DNA from: a virus
Length of the DNA: 52,563 nucleotides
Strand: one strand, 5' to 3'
IMG/VR virus record: IMGVR_UViG_3300020183_004978
Span: 1-52,563 of that record
In this document: one piece after another, positions 1-52,563 of the stretch
Layout of the letters: every line of letters begins with the position of its first letter
Position numbering within the stretch: the stretch's first letter is position 1
The notes under the pieces: model-generated
What the model was told of the DNA's origin: nothing
Database searches by the model: none
What the model saw: only the letters and a program-made list of their open reading frames with translations
Translations under genes and position numbers: made by a program

Positions 1-3000
1 TTTTTTCTCTTTTCCTATATATTTGTCTCTCTTCTATATCTGGGGGCACCAATTGATCGTCTACTATGTAAAAACAGTTTGCTTCGTCATTGTAAGCGAG
101 TCTAAGTAAGTTGTAGTTTCCTAAATATTTGCACAAATCTGAGAGTAAGTTATCTATAAAAGGTTTAAAATAAACAGAATTAGTTCCATCGTTTTTACAA
201 AATCTTTTTATAGTGTTGAGTAAATAATCTACTTCTATTAAAATATTCATTACTTTTCCTCGATATACGTCTTTACCAGTAGATCCGTCCTCTATAAAAT
301 TTGGTATACCGCGACTGAGGGCGTCGTTATCCTTCGGCTTAAATAACGGTTCGTTTTTAAATGAATCATCTAATACCGTCTTAGAAAAAAGCTCTTTAAA
401 TTTTTCGCCTTCTCTATCACCAGAATAGGGTATTATAAAATTAAAGGGGTTTGTAGTTAAGTGATTTAGACACGTTAGACAGAAGTTAGTATTTGGATTG
501 TAATCTACGTAGAAAAAAGGACGCTTGTTTTGCGCTTTTTCTTTCTTAGAATCGTACATGAGACACATGTGATTCATAAGCATCAATAGGGTCCCCAATT
601 TTATATATACCGGTCTTTCTAGCGTTATGCCTTGGGAAAACTCTTGACTTATTTGATAAGGTGCGATATACGACTTTAACAAAGTTCTGTGATCAACAAT
701 TTTATTTTCCAAACCTTTCACTCCAGTAGAATCCTTCAAAGTTACGTGGTTGTTGGACATTATACTGGCATTGAAGCCGTATTTCATGTAAAACTCTAGT
801 ATTTGATCGTCTGTTAAATTTAGCTTATCCATTCCATTTCCATAATTCTCTATGTCGGATAAACTATTGCTAATTATTTTACCATAAAACTCAGAGTATA
901 AGCCAGGTTGATCAAATATGCTTTTTGCGAGTTTTCCTTCATCTTCTAAAAAATCTATTTCTACTACTTGTTCGTTACTTTGATTGACTTTATTTAGGGA
1001 ATATATTTGAATAGTTCTTAGAGCCGTTTCTATAGAAGATGGATACTTTCCAGCTTCCTCTTTTTGAGCCACCAAAATATCTATTTTTGGGAGACTGTCT
1101 TGTATCTTTTTTATTTCTGCGTTTAATGTTTCTTTTTCTGCTTCTTCTTTTGATTTTATATCTTGAGCACTTTGATCTTTTTCTAAAAACTCTTTAGAGA
1201 TCTGATCATTTTTATTTATTACGTCTATTTTTTCTATAAAGTCGCTATCTGATATCAATATTACAAAGTCTATATTATTTACAGTTTTTCTCAATAATAA
1301 AATAGGATAATACCTCGTACTTTCTTCTCTATCTAAGTAATTAGTGCTATCATTGTCGGTGATAGATGAAATACTAAAATCTTTTTTTAAATCTATCTTA
1401 TCCATCTTAAATCTAGTTTCCGTTTCAACAAGTTTGCTAAGTAAGGATACACCTGCAGAACCTAGACCTGTATTGTTATACACTGCGTTATTACTATCAT
1501 TACTAGTTAGCACATCGTACACTAATTGCCTATAAATCCCCCTAACGATATTATTTTTGGTTGTTATACTTTCATTGCCAGTCAATTCACTAACTTTTTC
1601 AAAAATCGCATCTTTTATATCTACTCCTATGTTTGTAAAAAAAGTGCCATCAAGCAACGCTGTTTGTTGTGGGGATTTTATAGCTATAGTGATAGTCCTT
1701 TTAAGGGAAGATTTAGTTTTCACTAAACCCAAGCTTCTAGTTTCTTTTGAGTAAGAGAATATACTATCGTCAAAAGATTTTCTATACGATACATTATAAA
1801 AATCGTACTCTGTTCTAAATAAACCTTTAACGCGTGTTTCTAAAAAACCCTCATTGGCTATATCTCCCCCTATTTGAGCACTCGTAAAATCGGGTCCTAG
1901 TTTAGAAAAAGCATCCTTAGACGGAAGAAATTGTTTAAACGCTGCAGTATTTAAAGTTACTTGGCCTATAGCCGTGTCCTCTTTTAATATAACACCAAAT
2001 TTTCTAATAGCCCAACTTTTATCGCCTTCATACACTATGTCTGCAACGCTTTCGTCGTATAATCTTTTGGTTGAATTGGAGGGCGTATACAAAAAATTAG
2101 ATAGCGTGTAGGGTTTTACACCTTGTGGTAAAAACTTATTTCTCTCGTCTATTTTTTTCTGATATATTTCATTTATTGATAATGTTTTATTCTGCTCTTC
2201 TTCTGCGCGCTTTTTCTCTTCTTCTAATTGTTTGAGCCTCTCGTTTTTTTGGCTTGTCTGCGCATCTACTTGTTGTTTTCTCTTTTCGTTTTCTCTTTCT
2301 ACTAATTTTTTTATTTGATCTTGTATGAGTTCGTTAAACACCGTTGGTCTAGCTATGTTTAAAGACTCGGCTATAGCTCCAAGACCTATTAATTTAATAG
2401 AGCAATCGTAGCTACCGTCTTCTTTTCTTGAAAAACTAAAATTGGTTACCATACCCAGTATTCCATCGTAGTTTCCGTAAGATTTTTTACGATTTAGAGA
2501 TATTTGGTAATTTATTTTTTCTTTACTTAGGTTTTGAGAGAAAGCGTCTATCATTAAGTCTTCCGTAGATTTCAATTTCATCTCTCCTACTCCAACATTG
2601 GGTTTGCTTTCGTAATAATACGTGTGACCCCACTCCAAAAGCATCGTATAACCCAATTTAAAATACAACGCGTCTACTACGTCTAATTGGAATTTATTGA
2701 ACACCTTAAAGTTTACTGTGGCAGATTTTACAGATCCCATCCTGCCCATTGTTTCTATGTTGACACTAGTTATACCGGGCATGGGTTGGTAACCATAATT
2801 GTTGACTTCCTCTTCTCCCAACATTGCGTAAGCGCCTTGATCAATCCCCGAACGAAGCTGCTGAGAAAAAAGGGTGTCTGTTTTCTGATATTTAGAAGTG
2901 CCCGCAAATAACACAAAGTTTTTGGCAAGTGAATTTACGTCCGTGCTAAAATTAAAGCTTATCCCTCCCCCTACTTGTGCATTTACAAATAACGTCTCTC

Positions 3001-3211
3001 CTTTCATGAATCTAGAAAAATACCTGTTATCATCTTCAGAAACTTGTACTGATGATACTACTCTTACCCAAGCTGTCTTGTTAGCTAAAAACTGTAACTC
3101 TTGAACGTCTCTTTTTCCTTCTTGAGACCCCTTTTGAGATCTTACATTAAATTGTTCCACAAGCCACTGGGGTATGGGTACTCCTACTATATTAGATATC
3201 TTATTATCCAT
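1..3211 (-). CDS. Large baseplate/tail hub-like structural protein, 3' end outside window
   Basis: The frame is open from an ATG at 3211 to the left edge, at least 1070 codons with no stop, so the protein is longer than seen. The ATG directly follows the TAG stop of the upstream gene, which indicates translational coupling. The N-terminal ~250 residues include a stretch around residues 165-200 (MGRMGSVKSATVNFKVFNKF, then a GYTMLLEWGH segment) that resembles tail-hub/baseplate proteins; this is a pattern-based impression. Charged coiled-coil segments lie at about residues 294-347 (Lys/Glu/Gln-rich) and 660-715. A CLTC pair lies near residue 905. It follows baseplate and tape-measure genes, so a baseplate role is likely. 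The exact T4 equivalent (gp27, gp6 or other) is not established. Confidence 0.75.
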   Translation of the reverse strand, partial: MDNKISNIVGVPIPQWLVEQFNVRSQKGSQEGKRDVQELQFLANKTAWVRVVSSVQVSEDDNRYFSRFMKGETLFVNAQVGGGISFNFSTDVNSLAKNFVLFAGTSKYQKTDTLFSQQLRSGIDQGAYAMLGEEEVNNYGYQPMPGITSVNIETMGRMGSVKSATVNFKVFNKFQLDVVDALYFKLGYTMLLEWGHTYYYESKPNVGVGEMKLKSTEDLMIDAFSQNLSKEKINYQISLNRKKSYGNYDGILGMVTNFSFSRKEDGSYDCSIKLIGLGAIAESLNIARPTVFNELIQDQIKKLVERENEKRKQQVDAQTSQKNERLKQLEEEKKRAEEEQNKTLSINEIYQKKIDERNKFLPQGVKPYTLSNFLYTPSNSTKRLYDESVADIVYEGDKSWAIRKFGVILKEDTAIGQVTLNTAAFKQFLPSKDAFSKLGPDFTSAQIGGDIANEGFLETRVKGLFRTEYDFYNVSYRKSFDDSIFSYSKETRSLGLVKTKSSLKRTITIAIKSPQQTALLDGTFFTNIGVDIKDAIFEKVSELTGNESITTKNNIVRGIYRQLVYDVLTSNDSNNAVYNNTGLGSAGVSLLSKLVETETRFKMDKIDLKKDFSISSITDNDSTNYLDREESTRYYPILLLRKTVNNIDFVILISDSDFIEKIDVINKNDQISKEFLEKDQSAQDIKSKEEAEKETLNAEIKKIQDSLPKIDILVAQKEEAGKYPSSIETALRTIQIYSLNKVNQSNEQVVEIDFLEDEGKLAKSIFDQPGLYSEFYGKIISNSLSDIENYGNGMDKLNLTDDQILEFYMKYGFNASIMSNNHVTLKDSTGVKGLENKIVDHRTLLKSYIAPYQISQEFSQGITLERPVYIKLGTLLMLMNHMCLMYDSKKEKAQNKRPFFYVDYNPNTNFCLTCLNHLTTNPFNFIIPYSGDREGEKFKELFSKTVLDDSFKNEPLFKPKDNDALSRGIPNFIEDGSTGKDVYRGKVMNILIEVDYLLNTIKRFCKNDGTNSVYFKPFIDNLLSDLCKYLGNYNLLRLAYNDEANCFYIVDDQLVPPDIEERQIYRKREK

Positions 3212-3520
3212 CTATCTATTTACGTTAACGGATTTGTAGTTATTTATAACTCCAGATATGTTCGCAGGAATCCTTATTTGGGCGCCTATGGGAGGGTATA
3301 TTGAATCTCCCGGTAAACTATTGGCAGAAGCTATGAAAACCCAAAGCCCGTCGTCATTGTAAAAATCCAAAGCGTACAAATCCAACCTATCTCCCATGGT
3401 GCTAATCAAGTAGATATCGTTTTCGGAATACTCAATGTCTGGGTACACGTTGTTCACGTAATACCTGGGTTCTGTTGGAGAGTTTTTGGTGATGTTTGTA
3501 TTTTCGTATCTGTTGTACAT
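3212..3520 (-). CDS. LysM-like baseplate wedge protein (gp53-like)
   Basis: The 102-residue protein has the pattern of tail protein X / T4 gp53 LysM-type domains: ENDIYLISTMGDRLDLYALD, then FYNDDGLWVFIASANSL, then a PPIGAQIRIP end. In those families the domain helps assemble the baseplate wedge or anchors the tail to peptidoglycan. The TAG stop abuts the ATG of the next gene. It sits between a tube-cap-like protein and a very large baseplate-like protein, which supports a baseplate position. Confidence in a LysM-type tail role is fair; the gp53 equivalence is inference from size, fold motif and location. Confidence 0.6.
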   Translation of the reverse strand: MYNRYENTNITKNSPTEPRYYVNNVYPDIEYSENDIYLISTMGDRLDLYALDFYNDDGLWVFIASANSLPGDSIYPPIGAQIRIPANISGVINNYKSVNVNR

Positions 3521-3549
3521 ACTATACCTATGAAGTAAAAGTTCTAATT

Positions 3550-5391
3550 TTAAAAACCTAGTTCAGTCTCAAAAGCGTTAATTTTACGAGGAGGCTTGTA
3601 TTTTTGTAACCGCAGATTCAGAACCTCTGACAGAGGCCTCTGATCGTTTTGAAAATTCGCATTGATCTCTTCATCAGAAGCTTGTATTTGTTCAGCTTGA
3701 TTCTGAAATGGTTTTATTTTAACGGTGTTATCAAACACTTCTCCTTTTATAAAATTTGTGTCGTCGTTTACTATGAACGGCACATTCATATCTTCATACT
3801 GACTTCCTTGTTTCGTGAAACCGTCTTTATCTAACACTGAAGTGTACTTTTCTCTTCTGGGTAAGAACTCGTGTATCGCTTTAAAAGAACACTGTACGTT
3901 AATAACGTGAGGAAGCTGTCTAAGATTTCCAAATACTTTCCCTCCTTTAAAGTTGAGTACTTCCCAAGGAACGTTATCGTCTACGGTGATACTTATATTT
4001 TCTATGAAACCCGGTAACCTATAAAAATAATCACCGATTGTTAATCTCATAAGTGGAGCTCTCATTATGCCGATAGTGGAATAATCAGGATACACTTGAG
4101 AGATAAGATAGTTTAATTTTTGATAGAGTGGTTCTTGCTCCTTATCCGTTTGAGGAGCTATCTTGAAAGAAAAACCTATTTGTCTGTTCGCCCCCTGATA
4201 CGTGTAAAACTCCTCTCCCCTCCCCAAGTATTTGTAAGGAGTTATGGTAGCATTGTGAGTATCGCTCATGCCACTCAAGAACGCTCTAAAAAACACAGCG
4301 CTTGCGTTTTGCGTGTTATCGTTGTCGACAGCTTCAAAAACGAATTTAATTATATCTTCAGGGTAAAAACCGTCTTTTTTTATATCAAAAGGAGTTGAAT
4401 CTTTAGCATCATAATATATTATGGGATTCATATTCATTTTGTCAACCCTAGAATCGTAAGCTTCACTTTTGTTGCCTGGATCTCCAATATTGTAATAAGA
4501 ACTTCTACCTGAAACTTTGAAAGTCTGTATCCCGTCTTTAATCGTAGATAGTTGGTCGGCTGCGTCATCTATTTCTTTGTAGTTTCTCTTAACTAACGCA
4601 CTATATTTGCTGCTATTTGGACCTTTTGCTATATTGTTGACAGCGTTTTCGGTGTTAACGTAGCGCCTTATAGTAGTATTTCCCACACCGTACACTGAAT
4701 CGGGGCCCCCAAAATACTGAAACAGGTTTTGCGGTCCCAGCGCTATTCCCAAAAGAGCTGCCTGGTTCCTAGAATCCATGTCTGGATTGTTAGAAAGCTT
4801 TATCTGTTTGAGCGCTATCAACCTGTTAGATTTGTATCCGTTGTCTGTATCTAAATTCTGTTGATTGACGGTATCGTAATACATCTTTTGTAGGGGGTTG
4901 AAGGGTATCGCGCCGTGTCTAACTCCGTGTATACCTGTACCCTGAACTCCAACTTGCGCTAGCGTGTTGATTCCTTTGTTGTAAAACCTAGTGTTTTCCA
5001 ATAGAATTCCCCCGTTTTCTAGTCTAGAAAAGAGGTTGGGCAAAACAGCATCTGTTTCTATTTTTGGGTTGCTGAGTTGCAATCCTATTTGTTTTAGGAT
5101 AAAAATCGGGCCCCTCGGCTTGTCTTCGAGGAACTTTTTTATCCTCTCTTTGTCTATCTGACTGGACCTTGTGAAAGTTAGCGTTCTGGGATCTACGTCT
5201 ATAGTACCTCCCCTAAGTGGAAAATCTGGATTGGTGCGATTGCTCAAGTAAAAATCTGTGATACTTTGAGGTATGCTATCGTTCTTTTCAAAGCTCTTCG
5301 TGTATCCTATAGGAAAAAGTATATAGGGTTCGTTATTAGGATCGAACTTGAGAGACTTGAGATCGGTTTTTAACTTGAGTAGTTTCGACAT
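3550..5391 (-). CDS. Baseplate / tail-tube-cap-like structural protein (gp48/gp54-type)
   Basis: This is a 613-residue protein without a signal peptide or membrane segment. The C-terminal third (about residues 350-540) carries a pattern seen in tail-tube initiators and baseplate tube caps: FFRAFLSGMSDTHNATITPY, a GRGEEFYTYQGANRQIGFSF segment, LNYLISQVYPDYS, then APLMRLTIGDYFYRLPGF. The N-terminal 300 residues are not recognised. The position, directly after the tape-measure gene with only 2 bases between them and before LysM-type and hub-like genes, is where T4-like phages place gp48/gp54. The role in starting the tail tube on the baseplate is inferred from this similarity and position. Confidence 0.55.
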   Translation of the reverse strand: MSKLLKLKTDLKSLKFDPNNEPYILFPIGYTKSFEKNDSIPQSITDFYLSNRTNPDFPLRGGTIDVDPRTLTFTRSSQIDKERIKKFLEDKPRGPIFILKQIGLQLSNPKIETDAVLPNLFSRLENGGILLENTRFYNKGINTLAQVGVQGTGIHGVRHGAIPFNPLQKMYYDTVNQQNLDTDNGYKSNRLIALKQIKLSNNPDMDSRNQAALLGIALGPQNLFQYFGGPDSVYGVGNTTIRRYVNTENAVNNIAKGPNSSKYSALVKRNYKEIDDAADQLSTIKDGIQTFKVSGRSSYYNIGDPGNKSEAYDSRVDKMNMNPIIYYDAKDSTPFDIKKDGFYPEDIIKFVFEAVDNDNTQNASAVFFRAFLSGMSDTHNATITPYKYLGRGEEFYTYQGANRQIGFSFKIAPQTDKEQEPLYQKLNYLISQVYPDYSTIGIMRAPLMRLTIGDYFYRLPGFIENISITVDDNVPWEVLNFKGGKVFGNLRQLPHVINVQCSFKAIHEFLPRREKYTSVLDKDGFTKQGSQYEDMNVPFIVNDDTNFIKGEVFDNTVKIKPFQNQAEQIQASDEEINANFQNDQRPLSEVLNLRLQKYKPPRKINAFETELGF

Positions 5392-5393
5392 CT

Positions 5394-7526
5394 TTACGTG
5401 TTTAGAGACATTTGTCCAAAAGTCCTATCAAAACCCAATAACGGATTATTTTTTACGTTTGTGTAGTTAGATTTAGCAGCTACTTGTCCGTCTAAGTTTA
5501 AGCTAGATTGAATAATTACCGGACGATCGCTTATGGCCCTTACTACAGAAGTTATAGCTCTTTGAAGAGATTCTTCATTTATCGATGGAATCATAGAAGA
5601 CGGGTTTTTGGTAAAAAGAGAGTAGTCCAATCTGTCTGGTTCTACCATTCTGCCTCCTGGATATATTATAGCGTCGCCTACTTTTTTCATAAGTCTAGGC
5701 TTTGCTGATTCTTCGCTTCCTTTTTCTTCTGAGGAAGTCGCTTTTTCTTTTACAGTGAGATACTTGTTTAATCCCTCGTCTAAACTTTGCGTAAAACTTG
5801 CTATTCCCCCTCTCAATTCTTGCATTCTTGCAACTATATTTCCTTTACCAAAAAAGTCTGCTACGCCTTGTATGCCTGCCAAAGCTACGTCAGACACAGT
5901 AGCTAAAAAGCCTACGAATTTTGAAATAACGTTCTTAATTTTTTCTACCAAACCCCTCATGGCATCGGGGTCTGTTAATTGTTTTACAAAACTTCTTATT
6001 TTATCCAAAAGTTCTGTTCTAGTTAAAAAGTCTACCAGACTTTGTTTGATTTTCTCCACAGACGCCGCCAAGTCTTCTTGCATGCTTTGGTTGATCATGT
6101 TCTCAACCTGTTCTTGTCCTATTTTTTTTATAAGATCGTCTTTTAGTTGGTTGTTTTCTCTTGACAATTTTACTTGAGCCATCAATTGCTCTTTTGTTGC
6201 GAAGCCAGTTTTTACCAAGACTTCTTGTTGTTTCAAGAAATCAGCCATTTGATCTATGCTCATTTCAAAAGTGTCAGCGTAAACTTGTTGCTCTATCCTA
6301 TTTAATTTTAAAAATTGAGTAGCGTTTCCTGCGTACTTCGTTATTTCTGCTGCAGCTCCAACCAAATCGTTATTTAAAAAAGCCTCTCTCGCTTTGTTTA
6401 AGTTTATGTCTTTTCCAAGTATAAGCTGTGCTTCGAACTCTTTAGATATGCTTTTTTCGAAGTCCAACATACCGTCTCCTATAGTTTGTAAAGATTTTAA
6501 TTCAAAACCCAAAGCTTTTACAGAAATCAAGCTTTTTGCCAATTGCCCTGGATATTTAGTAAACATCAAACCCAAGATGCCTGATTGACTGGCAGCTTCT
6601 TTAAGTATAGACTGATAGTTGAAAGATATTCCAGTTGCTTCTTTTAAATCGGACACCTGTCCTACAACACTACCCGCTATGGATTTCATACTCATTCCAG
6701 TAGCTACAGAAGACATATATATCTGCTCCCTAGTTTTAGCTTCTAATCCAGCAAATTTAGAAAGCGCTATATTTGCTTTTAGATTTTCCTCTGAAACTTT
6801 TACGTTTAAACCGCTTGCTGTGTTTAATTCTACTTGACTTTCAAGTAAAGATTTCGATGTGATGTAAGATTCGTTGGAGTTAAACGCGATTTGGGCGAAC
6901 TTATCGTTTAATTTTGTAGCCTCTGTAGCTGAGAGTCCTATTTGTCTACCAGCTTTAATTATTCTATCTTCGGTGCCAATCAATAAATCTAATATAGACG
7001 CCCAACTTTTAACAAGACCAGAAAGCAAACCTCCGAATATGGGTATCATTTCTATGTATTCGGTTACGTGTCCCGTCATACTAGTAAAAAAATCAGAAGA
7101 ATCTTTACTTAAGTTTTTTATGTATTTTCCTCCTTTTATAAAACCCCCCGCTAATTTATCTCCCACAGCGCCAGCTAGTTTGACTATGCCCCCTATAGCT
7201 AGTCCGATTGGACCAAGCTTTGTTAACGCAGTATTTGCAAGATTACTTATTTTTCCAATTACTGTACCCAAAGTAAGCTTACTTATGGAACTAGCTAAAT
7301 TGCTTGTCATAGAACCCAACTTCTTAAGATCTGATCCCATTACGCGAAAACCATCTTTGCTAGATCTTATAGAATTGGCGACGGTTTTGGTTATATCCAC
7401 TACACCTTGTAAAACCTTCTTGGATTCGCCACCTAATTTTTTAAGCGAGTCTTTTGCCTTACCCAAAAGATCGTTAACGTCTTTTGCATCGTTAGATCCG
7501 TCTCCTTGTGAATTGTTATCTGCCAT
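5394..7526 (-). CDS. Tail tape measure protein
   Basis: This is a 710-residue, Ala/Ser/Lys/Leu-rich, largely helical protein with hydrophobic Gly-rich segments at about residues 80-135 and 160-185, typical of tape measures that sit inside the tail tube and set its length. The start ATG at 7526 is 5 bases after an ATATTTAT box (7532-7539). It lies downstream of two tail-assembly genes (7540-8581) and upstream of baseplate genes, the usual tape-measure position. T4 gp29 is about 590 residues, so this tail could be slightly longer; that is inference. The family is called from composition and context rather than a sequence motif. Confidence 0.75.
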   Translation of the reverse strand: MADNNSQGDGSNDAKDVNDLLGKAKDSLKKLGGESKKVLQGVVDITKTVANSIRSSKDGFRVMGSDLKKLGSMTSNLASSISKLTLGTVIGKISNLANTALTKLGPIGLAIGGIVKLAGAVGDKLAGGFIKGGKYIKNLSKDSSDFFTSMTGHVTEYIEMIPIFGGLLSGLVKSWASILDLLIGTEDRIIKAGRQIGLSATEATKLNDKFAQIAFNSNESYITSKSLLESQVELNTASGLNVKVSEENLKANIALSKFAGLEAKTREQIYMSSVATGMSMKSIAGSVVGQVSDLKEATGISFNYQSILKEAASQSGILGLMFTKYPGQLAKSLISVKALGFELKSLQTIGDGMLDFEKSISKEFEAQLILGKDINLNKAREAFLNNDLVGAAAEITKYAGNATQFLKLNRIEQQVYADTFEMSIDQMADFLKQQEVLVKTGFATKEQLMAQVKLSRENNQLKDDLIKKIGQEQVENMINQSMQEDLAASVEKIKQSLVDFLTRTELLDKIRSFVKQLTDPDAMRGLVEKIKNVISKFVGFLATVSDVALAGIQGVADFFGKGNIVARMQELRGGIASFTQSLDEGLNKYLTVKEKATSSEEKGSEESAKPRLMKKVGDAIIYPGGRMVEPDRLDYSLFTKNPSSMIPSINEESLQRAITSVVRAISDRPVIIQSSLNLDGQVAAKSNYTNVKNNPLLGFDRTFGQMSLNT

Positions 7527-7531
7527 ATAGA

Positions 7532-7539
7532 ATAAATAT
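7532..7539 (-). promoter_or_regulatory. ATATTTAT box upstream of tape measure gene
   Basis: The coding strand reads GATATTTATT, ending 5 bases before the ATG at 7526. It is one of 13 copies of the same octamer found just upstream of starts in this window. It may be a phage late promoter core; with a normal promoter spacing the transcript here would be nearly leaderless. Confidence 0.4.
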
Positions 7540-7806
7540 CTATGGCTTGATTTTTACTTTGCTTACGTAAGATGGAGCTTGTTCTTTTGGAAGTAAGTGA
7601 TCTGGAACGTTTATTTTTTTTATTTTATTGGGATCGGTGTTTTCTGTGATAACATTGTTTTGCGCGTCTCTTTCTTCTTTTATCTTTTTGATGTGTTCGC
7701 TTATGCTCTTGAGAAAAAAGCGTCGAGTTATGACGGGCATGTCCCACACCTGTTCGTAAGGAAACCCTCCCTGGCCAAAGTACGCCAGTTCCCAGACCTC
7801 CGTCAT
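7540..7806 (-). CDS. Small tail assembly chaperone-like protein, possibly made by frameshifting
   Basis: This 88-residue ORF starts MTEVWELAYFGQGGFPYEQV and continues with a WDMPVITRRFF motif and a Lys-rich tail; the Trp-rich start and mPxxxR motif resemble the downstream partner of tail assembly chaperone pairs before tape-measure genes. It starts 16 bases after the stop of the gp26-like gene. Its frame is open upstream of the ATG (adding GSDYRIDF-type residues) as far as 7851, so a +1 shift in the gp26-like gene would make a fusion. It could also start at its own ATG, which has an AGGA-like sequence upstream. Function is inferred from position. Confidence 0.6.
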   Translation of the reverse strand: MTEVWELAYFGQGGFPYEQVWDMPVITRRFFLKSISEHIKKIKEERDAQNNVITENTDPNKIKKINVPDHLLPKEQAPSYVSKVKIKP

Positions 7807-7822
7807 AAAGTCTATCCTGTAA

Positions 7823-8581
7823 TCAGATCCCGGGAAAAAAGAATTCGGCAGTCATCGGGAGCTCCATGGTTACCTCCTCTCCCTCTTTGGTCGTAAAAGT
7901 TACGTTGGTGTCTATGTCTGGACTGATGCTGTTAATGTACTTTCTGAGCTCCAAAGAATCCTTGGAAATCAAGTAACCTCCGTCGATGAAGTCCCTAACG
8001 GCTTTCGTCGAATACTCTCCGTTCACAGAAGTGATTTGGTGTTTGAGCTTCATCGAAAACCTACCGGGTTCGACTCCAGTGGCCTTCTTAACCCCCTTGA
8101 TCTCCTCGTCTATCTTCTTGTCGTCCGCAACTGTGAGCAATTTGAAAGTCACGACGTTCTTGCTGTGGGGCAGCTCGAACTCAAACTCGTTCTTACCTTC
8201 GAACTTGCTCAAATCGACTTTTTTGTGGTCGAGTTGACCCAAATCGTACTGTATGGTTTCTTCCACGCCAGATTCTGAAGATTTATAAGAGAACGAGTAC
8301 TCGCTACCGTAAGCAAGTATCCTGGCAGCTATCAGGAGCGCATTACGATCTCCTATGAGCAGCTCTTCTTGCTTTATAGGAGAAACTATTAAAGACTTTA
8401 ACATCACCTCCAATGCGATACCCTGACGCAGTAGGTTCACATTAGTGATGATATCTTCCTCCCTCGCGGTCATGTACTTCATCTCTACGGTACCCTTTGC
8501 AAGCTCGCTACCTTCTGGGTACGCTTTACCCTGTGAAGGGAGCTCTATAATTTCTGTCGGAACTTTGAATTTTTCTGGCAT
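7823..8581 (-). CDS. T4 gp26-like baseplate/tail assembly protein
   Basis: This 252-residue protein fits the T4_baseplate family (gp26 type). It begins MPEKFKVPTEIIELPSQGKA, has the KYMTAREEDIITNVNLLRQG segment near residues 34-53, and ends TAEFFFPGI. In T4, gp26 takes part in baseplate hub assembly; in related phages the homologue lies just before the tape measure and may act as an assembly chaperone. The start ATG at 8581 follows an ATATTTAT box by 11 bases. Codons favour G/C in the third position, unlike the glycosyltransferase genes, which suggests high expression. The 3' end contains a T6C3G3 run discussed as a frameshift site. Confidence 0.78.
   Translation of the reverse strand: MPEKFKVPTEIIELPSQGKAYPEGSELAKGTVEMKYMTAREEDIITNVNLLRQGIALEVMLKSLIVSPIKQEELLIGDRNALLIAARILAYGSEYSFSYKSSESGVEETIQYDLGQLDHKKVDLSKFEGKNEFEFELPHSKNVVTFKLLTVADDKKIDEEIKGVKKATGVEPGRFSMKLKHQITSVNGEYSTKAVRDFIDGGYLISKDSLELRKYINSISPDIDTNVTFTTKEGEEVTMELPMTAEFFFPGI
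7826..7851 (-). other. Candidate +1 programmed frameshift window
   Basis: On the minus strand the end of the gp26-like gene reads GAA TTC TTT TTT CCC GGG ATC TGA. The +1 frame is open only from 7851, just after a TGA in that frame, and runs on through the whole 88-residue ORF below. The 26-base overlap holds a run of six T followed by three C. A peptidyl tRNA-Phe on UUU could slip to UUC, giving CCG GGA TCT GAT and continuing into the downstream ORF. The fused product would be about 345 residues. This is inference from the reading frames. Confidence 0.4.
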
Positions 8582-8592
8582 AATCTTTTTCT

Positions 8593-8600
8593 ATAAATAT
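8593..8600 (-). promoter_or_regulatory. ATATTTAT box upstream of gp26-like gene
   Basis: The coding strand reads CATATTTATA, 11 bases before the ATG at 8581. It lies between the terminator of the tube gene and the gp26-like gene, exactly where a new transcript must start, which supports a promoter role. Confidence 0.45.
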
Positions 8601-8621
8601 GGGAATATTGATTTTTAGAGC

Positions 8622-8648
8622 AAAAAAAACCTCCCAAAAAGGGAGGTT
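8622..8648 (-). terminator. Rho-independent terminator after tail tube gene
   Basis: The coding strand forms a hairpin ACCTCCC/GGGAGGT with a five-base T loop, followed by a run of eight T. It sits 26 bases after the stop of the tube gene, so it should end the abundant tube transcript. Confidence 0.85.
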
Positions 8649-8674
8649 GCGAAATTTAATATTAAACGATCGAA

Positions 8675-9163
8675 CTAGAAGTTCAAAATACAGTAATCCA
8701 TTCCGATGCTCAGCGTCAGTTCGACAGCTTCAGAAGTGGCGAAGTCCAAGTTACCGAAAGTGGCCTCCTTGATGAAAGCACCCTTGATGATCCACTCGGA
8801 AACTACGTCACCGACGGGACCGAAGAGCTCGAGGCTGAGGTCCTTCTTGTACATGTCGGAGTAACCGTCGCGACCTGTGACGGACTCGTGGTGCAGGCGA
8901 ACCCACTCCATGACGGCCTGTTGGCCTGAGGGGGAGATCGGAGCGTAAAGCGCTAGGGCCATGTCCCTCCATTCCGCCTTGCCTTTGATCTTCCTGTAAA
9001 CGTTCATGTGGTCGAGCTTGATCTCATTGAGGGTAACGCCAGGAGCGTCCGCCTTCTTTATGAGGTACGAAGGTACACCCTCGATGTTCATGACGAACCT
9101 ATTGGTCTGCAGGGGTTCGAAGGCAGTGAACATTATTTCGTTGGCGTTAAGTATCCTTGGCAT
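8675..9163 (-). CDS. Tail tube protein (T4 gp19-like)
   Basis: This 162-residue protein matches the T4-type tail tube family in length and pattern: ANEIMFTAFEPLQTNRFVMN at the start, KADAPGVTLNEIKLDHMNVY near residues 37-56, a central AEWRDMALALYAPISPSGQQ and a GAFIKEATFGNLDF segment near the end. It polymerises into the inner tube through which DNA passes. The start ATG follows an ATATTTAT box by 21 bases and a strong terminator follows the gene, so it can be made as its own abundant transcript. Codon choice is markedly C/G-rich, consistent with high expression. Confidence 0.92.
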   Translation of the reverse strand: MPRILNANEIMFTAFEPLQTNRFVMNIEGVPSYLIKKADAPGVTLNEIKLDHMNVYRKIKGKAEWRDMALALYAPISPSGQQAVMEWVRLHHESVTGRDGYSDMYKKDLSLELFGPVGDVVSEWIIKGAFIKEATFGNLDFATSEAVELTLSIGMDYCILNF

Positions 9164-9184
9164 CTTTCTTCAGTTTTATTTGGT

Positions 9185-9192
9185 ATAAATAT
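9185..9192 (-). promoter_or_regulatory. ATATTTAT box upstream of tail tube gene
   Basis: The coding strand reads AATATTTATA, 21 bases before the tube gene ATG at 9163. Same octamer as at 12 other starts in the window. Confidence 0.42.
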
Positions 9193-9194
9193 TC

Positions 9195-9554
9195 TTAACT
9201 GGGTTTTTTATCGTCTTCCGTACTGGTGTAAACTCCAGTGATACCACCTATGTTAGCCTTCTCTTTCTTTATCATGTTAGCGAGAACTTTAGCTCCACCA
9301 GTGATACCAAGTGCTGTGGCTATCATTCCCAAAGTTTCCATGTCAACGGAAGCGAGCATGTCCATCAGGTTTTCGTTCACAACGGGTTCTTCGTGCTTAC
9401 CGTAACCCTCTTCTTTTGGGTGATCCATGCCTTCTTCTTTGGGTTTCATACCCTTTTCGTAGTTTTCTCTGAGAGCGATCCTCTTCTGAATTGCCTCGTA
9501 GAGGTGCTTGGGTACCTTTACCTTGACTATAGTGTTGTCAGTTATCTTCTTCAT
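9195..9554 (-). CDS. Hypothetical protein between sheath and tube genes
   Basis: This 119-residue protein is not recognised. It has a basic helical N-terminus (KVKVPKHLYEAIQKRIALRE), a charged Lys/Glu/Gly/His-rich middle (about residues 33-60), a hydrophobic segment near 63-95 containing GMIATALGITGGAKVLANMI that could be a buried or membrane helix, and a polar tail. It sits 16 bases after the sheath gene and 31 bases before the tube gene, so it is probably a late or structural accessory protein. There is no box or terminator between it and the sheath gene, so they are likely co-transcribed. Confidence 0.6.
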   Translation of the reverse strand: MKKITDNTIVKVKVPKHLYEAIQKRIALRENYEKGMKPKEEGMDHPKEEGYGKHEEPVVNENLMDMLASVDMETLGMIATALGITGGAKVLANMIKKEKANIGGITGVYTSTEDDKKPS

Positions 9555-9570
9555 TTGTGTTTTTTATTTT

Positions 9571-11298
9571 TTATTGTCCAAAAGTTACACCGGTCGGGAG
9601 AATGTTGAAATCAAGCAGTATGAACTCCGCAGTCCTTGTGGGCTGAAGGTAGATGCTACCTATCAGCTGGTTCCTGTCGATTGTGTCTGGAGTGTTGTTC
9701 GTCTCGTCCATTACGACTTGGAAGGCGTAGAGACCCTCGCGCTGCTGTACGAACTCTAGGTAGGGGTTCACTTGACTCAGGAATCGATTCCTAGTGACTT
9801 GAGTATTAGGCTCGAATACCAGACCCTCACCCACTCCACCGATGAACCTCTTGAGCGCGATCAGCAGTCTCCTTACGTTTACCCTATCGAGGGCTGAAGG
9901 CTTCGCTTGCAGCGTCTTCTGACCGTAGATGACCGTGCCTACTCCAGGGAAGGTTGCGATGGGGTTGACTTTACCAAGGTAAAGCGTGTTCCTATCGTTA
10001 ACAGAGAGTCGTCTTTCTGGTTGTATCACTGTGGGTATGCCGCCTCTATTGAAGCCGGCGGGTGCGAACCACTCTGCGGACACTCTATCGTTGTACTCGT
10101 AAACTGCTGGAACTATTACAGAAGCTGGAACGAAGTTAATTTGTCCCGTCTCCCTAGATCTAATTTGTACCCATGGCCAATAAGCAGCTGCGTAAGAGCT
10201 GTCTATATTTTTTGCGTTATTTACAGCTTGAGATATCGTAGATCCGTAGCTCACCATGTCCACTACAGCTATGCTATCCCCTCTTTCTGCAGAATTGAGA
10301 ACGAGTGAATTAACTTGGCTGGGCGCGTTAGCGTAATTGATACCGGGAGCGTATATTGAATTGAATCTGTAAAGATCTTTGTTTTTTAAAATGTTTATTG
10401 CCGTGTTATAGTCGTAAGCCATAACACCCTGAATATCAAGTCCTGTCGTATTAGGAATGTTTTGGAACATGCTAGGAGTGTCTGTGCTTTTAAATAAGTT
10501 TCCAGTTCCTCCTTGGAAGCTTCCCGAGCCAGTTTGCGGCAGCGAAGCAGTGTATTGAGTGAGAGGTTGTCCAGCTACATCCAAGTATCCAGGAGTGGAA
10601 TTAACGCTCTGCACTCTAACGTATCTTGAATTGTTTACGTAAGATCCAGTGATTTGTAAATAGTAATTTCCTGAACTATCTTCAGTTACTGTTTCGTATT
10701 GATCACCTATAACGTAGCTTATATAATTGTTTTGATTAGGATCCAAACTTAAACCCGAAAAAGTTTCTAAAACAGTCTTACTATTTTGATAATCGTCGCC
10801 CCTTCTAATTAAAAGGGTGAAAAGACCGCTAGAAGTATCTACTTGAGAAACCTCCCAACGAACGTTGACTGACGATCCAGATAAGAGTAAGCTAGTAGAT
10901 TCAACCGTGAAGTTATTCATAAGGGATCCCTGACCAATTGTTTCTAATTTAAAAGCGGTCGTCGATACCATTGAGGTGCCTATTGCGGCAACTGAAGAAG
11001 ACGCAGGAGTAAAAGATCCAGTTGCAACTCTTGTCACTAATAGAGTAGTTCCTCCCTGATCGAAGTAATTAGCGGCTGCTATGGAAGTTAAGTACTCAAG
11101 AACAACGTTACCAGAAACAAAAGTAGTACCAAACTTATTCTTATAGTCAGAATAGCTAGTGACCACTGTGGGAACGTTAGGTTTTCCTATTACGGTGGGA
11201 CCCACGAGTGCTGCACCAACTTCTATCGGTCCTTGACTTATTTGCGAGAGGTCGTTTTCCGTTATGAAAACGCCTGGTGAGAGTATTGCTTCGGCCAT
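9571..11298 (-). CDS. Contractile tail sheath protein (T4 gp18-like)
   Basis: This 575-residue protein has the sheath N-terminus (ILSPGVFITENDLSQISQGP) and the conserved C-terminal domain with NQLIGSIYLQPTRTAEFILL and DFNILPTGVTF at the end, which pack against neighbouring sheath subunits and the tube. Length is close to T4 gp18 (659). The central variable domain (about residues 90-290) is Ser/Thr-rich. Its ATG follows an ATATTTAT box by 20 bases and there is no Shine-Dalgarno sequence. The 3' half uses more G/C-ending codons than the 5' half, which may mark a recombinant or differently constrained domain. Confidence 0.93.
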   Translation of the reverse strand: MAEAILSPGVFITENDLSQISQGPIEVGAALVGPTVIGKPNVPTVVTSYSDYKNKFGTTFVSGNVVLEYLTSIAAANYFDQGGTTLLVTRVATGSFTPASSSVAAIGTSMVSTTAFKLETIGQGSLMNNFTVESTSLLLSGSSVNVRWEVSQVDTSSGLFTLLIRRGDDYQNSKTVLETFSGLSLDPNQNNYISYVIGDQYETVTEDSSGNYYLQITGSYVNNSRYVRVQSVNSTPGYLDVAGQPLTQYTASLPQTGSGSFQGGTGNLFKSTDTPSMFQNIPNTTGLDIQGVMAYDYNTAINILKNKDLYRFNSIYAPGINYANAPSQVNSLVLNSAERGDSIAVVDMVSYGSTISQAVNNAKNIDSSYAAAYWPWVQIRSRETGQINFVPASVIVPAVYEYNDRVSAEWFAPAGFNRGGIPTVIQPERRLSVNDRNTLYLGKVNPIATFPGVGTVIYGQKTLQAKPSALDRVNVRRLLIALKRFIGGVGEGLVFEPNTQVTRNRFLSQVNPYLEFVQQREGLYAFQVVMDETNNTPDTIDRNQLIGSIYLQPTRTAEFILLDFNILPTGVTFGQ

Positions 11299-11318
11299 TT
11301 ATTATCTTTTTACTGATA

Positions 11319-11326
11319 ATAAATAT
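11319..11326 (-). promoter_or_regulatory. ATATTTAT box upstream of sheath gene
   Basis: The coding strand reads GATATTTATT, 20 bases before the sheath ATG at 11298. The flanking TTATCAGTA is shared with the box at 38089-38096, so the similarity extends beyond the octamer at these two sites. Confidence 0.45.
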
Positions 11327-11347
11327 CTTTACTTTTTTGTAAAAAAA

Positions 11348-11587
11348 CTAAGCTACTTCTCCTGTTTCCAAGTTTAAAGTAACGTTTCCGTAGGTGTTTC
11401 TGATCTTCTCAAAAAGAAACGCCTCCCTTCTTTTTACGTCCGCCACTTTGGACTTTTGCTCTTCTATCATAATTTCAAGAGCGAGCTTTTGATAGTTCAA
11501 GTCTCCAAGTATTGAAGCTATTTCTGTGACGTTTTTCCTAATGTCTTGAATCTCTTGAAGCTCTTCTTCACTTAATCTTTTAGACAT
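11348..11587 (-). CDS. Small coiled-coil hypothetical protein
   Basis: This 79-residue protein is charged and helical along most of its length, with heptad-like hydrophobic spacing from about residue 5 to 60 (SEEELQEIQDIRKNVTEIAS start). The C-terminal ~15 residues are less helical. It ends 49 bases before the sheath gene and starts 3 bases after the preceding small ORF, so the two small genes form a pair. It might be a late assembly factor. No family is recognised. Confidence 0.6.
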   Translation of the reverse strand: MSKRLSEEELQEIQDIRKNVTEIASILGDLNYQKLALEIMIEEQKSKVADVKRREAFLFEKIRNTYGNVTLNLETGEVA

Positions 11588-11590
11588 AGA

Positions 11591-11803
11591 TTATTCTTTG
11601 GCTTTCTTCTCTATTTTTATTTGCTTTTCTGCTTTAGGAGCCCTTTTTCTCTTTTCTGGTTTAGTCGCTTCTTCAGCGCTTTCAGTATCTACAACCACTG
11701 GGTCTGGAGTGACAACAGGAGTGACTTCGATTTTTTCTTTTGCTTTGAGCTCTTGAGAGCCTGACTTACCTAAAAGTCCTTTTAAGAATGATAACAGTCC
11801 CAT
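11591..11803 (-). CDS. Small lysine-rich hypothetical protein with hydrophobic N-terminus
   Basis: This 70-residue protein starts with a hydrophobic, amphipathic stretch (MGLLSFLKGLLGKSG), followed by a Val/Pro/Thr linker and a highly basic Lys/Arg/Glu-rich tail. The N-terminus could bind membrane, and the tail could bind nucleic acid; both are guesses from composition. An ATATTTAT box lies 10 bases before the ATG and the next small ORF follows within 3 bases, so it heads a small late unit leading into the sheath gene. Confidence 0.55.
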   Translation of the reverse strand: MGLLSFLKGLLGKSGSQELKAKEKIEVTPVVTPDPVVVDTESAEEATKPEKRKRAPKAEKQIKIEKKAKE

Positions 11804-11813
11804 ATTTTTATTT

Positions 11814-11821
11814 ATAAATAT
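11814..11821 (-). promoter_or_regulatory. ATATTTAT box upstream of 70-residue ORF
   Basis: The coding strand reads TATATTTATA, 10 bases before the ATG at 11803. It marks the border between the left modification island and the tail genes. Confidence 0.4.
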
Positions 11822-11852
11822 ACAAAAATTAGAATAGTTAAAAATAAAGTGC

Positions 11853-12629
11853 TTATATTTGCTTGCTTCTTACGAATTCCAAATCGAAAGTTATAGTTGA
11901 AACCTCTAAAGACTCGTTGTTAAACGGGCGATTGAAAGGTTCGGTTAATCTCCAACTTTTTCCCCACTTTTTGTTCATGTATTCAAAATTCATGGTATTT
12001 ATTTCTTCCAATCTACTGTTTAAAGCTGGATCGGATTTTTTAGTCTGACTTCCGTGAGTGTAGTACTCGTTACACATGCCGGTACCGTGATTGTATAACC
12101 TACTCAGCCCCACCACGCGTTTCACTGATTTGTTATGCAGTCTCATAATGTAGTCTGCATCTTCGCAATAAGCTGGGGAAAGGTTCTCATCGAAAAGCCC
12201 GTATTGTTGTACAACCCAATCTTTTATCAAAAATAGATCCCACGCCCCCTGACCAAAATCTCCCCCGTATGGGTGCACCATGCCTACGTCTTCTGGTATG
12301 GCGGCTTCGTACATTTCTTGAAGTAGACCTTCTGTAAAAGAAACGTCGTCGTTTACTATAATCCAGTAAGGCGAAAGAAGGTAAGACTTGATAATTAAGT
12401 TCCAAGCTACAGATACTCCCAAGTTAGAGGGTAAATGACACACACAAAGCTTTTCTACGAATTTGTGATTCATATTTTTCAAACTTTCCAGTTCTTCGTT
12501 TATTTCTCCCTCACCGTTATTGTTGAAAATCACAAAGTTATCCACTGGGTAATCTACGCTTTCGTACAAACGTTTTACCCAATGGGGATTTTTTAAGACA
12601 GCTGTTCCTATAACTGGTATTTTATTCAT
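11853..12629 (-). CDS. GT2-like glycosyltransferase
   Basis: This 258-residue protein has a GT-A nucleotide-sugar binding fold signature: GTAVLKNPHWVKRLYESVDY near the start, a CVCHLPSNLGVSVAWNLIIK segment around residues 62-81, and WIIVNDDVSF (residues about 89-98) as the DxD-type metal/nucleotide site. YCEDADYIMRLHNKS follows as the acceptor-side motif. It should transfer a sugar from a nucleotide donor; donor and acceptor are not visible. It is the last gene of the left modification island and lies about 50 bases from the next small late unit. Confidence 0.8.
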   Translation of the reverse strand: MNKIPVIGTAVLKNPHWVKRLYESVDYPVDNFVIFNNNGEGEINEELESLKNMNHKFVEKLCVCHLPSNLGVSVAWNLIIKSYLLSPYWIIVNDDVSFTEGLLQEMYEAAIPEDVGMVHPYGGDFGQGAWDLFLIKDWVVQQYGLFDENLSPAYCEDADYIMRLHNKSVKRVVGLSRLYNHGTGMCNEYYTHGSQTKKSDPALNSRLEEINTMNFEYMNKKWGKSWRLTEPFNRPFNNESLEVSTITFDLEFVRSKQI

Positions 12630-12684
12630 TGGCTACAGCAATTCGTGCTTTAGCAATTTCAACTATTTTAAGCTTTGTGTTTTA

Positions 12685-13350
12685 TTAACATACTTCATTA
12701 AAGAAAAACATATGAAATAACCTACTACTATGAATATCCCAACCAAAATAATTTATTCCGGAATGGATTAATCCACCATCAAAAAGTATTAATCTATTAA
12801 ATACATTTCCTACAGTATCAACAGTTTCATAAGGTGTGCTATCTAGGAATGTTTTTTGATTAAATACTTTTAATCCATCACCAGCTTCCCAATTAATTTG
12901 AGTGTTATGAAATATTTTAGTTTGTTTATGTCTATAAAAACTAGTACCCGATTGAGGTGGAGCATCGGGTGTTAGATAAACTATAGCCGCCCATTTTTGA
13001 CTATCGCAATGAAATACTGATGGTACACCTGCTGAGCAATATTGAAAACGTCCATTTATGCCTATGTCAAACCACCCGTATCCATCGGCAAAATCTGCTA
13101 TTTTAGCTCCTATGATACTCTCAAACGCCTCTCTTATACCATCAAATAAAAATTGTTTTCTAGTACGATAACCTACAGCGCCCTCTCCTGGAAAATATAT
13201 TTGTTGTAAGGCAAAGTTTCTAACGGCGTGTGGATCAGTATAAAAATTATCTACAACAAAAAATCGTTTATCTTTTAAATCAGATATTCGACATTGATCT
13301 GTTTCAACTATTCCCCATTCTGATTCAGGATTTTTATCAATGTATTTCAT
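12685..13350 (-). CDS. 2-oxoglutarate/Fe(II)-dependent oxygenase-like protein (DUF6445-like)
   Basis: This 221-residue protein shows the metal triad of the 2OG-Fe(II) oxygenase cupin: H114-C-D116 (SVFHCDSQKW) and distal H196 (GGLIHSG), with R210 in SSRLFHMFF placed to bind 2-oxoglutarate. Between them are PPQSGTSFYRHK and FNRLILFDGG, typical of prolyl-hydroxylase-like domains. It should hydroxylate a protein, amino acid or sugar; the substrate is unknown. Its ATG overlaps the stop of the 930-residue glycosyltransferase by 4 bases, so the two are co-translated. In Dictyostelium a prolyl hydroxylase prepares Skp1 for a GT60 enzyme; two GT60 genes occur elsewhere in this window. Confidence 0.75.
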   Translation of the reverse strand: MKYIDKNPESEWGIVETDQCRISDLKDKRFFVVDNFYTDPHAVRNFALQQIYFPGEGAVGYRTRKQFLFDGIREAFESIIGAKIADFADGYGWFDIGINGRFQYCSAGVPSVFHCDSQKWAAIVYLTPDAPPQSGTSFYRHKQTKIFHNTQINWEAGDGLKVFNQKTFLDSTPYETVDTVGNVFNRLILFDGGLIHSGINYFGWDIHSSRLFHMFFFNEVC

Positions 13351-16139
13351 AGAAATATATTTTTAGCTACTTTTATAGTATCGTCTGTATTTTTAATTTT
13401 ATTAATAATTTTTCTACTAACTAAATCAGGATGTACGTACCAGTCTTCATAGTCGCGATCATCGTGTGGAGCTATGTTTGATAAGATTAATTCATATCCC
13501 TCAGACAATAAATATTCTCTAGATTTTAGCTTATATGATTGTATTTTATCAGTACAATGATCGTGTTCATATGTTATAATAGCAAATTTATATTTATGAA
13601 ATGGTATTTTAGTCAATATATCATACGTTACTGATGATGGATCACAATCAAGTTGTAGATAATCAATATTACGGGGGAAGTTAATTTCTTCTAATAAATC
13701 AATATAATTTATTTGTGTAGCATCTCTACATACAGCTATATTGTTTCTATCTCTAAAATATCTTTCAATTGATTCATATGTTATATCTAGCGATATGCCT
13801 TTCCAATTAAATTTAGATTCTAACAAATATGTATTATTTCCATAAAAGGGATAACCAGCGCCTATTTCTAAGTAAGTACCATTCTTTTTACCATCTAATA
13901 ATGTTAGTACAAACATATCTTGAAACGCCTCAGAGTAGTTTCTATCAATATTTTTAGCATTATTAAACTTGTATTTTAACTTCTTTAAATCACTACTATT
14001 ATATAAGTTTAAATCCCTGGCTGACGTTTCTAATTCTTGGTCTTTGGTTTTTAAAAAAGATATAAACTCGTCATCGTTTTTCCAGGCTTTCATAAACTTC
14101 AAATTATCAATAGTCGCTTGTTTATAAGATGTATCTAACGGTTCGTAAATAGAAAGATACTTAAATAAATTCTTAGATTCATTACATAATCCAGTCCACC
14201 AACCAGTGATTGCTCTTTCAAAAGTTAATCCATAAAATCCTGGATAGTCAAGTGTTGTTTTTAGTTTAGTTGGTTTTTTAATAGCTATTTTTTCTCCGAT
14301 GCAAGCCATTGTGTAAGCGCTAAACCATTTTTTGGCGTGCTCATAGAATCGGCTTAAATAAAAATAACCTTCGGGTCTAGTAGGTATTAATGCTACAGCG
14401 TGTTGTAACATTCCTTCTACCGAGTTGTTTCTGCTTCCTTGTGAATTAAAGCACATGCCCGCTCTTAATAACGCTTCATAACGCACTAATTCGTCATTAG
14501 TCCTTTCAGCCGCCCTTAAATAATATGATACCGCAGATGCTGTCTGTCCTATATCATGATAGTAGCAGCCCGTATAAAAGTTTATTTCTGCGTCTTCTGG
14601 GTATTGGATAAAGTGATCTAATAGCGCCTTTAGTACATCCTCTTCACCCATTAATTTATAAAATGATAATATGGATTGAATATTCATCCACTCATGTTTA
14701 CAATGAGTAAAGTTATTATAAGTTATATCTTCGCTTATTTTTATTTTTTCTTGTTTACCTCTTGTAATTACACCCAATCCCATATCAACATCAATGGTGT
14801 ACATTTCAAGGTCTGCTCTTATTTGTCTTAAATGAACAAACGCTTTCCAACAATCGCCTGTCCACGCTCCTCCTCTAAATGGAATAATTTGCATTTCTTC
14901 GGTAGTTGGAAGCATATCATGACAAATAATATATCCGTTTTTATTTAAACAACCTAACGAATTAATAATGTCTTTATATACTTGATCTACGTGGTGTAGA
15001 CCATCTATAAAGATAATATCAAACGTTTGCTTATTTGTTTTAAAAAACTCGTCTGATGTTAATTTTACAATATTATCCTGTTTGGGATAGGGGTCTACTC
15101 CGATTTTATTTTTTACTAGAATATCATTAAAGTTTACACAATCATCTACACCAATCTCTAGATAACTTTTAGCGTTAATTTTTTTCGCTATGTAATTTAT
15201 TATGTGTGTTCTTATACTTTTGCATAATTTGGGATACTTAAAATATTCTTCTTCAAATTTATTTTCTTGGTAAATATATTGTATTACATTGGCTGGGGGT
15301 AAAAAGAAATTTTTTAATTCTGAATCCTCTAATATTATTTTTGGTAGCTTATCTATGGGGTATGGATGTAAAACATGATCTGCTCTACCAAGAATATCAG
15401 TTCCGCCTTCTTTAGCATTAAATTCTTTTACGTGTTGTTTTGTTTTATCTGAACTTAATAACCCTATACCATCATCTACGATGTCATGAACGTGCATAAA
15501 TGATTCAAGTTTTTGAATTCTTTTACTAGCATCACCCATCCATGATAAATGCCATCCCACGATTTCATTGTCTGTTTCTTTATTAACGATTAAACTTTTA
15601 TATTTTATGTCTGTATTTAGGGTCTCTACTTCTCTAAGTTCACTTAACGTATATTCTTCTACGTGCTTTTTTAAACAGAAAAAGGGTGCTTTCCATTTTT
15701 TTACAGCACCATTAGGCTCGTGAATGCATAAATCTGCTCTTGTTGAATGAAAAGACATTGGTACTCGCACAATACGGTCTGAATGTGTTTTAGATACGTC
15801 TGCTAGTGTTTTTAAATAGATTGGATTTATTATTTCATCACAGTCGCTTATAAACCAAACTTCATCTTCTTGTATTAGTTTGCTTACAGCATTTCTTTGT
15901 TCTCTTTCTCGATTCCAATTATTAGATTGTTCGAGCTCAATATGAATTACTGAAATTTTATTGGAGGATAGATTATATTTTTCTAAAATTTGCTTGCATT
16001 TATATTCTTTATCTATACCGCTGTGTGTTCTATTTGCTTCGCAGATTACAAAACCATCTACATAATTTTGTAGAAGTTTGATTCTAAGAACTAGATGATA
16101 TTCTTCATTGAAAAACGGGAAGCAATCTATTATTTTCAT
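13347..16139 (-). CDS. Four-domain protein: GT17 glycosyltransferase, methyltransferase, TPR-like, FkbM-like methyltransferase
   Basis: This 930-residue protein is a fusion. Residues about 1-270 match the GT17 type (MKIIDCFPFFNEEYHLVLRI, then EVWFISDCDEII as acidic metal site, and VGWHLSWMGD). Residues about 300-460 look like a class I SAM methyltransferase (SYLEIGVDDCVNFND, FDIIFIDGLHHVDQ, GYIICHDMLP). Residues about 480-620 form helical TPR-like repeats. Residues about 720-930 resemble an FkbM-type methyltransferase (GTYLEIGAGYPFYGN, DYLQLDCDPSS). It overlaps both neighbours. The base composition is clearly more A/T-rich than the tail genes, a sign of transfer. The fusion suggests sugar addition and O-methylation in one polypeptide; the substrate is unknown. 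Confidence 0.8.
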   Translation of the reverse strand: MKIIDCFPFFNEEYHLVLRIKLLQNYVDGFVICEANRTHSGIDKEYKCKQILEKYNLSSNKISVIHIELEQSNNWNREREQRNAVSKLIQEDEVWFISDCDEIINPIYLKTLADVSKTHSDRIVRVPMSFHSTRADLCIHEPNGAVKKWKAPFFCLKKHVEEYTLSELREVETLNTDIKYKSLIVNKETDNEIVGWHLSWMGDASKRIQKLESFMHVHDIVDDGIGLLSSDKTKQHVKEFNAKEGGTDILGRADHVLHPYPIDKLPKIILEDSELKNFFLPPANVIQYIYQENKFEEEYFKYPKLCKSIRTHIINYIAKKINAKSYLEIGVDDCVNFNDILVKNKIGVDPYPKQDNIVKLTSDEFFKTNKQTFDIIFIDGLHHVDQVYKDIINSLGCLNKNGYIICHDMLPTTEEMQIIPFRGGAWTGDCWKAFVHLRQIRADLEMYTIDVDMGLGVITRGKQEKIKISEDITYNNFTHCKHEWMNIQSILSFYKLMGEEDVLKALLDHFIQYPEDAEINFYTGCYYHDIGQTASAVSYYLRAAERTNDELVRYEALLRAGMCFNSQGSRNNSVEGMLQHAVALIPTRPEGYFYLSRFYEHAKKWFSAYTMACIGEKIAIKKPTKLKTTLDYPGFYGLTFERAITGWWTGLCNESKNLFKYLSIYEPLDTSYKQATIDNLKFMKAWKNDDEFISFLKTKDQELETSARDLNLYNSSDLKKLKYKFNNAKNIDRNYSEAFQDMFVLTLLDGKKNGTYLEIGAGYPFYGNNTYLLESKFNWKGISLDITYESIERYFRDRNNIAVCRDATQINYIDLLEEINFPRNIDYLQLDCDPSSVTYDILTKIPFHKYKFAIITYEHDHCTDKIQSYKLKSREYLLSEGYELILSNIAPHDDRDYEDWYVHPDLVSRKIINKIKNTDDTIKVAKNIFL

Positions 16140-17112
16140 CTATAAATTTTTCTATTGTTAATTTAGGAGCTCTTAATAGAAAAGCGGCATTATCTTGAAA
16201 TCCGAAGGTCATTAAATAATAATCGCCATATTCAGCCATACCAATGCAAAATTCAACGTCAGCAGCCATAAAATGAAATTCTTGTGTTGTTTTAATTATA
16301 TTAAAATCTTTATCCCACACTATAAAACGATGATAATATACGGCATCTTTTCTCCCCTCTTCGCTGTTAAATAAATCTACTTCGTGTGTAATAGCAAAGT
16401 AACCATTTTTATATGGTAGAATTTGAGATCCGCCTCTTAAATCCCTTGGAAGTGTAATATGATTACTCATATGAACTGTTCGTGATGTACCAGTATTAGG
16501 ATTTACCTCAACTAACTCAGTTGGATTAGCCCATTTTACATAATAAAAGGGTTTATCTATAACGGGCATCCAGTTTTTTTCACAGTATGAATTTGGATCA
16601 TTTGGTGGAGCAATTCTTATTCTACTAATCTCTTTTATGCCATTTTCATTTATTTGTATCTCAGATAATTCCATTCTACCAACTCCATTAGTTGTAGTAT
16701 CTCTACGTACTCCTGATAGATATATTTTATTATTCCATTCAATAATACGGGCATCCTCTAATCCTACAAAATCCCATAATGGCTCATATATGTCAAATTG
16801 GCTAGTATCTACTTTATGATACTTATTTATTTTAAAATTATCATCTATTTCACAATACCAATTCCATGTTCGTAAATGAATATCATCTTCAGGGTGGATA
16901 TAAGTTAGAGGACCATATGGGTGTTGAAATAATTTTTTCTCTGAGTGGTAGAATGTATAATTTACATGTCTAATAATGACTGTAATTTTTCCATCTTTTA
17001 CCATTATAGATGGATTCATCAATCCAGTACCATTAGTAAGATTAGCGGGAATAAGGAGAGGAGTAATATCACCCCCAGCATCTATAATACGTTTAACTAG
17101 ATTTTTCTCCAT
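16105..17112 (-). CDS. GH130-like five-bladed beta-propeller protein
   Basis: This 335-residue protein has repeated beta-strand motifs of a glycoside hydrolase/phosphorylase propeller. The segment LWDFVGLEDARIIEWNNKIY near residues 112-131 matches the xEDxR motif of GH130 mannoside phosphorylases, and MNPSIMVKDGKITVIIRHVN near residues 32-51 matches a first-blade motif. GH130 enzymes reversibly cleave or build beta-mannosides with phosphate. Here, inside a glycosyltransferase operon, it may trim, build or bind a glycan. The 3' end overlaps the GT17 fusion gene by 35 bases. Its N-terminus is duplicated immediately upstream. Confidence 0.65.
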   Translation of the reverse strand: MEKNLVKRIIDAGGDITPLLIPANLTNGTGLMNPSIMVKDGKITVIIRHVNYTFYHSEKKLFQHPYGPLTYIHPEDDIHLRTWNWYCEIDDNFKINKYHKVDTSQFDIYEPLWDFVGLEDARIIEWNNKIYLSGVRRDTTTNGVGRMELSEIQINENGIKEISRIRIAPPNDPNSYCEKNWMPVIDKPFYYVKWANPTELVEVNPNTGTSRTVHMSNHITLPRDLRGGSQILPYKNGYFAITHEVDLFNSEEGRKDAVYYHRFIVWDKDFNIIKTTQEFHFMAADVEFCIGMAEYGDYYLMTFGFQDNAAFLLRAPKLTIEKFIDENNRLLPVFQ

Positions 17113-17252
17113 AACTTAACTACTATCTTGTCATCTTTTACCATTAGAGATGGATTCATTAATCCAGTTCTTGAGGTTAATTCAGAAGCAATTATCAGGG
17201 GGTGAATGCTCCCTCCGTCTTTTATGGCTCTTTTGACTAGGTTTTTTTCCAA
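17097..17252 (-). pseudogene. Truncated duplicate of the GH130-like gene N-terminus
   Basis: Starting from a TTG at 17252, the frame encodes 51 residues: EKNLVKRAIKDGGSIHPLII, then ASELTSRTGLMNPSLMVKDD and a short unrelated end. This aligns with EKNLVKRIIDAGGDITPLLI and the following ANLTNGTGLMNPSIMVKDGK of the downstream gene. It stops at a TAG that lies inside the start of the intact copy, so the duplicate was cut at the point where the second copy begins. The copies differ at many positions, so the event is not recent or involved a diverged donor. It is probably a remnant; translation is possible but would yield only one propeller strand. Confidence 0.75.
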
Positions 17253-17254
17253 AA

Positions 17255-17473
17255 TTACAATTTATCCCCTTTGTTTATTCCGTACTTTATGTAGTTGTAC
17301 CAAACTCTCTCGTGGATGTAATATTGAATTGGTTTCCACAGTAGCTCCATAATTGTAAAAGCGCTACCTATTTTCAGAGATCCAGTAAAAAGCCAAACAG
17401 TTAAGAAACCTATAGTTGTACTAATTATCCTATAAGATATTGTCTTCGCTACGTGTCTCCTTTTGTTTACCAT
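17255..17473 (-). CDS. DUF2061 small membrane protein
   Basis: The ATG at 17473 gives 72 residues (a longer version would need an upstream TTG). The sequence HVAKTISYRIISTTIGFLTV, a second hydrophobic stretch (SAFTIMELLWKPIQYY) and the ending IHERVWYNYIKYG fit DUF2061, a short inner-membrane family with a Tyr/His-Glu-Arg-x-Trp signature. Its function is unknown, but in bacteria it is found near sulfate-activation genes; here it overlaps the nucleotidyltransferase gene by about 44 bases and sits two genes from an APS kinase. A role in sulfate uptake or PAPS supply is a guess. Confidence 0.8.
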   Translation of the reverse strand: MVNKRRHVAKTISYRIISTTIGFLTVWLFTGSLKIGSAFTIMELLWKPIQYYIHERVWYNYIKYGINKGDKL

Positions 17474-17816
17474 AAGTATCAATTTCTCCTTTTCTTATTT
17501 TAGTACCGCTTATTTCAGCGATATTTTGAGGAGGGTCGTGAAAAACAACTTCGTATCCCACTCCCCTTCCGTAATTTACGCTTTCTATGTCTGGTATGAT
17601 AGAAAGCAATATGTTACTGGCGTGTTTCTTAAAAAAATCGTGATTTTGTAACTCTTTAAATATTTTTTTTGCTGACTTTGGATTGTTTTCATCTATTTTC
17701 ACGTCCCTTATAGCTATCCAAACATTTTTACCTTTGTCTAACTGTTGACTAATCAACCACTCGTGACCCGAATGAAAATTCTGCCAACGACCTATGTACA
17801 ACGCATATTTTCTCAT
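17430..17816 (-). CDS. Small nucleotidyltransferase (HxGH superfamily)
   Basis: This 128-residue protein carries the two signatures of the nucleotidylyltransferase superfamily: IGRWQNFHSGHEWLI with H15 and H18 binding nucleotide phosphates, and EISGTKIRKGE near residues 99-109 as the ISxTxxR-type motif. Such enzymes attach AMP or CMP to a phosphate-bearing substrate. Because it overlaps the APS kinase gene by four bases (ATGA), it may act as a minimal ATP sulfurylase-like enzyme feeding APS to the kinase, or as a cytidylyltransferase or NMN adenylyltransferase. The first option is suggested only by context. Confidence 0.75.
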   Translation of the reverse strand: MRKYALYIGRWQNFHSGHEWLISQQLDKGKNVWIAIRDVKIDENNPKSAKKIFKELQNHDFFKKHASNILLSIIPDIESVNYGRGVGYEVVFHDPPQNIAEISGTKIRKGEIDTYGKQKETRSEDNIL

Positions 17817-18256
17817 AGTCCCAATTTAAACAACAATTCTGAAACTGAGCTATCTTCTGATTCGTGTGTGGTATCTATTTGAATAAAATCGTAAGTTGGA
17901 GGCTGGTACTCCTTCACGTGATAGCTTTCTCTTCCCCTTTCTTCGGAAGTGCTCACGTATATTTCAGCCACAGGGTTTTCTTTTTTGAAATCTTCCCTTT
18001 GGTCTCTATAAGGAGACACCAAAGATACCACGACGTCGTGACCCTTGTAACTCATAAACTTAGCTATTTCTTGAGCTCTGTTTATGTTTTGACGACGACC
18101 CTCTTCCGAATAGTTTTTATTTTCAAAAATATTTCTTAGATCGTCTCCGTCTATGTGAACGGGATTGAGCGTAGCTTTTTTAGATATGTGCTCAATTAAC
18201 CTTTTTGCAAGAGTCGTTTTCCCAGCCCCCGGTTGACCTGTTAACCAGTATATCAT
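17813..18256 (-). CDS. cysC: Adenylylsulfate (APS) kinase
   Basis: This 147-residue protein phosphorylates APS to PAPS, the donor for sulfotransferases. It has a Walker A motif GQPGAGKTT (residues 7-15), an HIDGDDLRNIF motif for APS binding, a YSEEGRRQNINRAQEIAKFM segment and VVVSLVSPYRDQRE, all typical of CysC; it is slightly shorter than cellular CysC (about 200). The gene is between a GT9-like enzyme (2 bases upstream) and the nucleotidyltransferase, and a sulfotransferase lies one gene further upstream. Together these genes look like a self-contained sulfation module. Confidence 0.9.
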   Translation of the reverse strand: MIYWLTGQPGAGKTTLAKRLIEHISKKATLNPVHIDGDDLRNIFENKNYSEEGRRQNINRAQEIAKFMSYKGHDVVVSLVSPYRDQREDFKKENPVAEIYVSTSEERGRESYHVKEYQPPTYDFIQIDTTHESEDSSVSELLFKLGL

Positions 18257-18258
18257 AA

Positions 18259-19221
18259 CTAATTTTTTTCTATAGCCTTGTATATTTCGCTTGTGTCAAA
18301 CATTTCAGTTACGTCGTAATAGGGACACTCGTGAGCTATTCCATCGAAAGAGTAATCAAAAAGGTAAGAATCGATCATTTTAATTTCGTTCTTCGGTGGA
18401 TTGGCTATTATGTTTTTGTGTATGTCGTAACCAAAGTTTTTATATGATGTACCCACCCAAAGTACGGTAGATTTTAGTTTCATAGCCGCGGCTGCGTGTT
18501 GTAGGCAAGAGTCTATTAACACCCGCTTTTCAGAAAGCACGAGCATAGAAAAAAGATCGTGATTAGTCATCGACGCGTTAACGAATTCAACCCCAGGTAT
18601 AGAGTGGCCCGGATTTCTGCCCACTTGAATTATGTGATACGTGCTAGAGTACTTGTTTACTATTTGAGTTGATATCTCGTAGGGCATGTCCCTAGTCCAA
18701 GAATACAAAGTGTCTTGTTGTAAAGGACCCCCGTTAGTGTGCAAAATCATTACGGGCTTGTCTCTCTTCCAATTGTACATCAAACTCTTTTGTATCATAT
18801 TAGGATACAAAATTGGTTGCTGATTTTCGTAAGGCACGTTTAATAAGTTACACCAATTTTCTATTAGGTGTTTCTTTTTCATTATGTGATCTGACTGGAA
18901 GTACGGCTCGTGCCTAAAAACTATCGTGTCTTTGTCTTTTATGTAATCGTCATAAAAGTAAGAAGTTATGCCTACTCTGTACACTCTGTGTATATCTGGG
19001 TGATTAAGAAAAACTTCAGGGTAAGAAACTACGAGTATCAGCTTTCTATCTGAATACTTCTTTTTTATAGAAGATATTAGAGCTGTAGCTGCTACGTTTT
19101 TGCCCAATCCTCCTTCTACGTGCCAAACTACGTATTTTTGGCTGTTGTTTGATTTATCTTCCGAAACTGCGAATTTTTCTTCTCTCAGTAATTGTGATTG
19201 TGTTTTGTAACCTACCAGCAT
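18259..19221 (-). CDS. GT9-like (heptosyltransferase-type) glycosyltransferase
   Basis: This 320-residue protein has a GT-B layout. The start of the first Rossmann domain reads VVWHVEGGLGKNVAATALIS, followed by YSDRKLILVVSYPEVFLNHP and DIHRVYRVG, as in ADP-heptose:LPS heptosyltransferases. The second domain has HIIQVGRNPGHSIPGVEFVN and RVLIDSCLQHAAAAMKLKST, corresponding to the donor-binding region where an asp/ser-his pair contacts the nucleotide. Donor is not predictable. It is tightly packed between the sulfotransferase and the APS kinase (2 bases each side). Confidence 0.75.
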   Translation of the reverse strand: MLVGYKTQSQLLREEKFAVSEDKSNNSQKYVVWHVEGGLGKNVAATALISSIKKKYSDRKLILVVSYPEVFLNHPDIHRVYRVGITSYFYDDYIKDKDTIVFRHEPYFQSDHIMKKKHLIENWCNLLNVPYENQQPILYPNMIQKSLMYNWKRDKPVMILHTNGGPLQQDTLYSWTRDMPYEISTQIVNKYSSTYHIIQVGRNPGHSIPGVEFVNASMTNHDLFSMLVLSEKRVLIDSCLQHAAAAMKLKSTVLWVGTSYKNFGYDIHKNIIANPPKNEIKMIDSYLFDYSFDGIAHECPYYDVTEMFDTSEIYKAIEKN

Positions 19222-19223
19222 AA

Positions 19224-20045
19224 CTACATTTTGTATCTAAAATCGTTGAAGAACCACGGATAAGCGTCCTGTATTAGCTTACAAGCGTTAGATCCCAAAA
19301 CCTCCCTAAAGTCGTCTCTCACTGGTTTCAACTGTTGTCTGATAATGTGATCTCCGAATACGCCGTACCACTTATCGTCTTCTTTTGTGTATTGAGGAAC
19401 GTTATTGAAATCGTGTTCGAAGTAAGGCAATTCTAAATACTCGTAAATAGCTCTAAGTTGAGGTTCGGGGTTTTCACACAACTCTTCGAATTTTATGAAT
19501 AAGATGTTTGGATGTATGCCTGTCACTAAAATCTCGTACAATCTATCCATTGAGGGACCTATTGGAGGATTGTTGGACCACACCATCATCCTCTTGTCTA
19601 CGTTCGTACCTGTCAAGTTTCCCCAATTTGACAAGTGATGATCTATAAGGGGGTTTTGTCTATACTTCTTTTCCATAGAAGCGTATATCGCTCTTATATC
19701 CCTTATCATGCAAATTACTTTAGGATTCGGATCGAAAGAGTTTAAAAAAGCGTACTCTGATCCCCAGCCCCTACACTTTTCTACGACGTAAGGTCTATCG
19801 GTGAGGGGTTCGTAAAATGCGTATAGTCCCGCTCTCAAAAAAGATTTGAAACCCGATTCCATCTCTTTTGGGTCCTGAGCCTTGAATTCTAAAGAATCTG
19901 AATAGATAGTCCTACACGCAGCTAACATCTCGTAAATTCCCGAGGTGGGAGTAGTGTGTATGTCTGGATTTTGACTTAGTATGTTTTGTATGAGAGTAGA
20001 GCCCGCTCTGGGTAAAGAACTATTATAGAACACTTTTTTAATCAT
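19224..20045 (-). CDS. PAPS-dependent sulfotransferase
   Basis: This 273-residue protein has the two PAPS-binding signatures of the sulfotransferase superfamily: the 5'-phosphosulfate loop SSLPRAGSTLIQNIL (residues 9-23) and the 3'-phosphate site VICMIRDIRAIYASMEKKYR (about residues 110-129). ILFIKFEELCENPEPQLRAI is the usual later motif. It should transfer sulfate to a hydroxyl on a glycan, lipid or tyrosine. A phage-encoded APS kinase two genes downstream can supply PAPS. The gene begins a compact run (2-base gaps) of sulfation and glycan genes. The acceptor is unknown; virion glycans are the main hypothesis. Confidence 0.85.
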   Translation of the reverse strand: MIKKVFYNSSLPRAGSTLIQNILSQNPDIHTTPTSGIYEMLAACRTIYSDSLEFKAQDPKEMESGFKSFLRAGLYAFYEPLTDRPYVVEKCRGWGSEYAFLNSFDPNPKVICMIRDIRAIYASMEKKYRQNPLIDHHLSNWGNLTGTNVDKRMMVWSNNPPIGPSMDRLYEILVTGIHPNILFIKFEELCENPEPQLRAIYEYLELPYFEHDFNNVPQYTKEDDKWYGVFGDHIIRQQLKPVRDDFREVLGSNACKLIQDAYPWFFNDFRYKM

Positions 20046-20070
20046 AACAATTTAAACTAGTAAAAATAGT

Positions 20071-20418
20071 TTAGATCATAAACCTTCCGTTGTAGCTAGC
20101 AGTTAGTATTTCTGTTACAGATGTACCTTGTTGAGTAGCGATAATATCTAGTATCGTAGAATCATCAGTTCCCCAATTATCTATTGTGCTACCAGATAAA
20201 ACGACGTTATCAGCGTGTACTGTGTTAAACCCAACTATTTGACCGTTTTCGAAGGCACAGTTACCGTATAAAACTCTAAAATTAACTTTGTTTACACCTA
20301 AAATATATCGATCTGCAAGAGCAGCCACGTAAGATCCTGTAATGTATTCTGGAGTGGGATTGAATAGCGTATCTTGCGTTGCTTTACTAAGTACGGGACT
20401 TATCTTACCAAAAATCAT
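20071..20418 (-). CDS. Small virion-like hypothetical protein
   Basis: This 115-residue protein is not recognised. The sequence is polar and rich in beta-prone residues (YITGSYVAALADRYILGVNK, then VNFRVLYGNCAFENGQIVGF), without a signal peptide or membrane helix, and resembles small decoration or fibre-associated proteins. An ATATTTAT box lies 22 bases before its ATG, as for virion genes and unlike the glycosyltransferase genes around it, so it is probably a structural gene embedded in the modification island. Its 3' end is 25 bases before the sulfotransferase gene. Confidence 0.6.
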   Translation of the reverse strand: MIFGKISPVLSKATQDTLFNPTPEYITGSYVAALADRYILGVNKVNFRVLYGNCAFENGQIVGFNTVHADNVVLSGSTIDNWGTDDSTILDIIATQQGTSVTEILTASYNGRFMI

Positions 20419-20430
20419 AGCCTTCTGTTT

Positions 20431-20535
20431 TTATTTATTAATAAATATTGAGTTTTCAAAGAATGCGTCTATTTGAAATACGCACCCTCCGTACAAATTT
20501 GGAAAAGCGTGATATTCCAATATTCGCTTCAATGT
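20431..20535 (-). other. In-frame open extension after the amber stop of the GT4 gene
   Basis: After the TAG stop of the GT4 gene the same frame stays open for 34 further codons and ends at TAA. The translation begins TLKRILEYHAFPNLYGGCVF and continues QIDAFFENSIFINK, which looks like real coding sequence. It fills the whole interval before the next start. It may be a former C-terminus cut by a nonsense change, a readthrough extension, a separate short ORF from the TTG at 20532, or a remnant of another gene. Confidence 0.4.
20441..20448 (-). promoter_or_regulatory. ATATTTAT box upstream of 115-residue ORF
   Basis: The coding strand reads AATATTTATT, 22 bases before the ATG at 20418. It is the only copy of the box that precedes a gene inside the left modification island. 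Confidence 0.4.
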
Positions 20536-21459
20536 CTACAACCCTCTTGGGTTCAAGGTATCTAAAAAGTTTGTCCACTCTTTTACTCTTTCTTCCCAAC
20601 TCCACCTAGTTGAGTACGCTTGCTTTTGCAATTTTAAATGCTCTTTTAATTCTCCGCTCCTTACTTTGTGTATTTCTTCTGAAAGAATTCTAGAAAACTT
20701 TTTGTAGTGATATTCCTTGTTTGCTAAGTAAGGATACATTCTGGCCCAACCCTCTGTGGTTTCAGGCAGCGCTCCTAAATTGGAAGTCACCACTCTCAGT
20801 CCTGCAGATAGCGCTTCTATGACAGATATACAAGAAGTCTCCTCAAAAGTACACGGATAAGCCAGAACGTGAAAAGACGGTAGTTCTTTAAGTAGATCTT
20901 TATTTTCTATAGATCCTCGATAGGTGACTCCTGGTAAGCTCCTGGCTCTTTCGTACAACTGTTCGTACACGCTCTCTTGAGAGGAAGAAAAATCCTTACC
21001 ATATATTTTTGTGCTAGAAAAGACGTGTAGCTCGCAGTTTTCGGGGTTTAACTCTTCCCAAGAATCTAGTAACACGTCTAGTCCCCTCCAAGGAGTAGAA
21101 GTGTAGCACACTTTTACTGTTTCTATTGGAGATTCAAAATCTTTGTCGTAAGTCTGTATACACGCGTTCTTTATCACTTGCGTCTTGTATCCTGGTATGC
21201 CGTAAATCTTTCTGAAACACTCAGCTTGCCATTGACTGACAAAGACGAAAGCGTCTATTTGATCCACGAATGAAGACGTGTTTAAGAATTTAACAGCCTG
21301 TTGATCGTAAGAGAGCTGGTTCCAATACACTAGTTTTTTAGAAGCGTCTGCGTAAACTGGATAGTTAAAAATACTAAATGCTTCTTTGTGGTGCGAGGGT
21401 AACCTATTCATAAGTTCCTCGTACATCAACTCGGTTCCTCCCATCGGTTTGTCAAACAT
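20536..21459 (-). CDS. GT4-like glycosyltransferase
   Basis: This 307-residue protein has GT4 features: PMGGTELMYEELMNRLPSHH at the start, VFVSQWQAECFRKIYGI near residues 72-88, YTSTPWRGLDVLLDSWEEL as the start of the second domain, and CTFEETSCISVIEALSAGLR with the Glu residues of the E-x7-E nucleotide site, followed by VVTSNLGALPET. It is shorter at the N-terminus than most GT4 enzymes, beginning directly at the GGTE loop. The start overlaps the upstream GT2 gene by 8 bases. A 34-codon open extension follows its amber stop. Confidence 0.85.
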   Translation of the reverse strand: MFDKPMGGTELMYEELMNRLPSHHKEAFSIFNYPVYADASKKLVYWNQLSYDQQAVKFLNTSSFVDQIDAFVFVSQWQAECFRKIYGIPGYKTQVIKNACIQTYDKDFESPIETVKVCYTSTPWRGLDVLLDSWEELNPENCELHVFSSTKIYGKDFSSSQESVYEQLYERARSLPGVTYRGSIENKDLLKELPSFHVLAYPCTFEETSCISVIEALSAGLRVVTSNLGALPETTEGWARMYPYLANKEYHYKKFSRILSEEIHKVRSGELKEHLKLQKQAYSTRWSWEERVKEWTNFLDTLNPRGL

Positions 21460-22108
21460 ACTCTAATTTTTTTAGATAGTTTTCGAGGTTTCCCTGGTAC
21501 TTTTTGTATCCTATGTGATTCAGCGTTATAGTTGGGTCGATCCACACTCGATATCCCAATTCTTGCCACTTTTGAGCCAAAACGTAATCCTCTGATATTA
21601 AGTCTCCGTTTTTTACTTTCACATCGAACACCATCCTTTCTTTTTGCCCCTCCGAATCGTAATGTTCGCTGATATTCCACAGTTTTTCTAGAGCAAACTT
21701 AGAAACTTTTAAAAACCCAGTACCCACACCGTCTACGCAAATTATTTTTTTGTCTTCAGACCACTTTAGCTTTTTTTCTTCCAACTTAACAGTGTAACCC
21801 TCTTCTTCTGACTTTTTAACTAGGGCGGCTCCAACTATTGGCTCATGTCTTTTTAACAGACTAAAAAACCACTCTGGATCCCACTCTACGTCTGAATCTA
21901 TGAAGAAGAGGTCGTCGTACTGTTCTTGTATTGCTATTCTAACTAAAGAGTTTCTGGCTCTCTGTATAAGAGAATCGTAAGACGTGTAAACCGCGTGTAC
22001 AAACACGTTCTCTTGATAAGATCTTTTTACGGTTTGTAAAAGGGAATTGGCGTACCAAACGCCAACTGATCCGTCGTAACACGGAGTGCCTATCAAAACT
22101 CTTCGCAT
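21452..22108 (-). CDS. GT2-like (GT-A) glycosyltransferase
   Basis: This 218-residue protein begins MRRVLIGTPCYDGSVGVWYA and has the donor site DDLFFIDSDVEWDPEWFFSL (about residues 65-84) with the DxD motif DSD. IVGAALVKKSEEEGYTVKLE and GVGTGFLKVSKFALEKLW are further GT-A features, and ISEDYVLAQKWQELGYRVW holds the ED acceptor-side acid. It is the first gene of the left island, 19 bases after the large fibre gene, so it may be co-transcribed with the fibre, in line with the fibre being its acceptor. That link is inference. Confidence 0.82.
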   Translation of the reverse strand: MRRVLIGTPCYDGSVGVWYANSLLQTVKRSYQENVFVHAVYTSYDSLIQRARNSLVRIAIQEQYDDLFFIDSDVEWDPEWFFSLLKRHEPIVGAALVKKSEEEGYTVKLEEKKLKWSEDKKIICVDGVGTGFLKVSKFALEKLWNISEHYDSEGQKERMVFDVKVKNGDLISEDYVLAQKWQELGYRVWIDPTITLNHIGYKKYQGNLENYLKKLEYV

Positions 22109-22127
22109 TTTAGAATATAAAACTTAT

Positions 22128-25100
22128 TTATTTGTTTTCTAAATTTGTAATCCTAGTGTCAAGTTCTTGTACGGATTTTACTATTGATGCTATAAGTTCT
22201 TCGTAAGTCAACCTATAAGCGTCTTTGTCGTCATCGTGACCAAGGCCGTCGAATTTAACTCCCAATTCGTCTATTACTTGCTTCAATTCTTGAGCAATGA
22301 ATCCGTAGTGTTCCTTATTTCCTATTAAAGTGCCGTCTTTATCTCCGTAATTGTACTTACACTCTCTAACGTACGTTTCTCTATTATCCCAATTAAAAGC
22401 CACGGGTCTAAGCTTTTTAATAAAAGATAGACCAAGTTTTTCTGGTAAAGATTTTACGTTAGTTTTATCCCTGCAATCAGAAACGGTAGACCATGCAACG
22501 TATACACAGTTACAAACGTTATTTCCAGAGTTACCCCAAACTGTGTGTCCGGTCGTAGCGCTTGTAGCACTAGTTGCTCCGACTGCTATCGTGTTGTTGA
22601 CACCCGTATTAAGACCGCTCTGCGCCTTTACGCCTACCGCGGTATTACAATTTCCCGAAGTGTTACTCTTCAGAGCACAAAAGCCTACACCAGTGTTACA
22701 ACAACCGGCCGAAATACTACTCAAAACATCAGCTCCAAAAGCTGAGTTACAACCTCCCGAAAGATAAAGGCCTGACAAAGTCGACATTCCAACACCTGTA
22801 TTTTGAGCTGCCGTATTGGCCTGTAGAGATTTGTAGCCTATCCCTATGTTCGATCCACCGTTACCTGCGTTACACATCGCAAAAGTGCCTATAGCTATAT
22901 TTTCTGATCCGTTAGAACTATTGGCCAACGTGCAGGCTCCTATAGCAATGTTTCTGTTGTTACCGTTACACCTTAAAGAGAACGCTCCAATCGCTACGTT
23001 GTGACTTTCGAAAGTTGTAGCCATGTTGTTTGAGAATAAAGCGCACCTGCCTATAGCGATGTTGTAACCTCCGGTAGTGTTGCACCTAAGAGACAAGTAA
23101 CCTATCGCAACGTTGTTAGTTCCCCTTGTGTTTGCAGCAGCTGCCAAGCTGCCGATCGCAGTGTTAAAGGTGCCCGAAGTGTTACAAATAAGAGCGCTAG
23201 ATCCCACTGCAACGTTATTCACTCCTGTGGTGTTAGCTGTGATAGAGTAAGCGCCCACAGCGATGTTTGCAGTAGTTGTGTTTGTAGAGGCAAACGTATT
23301 CTTTAAAGCGTTTCTTCCCAATGCTATGTTGTGATTACCCGGATTCGCGTTTGGTGAAGACATGGCTTGGTATCCCATAACGATGTTGTGCCCTCCGTTC
23401 ATGCGACACGCTGTCCTGTATCCAAAAGCTATGTTGCAACCTCCACCTCCATTGCCCGCTTCCATCACAAGTTGACCGACTAAAAAGTTAGTGTCGCCGC
23501 AGTTACTGTCTCCTGCTCTGTATCCTATTATGGTTGATCTATGGAAATTACATCCACTCCTACCAGCTGACCTACCAATTAGAGTATTAGAATCCCCCGT
23601 CGTGATTCCACAACCTGGCAAATCTCCCAACATCACATTAAAAGCGCCGCTAGTTAAGGTGGTTCCTGCAGAACTTCCTATCAAAACATTTGCACGACCA
23701 GACGTCATCGCCTGCCCTACATCCCTTCCCACAACCGTGTTCCTAACTCCAGTAGTAAGACAAATTAAACCATGATGTGATATTGCAATATTAGCATAAC
23801 CGGTTGTAACTTTGTAAAGAGCGCAAGTACCAATGGCTATGTTTGAATTAGTAGGCCAATAGTTAGGGTTACCAGCGGGAGCAAAATTTGAATTTCTAAG
23901 CGCTTGGTATCCGATTGCTATTTGCAAATGATTACTTACGTTCGATAATAGAGCCTGATTACCTATTGCTATATTACGCCTACCGCTTACGTTAGAAGCT
24001 AGTGATCTAGACCCTATTGCGACGTTAGAATAACCTACAGTAGCTGCGGTGAGTGCGTACGCGCCAACTGCAATATTAGATGTAGCGGAAGTGGATCCAA
24101 AATTCTGGGCTAGTCCTGCTCCCCTACCCACCGCAACGTTGAAGCCTCCCGTAGTGTTTGCGCAAAGCGCTCTGTACCCCATCGCTACGTTGCTTGCACC
24201 CGTGATGTTTGACCCAAGAGCGTTGCAACCCAACACAGAGTTGGTAATTACTGCTCCCCCTCCCCTACCTACAGCAAGCGAATTTACCACTAAAGCAGTC
24301 CCATCGAAAGTTAAATTGGCTTCTCCATTAATAGTGCCCGCTACTCCTGTAGCTGTGAGTACGAAGTTGTCTACGTTGTTGTTAATGGTAGCAGCACCAG
24401 CTATGCCTTGAATTCCCTGTGTTCCCTGCGTTCCTTGCGCTCCGGTATTACCAGTGGTTCCCTGTGTTCCCTGTGCTCCAGTATTACCAGTGGTTCCCTG
24501 TATTCCCTGTGCTCCAGTGCTGCCTGTAGCTCCTTGCGTTCCTTGCGCTCCGGTATTACCAGTGGTTCCCTGTATTCCCTGTGCCCCAGTGCTGCCTGTG
24601 GCTCCCTGTGTTCCCTGTGCTCCAGTATTACCAGTGGTTCCCTGTATTCCCTGTGCTCCAGTACTGCCTGTGGCTCCTTGCGTTCCTTGCGCTCCGGTAT
24701 TACCAGTGGTTCCTTGTATTCCCTGTGCTCCTGTAGTTCCTTGTATTCCCTGAGTTCCCTGCGCTCCAATGTTACCAGTGGTTCCCTGTATTCCCTGTGT
24801 TCCCTGTATTCCCTGAATTCCTTGAGTTCCTTGTGTTCCCTGAGTTCCCTGCGCTCCGCCTGTTCCTGTAATTCCTTGTGTGCCTTGAGATCCTCCTGAT
24901 CCAGTCGATCCCTGTGTTCCCTGCGTTCCCTGTGCTCCTGTAGTTCCTTGTATTCCCTGAGTTCCCTGTGCTCCAATGTTACCAGTGGTTCCTTGTATTC
25001 CCTGTGCTCCAGTACTGCCTGTGGCTCCCTGCGTTCCCTGTGCTCCAATGTTACCAGTGGTTCCCTGTATTCCCTGTGCTCCTGTAGTTCCTTGTATTCC

Positions 25101-27512
25101 CTGGGTTCCCTGCGCTCCAATGTTACCAGTGGTTCCCTGTATTCCCTGTGCTCCAGTAGTTCCTTGTATTCCCTGAGTTCCCTGCGCTCCAACGTTACCA
25201 GTGGTTCCCTGTATTCCCTGTGCTCCCGTAGTTCCTTGTATTCCCTGAGTTCCTTGCGCTCCAACGTTACCGGTGGTTCCCTGTATTCCCTGTGCGCCTG
25301 TAGTTCCCTGTATTCCCTGAGTTCCCTGCGCTCCAACGTTACCAGTGGTTCCCTGTATTCCCTGTGTTCCCTGTATTCCCTGAATTCCTTGAGTTCCTTG
25401 TGTTCCCTGAGTTCCTTGAGTTCCCTGTATTCCCTGTGTTCCTTGTGTTCCTTGTATTCCCTGAATTCCTTGAGCCCCAGTTATGCCTTGTATTCCCTGA
25501 GTTCCTTGTGTTCCTTGTATTCCCTGAATTCCTTGAGCCCCAGTTATGCCTTGTATTCCCTGCGTTCCTTGAGCTCCTTCTATACCTTGTATTCCCTGAA
25601 TTCCTTGAGCCCCAGTTATGCCTTGTATTCCCTGAATTCCCTGTGTTCCTTGAGTTCCCTGAATTCCTTGTGCCCCAGTTATACCTTGTATTCCTTGTGT
25701 TCCCTGTATTCCCTGCGTTCCTTGAGTTCCTTGTGTTCCTTGCGTTCCTTGAGTTCCTTGTGTTCCCTGGATTCCTTGAATTCCTTGAATGCCCTGGAGA
25801 CTTAAGTCCGTCCTATATCGAAAATTTCCGCTTGTGTCACTTACTACTATATTAGTCTCTGTTGAACCAAGAGGAATATTAGTAAATGATAGACTACCGG
25901 TAATAGAAACGGATCCAGAAAATTGATGGGTGTTTATTGATGGTAAAGTTCCAAACTTAGTAGATCCTGTGATGAAATCCCTAGAAGAAGTGACTTCTTG
26001 GACTACCAAAGTTTGAGCTGTTATGTTACCCGTTGAAAATAAATTTCCGGTTAAAGAAAGAGTAGTTCCATCGAAAGTTAAATTACTTTCTCCATTAAAA
26101 GGTGTCGCTGAATTTCCTGTAGCAGTTACTACAAAATTATTTGTGTTATTAGTTAAAGATGTAGACGCGTCTGTGCCTTGAATTCCTTGTATTCCCTGAA
26201 TTCCCTGTGTTCCTTGAGTTCCCTGAATTCCCTGTGTTCCTTGTATTCCTTGAATTCCTTGTATTCCTTGAGTTCCCTGAATTCCTTGCGCCCCAGTTAT
26301 ACCTTGTATTCCTTGTGTTCCTTGTATTCCCTGAATTCCTTGAGTTCCTTGAGTTCCCTGTATTCCCTGCGTTCCTTGAGTTCCTTGCGCTCCGCCTGCT
26401 CCGCCTGTTCCTGTAATTCCCTGTGTTCCTTGAGCTCCTTCTATACCTTGTATTCCCTGAATTCCTTGAGCCCCAGTTATGCCTTGAATTCCTTGTGTTC
26501 CTTGTATTCCCTGAATTCCCTGTGTTCCTTGGGTTCCCTGAATTCCTTGCGCCCCAGTTATACCTTGTATTCCTTGTATTCCCTGAATTCCTTGCGCCCC
26601 AGTTATACCTTGTATTCCTTGTATTCCCTGAATTCCTTGTGTTCCTTGAATTCCCTGAATTCCTTGCGCCCCAGTTATACCTTGTATTCCTTGTATTCCC
26701 TGAATTCCTTGTGTTCCTTGAATTCCCTGAATTCCCTGAATTCCTTGAGCCCCAGTTATGCCTTGAATTCCCTGTGTTCCTTGAGTTCCCTGAATTCCCT
26801 GTATTCCTTGAGCTCCTTCTATACCTTGTATTCCCTGAATTCCTTGAGCCCCAGTTATGCCTTGAATTCCTTGTATTCCCTGAATTCCCTGTGTTCCTTG
26901 TATTCCCTGAATTCCTTGCGCCCCAGTTATGCCTTGTATTCCTTGTGTTCCTTGTATTCCCTGAATTCCTTGCGCCCCAGTTATGCCTTGTATTCCTTGA
27001 ATTCCTTGGGTTCCTTGAGTTCCTTGAATTCCCTGAATTCCTTGAGTTCCTTGTGTTCCCTGTATTCCTTGAATTCCCTGTATTCCTTGAATTCCCTGTG
27101 TTCCTTGAGTTCCCTGAATTCCTTGTGCCCCAGTTATACCTTGTATTCCTTGTGTTCCTTGTATTCCCTGAATTCCCTGTGTTCCTTGAGTTCCCTGAGT
27201 TCCTTGAGTTCCCTGTATTCCCTGCGTTCCTTGTGTTCCTTGCGTTCCTTGAGTTCCTTGTGTTCCTTGCGTTCCTTGAATACCTTGAACCCCCTGTGTT
27301 CCTTGAGTTCCCTGTAAACTTAAATCTGATCTGAATTTGAAAGATCCGCTTGAATCGATTACCGCTATATTGGTTTCCGTGGTGCCCTGTACGACGTTTG
27401 GAAGATTTAAAGAACCCGATATCAATACGCTTCCGCTTATCGAAAGCGATCCTGTAATTTGAGAATTGTCTAGGGCTATTAGACCATTTCTTACTACGAA
27501 TTCGTTAGCCAT
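22128..27512 (-). CDS. Giant collagen-like tail fibre with beta-helical head repeats and S74 chaperone
   Basis: This 1794-residue protein is modular. Residues 1-68 are an attachment segment with ITGSLSISGSVLISGS repeats. Residues about 69-444 and 571-1037 are Gly-X-Gln collagen-like repeats (GTQ and GIQ, with GIT/GTT/GNV-GAQ variants and almost no Pro), split by a beta-rich linker containing ITAQTLVVQEVTSS. Residues about 1038-1660 are about twenty repeats of the NxAIG type, as in trimeric adhesin head domains. The end is an S74 self-cleaving chaperone: SDCRDK starts at S1678 (likely cleavage serine), followed by LRPVAFNW, HYGFIAQELKQVI and a coiled coil. It should form a trimeric receptor-binding fibre whose chaperone is released. 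A hairpin and an ATATTTAT box lie in its leader. Confidence 0.9.
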   Translation of the reverse strand: MANEFVVRNGLIALDNSQITGSLSISGSVLISGSLNLPNVVQGTTETNIAVIDSSGSFKFRSDLSLQGTQGTQGVQGIQGTQGTQGTQGTQGTQGTQGIQGTQGTQGTQGTQGIQGIQGTQGIQGITGAQGIQGTQGTQGIQGIQGIQGIQGTQGTQGIQGIQGTQGTQGIQGIQGITGAQGIQGIQGTQGIQGITGAQGIQGIQGTQGIQGIQGIQGITGAQGIQGIQGIEGAQGIQGIQGTQGTQGIQGITGAQGIQGIQGIQGTQGIQGIQGIQGITGAQGIQGIQGTQGIQGIQGIQGITGAQGIQGIQGIQGITGAQGIQGTQGTQGIQGIQGTQGIQGITGAQGIQGIQGIEGAQGTQGITGTGGAGGAQGTQGTQGIQGTQGTQGIQGIQGTQGIQGITGAQGIQGTQGIQGIQGIQGTQGIQGTQGTQGIQGIQGIQGTDASTSLTNNTNNFVVTATGNSATPFNGESNLTFDGTTLSLTGNLFSTGNITAQTLVVQEVTSSRDFITGSTKFGTLPSINTHQFSGSVSITGSLSFTNIPLGSTETNIVVSDTSGNFRYRTDLSLQGIQGIQGIQGTQGTQGTQGTQGTQGTQGIQGTQGIQGITGAQGIQGTQGTQGIQGIQGITGAQGIQGIQGIEGAQGTQGIQGITGAQGIQGIQGTQGTQGIQGITGAQGIQGIQGTQGTQGIQGTQGTQGTQGTQGIQGIQGTQGIQGTTGNVGAQGTQGIQGTTGAQGIQGTTGNVGAQGTQGIQGTTGAQGIQGTTGNVGAQGTQGIQGTTGAQGIQGTTGNIGAQGTQGIQGTTGAQGIQGTTGNIGAQGTQGATGSTGAQGIQGTTGNIGAQGTQGIQGTTGAQGTQGTQGSTGSGGSQGTQGITGTGGAQGTQGTQGTQGIQGIQGTQGIQGTTGNIGAQGTQGIQGTTGAQGIQGTTGNTGAQGTQGATGSTGAQGIQGTTGNTGAQGTQGATGSTGAQGIQGTTGNTGAQGTQGATGSTGAQGIQGTTGNTGAQGTQGTTGNTGAQGTQGTQGIQGIAGAATINNNVDNFVLTATGVAGTINGEANLTFDGTALVVNSLAVGRGGGAVITNSVLGCNALGSNITGASNVAMGYRALCANTTGGFNVAVGRGAGLAQNFGSTSATSNIAVGAYALTAATVGYSNVAIGSRSLASNVSGRRNIAIGNQALLSNVSNHLQIAIGYQALRNSNFAPAGNPNYWPTNSNIAIGTCALYKVTTGYANIAISHHGLICLTTGVRNTVVGRDVGQAMTSGRANVLIGSSAGTTLTSGAFNVMLGDLPGCGITTGDSNTLIGRSAGRSGCNFHRSTIIGYRAGDSNCGDTNFLVGQLVMEAGNGGGGCNIAFGYRTACRMNGGHNIVMGYQAMSSPNANPGNHNIALGRNALKNTFASTNTTTANIAVGAYSITANTTGVNNVAVGSSALICNTSGTFNTAIGSLAAAANTRGTNNVAIGYLSLRCNTTGGYNIAIGRCALFSNNMATTFESHNVAIGAFSLRCNGNNRNIAIGACTLANSSNGSENIAIGTFAMCNAGNGGSNIGIGYKSLQANTAAQNTGVGMSTLSGLYLSGGCNSAFGADVLSSISAGCCNTGVGFCALKSNTSGNCNTAVGVKAQSGLNTGVNNTIAVGATSATSATTGHTVWGNSGNNVCNCVYVAWSTVSDCRDKTNVKSLPEKLGLSFIKKLRPVAFNWDNRETYVRECKYNYGDKDGTLIGNKEHYGFIAQELKQVIDELGVKFDGLGHDDDKDAYRLTYEELIASIVKSVQELDTRITNLENK
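24400..25800 (-). repeat. Second Gly-X-Y repeat tract of the fibre gene
   Basis: This is a tract of 9-base Gly-X-Gln codon repeats arranged in larger units. On the protein level a 24-residue unit built from GTTGNVGAQGTQGIQ and GTTGAQGIQ recurs several times, with NT/NI/NV variants. Copies differ at synonymous sites. Such DNA is prone to slippage and unit gain or loss. Confidence 0.9.
26178..27315 (-). repeat. First Gly-X-Y repeat tract of the fibre gene
   Basis: The tract encodes about 375 residues of GTQ and GIQ triplets with recurring GITGAQ and GIEGAQ interruptions. It lacks the NV/NT-GAQ variants of the second tract, so the two have diversified separately. Confidence 0.9.
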
Positions 27513-27522
27513 ATTTTGTTAC

Positions 27523-27542
27523 CTCGGTTCACTTTCCCCGAG
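27523..27542 (-). promoter_or_regulatory. Hairpin in the 5' leader of the fibre gene
   Basis: On the coding strand CTCGG and CCGAG are separated by a 10-base loop, placed 10 bases before the ATG. There is no T run, so it is not a terminator. It could stabilise the long mRNA or affect initiation. Confidence 0.35.
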
Positions 27543-27558
27543 ATAGGGATTTTCACCT

Positions 27559-27566
27559 ATAAATAT
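27559..27566 (-). promoter_or_regulatory. ATATTTAT box upstream of the giant fibre gene
   Basis: The coding strand reads AATATTTATA, 46 bases before the ATG at 27512, the longest leader of the set apart from the scaffold gene. The leader holds the hairpin at 27523-27542. Confidence 0.4.
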
Positions 27567-27574
27567 TCATTAAT

Positions 27575-27748
27575 CTACAAAGAAAAGACTCTGTATTTTC
27601 TTCCTGTGGTATCTTCCCCCTGAAGCTGTTGAGCTTTTGACTCAGCTTCTGCTTCGTTATCGTACTCGTACACTGGATCCTGCGGATTTAACCTTGCTAC
27701 CCATATTTGAGAATTTCCTGGTATGAATTCTAATTGTACTTGATACAT
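27575..27748 (-). CDS. Small hypothetical protein between fibre genes
   Basis: The ATG at 27748 opens a 57-residue frame, MYQVQLEFIPGNSQIWVARL at the start, then a charged Glu/Ala/Gln helix, ending with TGRKYRVFSL. It is preceded by 10 bases after the stop of the 290-residue fibre protein and followed by the box of the giant fibre gene. The composition and close packing suggest a true gene. It might be a small adaptor or chaperone for the fibre; no family is recognised. Confidence 0.6.
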   Translation of the reverse strand: MYQVQLEFIPGNSQIWVARLNPQDPVYEYDNEAEAESKAQQLQGEDTTGRKYRVFSL

Positions 27749-27758
27749 TTTTTTACTT

Positions 27759-28631
27759 TTATATTAACCTATAAATCGCTTTTACGTTCCAATTTCCTGC
27801 GGAGGGAAACACAATGAAATCTATGTTTCCTCCTCCTTGTCCCACGTATACGTCGACGGTAGAAGTATCTCCGATGTCGAGAGTAGAATTATCATACGTT
27901 TTTAAATCATTTCCCTTAAAAACTGCAGCGATATTTCCAGCTCTTGCGTTGGATCCTGAGTTTATTGTATATTCAAAGAAAGCAGCAGAGTAGGATTGCG
28001 TAGGAATGATTATTATGCTTGTATTTACTCCGCTTTGTGCTACGCCTCCTAAAGTAGCGTGCAGGGAAGAAGATAGAAAAATAGAACCCGTTATCGATAA
28101 GCTTCCACTTATGGTGACTTGTTGATTCAAATTATTGACGAACGACGCGGTCGAAGCGAAACTACTACTCAACACGGTTAAGGAACTCGTTTGGTTATCG
28201 TATACAGCTCCTGGTACGAACGAGGCGGTGAGAGAGTAAGACGCAGATATTGCTTTTTCTGCCCAACTAGAAGTTCCGTATAGAGATCCTGTTACTCCTC
28301 CTAACGCGTTTAAAGATCCGCTAACAGTCAAAGAACCCGTTACGAGTTCGGTAGAAGACGTAATTACTTGTACAACGATCGTTTGCGCAGTTAATGTACC
28401 CTTTACAGTAAAATCGTTAGCGAAAGACGAAGTTGTAGCAAAAATTGCGTGAGAAGCGCTGATTGCATCTTGAGCTTGAGAAGCAGATATAGCGAAAGAT
28501 GCTGTGTTTGAGAGAAGGCTAGAGCTAGATATTGTGTTCCAAAGTCCATTTTCAGCATCGTAAATAGGTACGTGACCACTCTGTGGCGCGTTTATGTTTA
28601 CTTCTACTGGCTCTCTACCTATTCTTTTCAT
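27759..28631 (-). CDS. Tail fibre/adhesion protein with Ala-Ser repeats
   Basis: This 290-residue protein has an N-terminal segment (GHVPIYDAENGLWNTISSSS), a Ser/Ala-rich repeated region with SASxA and TASFA motifs (about residues 40-175), a central TAQTIVVQVITSSTELVTGS segment shared with the giant fibre, and a beta-rich C-terminus ending NWNVKAIYRLI. It is probably a trimeric fibre or fibre-connector protein on the tail. It lies in a cluster of fibre genes with 2-base spacing to the 113-residue gene. The shared segment indicates module exchange between fibre genes. Confidence 0.7.
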   Translation of the reverse strand: MKRIGREPVEVNINAPQSGHVPIYDAENGLWNTISSSSLLSNTASFAISASQAQDAISASHAIFATTSSFANDFTVKGTLTAQTIVVQVITSSTELVTGSLTVSGSLNALGGVTGSLYGTSSWAEKAISASYSLTASFVPGAVYDNQTSSLTVLSSSFASTASFVNNLNQQVTISGSLSITGSIFLSSSLHATLGGVAQSGVNTSIIIIPTQSYSAAFFEYTINSGSNARAGNIAAVFKGNDLKTYDNSTLDIGDTSTVDVYVGQGGGNIDFIVFPSAGNWNVKAIYRLI

Positions 28632-28633
28632 AT

Positions 28634-28975
28634 TTAATCCGTTGCGTTTTCAAGTATTGATAATACTACGTTTAAAGAGCCAGAAACTGGCGTTTCCATG
28701 ATTAACGCATCATTCTTTTCTAATATTACTTTACCAGGAAGCGGGTTTATAGCTTCTCCAACCGGTATGGAAGAGTTGTACAGTAAGTAAGCAGAAGTCA
28801 AAGATCCGCTTTTTTGAACTTGAACGCTTACGGTTTGTATACTGCCAGTAACATTAGTCACCGCAGCTGATAAAAGTATAGCCGCCACGTCTAAATTCTC
28901 TTGATATATCGTATTACTACCGCTATTAAGCGTTTTTGTTACGACTCTAAACCTATTAATGGGTATCGTTGCCAT
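28634..28975 (-). CDS. Small structural protein in fibre cluster
   Basis: This 113-residue beta-rich protein (PINRFRVVTKTLNSGSNTIY start; TNVTGSIQTVSVQVQKSGSL; SSIPVGEAINPLPGKVILEK) looks like a small beta-sandwich virion component, possibly a fibre head or decoration protein. It has no signal peptide, cysteines or membrane helix. It is 10 bases after the beta-helix gene and 2 bases before the 290-residue fibre gene, in the same transcript. Specific function is unknown. Confidence 0.6.
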   Translation of the reverse strand: MATIPINRFRVVTKTLNSGSNTIYQENLDVAAILLSAAVTNVTGSIQTVSVQVQKSGSLTSAYLLYNSSIPVGEAINPLPGKVILEKNDALIMETPVSGSLNVVLSILENATD

Positions 28976-28985
28976 ATTTTTGTGT

Positions 28986-30767
28986 TTATCCTTCTAGTGC
29001 TAAGTTTATAGGTACTATTTTGGCCGATATTGCTTTGGTAAACGTCCTACCTTCTATAGTTCCAGTCTCTTGTCTTATTATAAAGTCGTTTCCTGAGTAA
29101 AAGTCTCCAAATTCGTCTCCAGCAGTGTAGTAAACTCTACCCCCAGCTTCCTCTTTGACTCTAATGTTAAGATTAGTCTTTCCAATGCCTCTTTGATTGT
29201 TAGGGAGACCTAAAAAGTTCACTCCGGAGCCTGCGTAAGCGAAATCGTGAGACGTAGAACTCAATAAAGAGCCAAATTCTTCTAAAAGGTTACTTCCAGA
29301 GTTCTCGACTACTACTTTTTGTATAGTATCCATCGGTACTTGAATAGATTGGGACACTTTTAGCTTACCCGCCGCTGTCATTGACGTGAAAGAGCCGCTA
29401 GGATCGTCTATAATGAACTCCCTTATGTATTGGTAAGACTTTATGAAGTCCCCAGATAATGATCCAGTAGAGTTGGATATTAACGGATACACAGTTATCG
29501 CCCCCTTAGTAAATGATGATCCTGAAGGAGGCGGTAGTGTGAATATTTTACCAGCAGATGTGTCTTGCGCCTTAAAAAGAGACGCTGCAAACTGAAAAAT
29601 TCTTGCAGATCCGCTGGATAACAAGTCATCCGATAAAGCATCTATGAGCAAACCCGAATCCCTTATAGTTGAAGCGTAGTTACTTCCGCTAATTTCGTAA
29701 GTAGGAGCGAAAGCGCCTGATACTGCCAATTTAGAAATCATGTAATTTCTAATACTGTTCTTATTCGATAAAAGCAGCGCAGATCCCACTGTGTCTACAG
29801 ATTGAGAAATTATGGATAGGTCGGGATTGACGAGTATTCTAGACCCGCTAGATCTCAGTCCAAAATCTCCGAAGCTTGTGTTAGAGTTCAATAGCGAAGC
29901 CTGTGCTCCGTCTATAGCAAAACAACCTACCCTACAGAAGTTAGTGAAAAAAGACACTAATTGGGCGTATGCTCCTCCCCTGAGGCAAATGCCTATTCCG
30001 TTGAAAGTGACCTGAGTGTACGCGTCGGTTACCATAGACTTTAGCGGAGAAGACCCGTCCAAAGCAGAATCGTCCACTATCATGCCTCCAGGTCCATTAC
30101 CAACTAGGGGATTACCGGATCCTGAATCTAGAGGGACATAGAACTTATCAAATGGCGTGTGGATAGCAGAGCAGTTTTGAATGTAAGGAGAGGTTATTAT
30201 TGAAGCGCTGGGAGCGAAAGCAAAAAAGAATCCATTCCTTGGATCCTCCAAATTGTCTATCTTACACCCTTCCAGTCTCAGCCCAAAAGCGTAAGTGCCA
30301 TTATTCATCAAAAACAAGTTGGAACCACTGGTGGCTGAAGTGGGTTTTACGACGACCGTTCTTAAATCGTCCCCAAGTATAGATGTGTTGGAAGGAACTA
30401 TTACTGGGGCTTCTTCTGTGTAATATCCTGACTTTACGTTAATGCTAACCCTGTAAACTGGTAAACCAGGATTTGCCGCTATGCTTGCGCTTGCAGCAAT
30501 GGTGGCTTTTTTTATCGTCCTAAAAGAAGTTTCTAGGGTTTTGCCGTCGTTAGTATCGCTACCTTGTTCGGTAACGTAAAAAATCCTGTCAACTTTCCCT
30601 AAATTAGAGCCTACAGCAATCACCTGCTCATTAGCGCTACCGCTTTTCTTTAAGTATACTTTCCCGTCGTAAGTATTTATAGCCAATTCCCCAAAATCAA
30701 GCGAAGAAGTAGTTGGCACCTTACTTGGAACGCTGCTACGGCGCAGCTTGAGCGTCTGTTGAGCCAT
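28986..30767 (-). CDS. Parallel beta-helix tail spike/fibre protein
   Basis: This 593-residue protein starts with a phage fibre attachment module (LKLRRSSVPSKVPTTSSLDF, GELAINTYDGKVYLKKSGSA), followed from about residue 60 by FYVTEQGSDTNDGKTLETSF and RTIKKATIAA, a typical start of pectate-lyase-like right-handed beta-helices. Turns with IVDDSALDG and short Asn/Gly-rich coils continue to about residue 330. The C-terminal 250 residues are beta-rich and not recognised. It is probably a structural fibre or a spike that binds or cleaves host glycan; no catalytic residues can be assigned. An ATATTTAT box lies 36 bases before the ATG. Confidence 0.78.
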   Translation of the reverse strand: MAQQTLKLRRSSVPSKVPTTSSLDFGELAINTYDGKVYLKKSGSANEQVIAVGSNLGKVDRIFYVTEQGSDTNDGKTLETSFRTIKKATIAASASIAANPGLPVYRVSINVKSGYYTEEAPVIVPSNTSILGDDLRTVVVKPTSATSGSNLFLMNNGTYAFGLRLEGCKIDNLEDPRNGFFFAFAPSASIITSPYIQNCSAIHTPFDKFYVPLDSGSGNPLVGNGPGGMIVDDSALDGSSPLKSMVTDAYTQVTFNGIGICLRGGAYAQLVSFFTNFCRVGCFAIDGAQASLLNSNTSFGDFGLRSSGSRILVNPDLSIISQSVDTVGSALLLSNKNSIRNYMISKLAVSGAFAPTYEISGSNYASTIRDSGLLIDALSDDLLSSGSARIFQFAASLFKAQDTSAGKIFTLPPPSGSSFTKGAITVYPLISNSTGSLSGDFIKSYQYIREFIIDDPSGSFTSMTAAGKLKVSQSIQVPMDTIQKVVVENSGSNLLEEFGSLLSSTSHDFAYAGSGVNFLGLPNNQRGIGKTNLNIRVKEEAGGRVYYTAGDEFGDFYSGNDFIIRQETGTIEGRTFTKAISAKIVPINLALEG

Positions 30768-30803
30768 ATTTATGGTGTTTTGCGAAGGCCTATATAGGCA
30801 CCA

Positions 30804-30811
30804 ATAAATAT
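30804..30811 (-). promoter_or_regulatory. ATATTTAT box upstream of beta-helix gene
   Basis: The coding strand reads CATATTTATT, 36 bases before the ATG at 30767. The leader also contains the inverted repeat GCCTATATAGGC. Confidence 0.4.
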
Positions 30812-30814
30812 GCG

Positions 30815-30946
30815 TTAGTGAGTACTAAGAATATGGATAGAAGCTATTCCGTTCGCCTCTAACCACTCTATGGCTTGATCGTAAGTTAGGTTTTCTGCGA
30901 CGGTCGTGTTTGTGGATGTGTCTAATATGTAGTGTAGAGGTTCCAT
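30815..30946 (-). CDS. Very small hypothetical protein
   Basis: The ATG at 30946 opens a 43-residue frame: MEPLHYILDTSTNTTVAENL, then TYDQAIEWLEANGIASIHIL and STH. The middle has the look of a small helix-turn structure. It sits 14 bases after the 74-residue gene and before the box of the beta-helix gene. Coding is suggested by the clean frame and by the lack of any other content in this interval, but the length makes it uncertain. Confidence 0.45.
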   Translation of the reverse strand: MEPLHYILDTSTNTTVAENLTYDQAIEWLEANGIASIHILSTH

Positions 30947-30960
30947 TAGTTAAACGTTAA

Positions 30961-31185
30961 TCAATAACTATTATTTCCAAGATCTACGTCGTAGAAGCTT
31001 CCAGAATCTCCCCACGTATCTACTCCTGCTATTGTCAAAGATCCTGTCGTAGAAGCGCTAGATGTAACAAAAACCGATCCCGTAACCACTAAAGCGTTGC
31101 TAGAAGATCCGCTTATACTCAATACACCTTTAGTTGTATCGTAAGATAAGTTTGACAATATTTGTTTTAATTTGATTCTTGCCAT
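30961..31185 (-). CDS. Small fibre-related structural protein
   Basis: This 74-residue protein starts MARIKLKQILSNLSYDTTKG and is followed by VLSISGSSSNALVVTGSVFV and STTGSLTIAGV. The SISGS/TGSV repeats are the same type as the N-terminus of the giant fibre and of the 290-residue fibre, so it is probably a short fibre-base or connector protein. It abuts the tail-terminator gene with 3 bases between them, linking neck and fibre genes. Confidence 0.6.
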   Translation of the reverse strand: MARIKLKQILSNLSYDTTKGVLSISGSSSNALVVTGSVFVTSSASTTGSLTIAGVDTWGDSGSFYDVDLGNNSY

Positions 31186-31188
31186 GTG

Positions 31189-32418
31189 TTATGCGAATTT
31201 GCCTACACCTATGATTACGTCATCGGATTCAAAAGAATACTTTAATACGTTAGGATCTATTACCAATTGAGATCCCCCCGCAACTTGTGTAAAACTGAAT
31301 ATGGCGCTCCTTTCTATAAATTGACCGTTACATAAGAACAAGAAATTGTTAGAATTAGTAGCGGGTAGAGGATACGGCGCACTTAGCCAAGCGCCAAAAT
31401 TAAAGGTTATAGAGTTAACGAACGATCCGACTGACTCCTTATTTGTGTTAAGGTAATCGATAACCAATGTATCAGTTCCAGTTTCGTTAATTATGTTATA
31501 CACTGCGTCTGCTGATTTAACATAAATATTAGTCTTATCGCTAGCCCTTGCTTTTTCCACGTCTGAATATGTTGTTTCTAAACCAAAAACGACCTTTGAA
31601 ACGCTATACACCCTATTCATAGCAGCGAGCTCCTTGTTTATGGAATCTGGTATTAGGTAGCCGTTTAATTTTATGCTAAAATTACACCTGATCGCCCTAT
31701 CCTCTCCCACTTCGTAGGTTATAGTGTCTTCGAAAGATTCTATATCGCTGTAAAATTGAAACTTATTGGCGTCTCCCCAATAACTCCTAGAAGCAAAATT
31801 TAAAGCTTCCACCACCTTGTCCATCTGTTCTATGAAGTGAGTGAATACTACGCATTCGTACTCTATTGTTACGTAATCCGGGGTAACACTAACTATGTAT
31901 TCCTTCTCTTCTGCCCTCTGCTGAAACGCATCCAGTCTAGTGTAAACGTTTCTTTTGGTATACCCTTTTTCGAACAGTTGTAAGTTTCTAGAAATGTTAC
32001 CGTCCAATTTGTGACCCAAGTTTCTGTTTTGCGTCATCGATCTCCTTTTGAAAACCAAGAGCGGAGCCATGAGTTTGTAGTAACCGTCCCTGTAATATCC
32101 ATCCGCCTGAATGCTTTTCCACACTTCGGGGTTTCCGTATATGATCGGTATGGGTAACCTAGTATTGTTTTGAATGACTGAAAGCCTTAGAACGTTATTG
32201 AAATAATACATCACCGCTTCGTCTATGTCCTTTATTCCTATGTTAAAGTTCCTGTCCTTGTCATCTTTTTGGGAAATCTCCCTAGCCCTGTTTATTTCTG
32301 GGGTGCCAGCCTTTGCCTTTTCTGAAAATACTTCGTTGGGATTGCCATACCCCTTTGTGTAAGGCTTTACCAACTTGTTCATGAACTCTTTTCTATTTTC
32401 AGGTCTCACTCTTGCCAT
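31189..32418 (-). CDS. Tail sheath stabiliser/tail terminator (T4 gp15-like)
   Basis: The 409-residue protein has the layout of T4 gp15, which caps the tail and joins it to the head. LPIPIIYGNPEVWKSIQADG (about residues 87-106) matches the gp15 RVPITYAS region; IEYECVVFTHFIEQMDKVVE (about 185-204) matches its YELSIFTRYEDDM region; and RAIRCNFSIKLNGYLIPDS (about 242-260) matches its RRIEWSLTFEVNGWMYPP region. T4 gp15 is 272 residues; the extra C-terminal ~130 residues here form an added domain. Location after gp14- and gp13-like genes agrees with the T4 order 13-14-15. Confidence 0.75.
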   Translation of the reverse strand: MARVRPENRKEFMNKLVKPYTKGYGNPNEVFSEKAKAGTPEINRAREISQKDDKDRNFNIGIKDIDEAVMYYFNNVLRLSVIQNNTRLPIPIIYGNPEVWKSIQADGYYRDGYYKLMAPLLVFKRRSMTQNRNLGHKLDGNISRNLQLFEKGYTKRNVYTRLDAFQQRAEEKEYIVSVTPDYVTIEYECVVFTHFIEQMDKVVEALNFASRSYWGDANKFQFYSDIESFEDTITYEVGEDRAIRCNFSIKLNGYLIPDSINKELAAMNRVYSVSKVVFGLETTYSDVEKARASDKTNIYVKSADAVYNIINETGTDTLVIDYLNTNKESVGSFVNSITFNFGAWLSAPYPLPATNSNNFLFLCNGQFIERSAIFSFTQVAGGSQLVIDPNVLKYSFESDDVIIGVGKFA

Positions 32419-32419
32419 A

Positions 32420-32911
32420 CTACAGCCTTTGCTTTGTTATTCCGAGTCTGTCTGGGCTCGTGAAGTGGGTTATGCATATAATAGAAAAAGAGGATCCGAA
32501 GTTTTCCAATCCTGCAGAATAAGCGTAATCGTTGTCCTTACCTAATACCAATTGGTTTTCGTTTACCCCATCAACCTCGTGATATAGTTCATTAAACACA
32601 ATCACGTCCCCAGTTTCAGGTACGACGTTGGCTTCCACTAAGTGATCTTTTAGGAATCTAAAAGTTACGGCCCTGTTGTAATCTGGTCCAAAATCGTTAG
32701 AAACGGCCGTAAAATCTTCCCTCTGTATCAAGCAATTCAACAATACTGGTCCCATGTAATACTTTGACATCGCTTCTCCGTATACGTTGGGTTGAGTTTG
32801 ATTTAATATTACTTTGTAATATCCGCACTGAGTGGACACGATATCCTCTATCAGTTCCCTGCTTATGGATTTAAAAAAATTAATATCTCTCTTGCTGCCA
32901 AATATTGCCAT
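32420..32911 (-). CDS. Neck / head completion protein (T4 gp14-like)
   Basis: This 163-residue protein lies between gp13- and gp15-like genes, with 1 base to each neighbour. The segment RELIEDIVSTQCGYYKVILN is followed by ETGDVIVFNELYHEVDGVNE and a YSAGLENFGSSFSIICITH region; T4 gp14 has a comparable GDLIYFP...FEINWVEP segment. In T4 gp14 forms part of the neck through which DNA passes and tails attach. It is shorter than T4 gp14 (256), so the C-terminal part of the family is reduced. Assignment rests on local pattern plus gene order. Confidence 0.65.
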   Translation of the reverse strand: MAIFGSKRDINFFKSISRELIEDIVSTQCGYYKVILNQTQPNVYGEAMSKYYMGPVLLNCLIQREDFTAVSNDFGPDYNRAVTFRFLKDHLVEANVVPETGDVIVFNELYHEVDGVNENQLVLGKDNDYAYSAGLENFGSSFSIICITHFTSPDRLGITKQRL

Positions 32912-32912
32912 T

Positions 32913-34079
32913 TTACACTATGTATATCATCATGGGTACTTGATTAAGAGTCTCGCTTAAAGTTTGGTTCTCAGTCTGTTTCCTCTCTAATTGTTTTTGT
33001 CTAGACATGTCTTCGAAGTCCTGACGCAATCTTTCTCTTAGAGCCTGTTGTTGGTCCTTGCCCTTAGAGATCAAATCTGCTGAGTTTAACGTAGTTTCGT
33101 CACCTGGTATGTCTATAGTGGCATATTTACCTCTCACCAAGCCCAATAACTCAGAAGCTAAGGCAAGCGTGTACTCGTATATCCACTGTCTGCCAGGATT
33201 GTTTATCTGACTGTAAGTTATCTTTCCGTAAGGAACGTTGGAGGGATTCGTGATCCTTCCCAAATCGCTATTGTATGGACTGTTATCGATTATATTAGAC
33301 ATCTCGGATTTTAAGCTGTACTCGAACCACAGTCTCATGTCTTGGGTCTCGGGTTTTGGAAATAACCTGAGCTTATTGTTGGTCATTTCGAAGCTGTAAG
33401 CTGATCTCCTAACTTGGTTTGACATTTCTATCTGTTGTATCCTAGAGATGTCCCAGTATATCGGAAACAATACGAAATTAAGACCAGGAGAGTAGCTAGC
33501 AAAACCAAAATTTTCAGTCGCGCCCTGATAGTTGATAGAACCACCTATGTAAGGATCGTAGTATTGGTTTATAGCTGGATTGCCCATATAGAATATTCTC
33601 TGTATGACTACCCTATCGCTTGGAGACATGCTCGCGCTTGCAGAAGCCCAAGTTTGCATATCGTACACTTGTTGACCAGCTACGAGATCCAAAGATCCTG
33701 TATAAAAAGTCGTAGTACCCCCCACTCCTATTTGCGAACCGTAAGTGTCCGCTAGGTTTACTATGCTATTGAGAGTGGGTACGATAACTATGTTGTTAAG
33801 GGCAGATCCTGTGGGAGAACCCTCCAAAGAGAGGTAGTTGTCTTTGATCTTAGCGTGATACAGTTCTTCTGAATACACGGATACTGACTCTTCAAAACAA
33901 GCATAGAGCTGTATGTCTTGAAGCTCCACGTCCATTATCGGGTATCCCAACTTTATAGCGCAGTACTTTGCGACCTTATCTGCGTCGGAAGCGAATTGGG
34001 CGTCTGTATCGTAGAAGCCGAACGGTGTTGACCCCGTTGTGAAACTTGAGGACCCGGGCCATATAATGGGGTTAGCCAT
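32913..34079 (-). CDS. Neck protein (T4 gp13-like)
   Basis: This 388-residue protein has an N-terminal helical part with DADKVAKYCAIKLGYPIMDV and FEESVSVYSEEL, typical of head-tail adaptor subunits that bind portal. The central region is a beta-rich part with Ser/Gly/Tyr-rich stretches, and the C-terminal ~100 residues are helical and Gln/Arg-rich (QQALRERLRQDFEDMSRQKQ). T4 gp13 has 309 residues. Gene order (capsid, PhoH, this gene, gp14-like, gp15-like) supports the call. An ATATTTAT box lies 12 bases before the ATG. Confidence 0.75.
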   Translation of the reverse strand: MANPIIWPGSSSFTTGSTPFGFYDTDAQFASDADKVAKYCAIKLGYPIMDVELQDIQLYACFEESVSVYSEELYHAKIKDNYLSLEGSPTGSALNNIVIVPTLNSIVNLADTYGSQIGVGGTTTFYTGSLDLVAGQQVYDMQTWASASASMSPSDRVVIQRIFYMGNPAINQYYDPYIGGSINYQGATENFGFASYSPGLNFVLFPIYWDISRIQQIEMSNQVRRSAYSFEMTNNKLRLFPKPETQDMRLWFEYSLKSEMSNIIDNSPYNSDLGRITNPSNVPYGKITYSQINNPGRQWIYEYTLALASELLGLVRGKYATIDIPGDETTLNSADLISKGKDQQQALRERLRQDFEDMSRQKQLERKQTENQTLSETLNQVPMMIYIV

Positions 34080-34091
34080 TTATTTTTGGTT

Positions 34092-34099
34092 ATAAATAT
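34092..34099 (-). promoter_or_regulatory. ATATTTAT box upstream of gp13-like gene
   Basis: The coding strand reads GATATTTATA, 12 bases before the ATG at 34079, in the 25-base gap after PhoH. Confidence 0.42.
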
Positions 34100-34104
34100 C
34101 GAAC

Positions 34105-34770
34105 TTACCTGAAGTTATCGTAGACACTCAGTATATCTTCGACTATACGATCTCGGTGATTAGTTTTGAGAGTGACGACCTTAAACCCATTTACTGTGTT
34201 AAAGTTAGTGCACAGGAAGTGAAAACCAGATTGTTTGGTGTCTTTTAAGTCTATTTGTGAAGTATCTCCGCATATCACCATCTTGGTGCCTACACATATC
34301 CTACCCAAGAGCAGTTCCATTTGTTTAGACGTTATGTTTTGACCCTCGTCCACCACAACGCAACAGTTCGTAAAGTTTCTACCACGCATGAAAGCAAGCG
34401 GTATAACTTCTATATTACCGTCTATTATTTCCTTATCTACCTTCTCCTTGCTATAAAGTCGGTACATGTTATCATATATGGCGGCAGTGTAAGGAGCGAG
34501 CTTTGCATCTTTGTCCCCAGGCATGAACCCGAGCTCTTCCCCAGCGTTAACAGCGGGACGTGTAAGTACCACCTTCTCTACTTCTTTCTTGAATAGGAGA
34601 TCAAGGGCGACTTGGGCAGCGACCAGGGACTTACCAGAACCTGCATGCCCCTTTATGACAGTAACTTTGTTTTCGAGTATTATTTGTTTTGCTACTTTCT
34701 GCTCTTCGTTGAGTTGAATAAGAAACCTTATTGGATTTTTCAACTTTTTCTTCGCAATCTCTTCAGTCAT
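34105..34770 (-). CDS. phoH: PhoH-like ATPase
   Basis: With the ATG at 34770 the protein has 221 residues. It is a PhoH family P-loop ATPase: Walker A GHAGSGKS (residues 41-48), RPAVNAGEELGFMPGDKDAK as the family signature, NCCVVVDEGQNITSKQMELL as Walker B and sensor region, and ICGDTSQIDL. PhoH is common in marine T4-like phages; its role is thought to be in RNA or nucleic-acid handling. A longer reading from a TTG at 34818 would start inside the terminator hairpin and contain the ATATTTAT box, so it is rejected. Being placed between capsid and neck genes is unusual for T4 but common in marine relatives. Confidence 0.92.
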   Translation of the reverse strand: MTEEIAKKKLKNPIRFLIQLNEEQKVAKQIILENKVTVIKGHAGSGKSLVAAQVALDLLFKKEVEKVVLTRPAVNAGEELGFMPGDKDAKLAPYTAAIYDNMYRLYSKEKVDKEIIDGNIEVIPLAFMRGRNFTNCCVVVDEGQNITSKQMELLLGRICVGTKMVICGDTSQIDLKDTKQSGFHFLCTNFNTVNGFKVVTLKTNHRDRIVEDILSVYDNFR

Positions 34771-34782
34771 GGTAACTTTTAT

Positions 34783-34790
34783 ATAAATAT
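34783..34790 (-). promoter_or_regulatory. ATATTTAT box upstream of phoH
   Basis: The coding strand reads CATATTTATA, 12 bases before the ATG at 34770 and just after the capsid terminator. A transcript must restart here if the terminator is efficient. Confidence 0.48.
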
Positions 34791-34806
34791 GCTCGATTAT
34801 TGGCAC

Positions 34807-34838
34807 AAAAAAACCCAACCTTACGGGGTTGGGCTTTT
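34807..34838 (-). terminator. Rho-independent terminator after major capsid gene
   Basis: The coding strand forms CCCAACC/GGTTGGG with a six-base loop, followed by seven T, 21 bases after the capsid stop. It separates the abundant capsid transcript from phoH. Confidence 0.88.
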
Positions 34839-34858
34839 GTGATCTATAGTGAATCGAA

Positions 34859-36523
34859 TTACACTATGTTCAGATCGGCTACGATTACGCGACCGTAGTA
34901 TTCCGGACGAATCATTGTCATTGCGTAACGAGTCATGATACCCTTTCTTGGAGTGAAAGTGTTCGGATCGTACACAAGAGGAGTCATGATCAGCGGAACG
35001 TACGGGGAGTAAACAGCGCCTGTCTCGAGGAACTGATTGCCACGGAAACCGAGCAGAATCACGTTCTCAAGCATGTAAGGGTTCTTGTAAACCTTGTAGC
35101 GGCTGTTCAGGGCACCGATCTTCTGTACACCGAAGGCGTACTTCATAGTATCGGCAGCACCGTCTGTATCAGCAGCGAAGCCAGGGATGGATTCGAGAAT
35201 GGTAGCGACGCTGGGGGAAACAACCATGAAGTTAGCGCCGCCGCGCAGTGTGCGCTGGTGGATGATGTTGCTAACTTTTTGAAGTTTGATACCCAGAGTT
35301 TGGAACCAACTCATTTGGGTGTAGTACACACCTGCAGTATTTGAATCGAAAGCTGTACCCGTTGTGTTGATTTGGTTACCAACTTTAGCAGACCAGTACT
35401 CGGTAGTGGCTGCGTTCTGAATCAGCATATCGAGAACTTCCAGATCGATCTCAAGAGAGATGTACTCGGAAAGCATACCCGTCAGTTCGGCCTCTGCGTC
35501 CAACGAATGGTAAGCGTTGAGGTCCTGAGCGAATTCGGGAGTCCATTGAGCTTTCAGTTTTCTTGTTTTAGCAGATATGGTTTTGCTCTTCATTTGAACG
35601 TTAACCTCTGGCATAACGATAGTAGTAGCGCTCTGATCGTTGGGAACAGAGAAACCTTGACTAGATGTTCTATCTTCGAAATCACCGCGAGCATTGAAGT
35701 CTGTCTTCTTGTTGAAGAAGAGAGTGAAAGAAGAAGTGCTAGCTACTTCAGCAGTAGAAGCTGTAACAAAGAATTCTAAGTTAGCTCCATTAACGTTAGT
35801 GAAGCTCTGTAAGTTATCAGCAACGGGTATGATAGAACTAGAGACGAGCGTAAAGGCTCTTACACCGAGAATGTTAAGATCGCTTCCGTTTGTCAGAGAG
35901 CCAGTAGAGAAAACAATTTTCTTAATTTGGCCCGAAACAATGGAAGAAGAGAGGTTAGCGTTGAAATCGACGTCTGCGAAAGATGCAGTAGTGACTGCGC
36001 TACTCAAGATAGTAACAGACTCAGAGAATTGGTTCAGAGAGAATCCAAACTTACCGGCGCCGTAAAAAGCACCTTCAGCAGCGTTACCGAACTCGGCAGT
36101 GCGAGTACCGTAAACAGAATCACCGGATGTGAAAGGATTCTTGGTGTTACCGTACTGGAAGTCCAAGTAGAATACCAAGCCAGCAGGTAGATTCATCGGC
36201 TGAACGCTAACGAACTCTTTCGAAGCGATCTGACCGAAAATTTTGCGAACGAGCGGGAGAGCAACGCCTGCCCACTGCTCACCGGTACCGGGTGTGAAGG
36301 TGGCACCGTTAGCGGCAGTAACGCCACCGTTTGTTTGGGAGGATTCGATCACGAGCTGCTTAGCCTGGTTTTCCAGCATAACAGCCATGTTATTGCGATC
36401 GTAGTCTGCGAGACCCTTAAGAAGACCGGATTTTTCCCACTTCTTGGCGAGTCTTTGAGACACTCCCACTTGGTCGTGCCAAGGATTGGCCGACTCGAGA
36501 AGGGATTGTACTAAATTTGCCAT
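34859..36523 (-). CDS. Major capsid protein (T4 gp23-like)
   Basis: This 554-residue protein matches T4-type gp23: RLAKKWEKSGLLKGLADYDR and NNMAVMLENQAKQLVIESS at the N-terminus, GEQWAGVALPLVRKIFGQIA, and RYAMTMIRPEYYGRVIVADL near the C-terminus. A prohead protease site after E60 (QLVIE) is likely, as T4 gp23 is cut after E65; this would remove a 60-residue propeptide. G/C-ending codons dominate, consistent with very high expression. The 34-base leader has no Shine-Dalgarno sequence and is A/T-rich. A strong terminator follows. Confidence 0.96.
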   Translation of the reverse strand: MANLVQSLLESANPWHDQVGVSQRLAKKWEKSGLLKGLADYDRNNMAVMLENQAKQLVIESSQTNGGVTAANGATFTPGTGEQWAGVALPLVRKIFGQIASKEFVSVQPMNLPAGLVFYLDFQYGNTKNPFTSGDSVYGTRTAEFGNAAEGAFYGAGKFGFSLNQFSESVTILSSAVTTASFADVDFNANLSSSIVSGQIKKIVFSTGSLTNGSDLNILGVRAFTLVSSSIIPVADNLQSFTNVNGANLEFFVTASTAEVASTSSFTLFFNKKTDFNARGDFEDRTSSQGFSVPNDQSATTIVMPEVNVQMKSKTISAKTRKLKAQWTPEFAQDLNAYHSLDAEAELTGMLSEYISLEIDLEVLDMLIQNAATTEYWSAKVGNQINTTGTAFDSNTAGVYYTQMSWFQTLGIKLQKVSNIIHQRTLRGGANFMVVSPSVATILESIPGFAADTDGAADTMKYAFGVQKIGALNSRYKVYKNPYMLENVILLGFRGNQFLETGAVYSPYVPLIMTPLVYDPNTFTPRKGIMTRYAMTMIRPEYYGRVIVADLNIV

Positions 36524-36547
36524 TTTGATTTAATTTTTTGTTTTTTG

Positions 36548-37558
36548 TTATTTGTTTCCGAAAACTAGTTGCTGCCACCTGTCTACGGTCGGATTGGAAT
36601 CAACGATCGGAGTTTTGGGGGCGACACCTGCGGGTTTCGATGCGAATCCGCGGGATTCGTTGATGGCGTTCTTGTTTTTAGCGGTCAACGATTCGCTGAG
36701 GATGTCATAAACGTTTTTGACTTCTTTCACTGAAACAGCTTTGTCGAAGGACTTGACAACGCGAATCTTTTCAGATTCGTTGAGGTTCTTAGCCTTGAAG
36801 ATCTTGTTCATGTAGAGAAGCTTGGCGTTCAGAAGATTGATCTCTTGAAGCTTTTCGCTCAGGATCTTGATAGTATTTTTGGCTTCGTGAAGTTCTTCCT
36901 TAGCCTCTTCCATCTCTTTCTGGTGATCCTTTTTCTCTTTCATGTCGTGCTCGGAATGCTTCTCTTCTTCTTGCTTGTGCATCTTTGCCTCTTCATGCTT
37001 TTTCTTGTCCTCGTAAACATCGCTGTCCTCTTCGAGTTCTGCAAGGATTTCATCGAGGGAAAGAGCGTCCTTATCAGCATCACCCTTTTCGCCTTCAGGA
37101 GAAGTTACGAAAGGAGCGAGAACGTCTTTAAGGTCGCTGAACTTGATAGTTACTTCCATCTCTTCATCTTCTTCCATGGCTGACTCGTCTTCGGCCGACT
37201 CTTCGTCTGCCTCTTCTTCGCCCTCTTCGGCTTCTTTCATGTCATGATCTTTTTCTTCGTCTTCTTCCATGGCCTTAAGCTCTGCAAGGATTTCTTCGAG
37301 TTCTTCTTCTGTCATGTTCTCATAATCCTCTTCAACCTTTTCTTCCATGTGTTCTACTGGCTCTTGATAAGCCTCTTCTACTGTCTCATGTAGATCTTCT
37401 TCTGAGTTTTCCTCGAGCTCTTCTGACAATTTCAGGCGAAGCATTTCCTGAATCGCGGGTTCAAAAGCCTCTTGAAGCGAAGCCTTTGCGTTAGCAATCG
37501 CGGTAGCGCGAAGTGCTTTTGCATCAAGGATAGCTTGACGGTACAATTCGTTTTCCAT
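36548..37558 (-). CDS. Prohead scaffold/core protein (T4 gp22-like)
   Basis: With the ATG at 37558 the protein has 336 residues. It begins MENELYRQAILDAKALRATA and has a very long Glu/Asp/Lys-rich helical middle (about residues 60-230), then a helical C-terminus with KNTIKILSEKLQEINLLNAK. Acidic helical composition and position directly before gp23 fit T4 gp22, the scaffold degraded during head maturation. A start 90 bases upstream (37648, ATG) would add a Tyr/Phe/Leu-rich leader; an ATATTTAT box lies 6 bases before that codon, so this longer form cannot be excluded. The acidic middle is longer than in T4 (269 residues total). Confidence 0.85.
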   Translation of the reverse strand: MENELYRQAILDAKALRATAIANAKASLQEAFEPAIQEMLRLKLSEELEENSEEDLHETVEEAYQEPVEHMEEKVEEDYENMTEEELEEILAELKAMEEDEEKDHDMKEAEEGEEEADEESAEDESAMEEDEEMEVTIKFSDLKDVLAPFVTSPEGEKGDADKDALSLDEILAELEEDSDVYEDKKKHEEAKMHKQEEEKHSEHDMKEKKDHQKEMEEAKEELHEAKNTIKILSEKLQEINLLNAKLLYMNKIFKAKNLNESEKIRVVKSFDKAVSVKEVKNVYDILSESLTAKNKNAINESRGFASKPAGVAPKTPIVDSNPTVDRWQQLVFGNK

Positions 37559-37654
37559 TTTTTTACTCTTGATTTTGGATTGCTTATTGAGAGAGTGAAA
37601 GCAATATAAGTATTGTGTGTGCAATAGGAACGTATTGAAACGCTCCATTTTTCA

Positions 37655-37662
37655 ATAAATAT
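37655..37662 (-). promoter_or_regulatory. ATATTTAT box upstream of scaffold gene
   Basis: The coding strand reads GATATTTATT. It is 96 bases before the preferred scaffold start at 37558 and 6 bases before the alternative ATG at 37648, so it also bears on start choice. Confidence 0.4.
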
Positions 37663-37694
37663 CTATATTTTCGGTAAAATTCAAATATACAAAT

Positions 37695-37721
37695 AAAAAA
37701 AGGGAGGCTAACGCCTCCCTT
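37695..37721 (-). terminator. Rho-independent terminator after 106-residue ORF
   Basis: The coding strand forms AGGGAGGC/GCCTCCCT with a four-base loop, then seven T. It lies between the 106-residue ORF and the scaffold/capsid unit. Confidence 0.85.
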
Positions 37722-37748
37722 GCTAACTCCTATACTACCTACTAAAAA

Positions 37749-38069
37749 TTATTGAAAGTGTTGACGTATGATGTCTATTACGTCCTCTAAATCAAATCCG
37801 TCGTCCATGAGAGACTCTATGCCCGATATCACTTTATTTCCTCCAAGGCCCATAAACCTATCTTGATACATCTCATCGCTATACTCGTCCGGTTCTGGTT
37901 CGTATATATTTTCTGGGGAGGGAGGAGTTAGGTCCATTGCTTCTTCCACCGATTCGTTTTTATCTACACCTTCATTTATCTGCTTTTTACCGTAATTAGC
38001 GGTATCTTTTGAGTATGGACCGGTTTGATTCTCCATGATCCACGACTTAAAGTTGAAATTGTCTTGCAT
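37749..38069 (-). CDS. Acidic hypothetical protein upstream of scaffold gene
   Basis: This 106-residue protein is acidic and polar (MQDNFNFKSWIMENQTGPYS start, Pro/Glu/Asp/Tyr-rich middle with ENIYEPEPDEYSDEMYQDRF). The C-terminal 30 residues (NKVISGIESLMDDGFDLEDV then IDIIRQHFQ) look like a small helical module. An ATATTTAT box lies 19 bases before the ATG and a terminator follows, so it is a single-gene transcript. It occupies the place where T4 has the prohead protease gp21, but it has no protease features. Function unknown. Confidence 0.6.
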   Translation of the reverse strand: MQDNFNFKSWIMENQTGPYSKDTANYGKKQINEGVDKNESVEEAMDLTPPSPENIYEPEPDEYSDEMYQDRFMGLGGNKVISGIESLMDDGFDLEDVIDIIRQHFQ

Positions 38070-38088
38070 GTTTTTTAGTTTACTGATA

Positions 38089-38096
38089 ATAAATAT
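38089..38096 (-). promoter_or_regulatory. ATATTTAT box upstream of 106-residue ORF
   Basis: The coding strand reads CATATTTATTATCAGTA, 19 bases before the ATG at 38069. The TTATCAGTA extension is also present at the sheath gene box (11319-11326). Confidence 0.45.
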
Positions 38097-38111
38097 GCGA
38101 CTTTTGGGATG

Positions 38112-38196
38112 TGCCTCAGACGGGAATCGAACCCATACGAGCTTTCAGCTCAACAGATTTTAAGTCTGTCTTGTCTACCTATTCCAACACCGAGGC
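38112..38196 (-). tRNA. tRNA-Leu (UAA)
   Basis: The coding strand gives acceptor GCCTCGG/CTGAGGC, an anticodon arm ACAGA-CTTAAAA-TCTGT with anticodon UAA, a long class II variable arm (TTGAGCTGAAAGCTCG region) and a T arm with GGTTCGATTCCC. The CCA end is not encoded. Length is 85 bases. The many Leu TTA codons in this A/T-rich genome make a UAA tRNA useful. Confidence 0.93.
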
Positions 38197-38236
38197 TAGT
38201 AGTTTAGTCTTTCAACGTTCTAACGATATTTTTTAG

Positions 38237-38309
38237 TGGACTCTCACGGGCTTGAACCGTGGACCTAATGATTATGAGTCATTTGCTCTACCAACTGAGC
38301 TAAGAGTCC
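38237..38309 (-). tRNA. tRNA-Met (CAU)
   Basis: The coding strand gives acceptor GGACTCT/AGAGTCC, D arm GCTCAGTTGGTAGAGC, anticodon arm AATGA-CTCATAA-TCATT with anticodon CAU, and T arm CACGGTTCAAGCCCGTG. Length is 73 bases; CCA is not encoded. It reads as an elongator Met tRNA; a CAU anticodon could also be an Ile tRNA with modified C34, which cannot be told from sequence alone. Confidence 0.92.
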
Positions 38310-38318
38310 AGTGTACAT

Positions 38319-38477
38319 TTATAGGTCCTTAGTTCTCCTGAAGTGTCCAGACACGCTAAAAACTACAAGCACGAATAGAAGAAGGGCAAACCAAACGTCG
38401 ACCTTCTCTGCGACCCATATTATAGCAAAGGGAGAGAATATTGCGCTGATAAGTACGAGGAAGGACTTGTTGCTCAT
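38319..38477 (-). CDS. 52-residue membrane protein
   Basis: The ATG at 38477 opens a 52-residue frame: MSNKSFLVLISAIFSPFAII, then WVAEKVDVWFALLLFVLVVF and SVSGHFRRTKDL. Two hydrophobic helices (about residues 6-21 and 27-43) with a short charged loop and a basic C-terminus make it a two-helix membrane hairpin. It ends 9 bases before the Met tRNA. Codons use G/C endings like nearby late genes. Such small membrane proteins in phages can be holin-like, antiholin or host-modifying; nothing assigns a function here. Confidence 0.6.
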   Translation of the reverse strand: MSNKSFLVLISAIFSPFAIIWVAEKVDVWFALLLFVLVVFSVSGHFRRTKDL

Positions 38478-38544
38478 AAGCTTTGTTGTTGCTACAAGTC
38501 AAATATAATAGTCTCCTGATCGCGAATATCGTTTTGGAATCAAG

Positions 38545-38841
38545 TTATAAATCCCACTTTAAGATTACGGTCGTGTCGCTGTAACTGGAGACTGGAATTG
38601 GGGTAGAAACCTTGCCTACGACCAAGAGCTCGTTCCTATCGTTGTATAGTCCTACTGTGGTAAAGTAAGGTCTAAAGTCTGATCCTGTAGCGAAGTCCCT
38701 TACGTCGCCAAAACTACCCGTTCTAAGAGTGGGATTTAGGCTGTAATTGAAATCGTTCTGCTCTATGACGCAGCGAACCTCCCTTTGGTATACGGTGGTT
38801 TCTGCTTGTAGGTCTACTTTAAACGTTTGGTAACTTGGCAT
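38545..38841 (-). CDS. Short paralogue of a structural protein C-terminal domain
   Basis: This 98-residue protein resembles the C-terminal ~90 residues of the partial gene at 51977-52563: TTVGLYNDRNELLVVGKVST here against TTVGMYNDNNELLAVAKLSK there, with similar strands before (NDFNYSLNPTLRTGSFGDV against GDYNYTTNPSFTSGSGDLV). It is a stand-alone copy of that domain. An ATATTTAT box lies 5 bases before its ATG, as with virion genes. It is probably a small virion component. It starts 21 bases after the HtrL/GT fusion gene. Confidence 0.7.
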   Translation of the reverse strand: MPSYQTFKVDLQAETTVYQREVRCVIEQNDFNYSLNPTLRTGSFGDVRDFATGSDFRPYFTTVGLYNDRNELLVVGKVSTPIPVSSYSDTTVILKWDL

Positions 38842-38846
38842 ATAGA

Positions 38847-38854
38847 ATAAATAT
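38847..38854 (-). promoter_or_regulatory. ATATTTAT box upstream of 98-residue structural ORF
   Basis: The coding strand reads AATATTTATTCTATATG including the start codon; the box ends 5 bases before the ATG. The same TCTATATG context follows the box of the tape measure gene at 7532-7539. Confidence 0.42.
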
Positions 38855-38862
38855 TCCTAGGA

Positions 38863-40539
38863 TTAGTTCTCTCTCCTATCCTCCCTAGAATAAAATTCAA
38901 ACCTATCGTGTTCTGTAGGAGTGGCTAAAAGTATTCCTGGATATATTCTTCCTTTCATAGTTTCTTGATATATGTAAGACATCCAAGTCTGTTCGTAGGG
39001 ATGAGCCCACTTCGTCTCCAAGAACATCTTTCTGTTTCCCTCTTTTGATACTGTTTGCGGCCAATTACAGTAGTACACTTCTCCAGTGGCGTAAGGCACA
39101 CCCGTGTGAGACTTTATGTTTTTGAAGTTCGTAAAAGGCTCCTTTCCATAATCGTTTTCGGATTTGTTGGGGTGTTCTGGAAAATACTTCTCTCTTACGT
39201 CTTGGGGTATGTTATACCACGCCCACTGTCTTGAGTTGTCTCCGAAGAATTCTGTGAAGTTCCACTTGAGAAAATCAAAATTTTCTTTGAGCATTAGGCT
39301 CATCATTTTATCGTAAAAATCTTCTATTTTTCTTATGAAACCGCTTCTGCAAAATTCGTCTTTTCCCAAATAAAAAAACATGTCGTCTTCGAAGAAGAAG
39401 TGAAAATCTAAATCGTTTTCTTCGGCGTGTTCAGCTATGAACTGTCTTGCTCCGCATATGCCTATATTATTTTTGTGTATCTCTTCAAAACCGTATTTAT
39501 CGCACAGAAGATCGTAATCGCGGAATGTTTTTTCGTCCGTAGAGTTGTTGATTAGGTACTTTTTGGGCTTATTCAAAAAAGAATTGTCGTAAATATCAAA
39601 AGACGTGCAAAGCTTTTCAAATTGTTTCGGAGAGTTAAAAGTTAAAACGTACAGCGCAACTTTTACATCTTCAACGCTTTTCACCTCTTTTAACTCAATT
39701 TTCTCTTGCTTTGACACCAGCGAATCGTTTTTAAGGTCTTCAAAAAACTTACCCAATAATCCGTTTGATTCTATTTCGTAGTACTGTATTAATTCTGGGT
39801 ACAAATACGTCATTATAGTGAATACGCTCTCTTCGGTACCCATTAAGCCTTCGCTTAGGGTTTGATTGAGAATGCCGTAATAAATAGAATTTATTTCTTT
39901 GATGGACGATTTTGGTCCTCCAAATATTCCTCCTCTAGCAACTTTATCTACTTCAGCTTTAGAATACTGACACATATCTTTGTATGTGAATCCGTGAATT
40001 TCTACTTTTCCATCGTAAGGAAAACAAACGAAGCTAAACTTATTGAAGTACTTGTCTATCTTTTGAATAACCTTATCGTGCCAAAAATAACCCTCGTGTA
40101 CAGTATTGGTTAAGGCTCCGTCTATCCACACCAAATGAGAAGACCCAAACGGATCCAATATCGCAGCGTCGTTTAGCAAAAACATCTTAGACATTACTAT
40201 CAGGTTGTAATACTCTAATTTTGCTTGCGTGCTTTCTGTTAGCCAAGATGATTGGCTAAACCAATCTGGGTTTACTCTTATCTTTTCTATCTTTTTAAAT
40301 AGATCTCCGTTTTTTAAAAACCACTCTAAGCCTCTAACGATAACACGGGTATTGTGTTTTTTTCTTCTCTTCCAAACAAAATTTTCGTACTCTTCCTCTA
40401 TAAAAATAATCATATTGTCTTCTACTTTCATTAACTTTTCTAAGTTATTCAAGTAGTGTTCGAAACTTCTACTCCAACCCTCGGTTAGAGTGTCTCTTTT
40501 AATATTCCAAATGCCCGTAACTATGGTGATTTTACTCAT
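38863..40539 (-). CDS. HtrL/YibB-like protein fused to a GT-A glycosyltransferase domain
   Basis: This 558-residue protein has two halves. Residues about 1-275 match the HtrL/YibB (WlaTC) family: TGIWNIKRDTLTEGWSRSFE, NPDWFSQSSWLTESTQAKLE and LVWIDGALTNTVHEGYFWHD, then ARGGIFGG and GTEESVFTIMTYLYPELI. Residues about 300-558 form a GT2-type domain: ALYVLTFNSPKQFEKLCTSF, then ICGARQFIAEHAEEN and FHFFFEDDMFFYLGK with the acidic DD donor site. The family is found in surface polysaccharide loci; its activity is poorly known. It is the last gene of the right-hand modification cluster and overlaps the next by 8 bases. The fusion suggests two sequential sugar transfers. Confidence 0.75.
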   Translation of the reverse strand: MSKITIVTGIWNIKRDTLTEGWSRSFEHYLNNLEKLMKVEDNMIIFIEEEYENFVWKRRKKHNTRVIVRGLEWFLKNGDLFKKIEKIRVNPDWFSQSSWLTESTQAKLEYYNLIVMSKMFLLNDAAILDPFGSSHLVWIDGALTNTVHEGYFWHDKVIQKIDKYFNKFSFVCFPYDGKVEIHGFTYKDMCQYSKAEVDKVARGGIFGGPKSSIKEINSIYYGILNQTLSEGLMGTEESVFTIMTYLYPELIQYYEIESNGLLGKFFEDLKNDSLVSKQEKIELKEVKSVEDVKVALYVLTFNSPKQFEKLCTSFDIYDNSFLNKPKKYLINNSTDEKTFRDYDLLCDKYGFEEIHKNNIGICGARQFIAEHAEENDLDFHFFFEDDMFFYLGKDEFCRSGFIRKIEDFYDKMMSLMLKENFDFLKWNFTEFFGDNSRQWAWYNIPQDVREKYFPEHPNKSENDYGKEPFTNFKNIKSHTGVPYATGEVYYCNWPQTVSKEGNRKMFLETKWAHPYEQTWMSYIYQETMKGRIYPGILLATPTEHDRFEFYSREDRREN

Positions 40540-41407
40540 TGATTCCGTTAATTTCTTCTAATATTTTATAAAAGCTCTTATTTACTTTAAAAAAATCTTG
40601 AGGCGCTTCTTTGTAATTGTCTTCATGCCACCACACATCGAAATTTAGCGTTTTAAACCACTCCTTATGATTTTGGTACATTAACCCCATTATGTGCTCT
40701 TCAAAATATAATCTCTTTTCTTCTTTAGAAATTAATCTTAAATAAAAATCAAACTTATCGACTATTTTGTTCCATAAATCTACTTTTCCACCAAAAAAAC
40801 CTCCTATTATATGCACACTTTTATCGTATTTTGTATAGTATCTCTCATTAACCGTGCCATCCCAGTAATTACGAAAGTTTTCTTTAGCTACTATAACAAA
40901 CTTATCTTCTGAAGATGAAATTAAATTTTCCAAAAATTTATCATTAAATAGAGTGCTTTCAAAGTATCCTCTATACCCAAGCATTGGCAGATATTTGTTA
41001 GGTATTATTCCTGTGTGAGATAAACCAGCATCAAACCAAAAATAATAATCGTACGTTCTATCTTCTTTTTTAAACCAAGAAAACTTAGAATATTGTATTT
41101 CCACGCATCTATCGGATTTTTTTGTTGCCTCAAAATCTTTTATAGAATTGATCATTTCTGCATATTCTGTCTTAGCTATATCGTATACTTGAAATTTTAA
41201 TTTATCTTGTGAAACTTGGTGAGTTTCATAAAAGAAATTTTTTAAATCTTCTATCTCTCTTTCAGATGTATAGCATAAAAAATCTGCTTCAGACATCTTT
41301 AAAAGTGATAAAAGGCTAAATCTATAATGATCTTTTCTACCAGACCTTCCTCCTAAGTCACCTCCATATAGGTCAGAATAAATACACGTTGTTATTTTAA
41401 CTTTCAT
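40532..41407 (-). CDS. HtrL/YibB-like putative glycosyltransferase
   Basis: This 291-residue protein resembles the HtrL/YibB family: TYDYYFWFDAGLSHTGIIPN (about residues 123-142) parallels the WIDGAL region of the adjacent fusion protein, and SVHIIGGFFGGKVDLWNKIV then RLYFEEHIMGLMYQNHKEWF parallel its GGIFGG and E-x-HI/E-x-S regions. The N-terminus KITTCIYSDLYGGDLGGRSG is different. Activity is probably sugar transfer; donor and acceptor are unknown. It overlaps the fusion gene by 8 bases and is 1 base after the GT25 gene. The sequence is A/T-rich compared with late genes. Confidence 0.65.
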   Translation of the reverse strand: MKVKITTCIYSDLYGGDLGGRSGRKDHYRFSLLSLLKMSEADFLCYTSEREIEDLKNFFYETHQVSQDKLKFQVYDIAKTEYAEMINSIKDFEATKKSDRCVEIQYSKFSWFKKEDRTYDYYFWFDAGLSHTGIIPNKYLPMLGYRGYFESTLFNDKFLENLISSSEDKFVIVAKENFRNYWDGTVNERYYTKYDKSVHIIGGFFGGKVDLWNKIVDKFDFYLRLISKEEKRLYFEEHIMGLMYQNHKEWFKTLNFDVWWHEDNYKEAPQDFFKVNKSFYKILEEINGINE

Positions 41408-41408
41408 C

Positions 41409-42125
41409 TTATTCTCTCATTTTTACGCACATATCAAAATCAAGATACTTTGAATCTAACTTATCCGGATAATATGCATTCCAATTATACGTCATAATAT
41501 AATGATTTGAATCTACCGTTTTATTTATGTCTGAAAAATCTTTTTTTTGAGTTATTAATGGTAATTTTGCAGAAAACGATTGTAATTTTGGATAAAGTCC
41601 TAGATACATAAATTCGTCTATGGGTTTTTGTCTATGAAAATTTTCTATTATTTTATTAGTGTCCCACTCTCTAATACATTCGCATGCTATTTTGGTTAAT
41701 ATGAACCCCGATGTACCAAAAATACCCCTATGTTCGTTTATGTCTTTTGGCGGAACTTTAGTCAAATCTACTAAATTTTCTGAAAATTTATTTAGAGGTC
41801 TATGTATAGAAGGGGCGAAATGAAAAAAACACCAATCAATATTACTTAATTCTTCTTCTATAAGAGGTATCATTTTTTTTGCGTACGGCATAAAAAATAT
41901 ATCGTCTTCAAAAACCATTGCATATTCGTAACCTCGCTCTAGTATAATATTTGCTACTTTTTGATGAGAATACGCGCAACCCATATAACTATCTGTATCA
42001 ATCGCATCAAATCTCTCAAAATCCCAATCCATGTAATCAAACTCCTTTCTAACAGATTCTAATCTATCTTTTCTTCTCTCTAAATTAATTACAAATTTTG
42101 GAATAGTCTTAAAATTAATTTTCAT
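41409..42125 (-). CDS. GT25 (LPS biosynthesis type) glycosyltransferase
   Basis: This 238-residue protein fits GT25: IPKFVINLERRKDRLESVRK at the start, DAIDTDSYMGCAYSHQKVAN with the G-x-x-x-SH motif, and YEYAMVFEDDIFFMP with the EDD acidic site (about residues 75-78). IFGTSGFILTKIACECI is the later acceptor-side motif. Members add galactose or other hexoses to LPS or collagen; GT25 also includes collagen galactosyltransferases that use hydroxylysine, which is of interest since the window encodes a collagen-like fibre and a 2OG oxygenase. The start overlaps the next gene by 11 bases. Confidence 0.85.
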   Translation of the reverse strand: MKINFKTIPKFVINLERRKDRLESVRKEFDYMDWDFERFDAIDTDSYMGCAYSHQKVANIILERGYEYAMVFEDDIFFMPYAKKMIPLIEEELSNIDWCFFHFAPSIHRPLNKFSENLVDLTKVPPKDINEHRGIFGTSGFILTKIACECIREWDTNKIIENFHRQKPIDEFMYLGLYPKLQSFSAKLPLITQKKDFSDINKTVDSNHYIMTYNWNAYYPDKLDSKYLDFDMCVKMRE

Positions 42126-42876
42126 AAATTAAATGGTTTTTGTTGTCATAACCTCTTCTATGTACAAATATTACTGAACCTATTTCGGTAGCCTTTTCTA
42201 TATTTCTGTTTAAGTCAGTCCAATAACCATAAGTGTCTATGTCGTTAGTTGGGCAATTATACCTAACAGATAATATAGAAAGAATGCTCTGATCATGTCT
42301 ATGATTATTTGAAAAACCATCTATGCACCCAGGTATTTGAGCATATTTCCAACCTTCTATTATCATTTGTTTATACTTCCCTTCACTTTTGAATCCAAAA
42401 ATACCTGAAGATAGTTGTTTTCCGTTCAACTCGTCTTCGGTAGCATGCATAATTTTTATACAATCTTCGTGAGTAAAATTTTTATTTACGTGAGTGTCTC
42501 CGACTAAAAATATATCTTCACTATCTATTAAATCAAATATGGGCTTTAAACTTTTTAGTGCACAAACTCCTGCGTCTAGCCATAAAACATTTTTGGAAAC
42601 CTGAATAGAATCATATAAAGACTCCATTTTTAAGAAATGACATTTTGTTTTTATTGAAGATATGTTTTTATAAAAATCATAATTTTTATTTGCGTCTACT
42701 AAAAAAACTTTTTTAAGATTTTTCAATCTTGATATCTCTGATGCGTCTAATCCAAAATCACATACAAAGATAGCATCTACCAAATGTAAGCTATCTTTAT
42801 GAATGCTACTTATTAAGGTCAATAAAGATTCAAAATATGGACTATTAGCTCCAGTTATTACGATATTGTTATGCAT
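42115..42876 (-). CDS. GT8-like glycosyltransferase
   Basis: This 253-residue protein has a GT-A pattern: IVITGANSPYFESLLTLISS at the start, DAIFVCDFGLDASEISRLKN, the acidic site NVLWLDAGVCALKSLKPIFD (about residues 95-114), GKQLSSGIFGFKSEGKYKQM, and HRHDQSILSILSVRYNCP. It most resembles GT8-like or DUF1647-like proteins that transfer hexoses. The DxD is replaced by D-A-G. It overlaps the GT10 gene by 8 bases and the GT25 gene by 11 bases. Confidence 0.7.
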   Translation of the reverse strand: MHNNIVITGANSPYFESLLTLISSIHKDSLHLVDAIFVCDFGLDASEISRLKNLKKVFLVDANKNYDFYKNISSIKTKCHFLKMESLYDSIQVSKNVLWLDAGVCALKSLKPIFDLIDSEDIFLVGDTHVNKNFTHEDCIKIMHATEDELNGKQLSSGIFGFKSEGKYKQMIIEGWKYAQIPGCIDGFSNNHRHDQSILSILSVRYNCPTNDIDTYGYWTDLNRNIEKATEIGSVIFVHRRGYDNKNHLIYEN

Positions 42877-43684
42877 TTTTATTGTTTATGTAAGTTTGTA
42901 TTATTTTCTCTGGAAACATATATTTTTTTGCCAATTCAAAATTAGCTTTTACTGAATCTATTTTTGATAGATACAGTTCGGGCGTTAACGTGTCTAAAAT
43001 TTGTGCTACATGTTCCGGTTCTGTGAAAAAGAACATGCCGTTAGAATCAAAAAATTTCCCTATATTTTTTATTCCTAAATAAATTGGAACTGTTCCTGAT
43101 AGAAAACAATCTAATAGTTTTTCGGAAAAATAATCTCCATCATCATTATTTTCTATGACTATAGAAAACCTATAGTCTTTTAAACCTTTTATTTTAAAAT
43201 CTATGGGTTTTTCTGGTCCCGTGCCATAAAAATCGACTTTATTGTGTTTTATAGCTTCATACACTCTAAATCTCATTTTGTGATAAGAATTCCATTGTTT
43301 GCAAGAAAAAATAAAACTTGTCATTTTAGATTTTTCATGTAAGTTAATATCTTCTTCTCTTAGCCACGTCCCTCCATGGGGAACATACACCGCATTTTCT
43401 GCTCTATTTAGCATATCAGTACTATGAGTGAAAATATTTTTAAAATTATTTTTACTTTTTACTACGTTATTGTAATTATCTCCATTTATTATAGAAGGTT
43501 CTACTATCCAAGCATAGTTTTGTTTATCTTCTCTTATTTTAGACGTGAAACACATTCTGTCTACGTATATTGCTATATCGTATTCTTCTGTGTTTCTAGT
43601 CCAATCGACTCCTGGATGTATATATCTCGATAAACCGGGTTGACCGATTAAGTTTTCATCAAATAGCTTAATAATCTCATTCAT
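42869..43684 (-). CDS. GT10 (alpha-1,3-fucosyltransferase-like) glycosyltransferase
   Basis: This 271-residue protein has the GT10 C-terminal signature at residues 171-204: YRFSIVIENNDDGDYFSEKL followed by LDCFLSGTVPIYLG, the GDP-fucose binding motif of alpha-1,3/1,4-fucosyltransferases. The N-terminal half (NYAWIVEPSIINGDNYNNV; FTHSTDML; VYVPHGGTWLRE) is the variable acceptor domain. It should transfer fucose or a related 6-deoxy sugar from a GDP donor. No GDP-fucose synthesis genes are visible, so the donor would come from the host or elsewhere in the genome. Confidence 0.85.
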   Translation of the reverse strand: MNEIIKLFDENLIGQPGLSRYIHPGVDWTRNTEEYDIAIYVDRMCFTSKIREDKQNYAWIVEPSIINGDNYNNVVKSKNNFKNIFTHSTDMLNRAENAVYVPHGGTWLREEDINLHEKSKMTSFIFSCKQWNSYHKMRFRVYEAIKHNKVDFYGTGPEKPIDFKIKGLKDYRFSIVIENNDDGDYFSEKLLDCFLSGTVPIYLGIKNIGKFFDSNGMFFFTEPEHVAQILDTLTPELYLSKIDSVKANFELAKKYMFPEKIIQTYINNKNA

Positions 43685-43689
43685 ATTTT

Positions 43690-44448
43690 TTATTTTTGAT
43701 ACAATAATCTCAATATGTTATCTATTGATTTTTTATTTTCTTCTCTATTGTAAGGTCTCGGAAAATGACAATCTATATACGCATCTTGAGTAATTTTATT
43801 AAAATCGTACCTATTCCAATAATCTCTATCTAGTCTATCTGTAGCATAGCCTTCTCTAAATCCTCTAGAAAGTTTTATTATTCTGTGTTCATTATCTATT
43901 TCAAAATCTCGTACACATTTTCCTATATATAACTCATCTGTATCCCACTTTCTATTATGTTGTATGTCAAAACTATCTAACCTCTCAATAAATTCATAAT
44001 ATGAGCAATTTAATTTTAATATTTCTTTATACGTGCTTCCCATTGCTAAATTATAGCACATGGGATATCTCGTTTGTCTATAATATCCGTAAGCGTCAGA
44101 AGTGTATATTACAATTTGATCGTCTTTTGCATTATTAGCATTATTTAAAAAATAAGATTTTAACATCGGTAACATATCGATGTCAGAAGTTAAATACGTT
44201 TTATGTTCATATAATGAAGTCGCATACAATCTAGCGACTTGAGATTGAAAAGAAGTTTCTATGTTTTTTACTTTTTTGTAACCTACTATTATGCAGTTTT
44301 CTTCTTCTTTAATAAAATTTTCTTCCCCTATTATTACTAATATAGGAGTAACTCCTATAACGTTATTCCAAGCATCTTTTATTATTTGCCAAAAACCATC
44401 ATACTCTGGATTATTATCAGTTGCTACTATAACATAATCTATATTCAT
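43690..44448 (-). CDS. Putative GT-A glycosyltransferase
   Basis: This 252-residue protein has an N-terminal Rossmann start (NIDYVIVATDNNPEYDGFWQ), IGVTPILVIIGEENF, and a DxD-type site HKTYLTSDIDMLPMLKSYFL (about residues 85-104). It continues with QTRYPMCYNLAMGSTYKEIL and RKWDTDELYIGKCVRDFEID, a C-terminal D-E-acid pattern. Family is not certain; it resembles proteins annotated as glycosyltransferases in surface polysaccharide loci. It overlaps the methyltransferase gene by 4 bases, so the two are co-translated. Confidence 0.65.
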   Translation of the reverse strand: MNIDYVIVATDNNPEYDGFWQIIKDAWNNVIGVTPILVIIGEENFIKEEENCIIVGYKKVKNIETSFQSQVARLYATSLYEHKTYLTSDIDMLPMLKSYFLNNANNAKDDQIVIYTSDAYGYYRQTRYPMCYNLAMGSTYKEILKLNCSYYEFIERLDSFDIQHNRKWDTDELYIGKCVRDFEIDNEHRIIKLSRGFREGYATDRLDRDYWNRYDFNKITQDAYIDCHFPRPYNREENKKSIDNILRLLYQK

Positions 44449-45083
44449 AAGAGAGTGTTATTATTTAATACCCATATTGAATCTGACTGAATCGCGTCTT
44501 CGGCTACATATTTAAAATATAGCTGTACATATTTTTTTTTCTGTAAATATTTTTTTATTTCTTCGTACATTGTTTGATTTTTCCATATTTCTGTATGTTC
44601 GCATTCTATATGAAAAGATAGTATATTATGTATTTTTTCTTTAAAACTTAATAAAACTTCATATGTTAACCCTTCTACGTCTATTTTGCAAAGATCTATT
44701 TTTTTATTTATCCTTTTTATCAAATCCTCTCCCGTAATAGTTTTTATTTTTATTTTTTGTAAACCTGAACCTTGTCTTTCGTACCACGTATCCTTTCTAT
44801 TATATAGAGAACTGGTGCCTGCATCTGCTCCTAAAACTTGATAAAAAATTCTTTCTCCTCTTTCTATATAGATTGCATCCTTTATTATATTAAAATTAGG
44901 ATAATCTTTACTTATTTTTTCGTATTGTATTGGATTAGGCTCTACTACCCACACGTTTTCGTCTTTTATATCGAAATTTTTTCTTAACGCATTTGCATCA
45001 TGACCGTGCATAGAACCTATTTCTAATACGACTTTAGGATTTATATTAGTTTTTTGTTTTATTGTATTAATATATTCTATCAT
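44445..45083 (-). CDS. FkbM-type SAM-dependent methyltransferase
   Basis: With the ATG at 45083 the protein has 212 residues. The SAM-binding motif is KVVLEIGSMHGHDANALR, followed by VWVVEPNPIQYEKISKDYPN, and the FkbM signature is IDLCKIDVEGLTYEVLLSF. FkbM enzymes O-methylate sugars or polyketides. In this operon a sugar O-methylation on the glycan being built is the simplest role. A reading 6 codons longer would need a TTG and overlap the GT60 gene; the ATG leaves a 4-base gap and is preferred. Confidence 0.85.
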   Translation of the reverse strand: MIEYINTIKQKTNINPKVVLEIGSMHGHDANALRKNFDIKDENVWVVEPNPIQYEKISKDYPNFNIIKDAIYIERGERIFYQVLGADAGTSSLYNRKDTWYERQGSGLQKIKIKTITGEDLIKRINKKIDLCKIDVEGLTYEVLLSFKEKIHNILSFHIECEHTEIWKNQTMYEEIKKYLQKKKYVQLYFKYVAEDAIQSDSIWVLNNNTLL

Positions 45084-45087
45084 ACTT

Positions 45088-46359
45088 TTATAGATAACCA
45101 ACGATCCTATTTACCCAACCTTTAGATTCAGAGTGTGGCCAAACTACCCAATATTTAGGTTGAGTAACTGTTTGAAACTCTCTCCATATTTTACAAAATC
45201 CATCTGTGTCCTGCATTAAGCGCTGTATTTCCTCTTTAGTTATGTCTTGTCTGTGAACCGTTTCTTCGTTCTCGCCGTGAAAAGCTACCACCCAAAAATC
45301 GTAGTCTTTTTCTGGCAGAGATCCGTGACCCACGTCTATGCAGTGTTTGAAGACCCTAGAAAAAGAAGACAGCCACAGTTCCTCGTCTTCTATTGGTGGA
45401 TTTGGAGGGTAGTAGTTGTCTATGGTATACTTTTGAATTGCTCTCCTACTAAACAGCATACCTGCGTACTTTTCGTAATCTCTCAGCGTTCTAACTTTAC
45501 CAAAACCGTAGGGACCATCGTGACCTTCTTGTTCCAGTCCATCCATGCCAAAAAGTTTCCTATTTATCAAGTGAGACTTTGCGTTTTTCTCTGACCACTG
45601 CGGATCGTCTCCCCAAACCTGCTTCCTGTAGCTCCTGGTGTACTCATGCCAGCATATAACTTTATGGGGATGGAATATATCGTATCCCCAAGAGTAAGCT
45701 CTGGCAGCTATCGAGATCTCTTCCCCGTGAAACAGGTAATCGGGGTTGTGTTGAACCTCCTCGCAAAACTTTCCAAGCGTAAAACAGAAGTGAGCAGAGA
45801 AAAACCTACCTGGAACGGGGAGCGTCCTCTCTTGCCAGTTCTTTACGGTCTCGGGTTTGAAAAATACCGCACCTTCTGGTATGAACCTATCGAAGACCAT
45901 TTGCCAAGGTTCTTGTGCGCGACCTTCCGGATCGTTGTGAGGTTGGTAAGAAGAAACGTAAGCGGTTAATAGAGGTTTCTTGTGTCCCTCTTTTTGTAAA
46001 TCTTTGACCATCTTGATCAACTCTTGGTCCCAATTCTTTACGAATCTGTGATGTGAGTCCAAGTGCAAAGTATACTCTTGTTTTGGCAACTCCTGTTCGC
46101 AGTAAAGCTTTTGCAGAGAGTTTCTTGCCCAGCAAACGCCCTTGGTTTCTTTGTAGTGAACGTCTATTATCTTGAACCTACTATCTTCTTTGTACTTGGA
46201 TAGGTCGTCGAAACCATCCTCTGGGTTGTACTGTCTACAGATGGCTATGGTAAGCTTTTCTGGGTTTTTTGCGTTAGCTAAAAGATCTTCTATGGTAGGT
46301 ATCAACTCTGGATCCCTGTAAGAAGCTATCTGAACGAATATAGTATTTTTATTACTCAT
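45088..46359 (-). CDS. GT60-like polypeptide GlcNAc-transferase (paralogue 2)
   Basis: This 423-residue protein belongs to the GlcNAc glycosyltransferase family (GT60): IFVQIASYRDPELIPTIEDL, AKNPEKLTIAICRQYNPEDG, YTLHLDSHHRFVKNWDQELI with the DSH donor/metal motif (about residues 98-100), and PDYLFHGEEISIAARAYSWG, then HPHKVICWHEYTR. GT60 enzymes add alpha-GlcNAc to Ser/Thr of mucin-like proteins (trypanosomes) or to hydroxyproline of Skp1 (Dictyostelium). It aligns over its whole length with the 417-residue gene just upstream, so the pair arose by tandem duplication. It follows the Thr/Pro-repeat protein genes, likely substrates. Confidence 0.85.
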   Translation of the reverse strand: MSNKNTIFVQIASYRDPELIPTIEDLLANAKNPEKLTIAICRQYNPEDGFDDLSKYKEDSRFKIIDVHYKETKGVCWARNSLQKLYCEQELPKQEYTLHLDSHHRFVKNWDQELIKMVKDLQKEGHKKPLLTAYVSSYQPHNDPEGRAQEPWQMVFDRFIPEGAVFFKPETVKNWQERTLPVPGRFFSAHFCFTLGKFCEEVQHNPDYLFHGEEISIAARAYSWGYDIFHPHKVICWHEYTRSYRKQVWGDDPQWSEKNAKSHLINRKLFGMDGLEQEGHDGPYGFGKVRTLRDYEKYAGMLFSRRAIQKYTIDNYYPPNPPIEDEELWLSSFSRVFKHCIDVGHGSLPEKDYDFWVVAFHGENEETVHRQDITKEEIQRLMQDTDGFCKIWREFQTVTQPKYWVVWPHSESKGWVNRIVGYL

Positions 46360-46364
46360 AGATT

Positions 46365-47618
46365 TTATTCGTATTTTATAACACCTTCAATAACATCGCA
46401 CCAGCCCTTTGATTTTGAGTGAGGCCAAACTCTAGTAGAGTATGGTAATTGCAAGCTTTCGTACTCTCTCCAAATGTGTATGAATTGATCTGTAGCAGAA
46501 GCGTTCATAATAGATTTTATTTCGTTTTCATCTGCGTCTTTTCTGTGTAAATCTTTGCCTTCTTCGTCTAAGAAAGCGACGGCAAAGAAATCGTAATCTG
46601 TCTCTGTAAGAGATCCTTTGTACACGTTTATGCAGTGTTTTTGAACGTTCATCAAGCCAGATTCATAGTCTCCTTGAGTAGGAGGAAAGTTGTTATCTCT
46701 TGTGTAAGAGTGAATTTGCCTAGTAGAGAATTTTAATCCAGAGTAAACTTCGTAATCGTACAAACTTCTGACGTTTCCGAAAGCGTAGGCTCCCATTGTT
46801 TTTTTTCTTTGGCAAGAAGAACACCCGTCTTCCATGCCAAATAAAATTCTGAACCTCTTGTAAGAGTTCTTATCCCTCTCTGACCAATCGGAGCTATCGT
46901 CCCAGTGTTTTTTCTTTCCTTCTCTAGTGTATTCGTGATAAACTATGGGTTTGTGAGGAGAAAATAAATCGTACCCCCAAGTGTACGCTCGAGCAGCCAA
47001 AGACGTCTCTTCTCCGTGAAAGTAAAGCTCTGGATCGTAGGGCACTTCTCTAGCAAAAGATCCGAGGGTGAAGACGAAGTGCGCTGATAAGAACCTTGTT
47101 GGAAATGGTTCCTTCAAATCCCTCCAGTTGTCCACGTGATGGGGTCTCAGGAACGCGGCGCCTTCGGGTAAAAACCTATCTATGTTTAGACCCCACACTT
47201 CTTGCAATTTACTCTCCGTTTTAGGATCGTAAGAAGGAAGGTACGAGCTTATAAGGGGTTTTTCGTAACCCTTACACCTTAAAAAATTAACATAATCCTT
47301 TAACGTAGAGTCCCAGTGTTTTTCGAATCTGTGATGTGAGTCCAACTGTAAGTAATAGTCCTCCCCAGAGTACAGTTTTTGTATCTCGCTTCTGGCCCAA
47401 CAAACCCCCTGAGCGTCTTTGTAGTCTATGTCAAGTATAGAAAACCTATCATCGTTTTCATACTCTTTAAGATCGTCCCACTCGTCTTCTAGAGCGTGTT
47501 GCCACGCGATGGCAATTCTTAAGTTTTTGGGGTTTTTTGCTTTATTAATTAAATCCCTTAGAGTTTTTTTAAGTTCAGGATCCCTATAAGAGGCGATCGA
47601 AACGAATGTTAATTTCAT
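46365..47618 (-). CDS. GT60-like polypeptide GlcNAc-transferase (paralogue 1)
   Basis: This 417-residue protein has the same motifs as its neighbour: FVSIASYRDPELKKTLRDLI, LRIAIAWQHALEDEWDDLKE, YYLQLDSHHRFEKHWDSTLK with DSH, and PELYFHGEETSLAARAYTWG with HEYTRE. It also has SCQRKK, a Cys pair missing from the second copy. The two copies probably act on different sites or steps, since both keep the catalytic motifs. It starts 58 bases after the large TPSNTV-repeat gene with no terminator between them, so repeat protein and GT60 pair are in one transcriptional unit. Confidence 0.85.
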   Translation of the reverse strand: MKLTFVSIASYRDPELKKTLRDLINKAKNPKNLRIAIAWQHALEDEWDDLKEYENDDRFSILDIDYKDAQGVCWARSEIQKLYSGEDYYLQLDSHHRFEKHWDSTLKDYVNFLRCKGYEKPLISSYLPSYDPKTESKLQEVWGLNIDRFLPEGAAFLRPHHVDNWRDLKEPFPTRFLSAHFVFTLGSFAREVPYDPELYFHGEETSLAARAYTWGYDLFSPHKPIVYHEYTREGKKKHWDDSSDWSERDKNSYKRFRILFGMEDGCSSCQRKKTMGAYAFGNVRSLYDYEVYSGLKFSTRQIHSYTRDNNFPPTQGDYESGLMNVQKHCINVYKGSLTETDYDFFAVAFLDEEGKDLHRKDADENEIKSIMNASATDQFIHIWREYESLQLPYSTRVWPHSKSKGWCDVIEGVIKYE

Positions 47619-47676
47619 ATGTAACCTTATGTATTTAGTGACTGCTTAAAAAATAATAAAGTCAAGCATCATTATT

Positions 47677-50600
47677 TTACAGTTGTACGCAATATGGATC
47701 GTCGCAATCCGCTACGGTACCGTCGTTTCCTCCAAAATTAGTGGTATCAAAGGTCATTTCTATAAAACTATCGATTTCAAAACACTCTCCAAAATTTGAA
47801 GAATTTGCTTTGTAATAATTACCTACCGTTAACGCGTTATTTGTCACTAATACTGAAGTACCGCCATCGCTACACCTAGTGGCGTTATACTTGTAGTTCG
47901 TTGGTATAGGAGTACCTGTAGGAGTGGGTGATACTGTATTACTTGGTGTGACTGTGTTACTTGGTGTGACTGTGTTACTTGGTGTGACTGTCGGTGTTTT
48001 CGTAATAGAAGGAGTGGGAGTGGGAGTTGCTGGTACGCAACACGATCCGTTGCTAATAACCGTAAACACCGCTGTGGTTCCATAACTACACCCTGGACAT
48101 GAGATAGCTGTTTCTTGTATCGATATGTTATTAGAATAGGGTCTATTTGCATCTACGCATATTTCAGAACCTGATTCGGCTCCACCCTCAAAGAACAATC
48201 CACTGCAATCGAAATAGTTAAACGAACTGTTATTAGTTATTACGGCCTCTTGACAATCACAATAGTGTGGAGATTTGCTAGTGTCTACACACAGCGGCGA
48301 ACTTCCATAACTAGTATTTCCTGTCGATACAGATCCGGAACGTAACACTCCATTGCAATCGAAGTAATATATGTCTCCTGCTGTTGTAACATTTATATTC
48401 ACAGAAGTAACACAATTATTACATGGAGTTGTACTTGGAGTATTAGTTGGAGTGACAGTGTTGCTAGGTGTCACTGTGTTACTCGGTGTCACTGTGTTGC
48501 TAGGCGTCATTGTGCTACTAGGTGTCACTGTGTTGCTAGGCGTGACTGTGTTACTTGGCGTCACTGTGTTGCTAGGTGTCACTGTGTTGCTAGGCGTGAC
48601 TGTATTACTTGGTGTGACTGTGTTACTTGGCGTGACTGTGTTACTTGGTGTTTCACTAGGTGTCACAGTGTTACTTGGTGTCACTGTATTACTTGGCGTG
48701 ACTGTGTTGCTAGGCGTGACTGTGTTACTTGGCGTGACTGTGTTACTTGGTGTCACTGTATTACTTGGCGTGACTGTGTTGCTAGGCGTGACTGTGTTAC
48801 TTGGCGTCACTGTGTTGCTAGGTGTGACTGTGTTGCTAGGCGTGACTGTATTACTTGGTGTGACTGTGTTACTTGGCGTGACTGTGTTACTTGGTGTTTC
48901 ACTAGGTGTCACTGTGTTGCTAGGTGTGACTGTGTTACTTGGCGTCACTGTATTGCTAGGTGTGACTGTGTTGCTAGGCGTGACTGTGTTACTTGGTGTG
49001 ACTGTGTTGCTAGGCGTGACTGTGTTGCTAGGCGTGACTGTGTTACTTGGTGTGACTGTGTTACTTGGCGTGACCGTGTTACTCGGTGTTTCACTAGGTG
49101 TCACTGTGTTGCTAGGTGTGACTGTGTTACTTGGTGTCACTGTGTTGCTAGGTGTGACTGTGTTACTTGGCGTCACTGTGTTGCTGGGTGTGACTGTATT
49201 ACTTGGTGTGACCGTGTTACTTGGCGTGACTGTGTTACTTGGTGTGACCGTGTTACTTGGTGTTTCACTAGGTGTCACTGTGTTACTTGGTGTCACTGTA
49301 TTACTTGGAGTGACTGTATTACTTGGTGTGACTGTGTTACTTGGCGTGACCGTGTTACTTGGTGTCACTGTATTACTTGGAGTGACTGTATTACTTGGTG
49401 TGACCGTGTTACTTGGCGTGACTGTATTACTTGGTGTGACCGTGTTACTTGGTGTTTCACTAGGTGTCACTGTGTTACTTGGTGTCACTGTGTTACTTGG
49501 AGTGACTGTATTACTTGGTGTGACTGTGTTACTTGGCGTGACCGTGTTACTTGGTGTCACTGTATTACTTGGTGTGACTGTGTTACTTGGCGTGACTGTA
49601 TTACTTGGCGTAACTGTGTTACTTGGCGTGATGCTAGGTGTGACAGTACTAGATGGCGTTATAGATGGAGTTTTGGTTACAGAAGGAGTTGGGGAAGGAG
49701 ATACGGGAGCGCAAGTAGTGATCGAGGTGATCACTCCATTGTTGTCTGTAACGACCAGGTAGTTAGTGGATCCGTTCAACCACTTTATCACGTGACCAGA
49801 AGCACCGGTCTTGAGAGGAACGCTCAACACTCCACTGTAGTTTTTCGTGTATAATGTGATACCTGTGACTATTGCAGCGCCCTCTGAAGAGTAAGAATAC
49901 ACACTACCCATCAAAAACGCTGCGTCTGCGCAAACTACTCCATCGTATGTTGGGTGTTCGTATACCAGATCACACTCTGTGAAATTTATAATTTCTCCAT
50001 CAGTATTTGTTTCTATGGAATACCTACCTCCGGACCAAGTTATGAGATCGTTGGTTCCGTACGTGTAAAGGGGAACGCTTAGCGTGTTTCCTACTCTTAC
50101 TGTGTATACAACGATACCCAGTCTCATGGATCCAACATTATAGGAGTATACTGTTCCTATCGGAGATGTCAATACATCTGAACAGCTCACATTTCCATAA
50201 CTTGTTTCTTCCCTGGGAGTCGTAGAAGTTCCTATAGTGGAACTAGGAGTGTTGGTGGGTGTCACCGTAACTGTCAAGCTAGGAGTGACGCTGGTAGTAG
50301 TCGTAGGGCTGTTAGTGGTGGTGGGCGTAATAGTTTTGGTAGGGTTGGGAGTGACTTGAGGGGTTACGCTGGGAGTATTTGTAACAGTAACGCTTGGGGT
50401 TACAGTGTTTGTGGGAGTGATAGAAGGAGTGGCTGTAGAGGTAGGTGTTACGCTTGGCGATAGTCCAGTAGTAGAAGTGTTCGTTGGCGTGATTGTGATT
50501 GTGGGAGTGTTAGTGGCGGTAACGCTAGGAGTGACAGAAGGAGTTGCCCCCACCAGTGAAACTGTACTAGACTCCGGCGAAGGCGAGCACGTATCGTTAT

Positions 50601-50769
50601 TTATTAGCGTAACGCTTGTCGCTGAAAAGGGAATGTCTATTGGCACTCCCGCGACCAAGTCTACCGTATCTACGTCAGACATCACTAGGTTTGTAGTGTC
50701 GTAGTATATGCTGTACGGACCGCTAGCGAGGTTGTAAGTGGTTAATCGTATAGTGACTTGTCTTCCCAT
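47677..50769 (-). CDS. Giant Thr/Pro-repeat (mucin-like) virion protein
   Basis: This 1030-residue protein alternates folded modules with Thr/Pro stalks. Residues 1-70 form a beta domain. Residues 74-185 are a first Thr/Pro stalk. Two tandem Cys-containing domains of about 75 residues follow (YGNVSCSDVLTSPIGTVYSY and YDGVVCADAAFLMGSVYSYS). Then about 400 residues of near-perfect NTVTPS repeats, interrupted by ETPS. Then two Cys-rich modules (GDIYYFDCNGVLRSGSVSTG; SSFNYFDCSGLFFEGGAESG), another Thr/Pro stalk and a Cys-containing end domain. It lacks an N-terminal signal peptide, which suits a virion protein. Ser and Thr make up about half the repeat, so it is an ideal O-glycosylation substrate; two GT60 genes follow directly. 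Confidence 0.85.
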   Translation of the reverse strand: MGRQVTIRLTTYNLASGPYSIYYDTTNLVMSDVDTVDLVAGVPIDIPFSATSVTLINNDTCSPSPESSTVSLVGATPSVTPSVTATNTPTITITPTNTSTTGLSPSVTPTSTATPSITPTNTVTPSVTVTNTPSVTPQVTPNPTKTITPTTTNSPTTTTSVTPSLTVTVTPTNTPSSTIGTSTTPREETSYGNVSCSDVLTSPIGTVYSYNVGSMRLGIVVYTVRVGNTLSVPLYTYGTNDLITWSGGRYSIETNTDGEIINFTECDLVYEHPTYDGVVCADAAFLMGSVYSYSSEGAAIVTGITLYTKNYSGVLSVPLKTGASGHVIKWLNGSTNYLVVTDNNGVITSITTCAPVSPSPTPSVTKTPSITPSSTVTPSITPSNTVTPSNTVTPSNTVTPSNTVTPSNTVTPSNTVTPSNTVTPSNTVTPSNTVTPSETPSNTVTPSNTVTPSNTVTPSNTVTPSNTVTPSNTVTPSNTVTPSNTVTPSNTVTPSNTVTPSETPSNTVTPSNTVTPSNTVTPSNTVTPSNTVTPSNTVTPSNTVTPSNTVTPSNTVTPSETPSNTVTPSNTVTPSNTVTPSNTVTPSNTVTPSNTVTPSNTVTPSNTVTPSNTVTPSNTVTPSETPSNTVTPSNTVTPSNTVTPSNTVTPSNTVTPSNTVTPSNTVTPSNTVTPSNTVTPSNTVTPSNTVTPSNTVTPSNTVTPSETPSNTVTPSNTVTPSNTVTPSNTVTPSNTVTPSNTVTPSNTVTPSSTMTPSNTVTPSNTVTPSNTVTPTNTPSTTPCNNCVTSVNINVTTAGDIYYFDCNGVLRSGSVSTGNTSYGSSPLCVDTSKSPHYCDCQEAVITNNSSFNYFDCSGLFFEGGAESGSEICVDANRPYSNNISIQETAISCPGCSYGTTAVFTVISNGSCCVPATPTPTPSITKTPTVTPSNTVTPSNTVTPSNTVSPTPTGTPIPTNYKYNATRCSDGGTSVLVTNNALTVGNYYKANSSNFGECFEIDSFIEMTFDTTNFGGNDGTVADCDDPYCVQL
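48432..49650 (-). repeat. 18-base tandem repeat encoding NTVTPS, with ETPS interruptions
   Basis: The repeat unit is 18 bases. Twelve-base ETPS insertions (TTTCAC on the plus strand) occur at 48651, 48897, 49089, 49263 and 49455; the spacings are 246, 192, 174 and 192, each equal to 18n+12 with n = 13, 10, 9 and 10. Copies differ almost only at synonymous positions (for example TTACTTGG against TTGCTAGG), so the protein repeat is conserved while the DNA has drifted. Confidence 0.95.
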
Positions 50770-50789
50770 TCTTTTTTATCTGTACGCTT

Positions 50790-51941
50790 TTAACATATTA
50801 TACTACCGTCTAAGGTTATGTAAACAAAGTTGATACCCGCTGATATGGTTACTTGGTAAGTGCAACCGAATCCCGATGAAGGACAAGTAGATGGATCTCC
50901 TGCGATAGTTTTATTGTCCACGTCGCTAAACGTCACCGTGTCTCCGATATTCAGAGGGCCTATGTTAACTAGATTAGCACAACTAGTTGTCAGTGCTCCT
51001 ATATTTATTTGCGCGCCCGTATTTATTTGATATTGTAAGTTTCCATTAGTGTTCACGTACTTACCGAACACTTCCAATTCAGTATAGGGTGTAGTGCTTG
51101 GAGTGACAGTGTTAGTTGGAGTGACAGTGTTAGTTGGAGTGACAGTGTTGCTTGGCGTGACTGTGTTACTTGGTGTGATGCTTGGCGTCACTGTGCTACT
51201 TGGAGTGACAGTGTTAGTTGGAGTAGGGCTTGGAGATCCTCCGGGAGTTTTCGTTACAGTTGGAGTTACTGTGTTAGTGGGAGTATTCGTAGGCGTTTTG
51301 GTATTGGTAGGAGTGTTGGTGGGCGTGACTGTGTTCGAAGGTGTTTGACTTGGAACGACTATCGAGGAGGAATCCTGGTCTATCTCAAACTCAAAACCTT
51401 GTGGGTTTATAAAGTAACACACGTAGTTTGGGTTGGTGATTATAGCGAAAGCTTGAGAGTATATTATGTTTCCCACCTTTACGTTGGAAGCATTCATATC
51501 TAGCAAATTTCCGTTTCCATCGTCATATATATTGTAATTGGCGCTGCTGAGAAGGAAACTCTTCCTTGCTATCTGTTCTCCAAAAACGTTTCTAGGAATG
51601 TACAAAGCCGCTATTTCGGCTCCTGATTGGGTTGGAAAGAATCTTACGTCCTCGTCCATGGAACCCGATGCCGCTGTAGATTGGTAGCTAGAATCGTAAG
51701 CCGATCCACTTCCAAGCAAACTACCAGAAATGTAATTTCTGTAAAAAAGTTGTTCTATTAAGTTGTAATTGATTTTGAATTGGGGGGTTTTTCGACTAGA
51801 GGTTACAGGAGTATTAATCCCCCTTACTATCGAAATACCTACGCTATTAAAATTACTATCAGAATATGAAGCAGAGTACTTTAACTTTACGGGAGCGGTC
51901 GAAATATCAGAAAACTTAATAGTATTCTTTGACCTACTCAT
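50790..51941 (-). CDS. Virion protein with Thr/Pro stalk
   Basis: This 383-residue protein has a folded N-terminal domain (residues about 1-200; RSKNTIKFSDISTAPVKLKY; GAEIAALYIPRNVFGEQIAR; FAIITNPNYVCYFINPQGFE), a Thr/Pro stalk (about 205-300) of TPTNTP and TPSNTV units, and a C-terminal beta domain with several Cys (SCANLVNIGPLNIGDTVTFS, CPSSGFGCTYQVTISAG). The same stalk motif appears in the giant repeat protein 20 bases downstream, so both are surface appendage proteins and candidate glycosylation targets. The N-terminal domain resembles phage structural proteins of unknown role. Confidence 0.75.
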   Translation of the reverse strand: MSRSKNTIKFSDISTAPVKLKYSASYSDSNFNSVGISIVRGINTPVTSSRKTPQFKINYNLIEQLFYRNYISGSLLGSGSAYDSSYQSTAASGSMDEDVRFFPTQSGAEIAALYIPRNVFGEQIARKSFLLSSANYNIYDDGNGNLLDMNASNVKVGNIIYSQAFAIITNPNYVCYFINPQGFEFEIDQDSSSIVVPSQTPSNTVTPTNTPTNTKTPTNTPTNTVTPTVTKTPGGSPSPTPTNTVTPSSTVTPSITPSNTVTPSNTVTPTNTVTPTNTVTPSTTPYTELEVFGKYVNTNGNLQYQINTGAQINIGALTTSCANLVNIGPLNIGDTVTFSDVDNKTIAGDPSTCPSSGFGCTYQVTISAGINFVYITLDGSIIC

Positions 51942-51976
51942 TATTTTTCTTTGAGATTTTTAAGTCTTTTCCAAAA

Positions 51977-52563
51977 TTAAAAGTCTAATTTTACGCGAAT
52001 TAAACACTCTTTCGTAAAGTCTTTTACCAGTGGTTTTGATAGTTTTGCTACGGCTAACAATTCGTTGTTATCGTTATACATACCTACCGTTGTTATGTAA
52101 GTTTGGGGACTGAATATGAAATCAGAGTATACTAAATCTCCAGATCCAGAAGTAAAAGATGGATTTGTTGTGTAATTGTAATCTCCATTTTTTATCCTAA
52201 CAAAAACGTAATCTGAGGATATAGTCTCTTTTGAGTTTAGTTGAAAACTATTTGCACCGGTGTTAGTCATAAAAGTAAACAGAGTAGTTTCAGCGGCTTT
52301 AGAATTTACGTTCGAAAAAGTAGGTGCGGTAAACGAAAGACCTCCATTAGCATACGTTAATGATAAAGCCCTAGGATTAAGAACTATCAATCCTACGTCA
52401 GGTAAAAACAAACCGTAAGAACCACTGACTGTGTATCCCTTAGTGGCTCCACTTAGGGTGGGAGAGTTTCTTGCGGTTCCATTAGAACCCGAAACTATAT
52501 CGTACGCCCTTCCGCAATCCAAAAAGGTGACGACGGTAACATCGTTAGAATTATCTGTTAATT
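51977..52563 (-). CDS. Structural protein, 5' end outside window
   Basis: The frame is open to the right edge, so the N-terminus is missing; at least 195 residues are seen. The sequence is beta-rich (LTYANGGLSFTAPTFSNVNS, then GDYNYTTNPSFTSGSGDL) and ends with a domain that recurs in the gene at 38545-38841 (TTVGMYNDNNELLAVAKLSK). It precedes the Thr/Pro-stalk proteins, so it is probably part of the same virion appendage. No T4 equivalent is recognised. Confidence 0.7.
   Translation of the reverse strand, partial: LTDNSNDVTVVTFLDCGRAYDIVSGSNGTARNSPTLSGATKGYTVSGSYGLFLPDVGLIVLNPRALSLTYANGGLSFTAPTFSNVNSKAAETTLFTFMTNTGANSFQLNSKETISSDYVFVRIKNGDYNYTTNPSFTSGSGDLVYSDFIFSPQTYITTVGMYNDNNELLAVAKLSKPLVKDFTKECLIRVKLDF

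Follow-up and report, generated by a model that had tools for sequence, protein, structure and literature searches.

A proline-free collagen-like fibre and an adjoining candidate sulfation cassette in an uncultured T4-like phage

The stretch of DNA analysed here (the window) was a complete virus record from IMG/VR (52,563 bases), itself a fragment of a T4-like phage. A long collagen-like fibre gene in the window was followed by a cassette of glycosyltransferase-like, sulfotransferase, APS-kinase-like and nucleotidyltransferase genes. We put it at somewhat short of an even chance that this phage activates sulfate itself and bears sulfated glycans on its fibre. The anatomy of the fibre, the families or folds of the parts, the recurrence of the cassette behind fibres, and the fusion of the nucleotidyltransferase to an APS kinase elsewhere came directly from the tools used. 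The first-pass annotation had overlooked the sulfotransferase, APS-kinase-like and nucleotidyltransferase portion of the cassette.

The fibre open reading frame (ORF) encoded 1794 amino acids on the minus strand at 22128–27512, with its ATG at 27512 and its stop at 22128–22130. This frame, which the first-pass annotation had given correctly but for the missing strand, was single and uninterrupted; the plus strand across the region was riddled with stops, and the ORF itself is real. Plus-strand ORFs within it (e.g., 26178–27317, 379 aa) were discarded as antisense reflections of the repeats. From its N terminus the protein was comprised of: an N-terminal piece starting MANEFVVRNGLI (residues 1–67; 27312–27512); collagen-like tract 1 with 127 Gly-X-Y triplets, matched by Pfam Collagen (residues 68–448; 26169–27311); a spacer (residues 449–573; 25794–26168); collagen-like tract 2 with 156 triplets (residues 574–1041; 24390–25793); a head made of a junction and NxAIG-type repeats (residues 1042–1677; 22482–24389); and a C-terminal S74 intramolecular chaperone of 117 residues with the motif SDCRDK (22128–22481). 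The spacer ended in a repeat (GSVSITGSLSFTNIPLGSTETNIVVSDTSGNFRYRTDLSLQG) of the pre-collagen end of the N-terminal piece and began much like the segment following tract 2. Fibres of two other loci (L203 and L021) began with MANEFRVKNGLIV and MANEFKVKNGLLV, respectively, which are related to the start of the window fibre; the 86-aa N-terminal stretch had no match among 50,697 phages.

Pfam Collagen (PF01391) matched the fibre at 1.4e-125, over cut-off, and Peptidase_S74 (PF13884) at 2.1e-11 (44.3 bits against a cut-off of 22). The S74 cleavage site carries a Ser-Lys dyad, S(+5)K, found here as Ser1678-Lys1683 in SDCRDK. The S74 domain reported at first pass was thus confirmed by profile and motif, and its self-cleavage is predicted. 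The earlier count of about twenty NxAIG head repeats was also fair, with 29 matches to a loose motif, mostly 16–21 aa apart. Likeness to a YadA-type head was in the motif only, with no Pfam head-repeat match up to E=5, and searches of PDB sequences returned nothing informative for either the head or the S74 end.

The Gly-X-Y tracts made up 849 of the 1794 residues and both were unbroken; glycine at every third residue over 127–156 triplets cannot be chance. In total, 283 triplets were counted: GIQ (98), GTQ (77), GAQ (41), GTT (18), GIT (16), and others (33). The fibre had been described as made almost only of Gly-Thr-Gln and Gly-Ile-Gln, which overstated the case: these two formed 62% of the triplets and 29% of the protein, and the remaining triplets were mostly GAQ, GTT, GIT, GST, and GNT, with no GPT. 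The X position was occupied only by Ile, Thr, Ala, Asn, Ser, or, once, Val, and the Y position by Gln (77%) and Thr (17%); Thr occurred 98 times at X and 48 times at Y. There was no Lys or Arg and there were four acidic residues. The scarcity of Pro remarked on earlier proved complete, with 0 Pro in 283 triplets, in place of the Pro/Hyp-rich X and Y positions of animal-type collagen. Synonymous codon use was broad (Gln CAA 117, CAG 101; 25 and 45 distinct DNA words in the two tracts), which points to a pattern kept by selection at the protein level and not to recent slippage. Tandem-repeat periods of 27, 36, and 72 bases with 66–80% match fit DNA repeats that are old and diverged. At the rise of 2.9 Å per residue for a triple helix (PMC3368898), the tracts would be about 110 and 136 nm long if wholly triple-helical. 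By itself, the fibre is a further example of an already known type of collagen-like phage fibre.

The major head protein was of the Gp23 type (phrog_138, 5e-70) and 56% identical to that of Flavobacterium phage immuto; together with a T4-like gene order, this identified the phage as T4-like. The first reading of the ORF as a fibre held up, from its place in the T4-like structural region, its matches to PHROG tail-fibre families, and its S74 motif. The neck-to-sheath interval of immuto contained fibre genes in the same order as the window, where that interval was occupied by fibre and cassette; none of the immuto genes in this interval was annotated as belonging to a cassette of this kind. Pro-free Gly-X-Y fibres recurred among relatives of the window phage. 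One relative with a 70% identical upstream structural protein (L015) contained four collagen blocks joined by a window-like spacer, and such fibres seem to grow by module duplication. The proposed variation in repeat length was therefore upheld in kind, as four blocks versus two; a query with the head domain returned junction matches only and no close fibre relative, which left no near-identical phages for a comparison of repeat number. L013 and L014, the closest relatives as judged by the upstream 593-aa protein, have contigs that stop in the next gene, before any such fibre. A further relative (L010 and L011; head protein 57% identical) had two collagen tracts rich in GPT (162 and 173 triplets), the nearest seen here to BclA repeats.

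The cassette genes were also on the minus strand. Nearest the fibre, 19 bp behind it, was a glycosyltransferase-like protein of 218 aa (21452–22108) with weak Anp1 and GT2 matches below cut-off; its homologues, 65–73% identical, were found behind fibres in loci L093–L101. It was overlapped by a GT4 glycosyltransferase (20536–21459; Pfam 2.3e-10), in agreement with the earlier remark that two glycosyltransferases start 19 bases after the stop. Next were a 115-aa protein to which no function was assigned (20071–20418), kept in L099–L101, and a PAPS-type sulfotransferase (19224–20045). The latter matched Pfam Sulfotransfer_3 over cut-off (7.5e-15) and contained both the 5'-PSB loop (LPRAGST) and the 3'-PB motif (RDIRAIYASM), and PAPS-dependent activity is predicted. 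Its nearest solved structures were protein-tyrosine sulfotransferases (4e-15), and some two dozen further viral loci contained relatives 49–73% identical to it.

The usual neighbour of the sulfotransferase was a GT9-like (heptosyltransferase-fold) protein of 320 aa (18259–19221). It had no Pfam match, and its AlphaFold model (pLDDT 80) was placed in the GT9 fold by Foldseek, with 3tov as best match (6e-11, TM about 0.6) followed by WaaF/WaaC and TibC. A short APS-kinase-like protein (17813–18256) matched Pfam APS_kinase (PF01583) at 1.5e-19 and 70.9 bits, over cut-off, with the invariant columns DGDxxR and R..N, and all of its good solved matches were APS kinases or PAPS synthases. It was without the canonical full lid (KGLYKKA) and scored below the NCBIfam equivalog cut-off of TIGR00455 (71.7 versus 138.7 bits). 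The last gene encoded an HxGH nucleotidyltransferase of 128 aa (17430–17816), a candidate minimal sulfate adenylyltransferase, in which the family alignment showed GRWQNFHSGH, YGRGVGY, and ISGTKIR. It was nearest to NMN adenylyltransferases by sequence and fold (model pLDDT 74) and had no match to ATP sulfurylase (Sat; PF01747). Overall, the identities of the cassette enzymes were moderately to well supported.

The order glycosyltransferase-like, GT4, sulfotransferase, GT9-like, APS kinase, nucleotidyltransferase recurred with minor changes behind fibres in L093, L094, L099–L101, and L202, and the core of sulfotransferase, APS kinase and nucleotidyltransferase in L102–L106 and L114–L116. This recurring gene order strengthened the link between fibre and glycosylation. 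The fibre preceding the cassette varied, from the NxAIG type (L093, L099–L101) to a collagen of 610 GTS/GTT triplets (L096). Of the 34 sulfotransferase loci with full flanks, 26 had a Gly/Thr/Ser/Asn-rich ORF (400 aa or longer) no more than 5 kb from the sulfotransferase, versus 1 of the 27 loci that had the nucleotidyltransferase but not that sulfotransferase (Fisher 3e-9, a value that is only a guide, as the loci are related and not independent). The single fibre-bearing comparison locus was L203, whose record contained a sulfotransferase elsewhere. The gap between fibre and cassette was 19 bp in the window and 7–28 bp in other loci, and the fibre ORF ended 7 bp (L113) and 17 bp (L112) before the sulfotransferase itself. 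Collagen tracts in sulfotransferase loci were Pro-free in 9 of 10 cases and had Thr at 70–95% of X positions in 8 of 10, whereas tracts without a sulfotransferase mostly contained Pro or charged residues, except for the Pro-free tracts of L015 and L020 (dereplicated p 0.005 for Thr at X and 0.011 for Pro). The window, with Thr at 35% of X positions, was the lowest of the main group; L118, with a distant sulfotransferase, had some Pro in its collagen, and in several loci the fibre adjoining the sulfotransferase had no collagen tract. Just downstream of the cassette in L102 (13124–20815) and in L104 was a protein of more than 2500 aa with 656 GTN/GTS-type Gly-X-Y triplets and many N-G-T/S sequons.

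Some other genes of the window, all on the minus strand, also stood out. A second glycosyltransferase-like block (38863–47618) included HtrL_YibB, GT25, GT8-like, and GT10 fucosyltransferase-like proteins and a pair of paralogues (45088 and 46365); the stretch was largely low-GC. In L103, L115, and L116, homologues of the 38863 and 45088/46365 genes also lay close to the sulfotransferase cassette. Close to this block were two repetitive, mucin-like proteins rich in VTPSNT/TPTNT (47677–50769, 1030 aa; 50790–51941, 383 aa), possible further glycosylation acceptors. A 930-aa fusion of a GT17-like domain with methyltransferase-type domains was encoded at 13347–16139, and at 12685–13350 a DUF6445/PHROG 1644 protein that has HxD...H-like motifs and may be a 2-oxoglutarate oxygenase.

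Outside the window, the nucleotidyltransferase was repeatedly associated with APS kinase. In L204 it was joined to a complete canonical APS kinase in one 322-aa chain (5e-46 to 5cb6), and this homologue alone gave an ATP-sulfurylase match, which was sub-threshold. A canonical APS kinase stood next to the nucleotidyltransferase in both L207 and L211, with Pfam sulfotransferases at a distance of up to about 4 kb. APS kinase was present in 27 of 30 nucleotidyltransferase records versus 1 of 15 controls. The pair or fusion also occurred in Acidobacteria, Bacteroidota, Nomurabacteria, Omnitrophota, and Euryarchaeota. Among 18 cellular genomes containing the pair, 17 had no ATP-sulfurylase (PF01747) and 13 had no PF01507 (PAPS_reduct/CysD) match over cut-off, absences that are soft since many of these genomes are incomplete MAGs or SAGs; Sulfotransfer_3 was found in 15 of the 18 versus 2 of 14 control genomes. 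In the nucleotidyltransferase tree, a canonical APS kinase accompanied all outer branches of the window's group, those that fall outside its main phage clades. In the window's own clade, 20 of 26 tips had no neighbouring APS kinase, and three long records carrying it (G002, G003, G006) had none anywhere; the nucleotidyltransferase can therefore act without a phage APS kinase, or else has a different role. Together, the fusion and pairing, the genome content and the tree favour a role of nucleotidyltransferase and kinase in APS/PAPS synthesis. Bacterial and archaeal fusions of an NMN-adenylyltransferase-like HxGH domain with APS kinase (L213, L217, L222–L228), mostly without recognised ATP sulfurylase, are a candidate new PAPS synthase. 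A related nucleotidyltransferase in L229–L292 (mostly SAR11) was often beside a divergent APS-kinase-like protein with the motif NADEVRK.

In the mechanism proposed here, the ORF would encode the chain of a tail fibre or adhesin, presumably a trimer, of the T4-like phage, with an N-terminal attachment piece, two Gly-X-Y rods with a duplicated spacer, and a beta-roll-like head that the S74 chaperone would fold before being cleaved off. The nucleotidyltransferase may act as a small ATP sulfurylase converting sulfate to APS, which the APS-kinase-like protein would convert to PAPS. The glycosyltransferase-like, GT4, and GT9-like proteins would place sugars on Thr/Ser of the repetitive fibre, and the sulfotransferase would add sulfate to these fibre-borne sugars. 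The reactions of the individual enzymes, the trimer with its triple helix and, most of all, the choice of the fibre over the host surface as acceptor are inferred.

Several known systems share parts of this arrangement. Bacillus BclA has a Thr-rich Gly-X-Y rod of GPT repeats. The window fibre resembles it in its Thr-rich rod and possible O-glycosylation but is without GPT, has Thr mostly at X, and stands in a phage context; the likeness drawn at first pass was weak, and BclA membership was rejected, as Pfam gave only Collagen and S74 and no further BclA domain was found. Mycobacteriophages encode glycosyltransferases thought to act on virion proteins. Such glycosylation, suggested for the virion of mycobacteriophage Maravista (PMC11256854), is alike in phage glycosyltransferases and virion targets, whereas it involves no sulfation and the capsid is the suggested target. 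TibC/TibA is a protein heptosyltransferase system in which a GT9-fold enzyme glycosylates a repetitive adhesin (PMC4358343); the window likewise has a GT9-fold enzyme beside a repetitive adhesin, with a match in fold only (about 12% identity), but TibC/TibA has no sulfation. In PAPS synthases and in Sat/CysDN with CysC, too, an APS-kinase domain is joined to or adjoins a nucleotidyltransferase of the HxGH type, although the one here is about 130 aa, NMN-adenylyltransferase-like, and not a Pfam ATP-sulfurylase. Cyanophages and OM43 phages, like the window, have Sulfotransfer_3 members in their genomes, and the function of these genes was reported as unclear (PMC10580990); the window enzyme was at most 29% identical to those in 50,697 phage records. 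A literature search found no described phage sulfation system and none sulfating its own virion.

Tail-fibre proteins of E. coli O157 prophages (EPclA and others) are collagen-like phage fibre chains with Gly-X-Y rods (PMC3368898). In their tracts, of 111–322 residues, Pro occupies X and K, Q or A occupies Y (GPK, GPQ, GPA), whereas those of the window have no Pro or basic residue and span 381 and 468. A Pro-free, uncharged rod would need other stabilisation, for which glycans are an obvious candidate. The same absence of Pro and of the charge pairs used by prophage collagens would suit another Gly-rich rod or a disordered linker, unmodified and unrelated to its neighbours; given the strict Gly spacing through 283 triplets, with no break inside either tract, and the triple helix demonstrated for a prophage Gly-X-Y domain (PMC3368898), we regard this as improbable.

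A somewhat unlikely alternative is that the cassette puts sulfated sugars on the host surface (O-antigen, capsule), e.g., excluding competing phages, with fibre adjacency reflecting an exchangeable host-recognition region. Glycosyltransferases in the pelagimyophage host-recognition cluster have been read in this way (PMC7029224), more glycosyltransferases stand at 38863–47618, GT9 relatives include LPS heptosyltransferases, and many fibre neighbours would be expected anyway in a host-recognition region rich in glycosyltransferases. However, the scan of the cassette genes revealed no membrane flippase, polymerase or lipid carrier, the spacing to the fibre is tight, and collagen composition tracked the presence of the sulfotransferase. 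Direct sulfation of tyrosines in the fibre or another virion protein, with no glycan, would agree with the nearest solved structures of the sulfotransferase; it is very unlikely in a fibre with 23 Tyr among 1794 residues and beside a GT9-like glycosyltransferase that usually accompanies the enzyme. It is also improbable that nucleotidyltransferase and kinase serve NAD salvage, as a NadR-like pair, or another nucleotide-linked donor. The NMN adenylyltransferase fold, the solitary nucleotidyltransferases in the window clade, and the pair in SAR11, the other large group, with its divergent kinase, would fit such a role; fusion to a full canonical APS kinase in phage, bacteria and archaea, the canonical kinase on outer branches, and the association with sulfotransferase argue against it. 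Campylobacter phosphoramidate synthesis uses a CysC-like kinase; a pathway of this type was disfavoured, as no glutamine kinase or amidotransferase was found among the cassette genes scanned.

The pairing of fibre and candidate sulfation cassette appears to be new, and the nucleotidyltransferase as sulfate activator would be its newest element, if confirmed. A wider reading, tentative and on balance doubtful, is that a widespread group of uncultured phages has a complete sulfation pathway, including an unrecognised family of small ATP sulfurylases shared with bacteria and archaea. Sulfated O-glycans made in this way would cover their Pro-free, Thr-rich collagen fibres, stabilising the helix and adjusting adhesion. 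The recurring order of fibre and cassette offers a testable answer on the role of phage sulfotransferases. The nucleotidyltransferase and APS kinase pair, if true, would be an additional route to activated sulfate, in cells mostly without the recognised enzymes. Additionally, Pro-free, Thr-rich phage collagens would provide a natural test of whether glycans may substitute for hydroxyproline in holding the triple helix.

Follow-up and report, generated by a model that had tools for sequence, protein, structure and literature searches.

Only a few phages are known to glycosylate their virion proteins with enzymes of their own. The virion proteins of mycobacteriophages are glycosylated, for which a shielding role has been suggested (Freeman et al., 2023, cited in PMC12619734). 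They resemble the locus described here in using phage virion proteins as glycan carriers, but their glycans are located at the C-termini of capsid and tail-tube proteins, and the text available from the citing paper describes neither a mucin-like stalk nor a GT60/HtrL2 island. In Trypanosoma cruzi, O-glycosylation of the surface mucins is initiated with GlcNAc-alpha1-O-Thr (reviewed in PMC9472816). OGNT1 of T. cruzi and the mucins likewise pair a polypeptide glycosyltransferase of family 60 (GT60) with mucin-like acceptor proteins, yet they belong to the eukaryotic Golgi, whereas the present genes form a single phage island with an expected action in the cytoplasm. The Skp1 Gnt1 pathway of Dictyostelium and Toxoplasma starts with a cytoplasmic GT60 enzyme, followed by extending glycosyltransferases (GTs) (PMC6939170). 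An isolated relative is phage XacN1, for which the virion proteome was reported to contain "at least two glycoproteins", tied to no particular ORFs in the accessible part of the report, and the authors proposed the phage GTs as their makers, pointing in that part to no GTs other than ORF328 and ORF334 (PMC5852040). In the full-text literature, which leaves subscription papers mostly outside, we found no account of GT60 or of mucin-like stalk glycosylation in phages, in agreement with the sequence-only reading of this DNA, which knew of no such phage system.

The window, i.e., the whole stretch of DNA analyzed, is a 52,563-base linear virus fragment from IMG/VR with bacteria as the host type, and it carries T4-like head and tail genes. 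We consider it probable that this phage encodes a protein O-glycosylation island with the two stalk proteins tp1 and tp2 as the substrate, giving rise to a glycan-coated virion stalk. The ORF list places all island genes on the minus strand, at the same coordinates as in the sequence-only reading: behind tp1 and tp2, ten further genes extend as far as position 38863. Upstream of the stalk genes lies a virion-type protein (51977..52561), the 5' end of which is cut by the contig end. Its C-terminal part is similar to the 98-residue virion-type protein closing the island (38545..38841). Homologues of the former are found upstream of the stalk genes in other loci (L001, L008, L013 and others), and homologues of the latter recur at the same place after HtrL2 (L001, L003, L004, L008, L013 and others).

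The tp1 gene (50790..51941) encodes a mucin-like protein of 383 residues with a TPTNTP/TPSNTV stalk, assigned to phrog_15511 of unknown function, and is a shorter version of tp2 (47677..50769), which encodes a mucin-like protein of 1030 residues with 63 NTVTPS units in all. The stalk of tp2 spans residues 367-782 and consists of nearly pure NTVTPS repeats, bearing out the claim of about 400 such residues. Its 416 residues comprise 138 Thr, 73 Ser, 73 Pro, 62 Val, 62 Asn, and only 8 others, which is the Thr/Ser/Pro-rich tandem repeat expected of a mucin-type acceptor. Globular segments with cysteines lie outside the stalk. Between neighboring repeat units there are 141 silent differences, all at third codon positions, although the lack of differences at positions 1 and 2 arises partly by construction because the units were chosen by their protein motif. 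The near-absence of other residues across the 416 positions is not such an effect. Selection thus appears to maintain the repeat at the protein level, with the underlying DNA free to diverge silently. The stalk-repeat peptide TPSNTVTPSNTV is a candidate GT60 substrate.

Two GT60 genes lie directly behind the stalk genes, as had been claimed: GT60a (46365..47618) starts after a gap of 58 bp, GT60b (45088..46359) after another 5 bp, and no terminator-like site was seen on the minus strand between tp2 and GT60a, in a window where the terminator and promoter counts are at the level of shuffled sequence. Both enzymes are clearly GT60 family members judging from their primary structures, with PF11397 E-values of 3.8e-68 and 1.5e-66 and bit scores of 231 and 225.7 for GT60a and GT60b, respectively, against a cut-off of 21. 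The core match covers profile positions 96-350 of 352, and a second segment matches near positions 1-45. The replacement of DxD by DxH is common to GT60 and GT27, which form a joint clade (PMC7185993), and this signature is found in GT60a as D93-x-H95. Four residues, D93, H95, E204, and H228, do not vary among 24 phage and bacterial GT60 homologues, and S94 and E203 hardly do.

The AlphaFold model of GT60a (pLDDT 92.5, pTM 0.83) predicts a GT-A fold close to that of the polypeptide GalNAc-transferases (ppGalNAc-Ts): its best PDB matches by Foldseek are GalNAc-T2, GalNAc-T4, and TgGalNAc-T3 (E-value 3e-10, TM about 0.5), and several of the ppGalNAc-T structures matched were crystallized with mucin glycopeptides. 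The GT27 polypeptide GalNAc-transferases are thus related to GT60a by the closest fold, the DxH motif, and the joint clade. They differ in that the PDB sequence search, performed with GT60 and HtrL2, gave no useful match, and in having a lectin domain and a Golgi location, which are GT27 features. In a quick tree of 141 rows, where the joins to the long bacterial rows are unsure, the phage GT60 enzymes fall into a "first of pair", a "second of pair", and a largely single-copy clade. GT60a groups with the "first of pair" enzymes, whereas GT60b is placed among the largely single-copy ones. The two genes had been regarded as paralogues; the family assignment holds, but their separate clades indicate a mosaic pair rather than a simple, fresh tandem duplicate.

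Membership in GT60 fixes neither the sugar nor the acceptor. Gnt1, which modifies a hydroxyproline of Skp1, is also a GT60 enzyme, and the stalks are rich in proline; the GT60 enzymes could accordingly be imagined to act on hydroxyproline of the stalk. The Skp1 pathway shares with the island a GT60 enzyme and a set of extending GTs. However, its acceptor is one hydroxyproline, and the PF13640 dioxygenase, the only hydroxylase family searched for, was found in none of 30 GT60-positive records, with a control search positive in 2 genomes. The hydroxyproline route is therefore not indicated, and we regard this acceptor as extremely unlikely.

Behind GT60b, the island continues with an FkbM-type methyltransferase (44445..45101; PF05050, 5.2e-11; TIGR01444, 1.1e-13), overlapping GT60b by 14 bp, a cassette protein (43690..44448), a fucosyltransferase-type GT10 (42869..43684; PF00852, 1.8e-9), a GT8-like enzyme (42115..42876), a GT25 (41409..42125; PF01755, 2.6e-16), and two HtrL-type enzymes. 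FkbM, GT10, GT25, and HtrL were thus recovered by Pfam or profile comparison as they had been read from the sequence, whereas GT8 is weak (PF01501, 0.0013, below the cut-off), and the presumed GT-A enzyme at 43690..44448 had no match in Pfam, PHROGs, or NCBIfam. HtrL1 (40532..41407) has no Pfam match either and appears to be an HtrL-like single-domain enzyme by profile comparison (hhalign, 97.7% to the N-terminal domain of HtrL2). HtrL2 (38863..40539) combines an HtrL_YibB domain (PF09612, 9.4e-18) with a C-terminal half weakly similar to phage and TET-associated glycosyltransferases (TAGT). Its model is of moderate confidence (pLDDT 78.6), and the Foldseek matches, all of low TM, are the double-domain GTs LARGE1, K4CP, and the chondroitin and heparosan polymerases. 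Given the moderate model and the low TM, we only tentatively regard HtrL2 as a double-domain, possibly bifunctional GT.

The C-terminal domain of HtrL2 could alternatively be a TET-associated or T4-type DNA glucosyltransferase, in which case the cluster would hypermodify the phage DNA. Residues 356-390 match TAGT weakly (7e-4, below the cut-off), and residues 335-424 match phrog_842 (7.8e-6). Against this stand the polypeptide nature of the GT60 family, the company of virion genes in the islands, and the count of Tet_JBP (PF12851) in 0 of 30 GT60-positive records, a search run without a positive control. DNA modification is very unlikely on these grounds. The enzymes might also alter the host surface, i.e., LPS, capsule, or S-layer, and thereby exclude other phages or change receptors. 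Families GT25, GT10, GT8, and HtrL are indeed found in LPS loci, and PHROG files the GT60 family (phrog_24687, to which GT60a belongs) under "moron/host takeover". However, the island resides among late structural genes, right behind the stalk genes, and both the polypeptide chemistry of GT60 and its association with mucin-like proteins speak for a protein acceptor, leaving the host surface an improbable target.

The islands recur in other viruses, which bears on glycosylation of the stalk as the function of this locus. Scanning with GT60a yielded 20 viral loci; an alignment-based scan brought up over 590 candidate relatives, the best 80 of which were retained. Many of the loci begin with a virion protein and a mucin-like protein, continue with two GT60 genes, variable genes, and HtrL2, and end with a small virion protein or tail sheath. 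With a rule for mucin-like proteins of our own and with records that are fragments, 56 of the 93 viral loci around GT60 were found to contain a mucin-like ORF, compared with 1 of 80 related-phage loci drawn by the major capsid gene (MCP-clade) and none of 115 viral loci picked at random through neutral 15-mers (5.28, 0.08, and 0.00 mucin-like ORFs per 100 kb, respectively). The gene directly upstream of GT60 is mucin-like in 25 of 70 dereplicated loci having an upstream gene, whereas 5000 permutations of the genes inside those loci gave a mean of 3.8 and a maximum of 11. The reverse sampling started from TPxNTxTP repeats alone and comprised 43 contigs of 25 kb or more; GT60 is present on 18 of them and on 0 of 28 neutral contigs, which are shorter on average (Fisher p 3.5e-5). 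For contigs of at least 100 kb, the counts are 10 of 17 and 0 of 7 (p 0.019). Among 29 capsid-clade contigs, two carry GT60, and the TP pattern occurs on just one of the 29, which is itself GT60-positive. The co-occurrence of NTVTPS-type proteins and GT60 anticipated from the single locus is thereby corroborated: GT60 is linked to mucin-like ORFs much more often than chance would give, whether judged by adjacency or over whole contigs, even though the GT60-positive phages share common ancestry and their loci are accordingly not independent.

The link is not strict in either direction. A mucin-like ORF was not found in 37 of the 93 viral GT60 loci within the DNA examined, some loci being incomplete, and in L006, L010, L017, and L018 the neighbors of the GT60 island are other virion-type proteins. 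Conversely, GT60 is missing from 25 of the 43 TP-repeat contigs within the sequence of the contig. In the reverse adjacency test, only about eight of 80 TPxNTxTP loci have GT60 directly or nearly directly downstream, and Pfam, run on 56 neighbors downstream of stalks, pointed mostly to portal and other structural genes; co-occurrence over whole contigs proved the more suitable measure. Neither feature therefore implies the other. GT2 is present on 12 of the 25 GT60-free TP contigs, including all 7 of those of at least 100 kb, so that another enzyme, e.g., GT2, may serve in the GT60-free TP phages.

Islands next to other long virion-type proteins rather than a mucin-like one, and TP repeats without GT60, would fit a different acceptor: the GT60 enzymes and the cassette might glycosylate other structural proteins such as tail fiber, baseplate, or capsid, with the TP stalks as plain spacers next door. 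The very marked concentration of mucin-like ORFs near GT60, with nearly none in the relatives drawn by the capsid gene, argues against it, as does the fact that GT60, like its relative GT27, is known to modify Ser/Thr in mucin-type sequences. We consider this alternative unlikely.

The enzymes accompanying GT60 are only partly conserved. Of the 93 viral loci, 85 have HtrL2 close to GT60, and HtrL2 was detected on 0 of the 25 TP-repeat contigs without GT60 and on 1 of 22 other GT60-negative contigs, that one being a partial match. In the 82 loci having both (two isolates included), HtrL2 comes behind GT60 in 64, separated from it by one to eight cassette genes, and directly precedes it, with none or one gene between, in 18. 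The sequence-only reading had assumed that GT60 initiates and the remaining GTs extend; the constant partner of GT60, however, is the putative double-domain HtrL enzyme, and the other GTs vary. The genes between GT60 and HtrL2 vary like an O-antigen cassette: Pfam, run on 101 of them, recovered methyltransferases (FkbM among them), GT2, carbamoyltransferases, GT10, GT25, GT34, GT7, NAD epimerases, GDP-mannose dehydratase, and NeuB. Such families would serve glycan extension, capping, and sugar-nucleotide supply.

For the stalk glycosylation favored here, we infer the acceptor, the sugar, the order of steps, the virion location in this phage, and the benefit as follows. GT60a and GT60b would work as polypeptide glycosyltransferases in the host cytoplasm, with tp1 and tp2, the stalk proteins of the late region, as their substrate, and would attach a sugar in alpha linkage, probably GlcNAc, to the Thr residues of the TP repeats and perhaps to the Ser residues as well. 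HtrL2 could add the next one or two sugars, and the HtrL-type enzymes together with GT10, GT25, the GT8-like enzyme, and the FkbM methyltransferase would extend and cap the glycan, a role presumably taken in cassettes elsewhere by carbamoyltransferases, epimerases, and NeuB. The product would be a stiff, hydrated, glycan-coated stalk or fiber on the virion, and swapping the cassette would create a different glycan. The phage might benefit from shielding or from adhesion to surfaces or mucus. A broader generalization, which we favor with more reserve, is a widespread, transferable "mucin glycosylation island" with a core of GT60 and double-domain HtrL and a swappable O-antigen-like cassette, creating phage glycan serotypes. 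In many environmental phages, a GT family that initiates on polypeptides, a mucin-like candidate acceptor, and a glycan cassette of changing content come together in one island. If this reading holds, phages would make true mucin-type glycoproteins and might diversify them in the way bacteria do with O-antigens, which would affect how phages are shielded, how they adhere, and how the immune system clears them, and the enzymes would be tools for producing O-glycosylated repeat proteins in the bacterial cytoplasm.

Among 50,697 phage records, GT60 relatives were found only in the isolated jumbo phages XacN1, CM1, and RAS14. The related Flavobacterium phage immuto gave no GT60 match; it was rejected as an example of a TP-rich phage without GT60, as its gp064 contains TP but has a mucin-like score of 0. 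XacN1 carries GT60 (ORF334), a carbamoyltransferase, HtrL1, and HtrL2 in one run, as well as 14 mucin-like ORFs (ORF174, 180, 190, 232-237, 350, 369, 370, 372, and 384), of which ORF369, 370, and 372 are located near the tail sheath gene. Together with its virion glycoproteins, this cassette and the mucin-like ORFs make XacN1 similar to the present phage, but its stalk genes lie away from the cassette, and the accessible part of its report names neither mucin-like proteins nor HtrL enzymes. RAS14 has the same cassette type as XacN1 and about nine mucin-like ORFs, and homologues of HtrL1 are present in the GT60 islands of both phages. Mass-spectrometry data of the XacN1 virion are publicly available (PXD008065).

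The two GT60 polypeptide glycosyltransferases predicted in the window (GT60a and GT60b, 45088-47618) fall in separate phage GT60 clades in the tree, and this difference in clade membership makes the pair, judged from its sequences, a mosaic. The island carrying them is separated from the head genes by two tRNA genes, Leu-TAA and Met-CAT (38111-38309, minus strand).

Among the compared loci, L006, L010, L017, and L018 have no mucin-like ORF near the GT60 island; upstream of GT60, they encode long virion-type proteins rich in GSFTGSFSG-like repeats or other folds. A mucin-like ORF close to a GT60 gene is also found in some contigs from bacterial genomes (L098, L100, L107, L111, and L113), which may be prophages, binned phage contigs, or a bacterial version. 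TP-repeat proteins also occur without GT60 or HtrL2 on contigs of 112-261 kb (L144, L178, L179, L185, L186, L189, and L204), all of which carry GT2 genes. The stalks of these GT60-less phages may be served by a different polypeptide glycosyltransferase.

The window contains another sugar-enzyme cluster (11853-27512, minus strand). It is placed after a gene (22128-27512) whose product is a collagen-like fibre of 1794 residues that includes an S74 chaperone domain. The cluster encodes a GT4 (20536-21459), a sulfotransferase (19224-20045), an APS kinase (17813-18256), a GT17 plus methyltransferase (13347-16139), and a GT2 (11853-12629). Because the APS kinase adjoins the sulfotransferase, the gene content suggests that the phage makes sulfated glycans, perhaps carried by the collagen-like fibre.
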